Assembly (NCBI RefSeq): GCF_030463565.1
Contig: NC_134649.1
Coordinates: 3,793,501-3,857,500, forward strand
Reading direction: 5' to 3'
Length of the DNA: 64,000 nt
DNA from: Pelecanus crispus
Taxonomy: Eukaryota; Chordata; Aves; Pelecaniformes; Pelecanidae
The position numbers were made by a program, and so were the translations under genes. Below, in pieces: positions 1 to 64,000 of this stretch. How positions within the stretch are numbered: position 1 is the first letter of the stretch; each line of letters begins with the position of its first letter. Under the pieces are notes generated by a model. That model had not been told where the DNA came from. It made no database searches and saw nothing but the letters and a program-made list of their open reading frames with translations.

Positions 1-3000
1 CAGACTTAGCTCCCCAGTTTAAATGGGACCAGTCCCAGTAAGCACCCTGGGAACCACCAGCTCCCCTTGGGCACGTGGGGGCCTAGCAAGTAAAGAAACC
101 AGTCCATGTCCCGTAGCGACAACCATCCTCGTTAGGTCCAACCTCATTCACTTCGGGTTCATTTCTCCACACGCAGGGAAAGGCAGGATATATTTTATAT
201 CTCCAGCTATAAAAAGATGATTTGATCTGAGCTGCTCCAACACAAAAAGCACAAAAAAGTTGTTCTTGGGCGCTAAGGAAAATAGCAAATTTGCGTCATA
301 CCTGAGCCACAGTGATGCTGTGGGACATTTCCATGATGGCCTTCACTTGGTGTCTCCTGCATGTGATGCACCGCACCCCACAGGAGCTCTAATCAGCCAC
401 AACCCAAGGGGAAATCTAAAAAAACTGAGCCTAAGGACGCCCAATCCCTCAAATCTATTTTATTATTAATCTAATTTAGTCTCTAATTTATTGACCTTTA
501 GGTCAAAGGCTTCTGAAACCAGCCCTCAGCAGGATCCAGATAGGACAGAGAACCTTCACCCCGCTGGTAATGCTCAGCTTGGAGAGTAAGTTATTTCCCA
601 GCTCGGGCAGCTTTCCCTCTCCAGGACAAGGGGTGTTTGCATGAGTGTTATTTTCTTCAGCCTTAATTTACAACCAAACAATATTATTTGGGTAGATGAG
701 GACGTTTAGGCAATGGAATAAATGTTAATCATCTGTGACCTCCTGTAGGGTTTTGGCTATCGCTGACACATGCTGTTGGCTCCCCTCCTGGAAAAGTGAA
801 GGTCAAGTGCATGACCACAGCCCCAACTCCCGCGGGAGGCATGTGCAGCCCCTCGCAGGGCTGGGAGGGTGAGGAGAGCCCAGGGATGGGCAAGCGCATG
901 CTCCGACCTGCCTTTTCCCTGCCCAGCTCGTCCCCATGCCCAGGACAGTTTACGACACCTTTAGGATTCAAGCCCGTGAGCCATTAATCACCCACAGAGC
1001 CCACTCTGTTCATTAATCCCCAGGAGATACCCCAACCCCTCAAGCCTTACTGCCCAGGGCTCAGGATTTAAATTCCAGGAGGCACTGCAAAGGCTGGACA
1101 TGCCGATGCTGTAGCCAAGGGATTAGGGGACTTTCCCAGCCTTCCATCCCACTCCCAGCAGCTCTCTTAGCTGCTGGGGAGAATCAAAGCACCGAAACCA
1201 CGGATGCTCAGAGAGAGGTCCCCTCCACCTGCTGGGAGGTATTTTTAGGAAAACTACCAGGCAAATTGCTTTCCCCTCAAAGTAGATGGCACAAGGCAGT
1301 GATGCTGAGGCTGGGGCTTGCAGAGCAGGGGGTGACTCCTGCTTCTCTAGGGAGAAATAAAGCAAGATCTCAAGGTTTTGACCAATATAATTGGACACTA
1401 AAGCGTCTGCCCTTGGCAGCAGTGAGCTGTAAACTCAGTTTTTGCCTCCAGGAGAGGGTGGGCCAGACCTGGTCAGGTTGAGCAGCCAGGCTCGGTGCAG
1501 CCGGGCTGGCAGGAGGGACTGGTGCTCAGCCAGGGAGCAGGCAAAGCCTCCCCAAATCACCCCGCGCGTCCTCTGCCTGCAGGTACGAGGAGCAGCTCTC
1601 GCCGGGGAGACCCGATCTTCACCTACACCAGACGCAGTACGTTCCTGCCGGCCGGTGCCGCGGGGTAGCCCTGTCCCTCCCCAAGTCCCTGCCACTGCTC
1701 AACCCCTCGGGCTTCTCCCTCATCCTCTGCTTTCTGCTTTTTCTGCTGTCGAGATGCTACCCAGAGCCACATAATGCCATTTTCCTCCACAGGACTCCCC
1801 TCCTCCTTTATCATCATCACCGGCCTTGCAGATTAATGCAGCCGATCTCAAACAAGCTTAGGATCTTACTGAGACCCCACTTTATGCATGTGAAATTTTT
1901 GCTTGGGGCAAGTACAGATGGGCATTTATCCATGTGCTGCCTGGGATGGGACCACCTCCCTGTGTCCACCTCCTCCTGCATCCCCCCAGACCTAAATAAG
2001 GTCTATGGGATGCTGAACCGGAGATGCCAACATGCCAACAGATCAAAAACGCACCCATCTAAGCCAAGCGCTCGCTCCAAACCAGACGCAATGCTTCCGT
2101 AGCTGCTCTCATTTAAATGGCCTTTTCCAGCCACTTGCTTTTGTAAGCCAGGGGTTTTCCATTTTCGACCATCACTATTCCAATAGTCCAGCCGTGTGCC
2201 TGTCTGCCTTTCTAGGAAATAACCCGACCTGCGTTATTACAAATGGGGTGGAAGAGTAGGTGTGCGAGATAACACAGCCCACGTTTCCAAGAGCCCTCAT
2301 TTTTAGAAACTTCAGTCACAAGCGCATCCTCATAAACGTTATTAGAACATTGTCATTTAAAAATAAACCCAAACCACAGACTTGGAGTGTATCTCATCCA
2401 TTCAAAGCAGCTTAAATTAATACCATCTAGTAGCCCAGTTAAAGAAATTCCTTCAAAAATCTAACCGCATATTAAACTCTCAACAAACCCTCTTTGTGTT
2501 TTACAAAGCAGCTGGCCCCTAACATGCTCAGCCTGTGCAGTAGCATCTCAGGCTTCTGTCTGCACACAGTAAAACTGGTGCTTGCAATAGGACACATGCT
2601 TGCCCTATAGAGAACATATGTTGAAGCATGGTTAAAGACATTCAACATGATCATACCAACAATTTTACGCTCATTTTTGGTTTTGGGGTTTTTTTTGTTG
2701 TTGTTGTTGTTTAACCACATTTGAAACACAGGCTAGCGTTGCCCCTCAGATGGCATTTAAATGACAATGTGTGTTTGATTTCCTTTAAGCCAAAGTTATT
2801 CAACGCTAAGCATGAGCTGCATGCACTTTGCTCCCCTCCAAGTTTATCTTAATCATCCTGAATTCAGTAGCCTGTAGGGAATTAAGTCAGAAGCATTCAG
2901 GCGCCTTCTCCTGCTTTATTTCCCAGCTCCCTGAACATGCTTTGAGTTTGTTTAATCCATGTGGTGCGTAATATCCAAATGCATCGTCTGAGCTATATAG

Positions 3001-3085
3001 AAGCTGCTAAGAAACCAACTGCCCGCTTTTGGGCAGCCATACGTGTCACGTGCGTCTCAGTAACACACCACTGATGTTATTCAAG
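1..3085. other. CILP upstream intron or 5' region, no exon recognised
   Basis: This stretch precedes the first CILP exon I can recognise. Human CILP has a signal peptide and a WxxW-type domain before its thrombospondin repeat, and I could not find either here on the plus strand, so those exons probably lie before the window. A GT-donor-like site at about 1581 and short open frames around 1440-1770 look exon-like but match nothing I know. The rest is AT-rich intron-like sequence. Confidence 0.5.
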
Positions 3086-6000
3086 GTCCACCGGTGCAAG
3101 ATTCAAAGCGGTTTTTGTCTCCGTGGTCAAAATGGAGCGAGTGCTCAGGGAAGTGCGGCCAAACCGGCGTGCAGAAGCGGACCAGATCCTGCGTAGCTGA
3201 GCGCCTCTGGGGCGTGCACTGTAATGAAGCAACTGAGGAAGGGCGGCTCTGCATCGGACATGTGTGCTCAGGTGCTCCTCTAACCTCACTTACGGGCAGG
3301 GGACAATGTCCGGATCTCACCCCCGCGTAGGCGTTGTACTCCCTTCACTGCCGTTTTACCATCTTTCTCTCCTTTGCCAGAATTTCGTGATGCTGGTGCC
3401 TTCCAGAGCAGGGCTGGAGAATACTAAGGGAGCAGAGCGTGGGGAGTTTATAGCTAAATAACAAGATGGTTGCGGGGGGATATCCAGGTTTGGGGAGTCA
3501 TCAGGGACCCATAAAGATCCTGGGGACATAGGAAAAATCCCGTTAATGGTGTTGTAACAGCAGCTCTCAAGGTGAAGTCAGCGACTGCAGGCAGCTGTCT
3601 CCATGCAGTCTCCAAGAAAGAGATGAGTTGGGAATATTGAATTGCCACAGCCCCTGCTAAAGGAGCTTGTAATTAATTATATTATTCTTATAATCCCCTT
3701 TTAAACAAGTCACTCTGAAAATAGTCCATGTTTTCTCCAGGAAAGTTGTTTCAGGTTTTCCCTGATTTCTTCCAATTTTTTTTTTTATAGCTGGAAATAA
3801 ATCATAGAATCATAGAATTGTTTAGGTTGGAAAAGACCTTTAAGATCATCCAGTCCAACCATTAACCTAACGACTAGGTAGCTGCTGTACCGGGATGCTC
3901 TGTGATTGTAAAAGCCCTTACACTGGGAAGGGACAGAGATTATTTAGGATTAATCACTATAGGTAAAGAAAATGTTTCAGAAGCACTGTTTGGGAAACCA
4001 TTCGTTAAATCCATCAGATAATGCTCTTTTGGCAATTAACCTATGTCTTGCCCAAGTCAGGATACCATTGAATAAGGGGAGACAGCTTTTAAGATAGACC
4101 AAAGTCATGACTTTTGGGCATGAGTTGATAACAGAAACCTACAAAGTTTAAGGCATTTGGATTTGTAATTTTGCCAGGGTTGAGCTAAGGGCTCACATGC
4201 TGATCTGGATTCAAATTTCCCTGAAATTCAGCCCTTTGGGGAAGGTAAATAACAGTTCCTAGCTGTAATTATATCCACGTGGCTGCTTTCTACTAATTGT
4301 CAGGTTCAAAACGACATCATCCCTGTGTTTCTAATGCACAGCTGTTGATAATCAGTAAAAATATGTTTTGGATACAATTTATTCCTTATGCCGTATCTGC
4401 CTTATTGCATCTAAATGAAAAGCAGACGCGAGACCGTGCCATGAGCGTTACGGGGACCTGGGGCTGCTTTCTGACCCACATACCTCTCCTCCAGCCTGCA
4501 ACATCACCTGCCCCATGGGCCGCGTCAACGCCGACTGCGACGCCTGCATGTGTGAGGATGCGACCCTGCACGGGAAGGTCTCCCTTGAGGATGGGTCACC
4601 CGCTGCCGATGCCCGGGTCTACCTGCAAGCCAAGAACCTCAAGCTGTTGACAACGGCCGATAACAGGGGCATGTTTAGGATCCCCGGAGTCTGCCCCGAT
4701 GGCAAAAACACCCTTAAAATAAAGAAGGCTAAATACGCAACAGCGACTGTCACCGTGCCTAAGAGCAACAGAAGAAACCTGGCGATCCAAGTGCAACTGC
4801 AACGATCAGGTAGCCCCAAAGCGGGAGGAATGCAGGAGGCTTTATGCAGCAATCAGAAATAAACCGTGATTTTTAGGAGGGGAAGAGTAACGAGATGGCC
4901 TTTTCCTCTTCCTGCAGGCAAACCCTACATTTTCAGGAGCCCCGAGGACAAAGCGAGGAGAGTGGGACAAAGCGTGTCGCTCTGCTGCGATGCCCTGGGG
5001 AGCCCGGCCCCCGACCGCTACTTCTGGTAAGGAACTCGAGTTTGATCGGACAGAAGTCTTACCTGCCCCCAGATTCAATTTTTACCTCCTTACCATCTCC
5101 ATAAAGGTGGTTTTTTAGCTATAAAGCAGCTAAATACACCGAGAACTGATTGCTGGGAATGATGGTTTCCTCAAGATGTGCAGAGCTGGCGTTTCTCACA
5201 GGTGCGGTAATGTCATCTGCAGAGGGACTTACTAGAAAAAAATACAAATAATAGTTTGAAAAACCTCAGCAGGCACAACCAGCAGCTCTGCCTGCCTGCC
5301 AGCCACACCTCATACTGCCAGGGGAAGGGGAATAACTTTTAGGTGATGCCACCCAGCCAGACTACAAATGGGGAAACTGAGGCAAGAGGTCTGGCAAAAT
5401 CCACATGGCAAAATGCAGGATTAGGCCATCGCTCTGCTCCAGCCAGGCAGTCACTCTCTGTCCCCTTAACTGCCTGCCTGTTCCTGGCAGGTACCACAAC
5501 GGCTCGCTGCTGGATCCCTCCTTATACAAATATAAAAATAACCTGATTCTGAAGAACTTGAACAGAGACCAGTCAGGAGAGTATTTCTGCAAGGCCAGCA
5601 GTGCCGGGGGATCGGCAAAGTCCCAATCTGCCAAGCTTGCTGTCATAGGTAAGAGAAAACATGCATGATGCTATCCAAGAAGCTGGGGAAACGGTGGGGT
5701 GCAGAAACCAGAAATTGTGATATCTGCGGGAAAGAAAAGTTGCAGGAAAAATATCCGGGGTTTATTTCATGCATCCGTTAGCAGAGAAGCTTGTGTGAGC
5801 TGGTTATGAGCCAGATGCTCTCTACAAACTGGAGCTCTGGACTGCAGGTGACCTGCCAAGCTCAGCCTGCTGAAACCAGCAGATTTCTCACCGTACTTGC
5901 TGCCTGATGTGTATTTCTGTTTGCTTTGGCTTTTTTTTTTTTTTTTTAAAAAAAAAACTGGGACACATTTTGGTCTACCCATAGCCAAAAAGCCAGGCAG

Positions 6001-8637
6001 CTGCAGAACATCTAGCTGAGGCTGGGTTGGATGGCAGTGGTGGGTAAGCAGCAGCTGGGACACTCCTGCAAACAGCCCTGCTCTTAATCAGGTACCTAGA
6101 GTTAAAGCTGAGCACCTGCTTCACCAAAACAGAGGCCAGATGAATTCAGCTAACCAAAATCCTGGAAAACATCTGTTTTATGGCTGCAAATTATGGGTAT
6201 TATTGGAAGTGATGTTTAGCTCTGAGGGTTTCAGACCACACAGCGATGACTGTACAATTATTTCATGCTGCTCATTAAGAAATCCTATTCAACAGGAAGA
6301 CAAGAGGCAGCCTGCAACTCCCAACCCCAAAGCCACCTCATCCGACTTCCGCACGACTGCTTCCAAGAAGCAACCAACTCCTTCTACTACGACGTGGGCA
6401 AGTGCCCTGCGAAGACCTGCGCTGGGAAGCTGGATAAGGGACTCCGGTGTAAGGACAACGTCGCCTACTGCTGCGGGGTGTCCAAGATGGAAACCAGAGA
6501 CATCTCCTGCAATGGGTACACGCTCCCCACTAAAGTCGTCATAGAATGTGGCTGCAAAAAATGCACCGAGACCAAAATAACAGTTCGAGGCAGAGCCACA
6601 GCGGCAGATAATGGCGAGCCACTGAGGTTTGGCCACATCTACTTGGGGAACAAGAGAGTGAGTATGACCGGCTACAAGGGAACCTTCTCCATCCACATCC
6701 CAGCAGACACGGAGAGGCTGGTTCTAACTTTTGTTGATCGGCTGCAGAAGTTTGTGAACACAACAAAAGTTCTGCCCTTCAAGGAAAACGGAGGTGCTGT
6801 GTTTCATGAGATCAAGCTACTAAGAAAGAAAGCCCCTGTTACTCTGGAATCCACTGAAACCAATGTGATTTCCTTGGGAGAAATGGAAGAAGATGATCCA
6901 ATCGCCGAATTAGAAATCCCTCCCAATGCATTTTATAGGAAAAATGGAGAAGCCTACAGAGGCAAAGTGAAAGCCAGCGTGACATTTTTGGACCCAAGAA
7001 ACATCTCAACAGCTGCTGTGACTCAAAGCGACCTGAACTTTGTAGACGAGGAAGGAGACATATTCCCACTCCGTACGTATGGCATGTTTTCCGTGGACTT
7101 CACTGATGAACAGGGCACCGAGCCTCTTAATGCAGAGGAGGTGAAAGTTCATTTGGATGCTGCTCAGGTCAAGATGCCAGAGCACCTGCAAGAGATGAAG
7201 CTTTGGTCACTGAACCCGGAGACAGGATTATGGGAGGAAGAAGGGGACTTCAACCTTGAGAAAAGCAGACGGCGTAAAAGGGAGGAGAGAACTTTTTTGG
7301 TTGGGAACATGGAGATCAAAGAAAGGCGGCTTTTTAACCTGGATGTCCCAGAGAGCAGACGGTGCTATGTCAAAGTCCGGGCATACAGAAGCGAGAGATT
7401 TCTGCCAAGCGAGCAGATCCAAGGGGTTGTAATTTCTGTTATAAACACAGAGCCAGAACCTGGTTTCTCCTCCAACCCCAGAGCATGGGGCCGTTTCGAC
7501 AGCGTGGTCACTGGTCCCAACGGCGCCTGCGTGCCCGCCTTCTGTGACGAGCAAAACCCTGAGGCCTACGCAGCTTATATCCTGGCGAGCATGGGGGGCG
7601 AAGAGCTTGAAGCTGTGTCCTCTGCTCCCAAACTCAACCCTAACGCTGTTGGGGTCCCACAGCCATACCTCAACAAGCTCAACTACAGGAGAACAGACCA
7701 CGAGGACTCCAGCACTAAGAAAACGGCATTCAGCATTAACATGGCCAAGCCAAGCCCTAATTCCCCAGAAGAGAACAACGGCCCTATTTATGCCTACGAA
7801 AACCTAAGAGAATGCGAGGAAGCTCCATACAGCGCTGCTCACTTCAGGTTTTACAGGATAGAGGGAGACCAGTACGACTACAACACCGTTCCTTTCAGTG
7901 AAGATGACCTCATGAGCTGGACCGATGACTACCTGGCATGGTGGCCCAAGCCCATGGAATTTAGGGCCTGCTACATTAAAGTAAAAATAAACGGGCCCCA
8001 AGAGGTGAACATAAGATCTCGTAACATGGGTGGGACGCACCCACGTACCATTGGCAAGCTCTACGGCATCAGGGACGTCCGCAGCATTCGTGACTCCGAG
8101 CAGCGGGGCGTGTCGGCAGCCTGCCTGGAGTTCAAGTGCAGTGGCATGCTCTTCGACCAAGATCGCGTGGACCGCACGCTCGTGAAAGTAGTCCCACAAG
8201 GCAGCTGCCGCCGAGAGAGCGTCAACAGCATGCTCCACGAGTACCTGGTGAACCACCTCCCCATGGCCACAAACAACGACTCCAGTGAGTACACAATGCT
8301 GGCTCCTCTCGACCCGCTGGGACACAACTACGGCATCTACACCGTCACTGACCAAGACCCGAGGATTGCCAAGGAAATCGCCCTGGGCAGGTGTTTCGAT
8401 GGCACGTCTGATGGCACCTCCAGAATTATGAAGAGCAACATCGGTGTCGGGTTGACTTTCACCTGTTCGGAGAGGAGCGCAGCGGAGCAAAGCATCTTCC
8501 AGTCTCAGAGGAACTTGGGCCAGCAGTCCATACTGGTTCTGCCAGGGGAGAGCCCCGCGTACCGAAGGGAGCCGGCGAGCCGCCGAACCACCCAAAGCAG
8601 GATGCCGATGAGAGGTCAACGTTCTCCCACATACTAG
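3086..8637 (+). CDS. CILP: Cartilage intermediate layer protein 1, 3' part (five exons)
   Basis: CILP is a secreted glycoprotein of the cartilage matrix that binds TGF-beta1 and damps its signalling. The exons read 3086-3271, 4495-4809, 4918-5026, 5491-5648 and 6296-8637. Their phases close to give the last 1036 residues of the protein, very close to the length from the same point to the end of human CILP (1184 residues in total). Domains in order: a thrombospondin type 1 repeat (PWSKWSECSGKCGQTG), a cysteine-rich CPDG/carboxypeptidase-regulatory-like segment, and an immunoglobulin C2 domain split over two exons (SLCC ... YFW ... GEYFCKA). The large last exon follows, with the conserved block starting LIRLPHDCF. 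A furin-type site RRRKR is encoded at 7267-7281, where the family precursor is cut into N- and C-terminal chains. Many segments match human CILP almost exactly, and CILP2 is less similar. The gene is 5'-incomplete in this window. Confidence 0.96.
3799..3880 (-). mobile_element. CR1 LINE fragment, 3' end only
   Basis: The sequence begins with the inverted CR1 terminal repeat (atcatagaatcatagaat), followed by the ggttggaaaagacctttaagatcatccagtcc block typical of avian and reptilian CR1 elements. The 3' tail points to low coordinates, so the element lies on the minus strand. It is strongly 5'-truncated and sits in the CILP intron before the exon at 4495. Confidence 0.9.
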
Positions 8638-9023
8638 AGCTGTATAGGAGCGTTGGTAAAGTCACTCGCACTTGATTAAATATAATTTGAAAGTAACATC
8701 TACCTGCTAATAACCTAATTCAAAGCTGGTAGGTGTCATTATTTTTGAGACATAATTGAGGTGCACTTTTTTTTTTTTTGGCACCAGAAAGGAAAGACAT
8801 AAGGCAAAAATTGGGAGCCAGTAGTGGTAGTGGGTTTGTGTCTTATTAAATGCATCCATAAAAATCTTCTTTCTGCCTGACATTAAACAGCTTCACATGA
8901 TAGTCTAAAGGGAAGACTAAACACATAATTCAGTTAAGTCATGTACATAAAACATTCTTCTGTCCTGCATCTGCAGACTTTGCCAGCCCAAGTACCTGCA
9001 CAGTAGTTGGTAACATGAAAAGG

Positions 9024-9029
9024 AATAAA
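9024..9029 (+). terminator. CILP: Polyadenylation signal AATAAA of CILP
   Basis: An AATAAA hexamer lies about 390 bases after the CILP stop codon in AT-rich 3'UTR-like sequence. An ATTAAA at about 8675 is a weaker, more proximal alternative. Confidence 0.6.
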
Positions 9030-12000
9030 CTGATTTCCCCATACTGAATTCAACTGCAAGGTTTTGGACTTGAAATGTAAGTATTTTATTTATTTCTAGC
9101 TTGTTTTAGAATGACTGTATTCAAGCTAAACTACCGGCAGCTGCATTTCTAAAAACTCACAGGCTCAATAGCACAGAGAAGCCATGCAGATTTGTAGGCT
9201 CCACATGGGTAAAACTACAGTTTTCTCTTGCTGCTTGCATTATTTGACAAGAAAATCCATGCTCTGTGATAGGGTAGGTTAATAAAAAACCCCTCAATTT
9301 GTAACTTCGACAACGCTGTGTTGCTTTTGTGTTTGACATGTCCAAGTAAACCATGTCTAGAGATGACCAAATAACCTGCCAAATTTCACCTTCCTGCTCA
9401 CAAACAGGTCAGAGCTTTATCAGCGTGAGACTGATCCTGGGTACGTGTGAGGGGTTTGGTGGGTAGCGGGTGCTCCCCCAGGTCCAGGGCTTGGCCACGG
9501 CACGCTGCGGTCAGGGAATGTCCCCAGCTTGAGATGCGGAGAGGCAGCAACAGCGCTGGGAGAAGTGGAGCAGCACGTCAGGGCAAGCGATAAACTAAGG
9601 AGAGAGCAGCAAGGCTCCCAGAGTGGGACAAGATGGGGGGGGGGGGGGGGGGGGGGGGAAGGGAGCTGGGAACCAAGCCGTGCTTTAAGGGCGATAGGAA
9701 ACAAGGCTGGGAGGTGCAGAGACAGGGAGGAGACAGGCTTCCCTCCACATTCAGCAGCGGCAAGCAGGATGCTGCTGGGCAAGAAGCTGCTCCTAGCTGA
9801 AGGTACAGATGGCCACAGAAGGGGTCAGGCAGTGATCCATCTCCAAGTGACCTATGACATTGTCCTATCAAACCCCCACTACTTCTAGCACAGAATCAAG
9901 GACGTCCCCAGCACACAGCACATCCTGTGTTTATACCCAAACACACCACTGGCAATAAATTTTAGGGTGCAGGCAGGCCAGCAAGCCTCCAACGCCGAAA
10001 TTTCCACTGATAGATCACAAAAAGGTGGGCAGTGCTACTGGACGAAAACTCAAACGAAAAATTCAAACACATGCTCAAGCGTGGATCTCCCTCTCCTACC
10101 CAATCCCCTCCTATGGGTATGAAGCCAGTTCTAGGTCTATGTTGTCTTACCTACAGCCCATTAAGGGTCTTACCCCCCCCATTAAAGGCGTGGGGAGTCT
10201 TTCAACAGCCTTTAGCAAGCTTCGGAACAGGTTCTCAGGTCTGACACGGGGCATGCCGGGCATTAAATACAGAGCTGTGCAGGACCGAGTGCCTATGCAG
10301 CCTGAATTATGCTTAAAAAGGTAAAAAAAACCCCCTTAATAATCCATGGGTTTATGCAAATTGACAGTTATCAAAGAGCAGAAAAGGGAGAGCTGTGGAA
10401 TACTCTGGCACATCCTCTTCATACCAATGAATCTAGACTCTATGTGTTTTCTTTTGTGTCTAGTCTGCTGCAAGGGCTTGGCGTGAGCTGGGGCCAAAGC
10501 AGCCAGTGGGGAGCATTAGCTTGGACCTTCCCACAGAGCTCTTGGCTTGCACTGCAGACTCGCAGAGAAACGTCTCTTCCCTCTGCTCCCCTCCTCCTCT
10601 GCAGACAGAGAGCCAAATCCCAAACTTAGTTTCATCGCTTTGAGGGTGAAGTAACACAAATGACTTCTACAGACCAACCCAGGAGATACATGGATGAAAG
10701 CAGGCTCGGGATCTCGTCCCTGGGCTGCATGTGAGCTTGCCAGAGCCGAACACAGCAGAATACAGGGCTCTTCCTTTTGGGGATAAGTGTCTGTTTAACA
10801 GGAACGAAACAGTCACAGCCCTACAGCCTGAAACAGCAAGAAGCTCTCCAAGTTTCCCCAAACTGTCCCCCACTGCAGCTTAACTCCAACTTGGAGGAAC
10901 AAACTAATCCCTGCACTCACTGAGTCCCTGAGCTCTCAGAGGAGGCTGCTGGCAGAGTACATTGGATACAGAGCAAGACAGAGAGCTTTCAAACATGGGT
11001 GCTTAAGCACTATCAACAGAAAACAACCTTGGTTCAACAACCACCACTCAGTGCTAACACTTCATTGTTATTGATGAGCCACCATGCCAAAAACATTAAG
11101 AAAGTTTATGTAGGAGAAAAGCTACAGCAGTAGCATCCACCACTCACACAAGTTTTATGCTATAGCTCAATGTCAGTTCTGGCTTCTCCAGCTCGTGTGT
11201 ATGGTCAGCGTATGGCAATGTCCTTTCTGCAACCTGAAACCTAACCCACGCTCCCATGTATCAGAGGAGAGCATCAGCTGGAGGAATGCAGGAAAGGCTG
11301 CGACTCAGCTCCTCCCTCGGCCCTAGCCTTCAGACCACCAACCTTGAGAAACAGGCTGAAGCAGGAGACCTGGCTCCTAAACATCAGCAGGTTTGTGGCT
11401 AATACAAAGCATCTTCCATTAAGGTCACTTAGTTTCCAACCCTCAGATCAATCTGGTGACCTATCCCTCCTCCTGTTTTTAAGAAAGGGAAAATATTGCT
11501 TCCCAGAAGCTATCAGGCTGTCAGCAGTTAGGATAAACAAAAGGAGACACATCCTTGTCTAGTCTCAACCTTCAAATTATTCAGGGATTTTGCAATCAAC
11601 TTTTTTAAAAAACTCAAGTGCACCTGTGATTAGTCACGTACGCTTTTTGTTCATTTGCAATTTATTCAGCAGAAAACAGGAATAAAGAGGTTTCCTAGGA
11701 AGCAGAGGGAGTAGTAAGGTTTCAGATCATGAAACAGATGCATCTAACTGCGAGTCACCAGCATCCTAGGAAACATCACTCCCCCTAACATTTGTTTGAA
11801 ATCCAAGATGAAATCATCCCTATCCAGCACCAGAGCCCTTCTGCTGCCCAGATGTTTTGCAGTTCTACCAGTAATTTGGCTTCAGTGATCTTAAACTGAG
11901 CTGTAGCCAATGCTGGGTCTATGAATACCTCTGCGACTCTCCCTCTCTCATCCGAGAGGAAGACAGCTGTTTTATTTTGCTACATCACCTTCCAATTGCT

Positions 12001-15000
12001 AGGGTGGCTGTACTTGACCTCAGCAGTGGTACTGGGGATTGAATCACCATGTCTGTGTTCCAGAGTCAACCCTGACATGCTATTCCACACCTCATCAGTG
12101 AATGCCCCATTTTTGTTTTGTCTGTTCTGCAAAAATAATCAGATTTTCATTACCTACAGAGTTAAATCCCTACACGGCTAGGTGAAAGCAAAGTTTCCAA
12201 AGAGACATTTTGGCTAACACCTGCCTGGGGAACACCAATTCCCTTTAAAGCTTCTCTGCCATGTCAAAAATAGCATGCCAAAGATTTCCTCCATAAAAAA
12301 AAAAACAAATTAGTCTTGCCCTCTTTTCCTCCATAAAACAACTGGGTTAAAGTTGTGCCTATTCAGAGCTAGGACATTAACTGTTAAGCAACAAAGAACT
12401 GTCTAATCTTTGATAGCCTCTTGCATAAAAAACAATTCCGAGAAGCCTTAAAGCAAACTCTGCACAGATCAAAAGATTAAGTTATAAGTATAGGTATCCC
12501 GGCTACAATATGGTTTAGACATTATTTGGTATTAAACAATGAACTGAAGACATTCTGTACCAGATTTTCACAATCTTCTGTCCAGCTGACCTTGGTTTTC
12601 CCCCCAAGAGACGCAGCGAGCTCCATCTACCGGGTTTCTGAGCACACGCCACCTCAAACTCCCCCAAAGACACAGGGAAACTCTTCCCTGTTGCTTTATG
12701 CTTTAGTTAGAACCGAAATTACCACCTGCCAGCAACAACTAACAGCAACAGATCTCACACAAGGCACAATCTAAAACAGCGAGAGATGTACAAATTGCCC
12801 TACGGGCTCTCTCCGATGCTAACATCCAATACAGGCACTGCGGGGCTGGAAACTGATATTCCAGCTAGCAGCATTAACACCACCCAGCAAGAATATTGCT
12901 TTGCTCCGTGTCATTTTGGAGATGCAAGGGATAGAAACATAGTTGTTCTTTGCTACCAATTTTACGATGCCAGAGCAGATTCCAAAAAGCAAAGGAGTTA
13001 AAGAACTTGCAAGCAGTTTTCCTCAAGAGCCATTCCTAGGAACAAAGCGGTTGATTTAACAGTTTGGTCATCTAAAAAAAACTTTTAACCTTAAATTGCC
13101 TGAACTTTTGATACTGTATTGTTTCTGTGGGAGTCGCACCTCACTGTTCATTTTGCTCAGGTCATAATGAATCACAATTCATTTTCCAGTGCCTGGGGAC
13201 CTGGTACATCGGAAAAGTTGGGTCCACCCATGCTAACAGATAACTAAAATACTTCACTTCTAAGTCCAAAATTCTGTATCATTTGTGCTTAAAATTATCT
13301 ATAAATTAAAGTGGTGGGTTGCGTTTTGTTTTTTTTTTTTTGTATACTCATTTCTCTGCTAATTCAACTTCTGTCACAATCCATGCCTGAGGCCAGACTC
13401 CTACCATACAACTGATTAGTGTCAAAAACCCTCACTGTCTATGAAGACGCTTTCAAGAAAATGTTCTTATCCTCAGCAAACACTCAATATCTGAATTCCA
13501 ATGATGCCTATGAGTGTTCTTTGAAAATAACTGATTCCCAGAAGCTGCAGCTGGGAAAACACAAGGCAATCAGCCATACAACCGAGACCAGTGATGTAAC
13601 AAACCCCAGAAAACCCCCAAACCCACCCACCATCCCTTCTATTGGCATAAGGTGGTAACTAACCTTTCATAGACTGATCTGAACAGAGTAAAAGCAAAAT
13701 GACTTCACAACCTTTACTTGCAAGTAGGTAGGAGGGAGCAAAGCACTAAAATATATCATTTGCTTAGAAACAAACTTGCCAGGTTTATAATTTCTGCAGC
13801 ACATATTGCACCCTTGAGTCTGCAGTCAAAGACAAGAGGAATTCTCCACAGGAGCCTGACTTCCACCTTACTGTTGTTTCCAGCTTTTGACTGATCCACA
13901 GGCTTAGATTTCTTGGAGAATCGTGTGTTCTGGAAAACCTGTCAGAGGCAGATTAATTGTGGGACCAATGGCAATGAAAGAAAAATAGTGCAGCATCTGC
14001 TTCAACAGATGCTTTTTCAGAATTTTTTTAATCCATGTTATATAACACATCTTTCTAGATTTTTTTGCTTGCTTTCATTCAGCGTCACACTCAAGCATGT
14101 CAAGCTCCTGTAGCTTTGATATGTCTCATGAATTCAACACCTGACTCAAGCTTTAAGTTCCAGACATGAGTGCTTGAAAAGGCATGAATGCATTGAAAAG
14201 TCTGAAGAGCCAAAAGGGAACATGGAAGAGTATGAGCATGAGCAAAATGGAACCATTGTAACAGCAACCCTACAAAACTCCCACCTTTTTTTTTTTTTTT
14301 TAAACTCCTTTTGAAGCTTCCAAAATTTCAATGACAATGCTGTAATATGAAGCTAACAGAACAGTGTCTCCCTCAGTCCAAATAGCTCCAGTGGCTCTTT
14401 TACTTCAGCAGTATTCAGAAAAAGCAAGAATAAATTGAGCAAGTAACACTAGAGCAGCTCCTAAGATCTGGCTGGTCTTTGTTTTGCTGTTACCTTCACA
14501 GTGCTACATTACTTCTAAGACAGGAAAGTAAGAGAGTCATCAGTTTTGGGGTTCTTCACATGAAATGCTCCTTCTTATACATGCCATTAACCAAAGGCAG
14601 GTTGAGGAAAAACTTGGATTAGGTTAACAACTCCTCATCAGGTAAAAACTTCTCTCACCAGAGAAAAAGCATGACAGTAGAACATGAATTTTCTGGATGG
14701 ATGTGACACAAATATTAATTAAATAGGACATATACTAGGATATGAAAACAAAAAGGAGAAGGAAGAGATGATAATCAAAATGACTAAATGGGAAAGGTAA
14801 GAAATTGATCAGAAAAGCTGAAGATAGCAAAGAAAAACATCTACTGAATAAAGTGAATGACAAATTTATAGATTAGAAACTGAATCAATGAGATTACAAG
14901 TCACTTGTATTGAAAAGCAAATATACACAGTAAATTTTTCTTTTCTGAATTTAAAAGGAAACAAAATGATGGGCTCACATCACATGCAGGTGACTAAAAA

Positions 15001-16320
15001 TGCTCAGCTGGCCTTCATGGATGACTTTAAATAGTACCTACTGCTTAGAGCATTTTCAAAGTCAAAAGGCCCAAATAAATGTGATGGTCTGAAGAGAACT
15101 GGATGAGATCTCAGCTGAGAATAAAATGGGAATATTCCATTTATTCCCTTTCTAAATCTGAGACTTACTGAAACTGAATTCCAGTACAGTGAAAGTGCTG
15201 GTAGACTTCAGACTATACAATGAGAATATGCAGGAAGACACATGTAATTAAGAAGTTGGCAAGGACTGTTGGGATTAAGAGGGGGGAAAAAAAAAAGTTT
15301 AACCTTCCATGAATCAAGATTGACTGTAACATTTCACATGACAAGATTTCCCCTCCTCCTTAGATTCAATTGCAGAGTTGTTCAGAGGGATTAAGAATAG
15401 AAATGATTTAAACACAGATACAGCTGAGCTCTGATGTGGATTTAACTTGTAGTACTACAGGACATTATAACTAAAGGGGTCAACAATATGTAATATCAAT
15501 AAAGCACATTAGCCAGTTCTGTATCCAATTAATTGAAATATCTAGTAGCACAACATGAAGGAATTCTACAAGATCAACACAAAGTTTGCAATTAATCAAG
15601 CACCATAATGTTGCTTGTCAAGTGACATTATTGCTGGTAAAAGAAAATATATAAATGACCAAGAATAGAAAACAAAAAAGGGAAGTTGATCACACAGAAC
15701 ATCAGACTGTTCAGAAAACCCCACCCAGCAAACAACCCAAAAAAAGGCATATCAGCAACTGCACAAAGCTCCAGGTACGGTATTGTATCAAGATGCTCTG
15801 TCAAAATCCAGTCAGAAGTAAGGAATGCTTTTTGTGTTAAGACCAGTTGACTCTTAAGAAAACTATCACAGACAGGAAAAGATTCTCCAGATGCTCCCAG
15901 CTAAGGCTTAAGTTATTCATCTCAATGTGGGGATACAAAGGTAGTTTAAGGGTCTGCAGAAAAGCAAACTAGACGATCTAAGAGCCTCCGTGAGCATTAA
16001 ACTCTGAGGTAGAGCAGACAGCCATGACAAATCCCATCTGTTAATTTCACTAGAAAATATTCCACGGATAAGTACTGCAAAGCTGTAAGAAAAACACTGC
16101 ATGGATACTCTTTTGCTAGACATCCTATCAAAGATGAGGAGATATTTGACATAAATTATTTGGAAATGAAACATGTTTCTGTCCTTAGAATCTCATTTTG
16201 TGAAACCACGTATGAATTACAGAGAAGCACCTTTTTTTAACATTTCCACATTAAAGTAACTGTGCACAACTTGTGCTTGAAGAAAGTTATACCGAAAGTC
16301 CTCAAAAATAAATTGGAAAC
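9030..16320. other. Intergenic region between CILP and MTFMT 3' ends
   Basis: This is 7.3 kb between two convergent genes. I see no exon with both splice sites and family similarity on either strand. It holds a pure G run at 9635-9658 and scattered A/T homopolymers (for example 14288-14302), and otherwise AT-rich unique sequence. All open frames are short and composition-driven. Confidence 0.6.
9635..9658 (+). repeat. Uninterrupted poly(G) tract, 24 bases
   Basis: Twenty-four consecutive G lie in a G-rich neighbourhood, about 1 kb after the CILP stop codon. The run can form a G-quadruplex. Such runs are also prone to sequencing and assembly error, so the true length is uncertain. Confidence 0.95.
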
Positions 16321-16336
16321 ATTGTATAAAAATAAA

Positions 16337-16342
16337 TTTATT
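16337..16342 (-). terminator. MTFMT: Polyadenylation signal of MTFMT
   Basis: AATAAA on the minus strand (tttatt on the plus strand) lies about 240 bases after the MTFMT stop codon. It is the first good hexamer downstream of the gene. Confidence 0.55.
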
Positions 16343-16577
16343 ACCCAACAGTGGAAACAGGAATTTATTCACTATCTTCAGCAGTCACAGAGATTTTCTT
16401 CCTTGATGGGGAAAGAGAAATGAGTATCATCAGGAATCCACGATGAAAACACGCAGATGTCCATAAGACCAAACGGTTTGGGAGGAAAGCCCTTAACTAA
16501 GTTGAATGTTATAGGTGGGCATTGAAATATTTTATATTACTATGAACTTACAGACATTTTCCACATTTTAAATACAT

Positions 16578-19500
16578 CTACTGTTTTACATCCTGAGCCA
16601 GTATTTTCCTCTCTTTCAGAGTCTTTTTTGTCGTGCTAAGTTTGAGTGTTTGAAATCTGCATTCCTGATGAACTGTTCTCGAGTTCTGCTGGAACCAAGA
16701 GTGCATATACCCATTGTAGAAGTCAACCGCTGTAAGCTGCTTCTTTAATACGACCGTTTTAATTCCAACCCAGCCTTCCTAAAAATAAAACCAAAAAATT
16801 GGCAGTAAGCTTCTTCCATGCTTTAAAATTACGATCTTTAGCTGTCACAAGGTTGGCTTACAGAACACATTTTATTTAATTTCATCATGTTTACATTACA
16901 AGTCAAATGTAATGTAAAGTGAAAAGTGTAAGTGAAAGCTTGCAAGTGAAAAACCTGCTAGTGGAAATTAAAAGTTCTTCAAGGTATCAAAAAAAAAGAC
17001 TGATGCTAATCTAAACTAGTTCAGTGAATAATGGTGGATAATTAAGACAAAAGTTATGTAACACACAAATAGTAAACCCCTCATCTTCAGGGCAGTGAAG
17101 ATACAACAAATGGGAAGAACCTACCTTGCAACGAGCTATCAGCATTTGGGACGCTTTATGGTATAGTAGTGAACCAGGAACAGCTCCATGGTCATTTAAT
17201 ATTTGATCTAAAAACAAAGCAAGATTGTCTTGCATTTTTATGCCAACAAGTACAAAAAAAGTTTGAAACGCTTATGTCTCTTTGAAGCATGATAATCATC
17301 TTGAGTCACTATTTTGTTCAAAAATACTGTATTGTATTCTGTGTTTTATCATACCCAAATCAGCAGGGTAGAATCAGAACAGTCACTCTCTGGCCCCGCT
17401 CCCTCTCTCCTCCACAAACAGACATTAAGCCCTGTGTGCTCTGGCACTCCACTCGGCCCACAAGGCTCTCAGACTCACAGGCTACTACAGAAAACGGTTT
17501 AAGCGACAGTACACAGGGACAGCTTTCCTCGTGAGAGATCCCCAGACGATGGCATTAGAAGAGGATCTCCTAACTAATCACAGAATTAAAATCCTCCGGT
17601 CTCAGGATTCACAGGACTGTACCTGCTGCTTGCTCAACATCACCACAAAGCAGGAATACCCTCAAAACCCATCTTATGCTCATCTTTGGGCACATAAACT
17701 TACTGCACTCTGAGTACGTATGAGACTGACTTAGTTCTGCTGGAGTTTCAGAAAGCAGTACTTAAAGCTATTGTTTAATACAACTGGTTACTGTCTTCAA
17801 GTCAATGTTTGAAAAGACAGGAAAATTTAACTTAGATTAATTTAAAAGTAAATACCGGCAAAACCAGGGATATTATCCACTTCCACAAAATCCAGAAGTT
17901 TAACAGTACTACCCTTCCAGAGCGTCTGTAAAGGAAACTGGAAACAGAAACAGATGACACATTGAAAATATTTTCATTATTTCCAGGCAACTGTCCAGGT
18001 TTTTTTTTTTTTTTCTTATGCAAGGTAGCTGCGATAATAACATTAGGGGACAAATTTAGGTATACATCCAGCTAAAAGACTTTCTTCACCATATCTAGTT
18101 TTCCTCCTTCTTCATCTCATTGACAAGCAAACCATTAGCATACGCAGTAATGAGTTAAGCAACTAGCTCTAGTAGCTGTTCAGTTGTGCTGTTTACTGTC
18201 ATGCAAAGATGTCAATATAGTGTTCTGAAACCCTCCCAAATACATCAGTGGAAATCTGAGAGCTAAGGAAACAAAATAAAAACTGTTGAGCTGATTTCAC
18301 ACGTGGGATCAAATTCAAGAAAATTCTCCTCCGCTCTAATTCCATCTCTAACAGTAAACTACAATGGGATTTTAAAACACATGCTAGGTTTCAGAGGCTA
18401 AAATAACTCATCTTGAATTTTAGTCATTAGTTAAAATATTTACACCAAACTCGGACATCCTACAGGACAGAAAAGGGTTAAAAAAAAATCCACTGTTTTA
18501 CCATACTTCCTATTGCACGATGCAGTTGAATTATCTGTGCAGCCGTCTGCTCTTCCCATTTTATACAACTCTTAGCTATAGATATTTTAGGAGCTGGGGG
18601 GAAAAAAAAAAAAAAAATTAAAGGACTTCGTATCTTGGTTTGTATCTTTTTGCAAACAAACAGCTGTACTATTTTATCTTATTTTAAACTATTTCAAAAC
18701 AGATTTTATCCTGACCAATGGCAGGTTTACCATCTAACCATACGTACTTTAGACAGCACCTGGATAAAAGATTTTGTAGAAACCTCACATTGGCTTATTT
18801 ATATTTTATTCTCAGCTGTCCTCTTATTTACCCACTGCACTGAAAACCTACAATGTACATTCACAAGCACAGCTGTAACATTTTTTTAGTGTTACAGCCA
18901 CAAAGAATAACAAACTGGCACAGATTTTGTGACATTGCTAGTGATTTTGATATTGTACTTGCAACTGGAAAAAACACATTAATGTAGTAAGTCTGAAGAA
19001 TTCTGAAGCATTTTTCCCCTCTCTGTATGACTTTAAGCCAGAGAAGGCAATGAAGAGACATACCAATAAAGGCATCTTAAAAAAAAAAAAAAAAAAAAAA
19101 CAAACCAGCACAGTAGGAAGAAAATTAGTTTTCCAACTGAGAAAAGAAAAAAGAAACAAGTTGCATGAAATATGTGTACCTACCAAATGTTACTCCTTCT
19201 TTTGGTTGCTCTTTTTTATTTTTCAAACTTTCAGGCAAGTTTTTCAAAACCGATATCAGCTGCAAAATTAAATTTTGTACAGAATATTAACAAAGCTAAG
19301 TAGAGTACATTTCTTAACAGTAACAGTAGATCCAAGATATATAAATGCAGTATTTAATGTTTAGATCAGTGAAAGTTTCTTGCGAGCTTTTGGAAAATTG
19401 GGTCACTATATTCAGAAGACTTGTATCGTACACACAAACACACTAAAGGCATCCTTCCCGCTGAATTAAAAAAACCTCAAGTATTCTTTCATGGATAATC

Positions 19501-22280
19501 TCCCCTCTGATAGTAATACTAGAACAGAACGAAAACTGATTATTAAGATGAAAAAGCAGATATTCACTTCAATGAAAGAAGCAACTGCACTGTTTCCATG
19601 CAAAGCACTTGAGTTCTTCACTGAATAGAAACAGAACAGCAATGCACAGGACCAACCCTGACAGCTTATCACACACAGCTCAGCTTCCCTCTCAGCAAGG
19701 CAAAGTGCTCACAAACACTAAATTTCAGACCACTCTCCTTTCAACAGTTGCAGTCAACTCAGAACAAGATTAAAGAGAACTCTGTTTACACATGTTAAAA
19801 GCAAGGTACTAATCAGAAGCAACACTAGCTTGCACGCCTTTACCATGTTTGCACCCATCTTTGATAACATCACTTCCAGCTCCTTTGCAGTACAGCGGGG
19901 AGGAACAGCAAACTCTTCTTGCTTAATGATTGGGCCTACATCAAACCTACAAAGCAGAAAACATACACGCTTACTGGAGAAACTAAAACTCAATTAGCAG
20001 TTCAAAAGTCTACATTCAGTACATTAACTCAGTCACTAATCGCCCTTTTTTCCCCCCTAAAACTTCACTTTTCACACATTATCAAATAATGTTTGGTTCA
20101 CAAGACCACACAGAGAAAAGAACATCAGATATATCTTAGCGAGTAAGATTCATCCCAGCAAGCTGAGATTGTTATAAATGCACAATTTCCAGTTCAGAAG
20201 CATAAGGCCTCAGAAGAAACAACCTGAAGCATTCAGAAGAAATGTTTTGCACTTTCCTGAGATCTATTATCAGACAAGCATCTAAGAAAGAAAAGATAAC
20301 TATGATAATGTGTTTTCACAAGCCTTTTAAGCCATAGTTTGTGCTGAAACTAAACCATATAATCTCTCTCTCATTCCTAGACAGGAAATTTCTTGTCCTC
20401 TATTTCACTTACAGGAGGTTACAGGCAACTCTGAAGCCTGAAAGCCAGATCTTTTCTGTCACGTCATACCAAGCCTACCCACCTAGCTGTGTGACTGTTC
20501 TCTGTCTGCTCCCTGTAATAATGCTAAGAATTAGAGAACAGGCTAGAGTGCAAATTACACACTCACTAAAATACCGTATTTGTGGCAAGTCTCACATGGT
20601 CAGATGAAAGTTTCTAAGTGTTTCAAATTTTAATATTAAACACACACACACAAAAAAAACCAATTACATAGAATGATTTAAATGATGACTTAAGTGGTGA
20701 TGATTTAAAGTCCTGAGAGACAACAGAAGCAGTGAGTTGTTTTGGGAAGTACATTTAACCTACCTTTTTGGTCTTATTTCCATAATTGTCACCCCAGTCA
20801 CTTTATCACCATGAAGCACTGCGTGGATTATCGGTGCAGGACCACGCCATCGTGGGAGACAGCTGGGATGGACATTGAGCACGCCACTGAATTGAAATAT
20901 TTTAAAGTCAGAATAGGAACAGTACCTGAAGTTGAACCCATACGTAAATGGGCATGCAGCATTTATTACACTGAAACTACTTTAAGAATTAACTCCTCAG
21001 ACCTTCTGAAGCGTTACTGGATTAAATATACATTTAAAGGAAAATTCACACTATATAACCTCCAGTTTCTCAGCGGACGCAGAAAGGGAAATGAGAGGAA
21101 TAAAGGTAAACACATTATGCTGAACATTTGCATAGATCTACATCGATGTGTTAAAGAACAGCAGTGAACCTCACAATGACAGAAGTAGGGCTCAGGCTAA
21201 CCCAGGGAAGAAGCTGGCCTCACCTGCTGCAAGTCATAGGTGTTGGCTCAACACCAGAGTCTAGCTTTGCTAATGAAGCAGCGATTAGGTGTCCTGTCAC
21301 TCACTTACTATGGGAACTGGAGAATAAGGTCCTCGTTTAGGAGACGTCCGAATGATGCCACCACACCCACATCAAACTGCCCTGCAGGTCCCGTGTGTGG
21401 CCACTCATGAACAGGCAGCTGGAGCTCCCGGGCACAGCTCCTCACAGGCAGGTCCACAGGCAGGCGGGAGGGCAGGGTCACCACCTCCAACCTGGACACG
21501 AGCGCACCCTCGCTGGGCTCCCTGCGGCAGACAAGGCGCTGAAGGCCTCACACAGGCAGAGCAAGGGAGAGGCGAGGGCGGGGTCACCTCCGCCCCTCGC
21601 TGTGCCCCTGTGCCCTTCCACAGCACCTGCTCCTCCAACTCCTGTCCCCTGCTTGGGCCCCAGCTTCCCTCCACTGACCCCAGCCTCTCCACCCTGCCAC
21701 CCCCCGCCCCCTCACCCTGGCTTCCTCCTTTCAATCCCAGCCCCCCCGCCAAGTCCTGACCCCCCGTGAATCCCCTCCATCGACCCACTCGTGACGCCAT
21801 GGTCTCTGGCCTACCCTAAGGTCGCTTCCCCCCGCGCTTCCCTACCAACCTCTGCCCAACCCACGGTCCCTGCCCCTCTCGACCCCCGCTCATCCCCCAA
21901 CGGCCCCTGAACCCCATCACCGGCCCCCATCTCCCATCCCTCGGTGCCCAACCCTCCCCCACCGTCCCCAGCCCCTCCCTCCACAGCCGCTGCCGTGTCC
22001 CCTCAGTCCCCGTCCCCTCAGTCTCCATCTCCCCACCGCCCCGCCCCGCCCCGCCCCCTCCCCTCCCCTCCCCTCCCCTCCCCTCCCCTCCCCTCCCGTA
22101 CCCCACCCCGCAGGCCCCGGCCCCGGCCCCACAGTGGCCCCAGCGGTACTTGGCCGCCTGCAGAGCTCGCAGGGCGGTGACAGCGAAGCGGTCGGTGCCG
22201 AAGAAGAGCACCCGCCATGGCGGCACCCCAGCCCCGCGCGCCGCCTTCACCCCCTGGTGCCAGGCGCGCAGCAGCCGCAT
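16578..22280 (-). CDS. MTFMT: Mitochondrial methionyl-tRNA formyltransferase, nine exons
   Basis: The enzyme transfers a formyl group from 10-formyl-tetrahydrofolate to Met-tRNA in the mitochondrial matrix so that translation can start. Exons in transcript order are 22280-22150, 21521-21309, 20886-20764, 19946-19844, 19259-19184, 18593-18502, 17937-17856, 17207-17125 and 16778-16578. They sum to 1104 bases, 367 residues plus stop (human 389). The start at 22280 gives an arginine-rich presequence ([10 protein letters not shown]) followed by the [11 protein letters not shown] core. An in-frame extension upstream is Pro/Ala-rich and looks like 5'UTR. Exon 3 encodes the formyltransferase signature [15 protein letters not shown], with N119, H121 and, just after the next junction, D158 (FDVGP) as the expected catalytic triad. 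The shorter length reflects a compact N-terminus and a trimmed Lys-rich tail. Confidence 0.96.
19079..19100 (+). repeat. Poly(A) tract in an MTFMT intron
   Basis: About 20 consecutive A lie in the intron between MTFMT exons 5 and 6. I see no recognisable retrotransposon body attached to it. Confidence 0.85.
22056..22097 (+). repeat. CCCTC pentamer repeat in MTFMT intron 1
   Basis: About eight head-to-tail CCCTC units follow a CCCCG-repeat stretch, just inside intron 1 of MTFMT (about 55-95 bases from the exon 1 donor). On the transcribed strand this is GGGAG repeated, which can form a G-quadruplex. Confidence 0.9.
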
Positions 22281-22392
22281 GGCGGCGCTTCCGGCGCTGC
22301 GCGATGACGCAGTACGCACGCACGCACAGCCCGCCTCGGGGCGGGGCGAGGGAGGTCGCGCGGCCGCTCCTGGGGGCTGAGGGGGAGGCGGC

Positions 22393-22402
22393 GCCATCTT
22401 GG
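22393..22402 (-). promoter_or_regulatory. YY1-type site near the MTFMT transcription start
   Basis: On the minus strand the bases read CCAAGATGGC, the YY1 consensus typical of housekeeping promoters, where it sits within a few tens of bases downstream of the start site. The position, about 115 bases before the start codon, fits a transcription start near 22410-22430. Confidence 0.55.
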
Positions 22403-23796
22403 TCTGGGGCCGGTCCGGAGCAGCGCTTCGAGCTGCGCTTCAGGGCTGCGTGGAGCCCCACGGGAGCGCTTCCCGGGCCCCCCGGCGTCCCCCCGGGGGA
22501 AAGGCCAGCGGTGTCGGGGAGCGCAGCCAGGTCTCTGCCTCAGCCCCGGTCTCGGCTGCGCACCCCGAGCGCGGCCTCTAGGCCTGGCTTCTGTCTTCCC
22601 ACAGCGTCGGTGCTGCCCGAGCGAGCGTCTCCCGTGGCGGTGGACTCGTAACCCTGGCCCTCCTGACCGTGAATTGGCCTCTCTGCCTCAGGGCGAAGAT
22701 AACGCGTGAAAATGTCGGGGCAGAAAGGGGTGTTGACACCGCAGCCACTGATTTTCTGCTGGCTCTGATGCAGCGTTTGAAAAGCTAACTTCTGTGTCTT
22801 CCTCTGTGGACAGCTTTGTTTTAACAGTGATTAAAGAATGTTTTCTTGTAAACTGTGGGGTCACAATAAGCACTTAAAACAACTATCTTCTCCCATAAGA
22901 ATAAAAATATTTTATCATTCTGCTAAGAACATTCTTTTCCCCCATGGGGAGATGGTTTATTTGTGTAGCTTTTCATTTAATGTAAATTACATAGACAAGT
23001 TCCCTATGCATTTAAATCACAGTATATCCTACAGTCTTTGACACTAGGATTCTAAAGCATGGAATGTAAGAATCTGGAGACGTTTCCTATATGCCAGTGA
23101 AAATGTAAATTACTTGAAAACTGGGTGACAGAATTTGTCAGACTTATGTCAGACATGAGGGAAGGATCGCTAAGGAAAGTTAAATTTTGTACCACACTAA
23201 GTGGCGCTGTGCATATTCATTCCCTTTTTCACGTCTGTTGTGCCCATCATTAGGGCATTCTCTCAGACAAAGGAGAACTAATGAGAAAGTGCTGTTATAG
23301 GTAAAAAAAAAAACTAGTTAGGCCACCCTAACTGAGGTGCTTACATTCCTGCACCCTGAGAAAAGCAGGTTACGCTACCAAATACCGAGGTAATTTCCTA
23401 GCTGAGAACCAGTACATAAAAATCAATTGCTACAAAAAAAATTAATTCTTTATTACTTGGAGAGCCCCATGAAAATCCTGTTTAGTCAGAGGCAGGATGC
23501 TTTTCAATTCTAGCTGCCTCATCTCAGGGTGCATAGATGATACAGTAAAGAATAAAATAATAAACAAGCAAGGATGAAGGAATGCCTTCTGCTTGAAAAG
23601 AGATTAGAGCAACCAGCGTAGCTTATCTTGGAAAGCGGCCGTGGGGAGAAGGGCAGGCGAGCGGTCTGCCTTATCGTAGATAGTATGAAGCTGGTAAACA
23701 GGGAGCAATTAGTTGTCGCACAGTAACGAAGCGATTACGGGCACTTAACAGGTATCAGGCCCCGAAAGAGAGGAAGTGGTGTTCCACCCAGCGTGT

Positions 23797-23862
23797 AATT
23801 TGACCCCATAATATCTCAGACGCTGAAAAAATTTGACCACATAATATCTCAGATGCTGAAAA
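23797..23862 (+). repeat. 33-base tandem duplication
   Basis: Two adjacent 33-base copies (23797-23829 and 23830-23862), each containing cataatatctcaga or cataatatctcagat, differ at about two positions. The high identity suggests a recent duplication. Confidence 0.9.
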
Positions 23863-26800
23863 ATACTCATGGTTTCCAGTTGCTGGAAGGCGGGCTGGAA
23901 GGAGACGTCCTGTGTCGTGCCGGCAAATACCAGCTCTGGGCGAAACCCTGAATTTATCACCAGCGCTTCAGAAAGGCCAGGGATGTACCATGCGTGTCTG
24001 GGTGGCCCAAACGCTGCCCGAAAGCTGGGAATTTGAACCTGGCATCCGGCTGCTGCTCGGTGTTAATTTCCAGGTATCGGATCCCAGCACGGGAGGCACT
24101 GAACGTGTCGGCGGCACGGCGGCACTGTGTGCGGAGCTTCACCTGCCGCTCCTCAGGGCACTTAAACCCTGGAGACGGATTCCCAGCTCCAGCTGTAGTT
24201 AAGGCTCCTGGAAATACTGAAGCTCCGTGCTGAGTTTTTGCCAGACTTGCGCATGAAGTAATTAATGTTTCATTTGCAGTGAGTTTATGAAGTGGACTTA
24301 AATTCATTCCAGTGTACTTGCTCCCAAGTAATTCATCCTCAGCTCTGATACGACTGTACAGTTCAAACGGATTACAGCTATTATTACGCCTTGGAGACTG
24401 TACATGAATTTTAACTGAAGATTTATTTCGATGTAAATTTTTCCAGCAGAATGAAAGCAACAATCTGATTGTTTCATGAAAAAAGAAGAAAAAAAGCTCA
24501 CAAATCTTGCTTTCCTGCTGCATTCAAACTCTGCTTTTGTACATGGAAAAAAAAAAAACAACCCAACCCTGAATGTTTAGTTATTCTGTAACCAGGCATT
24601 TCAGGTCAAAGACACAGAAGGGATCAAAAAAGATAAGCAAAATTAAAACTCCAAGGTCAGGCAAGTTCTTCCTAAGAGTAGTGAAGACAAATCCAAGGAG
24701 GAAGCAGAACACAAATCAACATCCTATCTCCACTTTGCTTCCTAGCCAAAGACACTGAAAGTGTCTCCAAGTAGTAAGAAGATATCTCCCTTTAAAGAGC
24801 ACCAGTGTTGTCAAGGGAGATATGAAATAAAACACTCAGCCATTGCCGAAGAGATTGCTTCTGAGTGTCTCCGTGGTCCTCTGGGGAAGGAGAGGATTGC
24901 TGGGTGCAAGGGCCAACTCTAACCGGTGGGAAACTGGTTTTGTTTCCATGTACATCATGCTAAATCCTAAAGGCATCTCACCACCTACCTGCATCTTGAC
25001 ACTATTTTTGGGGGGCGTTGGGGGTGCGGGAGGAACTGCCTCGCTGGTGCCCTAGGGCTTGGCCCCGGCCCATGCCGCTCCACCCCGGGGAGGCGAGTGG
25101 AGGTAGCCCATCGCTTCCCCGCTGGCTGTGGGACGTTGGGCTCGCAAGGGCTGCAGTAGGGCTTTGAGGGTCTCCTGTACGGGAGGAGCTGTCGGACAGC
25201 TCTTCTGCAAACAGCCCAAAGGCAGGATGGGACCCGAACGGCCACTGCGGAGCTGCAGAGGTGCCCATGACTTCCCAGGGGCTGCAGGCACTCTGTCTCC
25301 TATGATCAGGTTTACCTGGTTTCAGAGGCTTCAGTTTATGGAAATGTGGGTTATACTGTCATGCCCAGCTTCCACACAGCAGTTGAGAAATTTTTTTTTT
25401 CATTAAAATACAGATACATAAATCAAGCCATGTAGGAAATTGGGATGAAGAGGGACCTCCTGGGGCTTTGCAGTCACCCTCCTCCTGTTACCATCACCTC
25501 TTCACCATGGCTAGCGTCTCCATCCCTCTACTCAGAGAATGCACTTCAGGGGCCAGGCGTTTTCTTTGCACCTTTCTCAAAGGCAGCGAGCCAGAGGATT
25601 TGGTTGTGTACCTTGTGAGACTGCTTGTTGGCCTGTCACTGCACCCCATCCCTGGCAATGGGAAGGTCACAAGGACACTGCAGGAAAGCGTTCCCTAGTG
25701 CGATAGAACTTTTAAAATGATCCAGCTAAAAACAAGGAGGAAAGATGGCACCATTGTGTGTGTGATGCCCTGGCTCAACCTGCCTCCCCCAGCAGAGAAG
25801 AGCTGTGGTTTCCCGGAGGATGCGTTTCTGAGCGAGAGCTCCCATCCGATCGCTGCCAGGCTGATGCTGAACAGTAAAACATCTCTGGGGAGTATGCATG
25901 TCTGCTGGGTGAGATTTCACAGGGGCAGCCAGAGGAAGCTGAGTCGGATGTGAGGTGGGATTCAAAGGATTAATCACACTGGAACACGGTTTCAATGCCA
26001 AAGACACTTTATTTCAAGCTGGAAAACATTGAGAACAGGACAAACATAAGGAGACTGTGCCCCTCTCCAATTAAACTTAGGCTAACCAGTGCTAATTGTG
26101 TGCTCCAAGCCTATCACTGAGGGGTATCCAGCTTGCTTTGCAGTATGCAGCTCCCTGCATGGATCAGACAGTTCAGGGAGAAGGAATCCTCCCTTCTGAA
26201 TGTGGCTGGCACAAAAAGGCAGCACATCAGCCTCGTGACGCTGCAAAGCCTCTTAGTAGCCTATTGACTTAGCCCGCTCTGTTGCCAGTGCCTGTGAAAC
26301 AGGGATGGCAAAATCGCTGATGGGTGCTTTGTGCTTTGCCTGCCAAGTCAGTCGCTCTTGTAAGATGCGCTGAGAGCCTTAGGATGACCATTCACTAAAA
26401 AAAAGAAAAAAAAAAAAAAGGGCTAATATGTGCTCTATCAGGACATGCTTCCTTTATGCAATGAGGACCGAGCCAGGCAGAGTGAACATTATCATTTATT
26501 TTAACCCCCGGGTAACTTATTACTGTCATTCTACTTGGCATGCTCTTTTAATACTGATTACGCCAATAGCTTGAGCAAATAAGCTGGAAGTTCCTGCGGT
26601 TCATTCTTTGGGAAAAGGTCGTTCACCCGGTGCTGTAAATGGACCCACCAAAGAGGTGTGTTTTTTTCAGGGGCTGGAGTGAACCTCACCTGTTGGGCTG
26701 GCCTTCGCACATGACTCAGGAGCAGAATGAATCACAGCTCGTAGCAGAGCGAGAGCAGGAGGAACGGGAACCTTGTCCCCATAGTAAGGCGCTGACGGGT

Positions 26801-28157
26801 GCTCGGAGGAGACGTCTTCAGATGGCAGGGCTTAAGGAAGAAATGTAGCTTCCTCTGTGCTGGCAACTGCGTGTTTCTGGTGAGTAAGCGGAGATTAACG
26901 GACATTCCTGGTGCACTAGCTGGTGGGTTAATTTATAGCTATCTGTAAAGAAAGGCTTATTTATTTATGTCAGTTAGAAAGCTCGGATCCTTGGAAATTT
27001 TAAGCAAAGGCTGTATGACTTGTTTAAAGAGAGACTGAATGGCAAGTGAGAATGGCAGGCTGGGATAACTCCTGCATATAAACAGCCTGGAAAGCAGTCA
27101 AAGGAAAATACTTAATATAACTCAGATTTGCTCTTTAACTTTTGACTTTACAAAGGTTAAAAAATAGTACAGACTGCCTTCTTGCTTTAGTATTTTAAAT
27201 ATTAAACATATCTCTTGTGTTCTTTAATTGAACTCAGTCCTTAATGTACCTTTATAAACCAACCCATCCATTTGTATCTCCGTGGTGTGCCATTGTACAT
27301 CCTGTATGAATCCCAAAGACAGGGCATCCCACTTTTATAATGTATTTGGAGTAACTGACACATTTTAGCACAATCAGTTAAGATAAGATAACCACCAGAG
27401 ACAGAGTCTGAATGACAAGAGGAGAATATTTTACAAAGGCTGGGACATCATAAGTGCATTGCCCCGTATTGTGTAGTGAGCGGAGTGTCCAGAGGGACAT
27501 TATCATCTTAACAGAAGCTGTACTTGATGGTCTTTCCAGAAGACTTTTTTTCCCCCCATCTTTACTTATATCAATATAGGAAGTATCTCAAGACTTCTCA
27601 TTTGCACAGTGAGGGCAACATCTGGCTTGGTAAGCAGCCTTGAGTGGTAGACCTGATAAAAACCAACATACAAAGCACATGGTGGTTTCGCAGCACCGCG
27701 TGCTCTGCCCTGGCTGGAAAGAGTCCACATGCAGCAGGGGACGTGCGTGTTCCTACACGGGACAGGCCCCTCGCCAGGTTGTGCCAACCTTTAGAGCATG
27801 GATCCCTCAGCTCCGCCTTTTGCGTGCAGTGGGTCTCATATCTCCAAAGGCTTCCATCATGAGGAAGGATTTTACCGTTTAAGTGCTGGGATCAATATGT
27901 AGAGCAAAAACCAGTCACTTGCCATTTTGCTGTACTTTCTTTAGATTTCATAGGGTGCCACCAAAGGCCACAGATCCTCATTACGAACAAGAGGATTTGG
28001 GACAGATTTGGCAAGTGACTCTCTGTTCCTGAAGTATGCACAGCATATAAATTTTGCAGCTGTTGATGTGAAAATCTCATTTGCAAAAAGGAAAGAATTA
28101 CAGAATTGTTCATATATAAAATGTAAATATAACGTAAATAAATATAAACTCAAAATA

Positions 28158-28214
28158 ACACAAGTAAAATGGGTTAACACAAGTAAAATGTGTTAACACG
28201 AGTAAAATGTGTAC
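28158..28214 (+). repeat. Threefold 19-base tandem repeat
   Basis: Three copies of acacaagtaaaatgtgtta-like units with one to three differences run head to tail, forming a small minisatellite in the MTFMT-SLC51B interval. Confidence 0.9.
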
Positions 28215-30669
28215 ACCTTGAGAGGTGCTGGCCTCTTTGTTCTTTCTACCTCCTTCCATACAAGATTAAAATGCATGAGCTTTCTCTCGTTTGAGTTCCC
28301 TGTGTTGTACCCAAGCTGGGAAGCAACCTTGGGAGAGGCTCCTCAGGCTAGGAGACCAAAGTCCACAGCTTAGAGTTGTCAAAGGCCTGGATTTAAGGGC
28401 TCATCCCCATCCAACAGCAGCCAGAGTGCCTGCTGAAACGTGTGGGCAGGGGAGCAGTAGTGAAGACATCACCCACCCTCTCTCAGCTTGTTTGGTGGAG
28501 CAGTGCTCACCCACGCCCGGATGTGGGCGGCGGGGCAGAGCAGCTGTGTGGGGGAAGCTGGAGGAGATGACTTTAAAAATCTCTCTTTCAGGCTGGGAGA
28601 TCCAAACTCTCCAGCGCATGTCCAGCTCAACTGTGGGACTCACTGTTTCCTCACTGGGGAAACTGGTGGTGCCGGCAGTGTTCTGGATCCTGCTCAGGCT
28701 CTCCACTGGGGTAGATACGCTGGCCTGAGCACACCTTGTTTTGTAGCTTTGGTGAATGAAACTTCCAAACTAATTTGATCAGTTTGACATAGACGTAAAA
28801 ATTCTTTAATGGGGGTTTCCCTTAAAGCCCTTTACCTAAATTTCCTGTTAACGCATGATAAATACCCATTCTACTACTGTATTGTACCTGAGACGTTCTG
28901 GCCTCCCACATCTGGGGGAGATTTGGCGGTCACTACTTTATGAAGTAGTGAAGTACTTCTCGCAGCTTTCTAGCATCCCTGCTGTGCATGGCAGCTTTAG
29001 TGTGGACGCCAGGAGGTGGCCCACAAGTTATGAAACACCTTAGGAGAAAATCAGCAACATGCACGTCAAATATTCCCATTCAGGCAAATGATTAGACAGA
29101 AGCCTTGCACAGCAAGATTTAACGCATTCAAGTGGCACTTCTCATTAGGGCGTAGCAGACTTGTAACTTAATTTCATTGGCACCAGGACTTTATTTCCTC
29201 CTTTCTGAGGAGTGATTCGTGTGAATAAGCTAAAACTTACCTGGACGGTAAGGTAATTGGCATACCTAACTGCAGGGAGCAGCTTTACCCCTATTTTCTG
29301 AAATACAGAGTCAAAGTTGACGGTGTATTTCAGAGTTCCATCCTCAAAGAATTACTAACAGGTGGTTTTCTGGCAGCAGAGAGCAAGCCTGCATGCCTAG
29401 TTGGCTATAAAACGTGAACTTTGAATTGTGAAGACATTGAGAAGGGGGTGAAAATAGTAGCCATCATTAGGTCTATAACCAGTAGGACAAATGTTACCCT
29501 GAGGAGTCAGCAGCGGTGTTGTTGACACGCCTGGCATGGTGGAACATGCTCGTAAGTGATTTCCAGGGAACAGTTGCAGACAGTGCCAGGCCACACTTCA
29601 AAGGTGAGTGAAAGTTGAGTGTATCAGACAGTTGTAAAAGTCTAAGTCTTCATATAATAATTCACGGCCAGTGGGGCCAGCATGTCTGAGGGACGCACGG
29701 GTGTTGTGGTGTCATTCACCTGTGAGTGGGTGACGGTTCAGGTGAGGCCAGCGAGTGGTGGCAGAGCAGTGGGCTGGGGAGAGCCGCCGTCTCCAACTAA
29801 CTCACGGTGGATGGACGGGAACCCTCTGCTCAGGTCAGGTCCCTCCAAAGGAGGCTGAAGAAGTGGGTTGGACAAGCAGCCATAAAAGCTGGATTGATGC
29901 CACTGACAGATGAGGGACTGAAGGTCAAGGAGACGCTTTCTGCTTCCCTGAGGGATAGGAGATACCTTTGCCTTAATGGCAAGCTGGCTTTTCCTCCTTT
30001 TGGAGCTGAGCCCTCCACTTCCTCATCTTCACACCCTTATTCTGCCATCCATGGATTGGCAGCAGGTGGTCACTACCCACAGAGTATGTATTCTCTAAGG
30101 ATTGTGGCAGGGGAGCAAGGAGGGAAGCAGCGAGGTTAGTTGGGGAGGGGCTGGCTCTCAGCATCTGAGCTTGCATCTGCACGGGGTCACCTAGGCAAGG
30201 GCTCCAACCCCAGGCAGCGCACCCTGTGCCAGAACCACTCTGCTGTCACCTCAGTGGCTCCCAGGATGGCTGCACCCTGTCCTGGCAGCTCAGACTCACA
30301 TTCACAGAAGAAAACAGATGCCACAGCCTCAGGGGTACATCAGGTCCCCTCTCTGAATACAGAGCTGGAGCAGGGACAGAATCAGCATGAGCTGTTTAAA
30401 AGATCATCACTACTACTTGTGCTTTTGTCTCCTTTCATCTGCTGTAGATACCAGAGGAGAAACATGCTGGCCTGCTGTATCCAGTCCCTCTGAGTAATAA
30501 CTTGTATAATTCAGGGCTCCCACCGATAACACCAGTGGCACCGCGCAGTGGGAGCTAGCAGAGGATGCTGCGAGGTTCTCTCTCACCTCTCGTCTCTCTC
30601 TTTCCCAGGCATCTGCGCGCTGAAGAAACACCGGTGAAGGCGTGATCCATCCCAGCTGCGCATACAAAT

Positions 30670-33600
30670 ATGAAGTTCTTCTGGATAATCCCATTTTTCC
30701 TGCTGCAAGGTAGAGTCTTGGCATAGAGGATAATAATGTGGGTGAAGTAGGTCACACGTGCTGAGGCTGTGTCTCTTCACAGGCTCTCACCCACACCAAG
30801 CTCAGCAGGGATTACAAGAAGACATTGTCTGCAGGGCAGGTTCGCGGGAGCTGGATGTACGCGTGCAAGAGTTTCCAGTATTGTTGTATGGCCTTATGAA
30901 CGCCTCACTGGCTGAGGGCAAACACATACAGATAGTATTATGGAAAAGGCGTGCATTAAAGACTTTAACTTCCTGGAAATATGGTTTCTTCCTCTCCGTG
31001 GGCCCATTTTCCTCAGTATACCCCAGCAGCAGCCTGGCTCAACCATGGAGAAGGTTGCACCCTAAGCCTGTGCTCACAGCACTGTTGCAATCTCTTCCAC
31101 ACCTAGGAAGGCACCTGACCTATGGAGATTTGATTTTTTTAAAACCCAATATCAATGTCTGTTGGCACTATCTGCACCCCCACTGTGCAGAGGGATGTTC
31201 CAACTGACACTTTAAGGTTAGACAGCAGAACTGGAAAGACCTGACCCCCAAACCCTTCCCCTCTCTGGTTCCCCAGAAACAGAGACATTGGAGGCAGTTC
31301 CTCATTCATCCAGCTGGAGCAGGACATCAGGCCGTCTGTCCCCAGAGGCAAAGGAGGAGCCAGCAATGAGGCTCACCAAAAGGTCTGAGCCTCCTCCACC
31401 TCTTGGAAAAAAAACAAGAGAGCAGCCTCCCACCTCCCAGAATCAGCAGGAAGGGGCTAAGCGTGGCCTGGGCTGAGCACGGGCCAGGCTGCGCGGTGCT
31501 GTGGGCTGCCACCAGCCAGCACACCAAGGGGCCCAGCAGAGCTCAAGTCTAGGAGAGGAGCTTACCAGCATCTCTTCTCTGGGGAACAGCTACAGACAGA
31601 GCTTCAAACAGAGCTCAGCACAAGTCGCAAGGGCAAACCTAGCTGGGCCCACCCAAAAGGACGTGTTTGAGCCATGTTTGCTGAGAAGTGTGGGGTAGGG
31701 AAAGCTCAGCTACGAGCCCAGCAGCCCTGGCAGAGAGAAGCTGGGCTGGAGGCAGTTTGCCTCTTGGATGCCTTTTGCCCTGCGCTGAGTTCCCAGTGCC
31801 AGAACTGGGTGTCATTCCCATCTGCCCTGTATGCTCTGTATATTCTGCGCTTAGGGGATGGCCACACTCATATGCTGGTTTCTTTGCAGACGCTGAAGCT
31901 TTTCTGATGAAAAATGCTGAAGTCAAGCTGTGTTTACAAGCCAGCCCGACGAATGGGGATTTACTGCTGGAGGACTGTAATCCAGAGTCAGATTTCCAGG
32001 ACTGGTCTTGGCAAGGCGATTCTTTGATGAATCGCGGCACGCAGAGCTGCCTCTCCGTGGTCGGGGCCAACAGAGTGCAGACAAGTCTGTGCGGCAGTGC
32101 GGGCTACACGAGCTGGGACTGCTCCAATTCTCTGCTCTCTCCTCTGGGCAGCAGCCAGGGCTACCTGGTGGCAAGCAGGAAAGGAGTCACTCTGAAAAAC
32201 AGGAGAGGCTTGAAGGCCCAATGGCAAGCTGTCGCAGACAGGAGCGTGTGCGAGGAGAAAGCAGGTAAGTGCCGCACACCCGGGGAGCAGTGGTACACGC
32301 ACACACGCTGCTGGGGAATGCGGAAAGGCACAGTCAGAGTCCTGATGTCTTTCCAACCCTGGGTGCCCCACCACAATGGGATCTGCAGTGCGAGCCAGAA
32401 ATGCTCTCCACTTCTCGGTGTATGAGATAAGGCTGTGCCCTCACGGCTGCGTCCTGCCTGCTTGGAGGGACATGCTGGGCAACACGGGGAGCCAAGGGGA
32501 AGGCCATTTCTGGCCCCAAGTATTGCAGTGAGCAACCATTGCATCTTTCTGGTCTTTTTCTCCACAGCCGAGGCAGAGCAAGACAGGTACTTCCTTGCAG
32601 CCCTTGCCAGCACACAGGTGTACAACCACACAGCAGGCAACGCGACCCTTGCACTGGGTATAGATCAAGAACAGCTGGAGGAGCTGCTCTGGTTCTTCCG
32701 CAGAGAAGACCGTAAGTCCCATTGACATTCCTGGGTTGAGAGTTGAAATGGAGATCCGCAGTCCTTGGCTGTTAACCCTCCTGCCTAATGGAGATGCCCA
32801 AGGGAATTACCCGAGGAGGTGATTTACGCCAGATATATAAACCCTTAGTCTCACCTCCAGAAGAAGCAGGCCATGGGTGAAGGCAGGCACGAGGCTTTGC
32901 TGAGACAGTGTCTCCTCCCAGAGTGGGGTTCAGCGTCTTTCCAGGCATAGCCTGCCAGGAGAGCAAAGGTCTGGGATGACCAGCGATTTTGGCAGGGTGG
33001 AGGGAGCAGATCGATATGAGCAGGTCAGCGCCCCGAGGATCAACTTCAAAACCACAAAAATCAAGGACGGAGCATCCGCTGCCATCTGTGCTGCACACCC
33101 CAGCCGGTGTTCGAAGGCGAAATCTATCTGCCTGAGCGTGGCAGCATCGAGAAAGCCTGCAGAGCGGAGGGGCCCTTCTAGCAGTGCTCACGGTGGGGTG
33201 CTGCAGCGCTCAGCCTTGGTCCCACCCTCGGGCACAGCCGCCCACAGCTCTCAGGCAAGGTTGGAAAGCCACGCCAGGCAGATGTGGGCAGCGTGAGAGA
33301 TACAGAGCCCGAGGCGGGGGGCTGTGGGTGGCAGAAAGCAGTTGTGTAAGTCTCCTGCCCAGCGAGGGAGAGTTGCCTGAGGTTATCCCCAAAAACGTGA
33401 CCTGGGTGCTCTGCTCTGGATGCTGAGCTGGACACCAGCACCTCTGCCCTCATCCTGCAGCCAAGACATGGTACTCTGAGCTCAGGTATCCTCAGGAAAC
33501 GCTTGCCCGGGCTCCGTGGGCCGCACTGCTCTGCGCATGCTAACACTGCCTCTCCATGCTTTCCCACAGCGTCGGCGTGGAATTACTCCATCCTTGTGCT

Positions 33601-34689
33601 TTCCTTCGTGGCTATGATTTTGGGTCTTTTCCTCCTGGCCGTTAACATTGTGCGAAACAGGTGAGTCAGAAAAAGTTAGGGGTCTTTCGGTGTGTGGTGA
33701 GACCCCCCCCAGGCAGACAGACATATTTGTTTGGCAGGGCAGGGCAGGAACATCGCTCCTCCCTGGGTGACAGGGAGAAGAGCAAAGACAAACTCCCTTT
33801 GAACTGTGCTTCACTGTAAAACCTTGCCTGACTCCCTGCTCTCCTCCTGCGTCCCTTGGAACGAGCCACTTCACTGCTCCAGGCCCTGGAGCCTCACCGG
33901 TGAAGTGTTTGCAGCAGCTCTGCCCGGCCCAACAGAGCTGTTGGGAGGGAAGCGACATTAAATGCGTGCTGTGAGGTGCTGTCCCGTAAGTACAGGGGCA
34001 CGGAGGGGCTCTGGAGCAGCACTCCGCAGCCGTTCCCCATCTGCGTTCCCACAATGTTCCCCTGGGCCACGCTGCTGCACAGCAACCCTGCGGCTGAGGA
34101 GCAACTCGCTGTCTTCTACAGCAAGAAAACTTACATCGGGGTCAGAGCTTTCATCCTAAAATGAGAGAAAAAGAGCTAACGTTACGAGTCTGCCATGCTC
34201 TCATTTTAACGATGGCTTGCTGGGTGTTACTGCCTCGTTTTGGGCGACGCGGTGTGCTGTGCGTTCTCCAAGCGTAAACCCCGTGGCTGTGCGTACTCAA
34301 ACACTTCAGACCACTTCCATGAGACAGTGCAGCTGGCGGGGTTTGCCCGTAAGCAGCTCATGTGTTCCCAGGGCCAAGGCATGAAGAGATGGACGTAACC
34401 ATCACCGGGGGTGGATGCCTGTCCCCAGACGTGCGCTGAGCTTGCTGCTTCACTCCGCGTTTCCTTTTTATGCCTTCCCTGCAGGAAAAGGAAGATGCAC
34501 ATGCAGAGAGAAGCGGCTCGAACCACCAAGCAGGCTGAGCTGGAAGCCAGTCAAGCCCTGTTGGCTGTGAAGGAATACAGCCTGGCTGGACCACAAAAGC
34601 AGGAGCCAGTGCCCCAGGATCAGGGATCAGGAGAAGTGGTGGTCCAGTGGAAGGACGGGACCGTCACGTCTCTGTACGCAGGGATCTGA
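30670..34689 (+). CDS. SLC51B: Organic solute transporter beta with N-terminal mannose-receptor-like cysteine-rich domain
   Basis: OST-beta pairs with OST-alpha to export bile acids and steroid conjugates across basolateral membranes. Exons read 30670-30709, 31890-32264, 32568-32711, 33570-33660 and 34485-34689, all with good splice sites and closing phases, for 284 residues (human 128). Residues 1-13 (MKFFWIIPFFLLQ) look like a short signal peptide. Residues 14-138, one phase 1-1 exon, hold six cysteines (28, 43, 67, 81, 91, 134) in the mannose-receptor CysR pattern, with QSCLSVV, SWDC and a late QW. Residues 139-187 contain two N-glycosylation sequons and the OST-beta motif EELLWFFRREDP. 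WNYS and a membrane span (194-214) follow, then a basic RNRKRK cytosolic start and a 67-residue tail. The OST-beta exon has no methionine of its own, which supports the fused reading. An acceptor-like site at 30609 suggests an upstream leader exon. The identity as SLC51B is solid; the fused N-terminus is inferred from splice signals. Confidence 0.85.
30783..30839 (+). other. Possible 57-base cassette exon of SLC51B
   Basis: A good acceptor (gtctcttcacag) is followed by 57 bases that stay open in the frame set by exon 1 and end at a weak donor (GGCAG before GTTCGC). Being phase 1-1 and a multiple of three, it could be included or skipped without changing frame, adding 19 residues after the signal peptide. 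The donor is poor, so this is only a candidate. Confidence 0.25.
32834..32841 (+). promoter_or_regulatory. TATA-like box in an SLC51B intron
   Basis: TATATAAA lies in the intron between the sequon/WFFR exon and the membrane exon. It could drive a shorter transcript, but no start codon that would yield OST-beta follows in a convincing exon. Confidence 0.2.
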
Positions 34690-35131
34690 GGATGCCGTGT
34701 GACAGCAGCTGAAGTCAAACCATTTAGGCCCTAAGGAATGTGTCAGAATGTCTCAGTGCATAGTGATGGAAGTCTAAAAATGCAGTTTAGCCTGGGGAAA
34801 CAAAACAAAAAAAAAGAGTAAAAAAAGAAAGTGGCAGAGCTGCACCAGCAGAAGTGGCTCCAGGCTCGAGGCAAACCCGTGCCTCCCCCGTTTCAGGTCC
34901 CGGCTGGCTGCTCTGCACCCGCTGCGCTCGGCTGCCTCCAGCCTTCTCTCCCACGCCAGCTTCGCCCTCTCCCTCAGATGCCGCCTGCCTGTGCCGCAAA
35001 CGGGCGGGAGCCGAGCCGGGGTGGGAAGCAGGAGGCTTTTCCTGCGGTCAGCCGGGGAACGCGCCGTCACGTCCCGTCAGGAAAACAGCCACACTGAAGC
35101 AGAGGCGCTTCTGTTCTTTTCAGAAATCGTC

Positions 35132-35140
35132 TTTATTAAA
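35132..35140. terminator. Overlapping polyadenylation signals of SLC51B and RASL12
   Basis: The nine bases tttattaaa read AATAAA on the minus strand (35137-35132) and ATTAAA on the plus strand (35135-35140). They lie about 445 bases after the SLC51B stop and 1.0 kb after the RASL12 stop, the expected place for both 3' ends. The two convergent genes may share this site. Confidence 0.5.
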
Positions 35141-36149
35141 ATACTTCCCAAAGTGGTTGATCGAAATCCTGTATCGAATCTCTGTCGGTAAAGTCATATA
35201 CATATATATATGTACAAATATACACGTGGATATTTTACTCCGCAGAGTAACTGCAACTCCAGGGAGCAGCAGAACATTTAACCTGATACAGCAAATGAAG
35301 CCGAATGCGCAGCCCTTGGCCCTGCCTTGGGTGCAGGCAGAGCCTGGTCTGCTTTAGGATTCACTTCACGCCCTTCACTGGGCACGTGTAGAACTCATGA
35401 AATAATTTAAGACATTTTTGGAAATACATCAGTCTTTTAAACAAAGGCTTTTCAGAGTGTGTCCTTGTCAGTGAAGCATCTCTCCTTGCAAAGCCTTTGG
35501 AACAGTAGAGTGTAAAAAGTTGGTTAAAAACCCAGCTATTTTGGTGTGACTTATTTCAATGCATGGGAATCAGTTTCAGGACACCTGAGGCCTTTAGTCG
35601 GCTGAAACAGCATCTGCACCTTTCTCGTTCGGATTAAAAAAAAAAAAATTCCTCCTACTTATTGCTCGGTCAGGGGACCCATGAGACGAACGAGATGGGT
35701 GCCTCCACGCTTGATTAATGATTCATTCCCCCTTCCTGGGCTCCCATCGCTGTGCGCCAGGCGCCCAAGCAGGCTGGGGAGCCCTGGGGACGGCCCTCGC
35801 CCTCCCGGTGGTGCCCGCGGCTCCGGCTGCTCCAGGAACTGCCCAGATCCGCACGGAAAGCCAGGCTGGACCCGGTGCCAGCACAGGGTGCAAACACCAC
35901 GGCAGCGCTCGGCCAGGGGGGACGGGAGCTGGGGCGGGGGCAGGCAGAGTGATGCCACGGCCAATTTCAGACTCTCGGCACCCCGTCTGCTCACCCAAAT
36001 GTCACCGCAGGCTTTGCCTCGGCGCAGATACCGGGGCCACCGTCTGCCAGCGGCTGCTGCGGTGCCCATGAGTCCACTGCGGATGGTCTCAGCCCTCACA
36101 GAGCCGGGGGGACAGGGGTCTCTCACCACCTCCTCCGCAGGGACGCGTC

Positions 36150-39074
36150 CTAAAATATCTTGAAACCTTTCAGCAAGGTGAGCGTGGGAGCTTTCCTCTT
36201 GCTCTGAGCCCGCGAGGACTTGACAGTGACCAGCTTGGCCTGGGCCACCGAGGGGATCTCCTTGTAGTTGACGGTGGAGAGGGTGTTGAAGGTGCAGCTG
36301 GCCAAGCCGTGGTGGGTGGGCAGGGCAAGCGGCGTGGCCACCGGCGGGCAGGGACGCTCCTCGGTGATGAAGAGCGGCCGGACGGGTGGGCTCCGCTCCG
36401 CCTGGCGCCGCACCTCCCGCACAGCTTCGTGGAAGACGTGCTGCACCCCCGCGAAGTCCTGGCACGCCGACACCTCGTAGAAGAGGCACCTGAACCTGCT
36501 CGCCAGGGACATCCCTTCGGCTGCGGGCACCTGCCTGGCGGGAGCGGAGGGGATGGGTGCGGCATCCCTTGGGGTGCTGCAACCACCCGAAAAGGGGAGC
36601 AAGGGGTGCGGGTGGGGACCCTGCATCCCACGCCTGCTTCCCGGTGAGCACCGGGGCCGTACCCGCTCGTCCCAGCTCCTGGCACAAGCAGGGGACATGA
36701 GTCCAAAAGAGTTTTCCTTTTCCTGACATCCCAGAGTGATGGGCTGCGCGGGTCCCTGCAACCTCCCGTGCCAGGGATGCGTGCCAGCGACACGGGGTCG
36801 GACGCACTGGCAGCGCACGGGGAAGCGGGGAGGAGACGGGGCAGGTCCGTGCTTTGGGGAGGGGGAAGCCTCTGTGCTGGGAGCACCGGGGCGGGGGTTC
36901 AGCAACATGCGTGACTCAAGGACCCGTGGGACCAACACTCAGCACGGCCCCAGAGCGGCACAAAAGGCCAGAAAAACACACCGGGGACATCCAGTCCTGG
37001 CAGCGGGGACGGGGTGAGAAAGGGCTCCAGGGAAAGGGCACATCCAGAGGGGAGCGAGGAGCTGGATGGTGACGCTGCCTTACCACGCAGCCGAAAAACA
37101 TCCCGCCAAAAATACCAACGGGCTCGAAATAAACACATCATCCCCCCCCCCAGGCAGGAGAGCAGGAGCCTCGGAGATGTGGGAGGATGTGGCAAATACT
37201 GACAGGGGTGGAAATAACCACAAAAAAAAAAAAAAATCAGATTTGGGTCTTGCATGCCAGCCAGAGGGATGGGGGGATGATCTGTGAGCTCTCCCCCACA
37301 CCGGGAAAAGACAGCCTCGCCCCGCGCCCGATACCTGTACTGCTCCATGTCCAGCTTGTTGCCCAGCAGGAGCACGGGGCAGCGGCGCTGGCAGCCCCTC
37401 GCGTGCAGGGCGAGGACCTCCAGGTAACGCTGGCAGCCCTCGAAGCTCTTCCTGTTGTCGATGCTGTAGACGACGAGGAAGGCGCTGGCCCAGCGCAGGT
37501 AGCGCTCGCAGTTCCCGGGGCCATCCTGGGGGCGAGAGGAGCGGCTGAGCCGCGGTCCAGCCCGGTCACGCCGGGCGTTTGGCACCAGCTGTGCTGGGGC
37601 GCCTCACCTGATCGGCAGTGTCCATCACCTTCAGCAGCACGGGCTGCTGGTCCACCAGCTCCTCCGAGGTGTAGGTGTCCTCTGCAAGGAGAAGGGTGGT
37701 TGTGAGGACGGGCTGGGGTGTCCCGTCTTCTCCAAAGCCAAGCGAAGCCCTGGATGCTTGGAGCACCATGGGAAAAGCTCATCCCTGGGCAAGGAGCACC
37801 CTCCACCAATGCCTCCCACCTCGCTCCTTCCTGAGACAACATTACTTTGGGGGACCGGCGGCGATGCCGCTGGGCAAGCCCAGCTGGGAGCAGTTCTTTC
37901 CCCCTGCATGCCGCAAGCGTGGGCTCCCACGGGAGAAGGAAGGAGGGGAAGGAGCCCGGCGCGGCCATCACCGCACCCGGGCCTCAGCCCTTGTCTAAAT
38001 GTCATGACCTGGCGAGATAAAGTGAGCTGGAGGCTCGACACCGGGGCTGTTTCCCAATAAATCAGGCAAAAGGAGCACCCCTTTCTTTTGGAAGGAGGGC
38101 AGGCAGGGAGAGCCACTCAACCGGTCCCCTGGGAGGAAGATGCCTCCCCCCAGCCGGGTCCTAACGGATGCGTTTCGGAAAGGTTTTGACGTGGGAAGAT
38201 GAAACCGCATTCCCAAAAAAGATCCGAGGAGGAAAGGATTTATCCTTCTTTCCTAAGGGTTGCTGAGTTATTAGGGCTGGAGTCAGTTCCTGGACAAGGT
38301 CCATATCTCCCTAATGTCCCCGATAAATCATTTACGGTTCTTCCCTGCGCCCTGGAGTCAGGCCTAGGAAAATAGTTATTAATTGCTCAAACGAGTGGAA
38401 AAAAAAAAAAAAATGCCCAGAACCGCTCGCTGCAAAGCGCAGCCCCAGGGCCGCCCGCTCTGCAGCCCCCGCTCGCTCCCCCAGCCCTTCCCCTGCCCGA
38501 CACCCCAGGAGCGAGCAGGAGGCACGAGATGCTCCCCAAGGACCCCCAATAATTCGGCTTTCAGTATCTTTGGGGTGATGCGAGGAGCCGACATTTCCCC
38601 GTGAGACATGCCTGCGGAGAGAGCGCTGCTTTCACCTCTGTTTTTACAGGCGGGTTTGGGTCAAATCCAGCCCTTCCGTTGGTTTTTATGTAATTTTGGG
38701 TGTTGGGGTTTTTTTTTCCCATTAAATGCCGTATTTGTAGGGAATGCGGGGGACAGGAAGGATGCTCCATGGGAACTCATCGGGGGGAAACACCCGCGGA
38801 GAAAGCGTCTTACCCAAGTTGGGATCATATTCGCTTATGAACCTCTTGGTTAGAAACTTCACGGTCAGGGCTGCAGGAGATGAAAGAGGTGGGTGAGGCG
38901 GGCGTCCCCCCACGGCACCCCCCCAATGCCCAGCCATCCCCGTGGCATCGGGGCACCCGTCTCACCTGACTTGCCGGCCCCTCGGCACCCCAGGATGGCC
39001 ACGTTGCACTCGGCGAGGGGGCTCTGGGGCGGCCGCTCGCCGCCGGCTCGGGGTTTGCCGAACATCGAGGACAT
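36150..39074 (-). CDS. RASL12: Ras-like protein family member 12, five exons
   Basis: RASL12 (RIS) is an atypical small GTPase without a C-terminal prenylation box, linked to smooth-muscle and TGF-beta biology. Exons in transcript order are 39074-38966, 38870-38814, 37681-37608, 37525-37335 and 36534-36150. They total 816 bases, 271 residues plus stop (human 266). Visible motifs are the P-loop GCRGAGKS (Arg at the Ras Gly12 position), SEYDPNL, the switch II start DTADQ, NKLD and EVSA. The tail SSRAQSKRKAPTLTLLKGF is nearly identical to human. The start MSSMFGKPRAG aligns with human MSSVFGKPRAG. The 3'UTR runs about 1 kb, toward SLC51B. Confidence 0.96.
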
Positions 39075-40230
39075 CCTCGGTCCTGGGGGAGAGAGCGGGG
39101 GGGACATGGGGCACCCGCTGCCATGCCGGATGGGGCCCTTCTCGCCGCCTGGCTCGGGGGTGCCCCAGCCTGGGGGAAAGGGGGGCTCAGCGGCACCAGG
39201 GAGGGGGATCTGCTCTCCTCCATCCGCATCCTGCAGCCAGGGCAGCCGGCATCTCCATCCCACGCTGGCAGCCAGCACCCCGTCCATGCAAAGACAGTGT
39301 TTCCCCCCCTCAGCCCTCTGCCCGCCCTTCGCACCCCAGGAATAGCAGAGAAACGCAGGCTCCCACCTTAAAACCCGCCGCCGGAGGAGACGCGGGGCTC
39401 GCTGGGGTGCGCGGGGGCCGAGGCCGGGGGAGCAGCGGCCCCTGCGCCGCTGGGGCTGCCGATGAATGAGGCAGGCGGAGGCGAGCACGGCTCCCGCTGC
39501 TCGGGCCCCAGCCAAACTCCTTGTAAGGAAAGCTGCCGCGCCGGCGCCGGGCTGGACACGCTGTCCTGGCCGCCCCGAGGACGGTCACCCCGGCAGGACA
39601 CACGCCATCCCCCCGAGCTCCCGGGGCTTCGAGCAGGGAGCTCTGGCCCCGAAACCCGTCGTGCTTGCGCTCGGTGGCCACTTCGCCGTGCCCCCAGCAC
39701 CTCGCCGAGCCCTCGGCAAGCAAAAAGCCTGGTCCCGCTCCGCTGGCTGAGGCCGGTGCACTCATTACACCTCCCGCAGGCAGCAGCAGCACCCGGGAGC
39801 GATGCTGCCAGCACCACCACCCTCCTGTCCACCGCTTGCCCAGCCCATTTAAGCACAGACACCTTCTGCTGCCGGCAGAGACTTTGCAGGGGTAAAAAAA
39901 AAAAACAAAACACAACCTTTTTCCACCCAAAAGACACAGTCCTGAGGAGGGAAAGGGGAGCATGGGGAGTACTCACCGCCGCTGCCCGCTCCGAGCCATC
40001 AGCCAGCACCCCACGGGCTCGGAGCCCGAGTAGGTGGCGTAGGCTGAAGTCAGCGTTGTCATGGCGATCGCAGCCATTTGGGATGGGGCTCAGCGCCCGG
40101 GACCGCAGGATCCGGCCCCTGGGCTGCTCCCAAGGGGTTTCTGGGGGTGACCATACCCGGAGCCGGGGGGCAAAGGCTGCTCCGCGGCCATGTGGGGCTG
40201 CTGCACCGTTGGGATAATTGCCCGTTAATG
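38960..40230 (-). promoter_or_regulatory. RASL12: CpG-rich 5' region of RASL12
   Basis: Dense G+C and CpG extend from RASL12 exon 1 to about 40.2 kb, the expected promoter side of this minus-strand gene. I could not fix the transcription start or show a separate leader exon. Confidence 0.55.
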
Positions 40231-41503
40231 CAGGGAGGATATTTTTAAACCCTCCCAAAATAGCCTGGGAGTGTGGAAGTGTCTGCAAGCCCCAGGGATG
40301 GGGAGGATGAGGAGGATGGAGAGGATGGGGATCGCTCCCCTGTGGGAAGCAGAGCCCCTCTGGGGAGCCCCCACCCCCAGGCCCCCTTTGGACACAGGTC
40401 AAGGATGCTTGAAAGCAATCAGAGCTAAATGTGGTATTTTAAGCCGGGTACCTGTAAGGCTCAATGACAGTGACACAAGCGCAAAGCTGTCACCTTCTCC
40501 CCTAAACTGAGATTTTTTTGGGGGGACCTGCTGGGGCCACAATCCTGGGGCAATGGCTTTGCTGTCACGCCATGTCCCGGGAGCTCCCGGCTGCTGGGAT
40601 GAGGGGCTAAGGAGGGAGGAAAAAATATGCCTTTGGCAAGGTGGATTAAATTATGCATCAACAATAAAGACCAGTTGCAGGTGGCGATGGGGGGAATTGG
40701 GGGCCCCGCTGCCGGCCCTCCTCGGCACCCCACGGCAGAGGTGAAATGGGATTTCTAGCCAGAAAAAGCTGTGAGTAGCACACAAACGAGCAACATGCCA
40801 CGGATAACACTTTGCTTCACCATCAACCTCTACATGAGTCGAGGGGGGAAGGTTTCCTTGCCCGTGGCCGGGCGTTACAGGGGAGCGGGGCGAGCCCTGC
40901 AGCCGGACAGGACTTTTCCAGAGAGAAGTGGTTTGCTGCATGTCATTTTTCTTGTCACGGGATCCCCAGGTGAAGCACAGGCTGGTTTATGGCTCCTTGA
41001 GCCAGGGATGGCTGATGCCCAGGTTGCTCCATGCCTCCTACCTGGGGAGGGTCGCAAAGGGAACGGCCCCGGAGAGGTCTCTCCCTGCCCGTGACCACGC
41101 TCGAGGGGTGGCAAAGCCGCTTTCCCATGGCTGGGCTGGACGGCACGGAGATCTCCTGACGTCGGTTACCTCCCTCCAGCCATAAAACCCACTTTTATAA
41201 GGGGAAAAAAAAAAAAAATAGCGTAGCAACATGCTCTTCCAAGCCACATAAACATGTTGCCCTCCCCGGGGTGCGGACCATCTCTTTAGGGCATCACAAG
41301 GAGGATGCCTGAGAGCAGGGAGAGCGAAACCCATCTCCCGCGGGGCAGCCGAGCATCCTCCGTGGGACGAGCCGTGATAGAGCCAGGCATCTCTGCCGTG
41401 AACCGCGCCGGGCGGTGACGCCGGAGCCCTTTCTGTGTTTTGGGTGGGCAGCTGAGCTCGGCGGATGCCTTTGAAAGGCCCCGGTCACGAGCTTGGCTAT
41501 CTT

Positions 41504-41525
41504 TAGCCGAAGGTATTTATATTAC
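41504..41525 (+). promoter_or_regulatory. MEF2/TATA-like AT-rich motif upstream of KBTBD13
   Basis: CTATCTTTAG and, a few bases on, GTATTTATAT stand out in GC-rich surroundings about 130-150 bases before the start codon. Both resemble MEF2 sites, and the second could also act as a TATA box. This would suit a muscle gene but is only a motif match. Confidence 0.3.
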
Positions 41526-41655
41526 AGGGCAGCGGCGTGGCGGCCGCCGGGCAGTGCAGCAAAGGCATCAAAGGGTGGCGGAGGCAGGAGGGGGCTGCGC
41601 CGGGGCACGGCACGGAGGAGCACTGGGTGCTGCTCTGCTGAGCCCCTGGGTGAGG

Positions 41656-43038
41656 ATGACCCCGGAGGAGGAAGGCTCCCGGGCAGAGCCGCCGGAGCGG
41701 GTGCGTATCCGGGTGGAGGAGCAGTCGTTCTGGGTGGAGAAGGCCTTGCTGGTGGAGAGCAGCGAGTACTTCCGTGCCCTCTTCCGCTCGGGCATGAAGG
41801 AGAGCACGCAGGAGGAGATCGGGCTGGGGGAGCTGAGCGCGGCTGGGTTCTTCGCCATGCTGCGGGTGCTGGCGGGTGAGAGGCCCATCCTCAGCGGCGA
41901 GGAGACCTTCCAGGCGGTCGAGTGTGCCGCCTTCCTGCAGGTGAAGCCCTTGGCCAAGTACCTGATCCACTCCATCAACTCCGACAACTGCATCCTGCTG
42001 TACCAAGCCGCCGCCATATTCGGTCTCCTGGACCTCTTCCACTGCGCCGCGCTCTACATCAGGGACAGCTACGCCGAGCTGGAGGAGTACCTGGACTGCC
42101 TCTCCGATGACCTGCTGGCCTACGTGGAGACCCTCCTGCCCAGCACCTTCGTGGCAGTAGGAGCCCACACGCCCACCTTCGAGTTCCTGGAGGACCTCTC
42201 CAGGACCATCTGCTACCTGGACGAGGAAACCAACACGTGGAGGACCCTCTCCTGCCTGCCGCTGAGCGCCAGCACGTTCCTAGCTGGCATGGCGACCATG
42301 GATAATAAGATCTACATAGTGGGTGGTGTCTACGGGGCCAGCAAGCAGGTGGTGGAGAGCAGCTTCTGCTATGATGCCAATGCCAACGCCTGGAGTGAGT
42401 TCCCCAGCCCTCATCAGCTGCGCTACGACGTCAGGCTGGTGGGCCATGAGGGCTACCTCTATGCCATCGGTGGGGAGTACGAGAAGATCTCCCTGAAGTC
42501 CGTGGAGAGGTACGACGTGGCCTCCAATACCTGGACGTTCGTCTCCGACCTGCCACAGCCGAGCGCGGCAGCACCCTGCGCCCAAGCCATGGGGCAGATC
42601 TTCGTTTGCTTGTGGAAGCCACTGGACACCACCGTCATCTATGAGTACGAGACCCAGCAAGACACATGGCTTCCCGTCACCGAGCTCAAGCGGCACCAGA
42701 GCTATGGGCACTGCATGGTGGCCCACCGCGACAACCTCTACGTCATGCGCAATGGCCCCTCGGATGACTTCTTGCGTTGTGTCATTGACTGCTTCAACCT
42801 GACGTCGCGGCAGTGGACTGCCCTGCCCGGGCAGTTCATGAACAGCAAAGGAGCCCTCTTCACTGCCGTCATCAGGGGTGACACCGTCTACACTGTCAAC
42901 AAGATGCTGACGCTCCTCTACTCCGTGGAAGAGGAGACCTGGAGGTTCAAGAAGGAGTGGGCGGGCTTCCCACGCAGTGGCTCCCTGCAGACCTTCCTCC
43001 TGCGGCTGCCGAAGCGTGACCACGACATTGCGACATAG
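41656..43038 (+). CDS. KBTBD13: Kelch repeat and BTB domain-containing protein 13, single exon
   Basis: KBTBD13 is a muscle BTB-Kelch protein that acts as a substrate adaptor for the CUL3 ubiquitin ligase. Mutations in the human gene cause nemaline myopathy type 6. The intronless frame encodes 460 residues (human 458, also intronless). Residues about 14-120 form the BTB domain ([24 protein letters not shown]), followed by a BACK-like segment and Kelch blades with [20 protein letters not shown] and SVERYD. Near the end, [15 protein letters not shown] and [16 protein letters not shown] match human almost exactly. I chose the ATG at 41656: the frame stays open about 70 codons upstream, but that part is unrelated to the family and contains a probable TATA element. 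The coding region is GC-rich. Confidence 0.96.
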
Positions 43039-43432
43039 GTGGCCCCCCCCGTCCCACCTTGGGATGCTCTCCTTGCACGTGGCCTCGGCTCTGCACCCAC
43101 CGCTCCCCTGGGCTCCTCTCCTCCTTCGTGGAGCTGTGCTTGGGTCCAGGAATGCATCACGTTGGACTTCGGAGGTGACGCTAGACCCTGCCAGAGGGAA
43201 AGGGGCTGCAGGCAGCTGCTGCCTGCTTCTGCCTGCACTGCACAGGCTGTGTGCAAAGTCCTACCAGACATGGGCTCCCGAGCCATCCGCGTGCAGGGCT
43301 TCGTGGCTTCTGCAGAGGACAGATACCAATGAGATGCAAACATGGGTTCTATTTATTTTGACCACTCTCTGAAGGTGTGCAGCATCCCACCTCCTCTCTG
43401 TTCCGATGGGAAATCATTCGTTATATCCTGGA

Positions 43433-43438
43433 ATTAAA
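43433..43438 (+). terminator. KBTBD13: Polyadenylation signal ATTAAA of KBTBD13
   Basis: This is the first plausible hexamer, about 395 bases after the stop codon and followed by a T/G-rich stretch. An AATAAA near 44.79 kb would give a longer 3'UTR. Confidence 0.45.
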
Positions 43439-46400
43439 AGGAAAGCTATAAAAACCCCAGTGTTTTTCATTACTCTTGGGCTTTGTTTTTTTTCTTTCCC
43501 TGCTCTTCTGAAGGAAAATACCTCCTAACAGGGATCCACGTCAAGGCTTGCTCCTGCCCACTGAATGCTTTCTCAGCTGCAGCTCCATTTCAGAGCCGTA
43601 CGTGGGAGCGCAGTTCCCACACAGCCCCGCGCTCCCTGGGGAGGTCTCCACGGCCGTTCCCGGCTGCAGCGGGGTCCTGAGAGGAGGAGGGGAGAGGGGA
43701 GATGTGGGGGTGAAGGAAAACATCTGGGCATCAGGTGCTTAAGGCACTGAGGGGGTTCTGGGACCTGGGAACCACCCATCATCCCACCGAGTGTGTTAGC
43801 CAGCTATCGTCTTCTCCAGGCTCATCTGCCAAGCCCCAGCACAGACCCAATGGGGTGGCAAGTGGTGGCCCTCATCAGAGGCTCATTCGAGCCAAGACAG
43901 GGTCTTTTTAGGACATGGCAAACCTCGGAAATACAAAAGGGTGCAAAAAGGGAAGGAGAGGGGTGAGCACCACCATTGCATGGCGATGCCAGGCTTGCAG
44001 AGGTCTTCTCCATTAGCAGAGCTCCGTAGCCAGATGAGCTGTTCTCATGAGACACCATCCCCTAGCGTCGAAGGTTGTTAGGCCTCCACGCCAGCTCTGG
44101 GGATGGCTGGAGAAGGTAGAGGTCCCCTTTGTGACCGCAATGCTGCTGGGAGACCTGCGGAGACCAGGACAGCAGCAAACCCAGACTATGGCTCAGCTGA
44201 TTTCCTATCCATGGGGCAGGCTTCGGGCTGCCCATGCCGTCCCAGTCAAGATGGAGCGGAAGAGAATACCAGCTGGGATGCCTCAAATACCTCCACTGCC
44301 GCTCCTCGCCAAGTTCTCAGCATTTTCAGAACAGTTACCGCATTTGAGAGAAAAACCCACACAACACAACCACAAACCAAAACAAACAAGAAAACCCCAG
44401 CTCGTATCCCTGTCCAGATTGAGAACCACTTGATGCATCTTGTCCCCATTTGCCCTCTGCCACCGGGCCAGGCCACCACTCCGCTGTCACCCCCGGGATG
44501 GGGACGGCAGCTGGTGGAGGTGCAGGTCTGACAGTGGCATGGGGAAGGCAGGGGACACTGGCGGCCCTCACCCAGCTCTACACCGGGCTGCAGCATTAGC
44601 TGAGCGGCGTTACTCTCCTCGGGTGGACAATAAGCAGAAAGCCCATCAAGTCACATCCTTGTTCCCTTCCTAGGCGAAGCCAATTAACATTTCACACTGT
44701 CTTCCCCTAACTGAAAGCAGCACATGGAAGCACACTGCTTTAAAACCATTTTAAGTTGAACAAACAGCTTAAGCCCTCTATTAAAATAAAGTTAAAATCA
44801 TTCCGTTACTAAAATATTTATGACGGGCTCCTGTGGCTAACCCGGGACAGCTGAACCTTGGCAGGCTCTCCCCTTCCCTCCAGCTCTGACGCCACCAAGC
44901 AATACAACATCTTCCCCCACCTTCACACACTGTTTTCCTGACAGTTCAGGGGTTTACAAAGACATTTGCCGACAAAATGCACAAGGTTTTAAGATTTTAA
45001 GTGTAGCACCTGGGGGAAAGAGCAGGTCTTGGCAGGTGCTGTTGAGTGTGGCATGGAAGCTCCCAAGCGAGGAGTAATTTGTTGCATCCATTAATCCAGA
45101 CCATGATACAGAAAGTACCACAAGATAATTTTAGGTGCACAGGGAGGAAAAAAGATACAGTTCTTACCTCTGCAAGCAGGGGGAAAAAGTGATGAGCCAG
45201 GACCAAGCAAATCTCTAACAAGAGCAAGAGGCTGCTCAGCCTTTGCACAGTGAGTGGGCACGACGCTGCAAATGTGCTTCGCTCTACCAGATTTTAGCCC
45301 TCAACGTTACGCATTACTGGCACCAGCACAGCACCATTATCTTCCCCTTTCAATCTTCATGGTGTTTACTCCGCCAAAGATTACAGTTTGAGGCGAAGCG
45401 ATCTATCTAATCACAGTTTAACCTTTTGCAAGTTTCTTTTTTAAGGTGACATCATCTTGGCAAGGATGAACGTAATGAAAAGCTCTCTGTAGAATGGACT
45501 TGCCTTATAAGGGCCGTATCAAAAATAAAAGCTTGTATAACCAAGGAAAAGCCGGAGGAAAAACAGGGCTGGGAGCTCCAAGAAGAGCCTGTGAGCTCCC
45601 CACGAATATCTCCCCTGGCCAATACAAGGTGCCACATTTTCCTTTTCAATGCCATTAAAGAAGAGAAGGCATAAAGCATCCTTGGGTTTGGACCGGTCAA
45701 GTCCCCCAAAACCTGGATGCCAAGTTTCCTCACTGCATCCAGGCGAGGATGAAGGCAGCCACGGAGGGCTGTACCCTCCTGCTGGTGTTTGGCACCTACC
45801 TAGAGATACACAGAGGAGGGACACGGTGTTTTAACTCGATGGCAGCACGTTGGGCTGGGAGATCATTTGGAAGGATACAACGGAAAAATGGTACTAATGC
45901 AACTAATTAAGGATTTTCTCTGCTAGGTTGTGCCAGTTGGCATTTTCACAGGAAAAGATACAAATATATTTCAGAAGAACCCTTCCAACCATCTTTACTC
46001 AAAGAAATTGCATCTGTATCTAATTCACAGGAAAATAATATACTTTTATGTGAAAATACTGTCTGCTGTTGCACTGCCAAGCCAAGAGACACATCCTGTA
46101 AGGTGATCTGAATCTCCCATTCTCCATCCTTCAGTTACACACAAAAATTCCCCCAGGCATCCAGATTTTCCTGATCCTGACATTGGTACTTAACTTCATT
46201 TGCAGCCACTGTCTCCACAGTTTAGGGAAGCATCCCCTGAATTTTCCTGATTTGGGCAGAGCATGAGGGCAGCCGAGCCGTTCCCCATCTCTCTGTTCTG
46301 ATTTCATGAAATTGCCCACGCACAAACCCTTGCATAAGCCATTTTTCATTGCACTGGATAAACTTGATATATTCCTAGAGCAAGAGCAGCCCGTTTTCTT

Positions 46401-47007
46401 TCCTTACCCTCATTGAATTGTGTATTTTTCTCAAGGTTCTGGTTTAAAAGCAGAAGCTAATGTGATCGGACTGGATTTCAATTACGATATTCAACCATGA
46501 CTAAGTCAGCTGAGAGTCTTCCCAAGCAAGGACCAACAAATGTTTCTGCAGAAGCTGTCAGTTTTTATGAAAACAATCTCTTCTGTAGATTTATATAATC
46601 TTTTTAGAATCCACATTTGATTGTAGTTGAAAACATGACACCCATTACCCCAGGTGGAGGAAGAAAACTTTGTTTTGTGTTTTGCAAAATCTAAGCTGAA
46701 GGCGGTTTGGATCTTATTGCATCTAATGTAAGCAGCTGAGACGATCATGGGCGGAGATGTGTGGGTGAGGAGATAAACACTCCTGCTATAAAGCCTCTGC
46801 CTTACTACAGTGACAAACACGCTTATGATGGATGTCCATAAAATGAGATGAGACGCTGAGCCAGTGCTTTGAAGGTTTGTGCCTGGTGAGCCATGCGGCT
46901 CGGGGTGGGGATGGAGCAGCAGAAGGGTAAGCGCGTGCCGACCCACCCGAGTCCGTCGGTGGTCTGGTCTGGAGAGGAGAAGCTGTGAGTGGGGTGCAGG
47001 ATGCCGG
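43439..47007. other. Intergenic region between KBTBD13 and UBAP1L
   Basis: This interval lies between two convergent genes. I see no exon or interspersed repeat. Parts near either end may be the 3'UTRs of KBTBD13 and UBAP1L. I could not assign a convincing UBAP1L polyadenylation signal. Confidence 0.5.
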
Positions 47008-56845
<9,838 letters not shown>

Positions 56846-58550
56846 CGTCGCTGCCAGATTTCTTGCTGCCAGAGGAAGGGATGAAACAAAACCGTAAAAG
56901 GCAGGACTAGCGCCTTTTAAGTTGGGTGGAAGGAGGGAAAGATGAGCTATTTCAAGTGATGCCGGTAAAAGGAACGCAGCCCTTAGAGACGCTGCCAGCC
57001 GAGTAGAAACCGCTGTGTGCAGTGCCCAGATTTACAAAATCTTAATTACTGATACTGGGAAGGTTTGTCCGAACTAACATTTGCTATTCTGAGCTTGAGC
57101 CAGCAGGACCTGACCAAGCTTACAGCTTCATTTGGCAGAGATCCTGAGCGCTTTTCTCCTCCGCTTCCACCTCTATGCATGCCCCGCTGCTTTCCATCCC
57201 TCCTCCTGCCGCTCCCTCTCCCTCCGCTGCCCATCGCACGCTCCCTTTCCCAAGCCAGGGACAGACCAAGCACTTTTCCCAGTTACAGAGGCAGAAACAG
57301 CAGCCAAGGAGGACACCGGGCAGGTCTCCTCTCTCTGTGTGACCTGAGAGTCCGTGGTCACGGAGCTCGTGCACGCGGCCGCGTGCTGCCAAGCCATCAC
57401 ACGGAGCAGCCCGGGGCAGCTGGGGCGAGGGCATCCCCTCCAGCGCCGCGGCAGCTTTCCGAGAGCCAAACAAGGATGCTGGTGCCTCAGGCAAGCTTCG
57501 GTGTTAGCAGGATGTCGAACGAGCCATTTTAAGGCCAGATTAGCTTTTAAAGAACCATTGAGTCATTTGAAGTGCGGTGATGTTTTTTAGATCAGGAATA
57601 GCAGGGAAGAGAAAAGTTTCTGATGAACTGGGCATGGGGGCATGGAAAATATTACTGCAATAGCGTAGCCATCAGCTCTGTATAGATGTCTCAATTTAGT
57701 AAAAAGCCACCGCTTGCTGCATGAAGCCTTGAGTCCTCAGCTTCCTAGCGACAAGAGCGTGCAAAATAATTTCCTTTATATATTGTCAGTTGGCAAGAGG
57801 CAATGGTCAGTAATCCATCAAGCTCTGGTACCCGCAGCCTGTGCCTGCTCACCCCAAAGCAGCAGCCCTCAGCAGCCATTCTCAGGCCACAAAGAGTAAA
57901 TACTTGGTGTGGCATCCCGAAGTGCTTTTCCTGATCTTTTTTTTCTTTTAAAAAGAAATGGCTTCTATGACAATGAGGATAAACACTCCACAAGAAGAAA
58001 ATCAGCAGACGAACGTATCAAGGAAAGCCGCCTGTTAGTTTAATGCAAGAATAAGGGTCTATAAGGGGAAACGGCATTCCAGGTCATTTCTTATGTGAGC
58101 AAAGGACTAACAAACTGCCTATAGAACGCAAAGAGCGACGCGCGCAATCGCTCGGTTCAACTCAGTTGCTCTTATCAGAATTCTAAGAGCTGTCGCCCTC
58201 CCGCTTACACCAGGAGCCTTTAATACCCGGGGCTGTAGCACCGGCAGAGCCCCTAACCAGCTTTGCGGCTCCCGCACGTGTGCTGCTGCTAACATGCGAC
58301 ACATGCAACGTGTGGGGAGCCCGCCCGGAGCCAGGCCATCTGCTCCTCAGCCTAAGAGGGCTCAGCATAAGTTAGAATGCGCGTCAGCACCGATGAAAGC
58401 AACGCGTGAAAAGCGTCTGGAAGCAAAGCCGCCTTCTCCCGGCTTTCTCCAACTCCTCGGCGTGGCCATAGAGCCCCTGCCTGCAAAAGAGACGGACCCT
58501 CCTTGCAGCTTATGCTGTAAATCGGCTCTTCCAAAAGCTGTGCGGTACAA

Positions 58551-58650
58551 ATCATAGAATCATAGATTCATCGAATCGTTGAGGTTGGAAAAGACCTTTA
58601 AGATCATCCAGTCCAGCCATTAACCTAACATTACCAAGCCCACCACTAAA
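58551..58650 (-). mobile_element. CR1 LINE fragment, 3' end
   Basis: It opens with the inverted CR1 terminal repeat (atcatagaatcatagattc) and the ggttggaaaagacc block, then decays after about 100 bases. The minus orientation and 5' truncation are the usual CR1 form. It lies in the probable first intron of UBAP1L. Confidence 0.85.
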
Positions 58651-58727
58651 CCAATTAAGGGTAGAGTAGCAATTTCATGTTTCCTGGCTTGGGGGCAGGA
58701 TTATTTTTTAATGAAAGTAAAAACTAG

Positions 58728-59195
58728 GAATCATTGAGGTTGGAAAGGATCTCTAAGATCATCATTCCAACCATCAACCCAACACCACCATGGCCACTAA
58801 ACCATGTCCCAAAGTGCCACCTCTGCCCATTTTTTGAACGCTTCCAGGGATGGGGACTCCCCCACCTCTCTGGGCAGCCTGTTCCAATGCTTGACCACCC
58901 TTTCCATGAAGAAATTTTTCCTACTATCCAATCTAAACCTCCCCTGGCGCAACCTGAGGCCATTTCTTCTCTTCCTATTGCTAACTACTTGGGAGAAGAG
59001 ACCAACACCCACCTCACTACAACCTCCTTTCAGGCAGCTGTAGAGAGCGATCAGGTCTCCCCTCAGCCTCCTCTTCTCCAGGCTGAACACGCCCAGCTCC
59101 CTCAGCCGCTCCCCACCAGCCCTGAGCTCCAGACCCTTCCCCAGCTCCGTTGCCCTTCTCTGGACACGCTCCAGCACCTCTTGTCCTTCTTGCAC
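58728..59195 (-). mobile_element. CR1 LINE, 3' UTR and end of the reverse-transcriptase ORF
   Basis: This is a second CR1 on the minus strand, starting about 80 bases beyond the first. It reads back from a short 3' end through the C-terminus of CR1 ORF2: the translated minus strand has [34 protein letters not shown] and SLEAFKKW. This frame is still open for about 140 codons, so the copy is not very old, but the element is 5'-truncated and cannot be active. Confidence 0.92.
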
Positions 59196-60004
59196 AAGAA
59201 GTCCATCACCTGGAACGGCTTTACTCATTTTTCAATGCCACCTGAAAGAATGGAGATGGGTAGTGAACGTGTCTGAAGCCACGAGGAAGAAAACACGGAG
59301 AGGTTATGGTACCGTATCTCCCTGTACTTCACTGCATAAATACTGTGCTCTCAGAAAGGCTCCCACAAGCGTTAATTCCCCAAACTGCTATTTAGGAAAA
59401 AAGAACTACATTGGGGTGAGGAGTGATGACAAGGAAAACGCTACTAGACAAGAATAAAAGAGGGTCAGTTGTCAACACCAGCTCACACCAGAAAGCAACT
59501 CCTGCAAGGGTTCTGAGCTCATCTGCTTCACGCCAGCCCTGCCCGCTTTCACATCGAAGATGCAGGCTGGCAAAGGAACAAATTCCTGTCGGGAATTCCT
59601 GCACTGGGACCGGGGAAGGAATAGGATGCAAATGAGTCTCGGAAACTCACAGCCAACCCCTCTATTTTTCCAAGCTACAATAATTTTTTAAAACTTAGAA
59701 ATAGTAGGAAATACTACACTTGGACAAATTTGAGTCTTAAATCTGAATACACAAGGGTTTTTTTAAGAATTAATACCCTGTCCCCATGTATTTTATGAGT
59801 TAAGATTTTAAACTTTCCTCTTCTATCTGTGGCTTCAACATCTTCCTCACTAAAAATATAAAACATTTTAACGCAGATGTCATTAAAGAGCAAATACATA
59901 GAGCAAACCACAGAAAGCTTGAGGGATTGAGATATACCTAAATGTCCATCATCCACTGGCATTTTCAAGTCCCATTTTTCATAATAATATGAAGTTATCC
60001 TTAC

Positions 60005-60110
60005 CGTCAGAGGAAATCATGGAGCTCTTCTCGCAGGGCAGGGAGAACAGGGCTGCTTCTGCGCTGCCTGCTTATCTACTGCTCGGCTCTTGAAATTCTT
60101 GCAGTGTCAG
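60005..60110 (-). other. UBAP1L: Probable first (leader) exon of UBAP1L
   Basis: A strong donor (GACG before GTAAGG) ends the stretch at 60005. An ATG at 60020-60018 precedes it and, if spliced to the acceptor at 56865 or 56850, reads in frame into the main start codon. The upstream limit is not visible and is set loosely. The exon is inferred from the splice site and position only. Confidence 0.4.
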
Positions 60111-60959
60111 ACAAGCATCTGGCTTTGACAGTTTTAAGATTATCATAGCTTAAGCAGTTCGCCTGTCCCGGCAGACGTGGTGACGGGATAAGGAGCCTAA
60201 CTATTTAAGCAGAGCATCCTCTGGTCACTAAGCTGCCTGAACTGAAAGCGTTGTTTCTGCAATTGGTTTTATGCTATTTGAATTTTTGCTTTTTCATCAG
60301 GTTAAGACTCCTCGGGACCCGACCCAGCTATAGGTCTCGGAGTAACGAGACAGCAGGGATGGGAAGACGTACGGACACGCAAATCAGAACCCCCACCTCC
60401 AGAGGACTTCACGGTAACCTGTATTTTGGGGTGCTATAGGTAGGCGATACCCACGTGAGCAAGAACTGTGAACTTCTGCACCCAGATGAATTCTAACTCT
60501 ATCAAAAATTACTAGTTCCTCTGCTCTTACTAACAGAAATCAATGCAAAGCTTCAGCCAAGAAACTATTAACGTTACATATAAGGCCCAAGCGTTGAATC
60601 TAGGCAATTACATGTTGCCTCCTCCATGAATTACACCATGTTGTGATGCGAAGACTTAAGGAATCAGAGAGATTAAAACCATTCCCGCACATTAGGGCTG
60701 AGCAAGAATAACGACCGCAGCTCTGGAAAGATGCCACGACAATCTGCGCAGGCCAGCAAAGCCCCAAACCCTTACTGGCCCGTCGCCGTCTCAAGCAAAC
60801 TGTCCAGAACATGGAAGGTTTTGAAATCAGATGCCTCTGTCACCTTGCAGGAGGGAGAAGTTCCTTCACACAAACCTTTTGCCAGCAATTCTCTCCACAC
60901 TGGAGTCGTACTCGATGCCAAGTAGTAAAACAAATCTCTCCCTAGAAGTAAAAACGCTT

Positions 60960-61805
60960 CAAACAAACAAACAAACAAAATCCATTTTTCTCTATTTATT
61001 CTGTACAGAAAACAACTTACAAAATAGAGCTGCATTTTTTTAATCAAATATTATATACACGATCTGTCCCTACACAAAAATAGCTGTAGAGGCAAACCCA
61101 ATTACAGTAGGTTAGACTTCAGATTTTATTGGGTTTTTTCCAGCAGGCTTATTCATCAAATTTATATATATCCACACGGCTGTCTGACCTATTTCACCAC
61201 AACTGGGCATTTTTTCCATGTTGTGGTACCAGTTTTAGTCCACAGAAGTAAAATGTCAACAGCTCCTTTAACAGATCTTGAAAAAGCCTGTCTTGTTGGT
61301 ACTCCAGAAATTGTTTAAACTTGTAACAGGTTTGTTTCCATGCACAAAAATACAGGAACTATTTTGACAGTGATGCTTGACATACTTCATTTAAGAAGAA
61401 AAACATTTTACTAATGATCTTTTTTTTTAAAAAAAAGCTTCTTTATTTCTGGAGATTCCATCACCTGGATTTAGGCTTATGAAGATAAAAGCCACTAAAA
61501 ACAGGATGTTAATACTGGCACAAATACCATTGTCAGCGACGTTGCTTTATGAAGGTTGAGATTTGTTAACAAAAGCTCGCCGCGGGACTGTAATTCCATA
61601 CCACAAGAGGCCTAGCAGCTTTGGGCTTGCTCAGGTATTTCCCTGCAGAGTCAGATGGCAAAACCAGTTCTTACACTTTTCTTCAAGACATCCCAGTTCC
61701 CGGCTACCAAAACAGAGGATAAGACTTCCTCTTCGGACCCTCTCATATTTACACACGCAATTATAATGAAACATTCCTCCAACGTTAAAATAATTTATTA
61801 CTGAA
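60960..61805 (-). other. PDCD7: PDCD7 3'UTR with several polyadenylation candidates
   Basis: AT-rich sequence follows the stop codon. Minus-strand AATAAA hexamers occur at 61794-61799, 61442-61447, 61135-61140 and 60995-61000. The first is only a few bases after the stop, so one of the later ones is more likely to be used. An (AAAC)n run lies at about 60960-60980. Confidence 0.45.
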
Positions 61806-63732
61806 TTATCTGACAGCAGTGGCCCAAGTGTCATTTGTGGGGAGAGTCGGAAGAACCCATCCTGGAGGGATGCAGCTTCCTTCAGGGTGATCAGCTGGCA
61901 CCAAGTACTGATCCCATTCGTGCCTTTAACACAGAAAGCATCGTTTGAGAGGAGAGCTGGTATGAGTTTGGTAATAAGATTTATTATATACCCACACAGG
62001 TATTTTTCCAGACACAAACCACTCTAAACTGTACTCTGAAACTTGTTTTTCAAAACACAAGTGTGAAAATTGTATGTGCTATTCTATTAAACGGAACGGT
62101 TACGCATGGAAGCGCACTCTGCCTCACACGGGCATCTGTTGGATACAACCCTATCAAGCGAGAAGCTTGATCCTTAGCTGAAAAAAACCAGCACAATTCA
62201 TTGCATAACCATATCTGGAAGTTAACGAACCAAAAGGGACCATAATTTTACAGTCTCAACAAACAATATTTGTCACCTTTGATCATAAAATAAAGACTTT
62301 GTTTGGTTTTACCTGATCTGGATTAGAGCTGCTACAGAATGCTCAGCTTGTAAGTAATACTCTCGGAAGGGCTGCAAGAGGTGGGCTAGAGGAAATTCAT
62401 CTGCTGAAACACAAACATAGAAATCGTTCAATAAACCAGAAAGACCTTCGATTCTAGTAAGTCTCAGAAGCCCCAAATTTGCCAACTCATTCGCTGCTTC
62501 CCAGCTATAACTTGAAATTAACTCCCTACGTAATATATTAAGGACTATTTACATGTTTTGCACGTCTCCTCATCCTTACCAGAGCTGTTGGAGGCAAGTC
62601 AAGACTAGCAAAACTTTTCCTGCCTCCATCCTCTAAACAAGGGGAACATATGGACGCTGAATCTTTACAGATTACCCGAGTGGCACTTAACCAAATCACC
62701 AGACTAAAGCATCTGTTGGGTGCTGGAAGTCTTGAAACTATTCTGTTTATTCTCACTTCAGCTTAATCTACAACCTCTTCTTGCAAAACATTACGAAATC
62801 AGCTTAAGATATACTGCAGTCTACACTGAAGAGCTAAACAGTCCTTCCTACATCACACGTGTTAACAGCACACTATGTTTATCCCACCTTTTCCTCAGAG
62901 CATAAATTACTCCAGTGGCTGATTCCTTTCTCAACCGGTTTTGTGCCTGCATTTTAAAGCCAGTGTCTATGAGATGGGAGGGTGATGTGGAAAAATACTG
63001 TTAAGTACGGCATGCAAAATTTACCTGGATCCCCAAACAGCTTGGAATCAATTTCAAGTTTCTGCTGCAGTAGTTTTTCCCTTTCCTTCTTCTGTTTCTT
63101 TTCCATTTCTCTCTTCCTTTCTTCCTCCTGTTCTCCCTCCAACATAACTCTTAATGCTCTCTCCTCAGCTTCATACAGCTCGGTGCGATTTTTGAGCAAC
63201 GTTTTGAGACTCTCCACCTGATTTTCAAATGCTTCGTCTGCTGAGGGGGGTGGACAAACACCTAAATAGAAAGATAATTAATTTTAAATTTTCAAATTCA
63301 GAAAGGGCTCTGTTATCAGACTTGAGGGCGGAGCTGGCAAAATCTCAGAGGAACACAAGCTTAACCTTGCTAACAACTATCTTGCTGGAGTACTTCTATC
63401 AAGAAAGAGCTTGGAAACGTAGGAACACAACTGTATTCAGCATTTTATGGCTGTTCTTGTGTAACAATGTAACTAAAATCACAAATAAAGCCACAGCATT
63501 TTCAAGCTGCACCTTGCTAGGCAGCACAGGGCACGCACATCATCTTGTTTCCCATGTGCGCAATTAAAATTTGGTAAAAATCTTGCCATTAACCTTTCCT
63601 GGCAGCAGCCTCTTTCCTCAGTTTCCGAAGCTTTTCCAATGCGCGCAGGATGTCCACCATCCTCTTCGTGTCTGCTTGTTTCTTCCGTACTTCAGATAAG
63701 ACGCTGTCTGCAGCAGCCTTAAGTTCTCGTTC
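61806..63732 (-). CDS. PDCD7: Programmed cell death protein 7 (U11/U12 snRNP 59K), C-terminal part
   Basis: PDCD7 is the 59 kDa protein of the U11/U12 di-snRNP of the minor spliceosome. Four exons are visible in transcript order: 63732-63594, 63261-63025, 62400-62313 (or from 62403) and 61923-61806. They encode the last 193 residues. The region is Lys/Glu-rich and helical (QADTKRMVDILRALEKLRKL, ELYEAEERALRVMLEGEQEE), followed by DEFPLAHLLQPFREYYLQAE and the C-terminus ending NDTWATAVR. These match human PDCD7 closely, and the end is shortened by two residues. The large first exon, which is Pro-rich in human, lies beyond the window. Confidence 0.95.
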
Positions 63733-64000
63733 CTATGAAGGAAAGAAGAAAACCAGGCACAACGTGTGAAATATCCCACGCAGACAAGAACGAAACAGTA
63801 CTTTCAAAAAGATTAGCTAAGCACTGGAGATCAGGATAACTTCCTAGTAACGCAGCCATGGCAAGTTAAGTCAACCATCCAACCTTGCATTTTTATGAAA
63901 AAGCTAAAACACGACAGACTTCAGGGAAAAAAAAAAAAAAAAGAATGCTGAGCAACTCATAAATTTGGGCCAAATGGTTGATGAATTCATAAAGCCCGGT

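What the first reader, a model, noticed from the sequence alone, without database searches (positions are those of the whole stretch)
30670..34689. OST-beta fused to a mannose-receptor-type cysteine-rich domain
The exon at 31890-32264 is 375 bases, flanked by phase 1 introns, and encodes a whole domain with six cysteines spaced as in the CysR domain of MRC1/PLA2R1. It joins in frame to a signal-peptide-like exon and to the OST-beta exons. The predicted protein is a 284-residue type I membrane protein with an extracellular lectin-like head, against 128 residues and no such domain in human OST-beta. In the mannose receptor this domain is also encoded by one exon and binds sulfated sugars, and OST-alpha/beta carries sulfated steroids and bile acids. 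A role in capturing ligands, anchoring to matrix or stabilising the transporter is possible but speculative.
Basis: partly seen in the sequence, partly recalled or inferred. Interest (0 to 1): 0.87.

Follow-up and report, generated by a model that had tools for sequence, protein, structure and literature searches.

The report
Bile-acid transporter subunit with lectin-like head
In this vertebrate genome the small beta subunit of the bile-acid exporter OST appears to carry an extra outside domain of the kind found at the tip of the mannose receptor, which human OST-beta lacks; the DNA supports this well, but no RNA has been seen and what the domain does is unknown.

Summary
Exon 31890-32264 (375 nt, phase 1 on both sides) encodes a whole mannose-receptor-type CysR domain: its best Protein Data Bank match by sequence is the mannose receptor CysR (E 1.5e-6), and a CysR profile built without it picks this exon alone among 1989 six-frame pieces of the window (E 4.9e-9; next 1.5). 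All six cysteines are kept. Its donor ranks 1 of 2821 and its acceptor 50 of 4878 by a rough matrix. The following exons are true OST-beta (PF15048, E 1.7e-23). Exon 3 has no in-frame ATG before the membrane helix, so an upstream coding exon is needed. The 284-residue model is the most economical, but skipping the CysR exon also stays in frame (159 residues), and no RNA or vertebrate relative could be examined. The sulfated-sugar idea is weakened: in no alignment made here does the domain keep Trp117 or Asn102 of MRC1's sugar site. I read it as an exon-shuffled disulfide-bonded head on OST-beta, more likely for assembly or protein/matrix contact than for sulfated-GalNAc capture. New variant of a known kind.

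The parts
30670..30709 (+). First coding exon: MKFFWIIPFFLLQ, signal-peptide-like, ends in phase 1; in-frame stop upstream at 30643
   Evidence: most hydrophobic of 13 ATG-plus-phase-1-donor candidates in 20000-31870
31890..32264 (+). CysR (mannose-receptor-type cysteine-rich, ricin-like) domain exon, symmetric phase 1-1
32568..32711 (+). OST-beta extracellular stalk exon with two N-glycosylation sequons (NHT, NAT) and the QLEELLWFFRRED helix; no in-frame ATG
33570..33660 (+). OST-beta transmembrane exon (AWNYSILVLSFVAMILGLFLLAVNIVRNR)
34485..34689 (+). OST-beta cytoplasmic exon (RKRKM...) with stop codon
32265..32567 (+). Intron 2, 303 nt (a multiple of three); the frame shared by exons 2 and 3 is stopped once in it, at 32423; no AATAAA or ATTAAA in it

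Best explanation
The locus is the SLC51B (OST-beta) gene, in which a symmetric phase 1-1 exon encoding one CysR domain lies between a signal-peptide exon and the three OST-beta exons. The main product is read as a 284-residue type I membrane protein: cleavable signal, about 120-residue disulfide-bonded CysR head, glycosylated stalk, the OST-beta helix and single membrane span, cytoplasmic tail. The head would face the interstitium or blood on the basolateral side. Most likely it is a folded extracellular module that helps the beta subunit enter the secretory path, fold and pair with OST-alpha, or that contacts another protein or anionic matrix; it is unlikely to bind sulfated GalNAc the way MRC1 does. 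Shown: the open coding sequence, domain identity by sequence, splice signals and phases, OST-beta identity, absence of two sugar-site residues in the alignments. Inferred: splicing into the mRNA, disulfides, fold, topology, location, function. Gene model about 0.85, kind of role about 0.4; the score given is for the whole.
For: CysR identity: phmmer E 1.5e-6 to 1fwu/1dqg and 6.8e-4 to the yolk sac IgY receptor. For scale, the MRC1 CysR as query finds MRC2 at 33.5-33.7 bits, PLA2R1 at 26.0 and LY75 at 21.2-23.1, while the window's domain as query scores 31.6 with MRC1. Profile test 4.9e-9, only significant hit of 1989 pieces; hhalign 95.5%; shuffles and reversed copy. OST-beta: PF15048 83.5 bits against cut-off 27; human OST-beta E 1.5e-12. 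Gene model: phases, splice ranks, no ATG for OST-beta without an upstream exon, most hydrophobic start exon of 13 candidates, no AATAAA or ATTAAA between exons 2 and 3. Neighbours CILP-like, Ras-family, BTB-kelch. Codon-position GC of exon 2 (GC3 0.65, GC12 0.50) is like exon 3 (0.64, 0.52). Sugar site: with PMC4635314 (Trp117) and PMC7948739 (Asn102).
Against: No RNA evidence. Exon 2 can be skipped in frame, giving a 159-residue OST-beta that still has a signal-like start. The exon 1 donor is mediocre (rank 201 of 2821). No relative of the exon was found, but only virus and prokaryote collections could be scanned. No usable structure model. Pfam Ricin_B_lectin is under its cut-off. Human OST-beta, 128 residues, works without any such head. 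Nothing here tests the assembly or contact role.
Confidence: 0.62

Rival explanations
1. The CysR exon is an alternative cassette: two OST-beta forms are made, 284 residues with the head and 159 residues without it, in different tissues or states. This does not exclude the main reading.
For: The exon is 375 nt and phase 1-1, so both forms stay in frame, and both exon 2 and exon 3 bring an AEA stretch just after the hydrophobic core of exon 1.
Against: The splice sites of exon 2 are strong (donor rank 1 of 2821, acceptor rank 50 of 4878), which argues for steady inclusion. No RNA data either way.
Confidence: 0.25
2. The head captures sulfated ligands (sulfated glycans, sulfated bile acids or steroids) and so aids transport.
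For: It is a CysR domain, and its last third, as I divided it, is basic (net +6 over 37 residues). SLC51B is tied to estrone sulfate uptake (title of PMC10156747 in the search listing).
Against: In no alignment made here are Trp117 or Asn102 of MRC1 kept. Endo180, with Ser for Trp117, does not bind sulfated carbohydrate (PMC4635314); DEC-205, without Asn102, is thought unable to (PMC7948739). The whole domain is not basic (net -1). Limits: the alignment around Asn102 is uncertain, and a neighbouring Trp (in AQW) is placed at MRC1 Trp120 by spacing in most alignments but could be shifted.
Confidence: 0.1
3. The CysR exon belongs to another transcript (for instance a small secreted CysR protein) that only shares the region with SLC51B.
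For: Retention of intron 2 would stop at 32423 and give a soluble CysR protein. No RNA data exclude it.
Against: No AATAAA or ATTAAA between exons 2 and 3; strong donor at 32264; matching phase to exon 3; exon 3 needs an upstream coding exon. No FN2 or C-type lectin domain in the 20 ORF pieces scanned with Pfam, out of 143 pieces of 100 residues or more in the window.
Confidence: 0.07
4. The exon is a relic that is no longer used.
For: Only the genomic sequence is seen.
Against: Open frame, six cysteines kept, best-ranked plus-strand donor in the window, coding-like third-position composition.
Confidence: 0.03

Closest known systems
Human OST-beta (SLC51B; PDB 9ljg chain B)
   Same: Extracellular LWFFR.ED helix, membrane span and basic stretch after it align at E 1.5e-12; the gene falls in Pfam OSTbeta. 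Ras-family and BTB-kelch neighbours are read as RASL12 and KBTBD13, which lie beside SLC51B in human by recall.
   Different: The human chain has 128 residues with only 14 before the aligned stretch, so no room for a CysR domain. L20 of the human L20L21 motif aligns with Gln here; an LL pair starts four residues later.
CysR domain of the mannose receptor MRC1 (PDB 1dqg, 1fwu)
   Same: Whole-domain alignment, six cysteines, domain at the mature N-terminus.
   Different: 22-28% identity; Trp117 and Asn102 of the sulfated-sugar site are not kept; no FN2 or C-type lectin domains follow, OST-beta does.
CysR domains of PLA2R1, the yolk sac IgY receptor, LY75 and MRC2
   Same: Same domain family by sequence. 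MRC2 and LY75 are reported to lack one or more MRC1 sugar-site residues.
   Different: They sit on large endocytic receptors with many lectin domains; 20-29% identity to the window's domain. PLA2R1 keeps N and W at the two columns in my alignment, so it does not share the loss there.

Membership tests
OST-beta (SLC51B) | Match to Pfam OSTbeta above the curated cut-off | tested here: met
   PF15048 83.5 bits, cut-off 27
OST-beta (SLC51B) | Single membrane span with basic residues just inside | tested here: met
   Best 19-residue hydropathy window starts at residue 193, followed by RNRKRKM
OST-beta (SLC51B) | Extracellular dileucine L20L21 reported as conserved in 8 species (PMC4924846) | tested here: not met
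   Aligned residues are Q-L. Not a defining feature for all: a passage of PMC5942847 says skate OST-beta lacks the LL motif
OST-beta (SLC51B) | Pairs with OST-alpha and supports transport | not testable with these tools
   needs a cell assay
Mannose-receptor CysR domain | Whole-domain sequence similarity to CysR domains | tested here: met
   under the cut-off of the broader Pfam Ricin_B_lectin model
Mannose-receptor CysR domain | Six cysteines that form three disulfides in known structures | tested here: met
   Five align with all six profile rows, the sixth with the last Cys of PLA2R1, the IgY receptor and LY75 (the MRC1 and MRC2 rows were cut short of it). The bonds themselves were not tested
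Mannose-receptor CysR domain | Beta-trefoil fold | tested here: inconclusive
   Single-sequence AlphaFold2, pLDDT 34
Mannose-receptor CysR domain | Sulfated-sugar site (Trp117, Asn102 of MRC1) | tested here: not met
   Trp117 to Lys or Ala, Asn102 to Ser, Arg, Lys or Val, depending on the alignment; the site is not shared by all family members, so it does not define the family
Mannose receptor family (whole receptor) | FN2 domain and 8-10 C-type lectin domains after CysR | tested here: not met
   The next exons are OST-beta; no FN2 or lectin domain in the 20 of 143 ORF pieces scanned

The most novel reading that the evidence does not exclude
A bile-acid exporter in this lineage carries its own extracellular receptor-type domain. 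An exon of the mannose-receptor kind was shuffled in front of OST-beta, so the transporter can hold a ligand or matrix partner on the blood side, which would be a regulated or anchored form of OST that mammals lack.
Probability: 0.25. Interest if true: 0.8.

Novelty: new variant of a known kind. Interest (0 to 1): 0.58.

Why it matters
OST-beta is thought of as a minimal partner whose short outside end pairs with OST-alpha (PMC4924846, passages). If a lineage keeps a full CysR head there, then the outside face of this transporter has a role that human and mouse work cannot show. It would also be a clean case of exon shuffling between an endocytic receptor family and a solute carrier. The listings of ten full-text searches, each capped at 10 to 25 papers, showed no paper that describes it; the library holds open-licence papers only, and automatic database models, which I could not consult, may already contain it.

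Tried and rejected
AlphaFold2 on the exon alone gave pLDDT 34, so no fold search was made. Scans of viral contigs with the exon and with a CysR alignment, and of bacterial and archaeal genome contigs, found pattern matches (8, 14 and 40 stretches) but no relative; these collections are of viruses and prokaryotes, so this says nothing about conservation. NCBIfam gave one match far under its cut-off and PHROGs none. A tandem or repeated CysR exon was rejected: the profile finds one copy, and neither of the two direct-repeat families of 30 nt or more at 25000-40000 involves the exon. A first join of the exons began one base late and was wrong; it was redone. A recent copy of an MRC-family exon was rejected: 20-29% identity to each CysR compared.

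The matrix used to rank splice sites was written from textbook frequencies recalled from memory, so the ranks are a guide only. The species labels mouse and human on MRC1 rows and the link of the IgY receptor to PLA2R1 are recalled.

Full report
Observation. The five exons of the finding are where it puts them. The four introns are GT-AG. The joined frame gives 284 residues. Exon 2 is 375 nt and has phase 1 on both sides. An in-frame stop at 30643 precedes the ATG at 30670. Hydropathy gives one signal-like core at residues 3-12 and one membrane span from about residue 193.

Domain identity. A sequence search of the Protein Data Bank with the exon's 124 residues gave as best hits the mannose receptor CysR domain (E 1.5e-6, residues 2-114) and then the yolk sac IgY receptor (E 6.8e-4); other beta-trefoil lectins followed at weaker values. 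I built a CysR profile from six sequences copied from the alignments (MRC1 of two species, part of MRC2, PLA2R1, IgY receptor, LY75), without the window's exon. Among 1989 six-frame pieces of at least 20 residues it found this exon (E 4.9e-9); the next best were E 1.5. The exon's protein scored 35.7 bits; the best of 2000 shuffles scored 12.9 and the reversed copy 1.3. Profile comparison gave 95.5%. The general Pfam model Ricin_B_lectin matched under its cut-off of 29 bits (26.5; 24.9; 24.4). The domain is 20-29% identical to each CysR compared, about as far from MRC1 as the MRC2 part is (26-28%), so it is not a recent copy of one of them. The fold was not tested: the single-sequence model was of no use.

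OST-beta identity. The last three exons match Pfam OSTbeta at E 1.7e-23 and human OST-beta at E 1.5e-12 over the outside helix, membrane span and basic stretch. Of the neighbours that I scanned, a CILP-like ORF lies at 6250-8634 (+), a Ras-family piece at 36902-37603 (-), and a BTB-kelch ORF at 41419-43035 (+), read as CILP, RASL12 and KBTBD13. That these lie near SLC51B in human is recalled.

Does the exon belong to the gene? For: phases fit on both sides; the donor at 32264 ranks 1 of 2821 GT sites of the plus strand and the acceptor at 31890 ranks 50 of 4878, like the acceptors of the OST-beta exons, which rank 43, 78 and 23; no AATAAA or ATTAAA lies in intron 2. Exon 3 holds no Met and no ATG lies in its frame back to the stop at 32423, so OST-beta here needs an upstream coding exon. 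Exon 1 is the most hydrophobic of 13 ATG-plus-phase-1-donor candidates in 20000-31870. Against: the exon 1 donor ranks only 201 of 2821, though the donor of the true OST-beta exon at 32711 ranks 174, and a transcript that skips exon 2 is also in frame, 159 residues. Both versions bring an AEA stretch just after the hydrophobic core. RNA would decide; none was at hand.

Function. MRC1 binds sulfated GalNAc with the sugar ring on Trp117 (PMC4635314, passages) and with Asn102 coordinating the ligand (PMC7948739, passages). Placing these numbers on the MRC1 sequence is my own counting; an N and a W lie 15 residues apart there, as the numbers require. In the window's domain Trp117 falls on Lys in four alignments (and two pairwise ones) and on Ala in the multiple alignment (columns read). 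Asn102 falls on Ser (and one pairwise), Lys, Val or Arg, next to gaps. So neither residue is kept in any alignment, but the second site is uncertain in detail. Endo180 has Ser for Trp117 and does not bind sulfated carbohydrate; DEC-205 lacks Asn102. PLA2R1 keeps N and W at both columns in my alignment, so loss is not general in the family. The sulfated-sugar role is thus weakened, not excluded. With thirds divided by me, the first part of the domain is acidic (net -7 over 43 residues) and the last basic (net +6 over 37), net -1 in all; a basic face could touch anionic matrix, which is speculation. In human OST-beta the outside end is needed for pairing with OST-alpha, through L20L21 (PMC4924846, passages); here L20 aligns with Gln. 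A head placed before this helix, with a signal peptide and two sequons between head and helix, could help entry, folding or pairing. I hold this kind of role at about 0.4 on its own; the gene model itself at about 0.85. No call tests the role.

Known or not. The listings of ten full-text searches showed nothing on a CysR or ricin-like domain in OST-beta (capped listings, except for the papers named here, of which I read passages). PMC4229073 (passages) describes five MRC1-like genes in chicken, four of them with CysR exons, with conserved splice phases; it shows that such exons exist in bird genomes, and what I saw of it does not mention SLC51B. PMC5942847 (passages) cites 24% similarity of skate and chicken OST, so a chicken sequence was known, but its length was not given in what I saw.

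Noticed in passing
32265-32567: Intron 2 is 303 nt and keeps the frame of exons 2 and 3 but for one stop at 32423, so retention would give a secreted CysR protein without membrane anchor.
   Followed up: partly
32672-32689: The human L20L21 motif reported as needed for pairing with OST-alpha reads Q-L here, with an LL pair starting four residues later.
   Followed up: partly
6250-8634: Long plus-strand ORF piece with four CILP domains (cartilage intermediate layer protein).
   Followed up: partly
41419-43035: Plus-strand ORF with BTB and kelch repeats, probably KBTBD13.
   Followed up: no
53832-55067: 412-residue open frame on the plus strand without a Pfam match at E 0.001.
   Followed up: no
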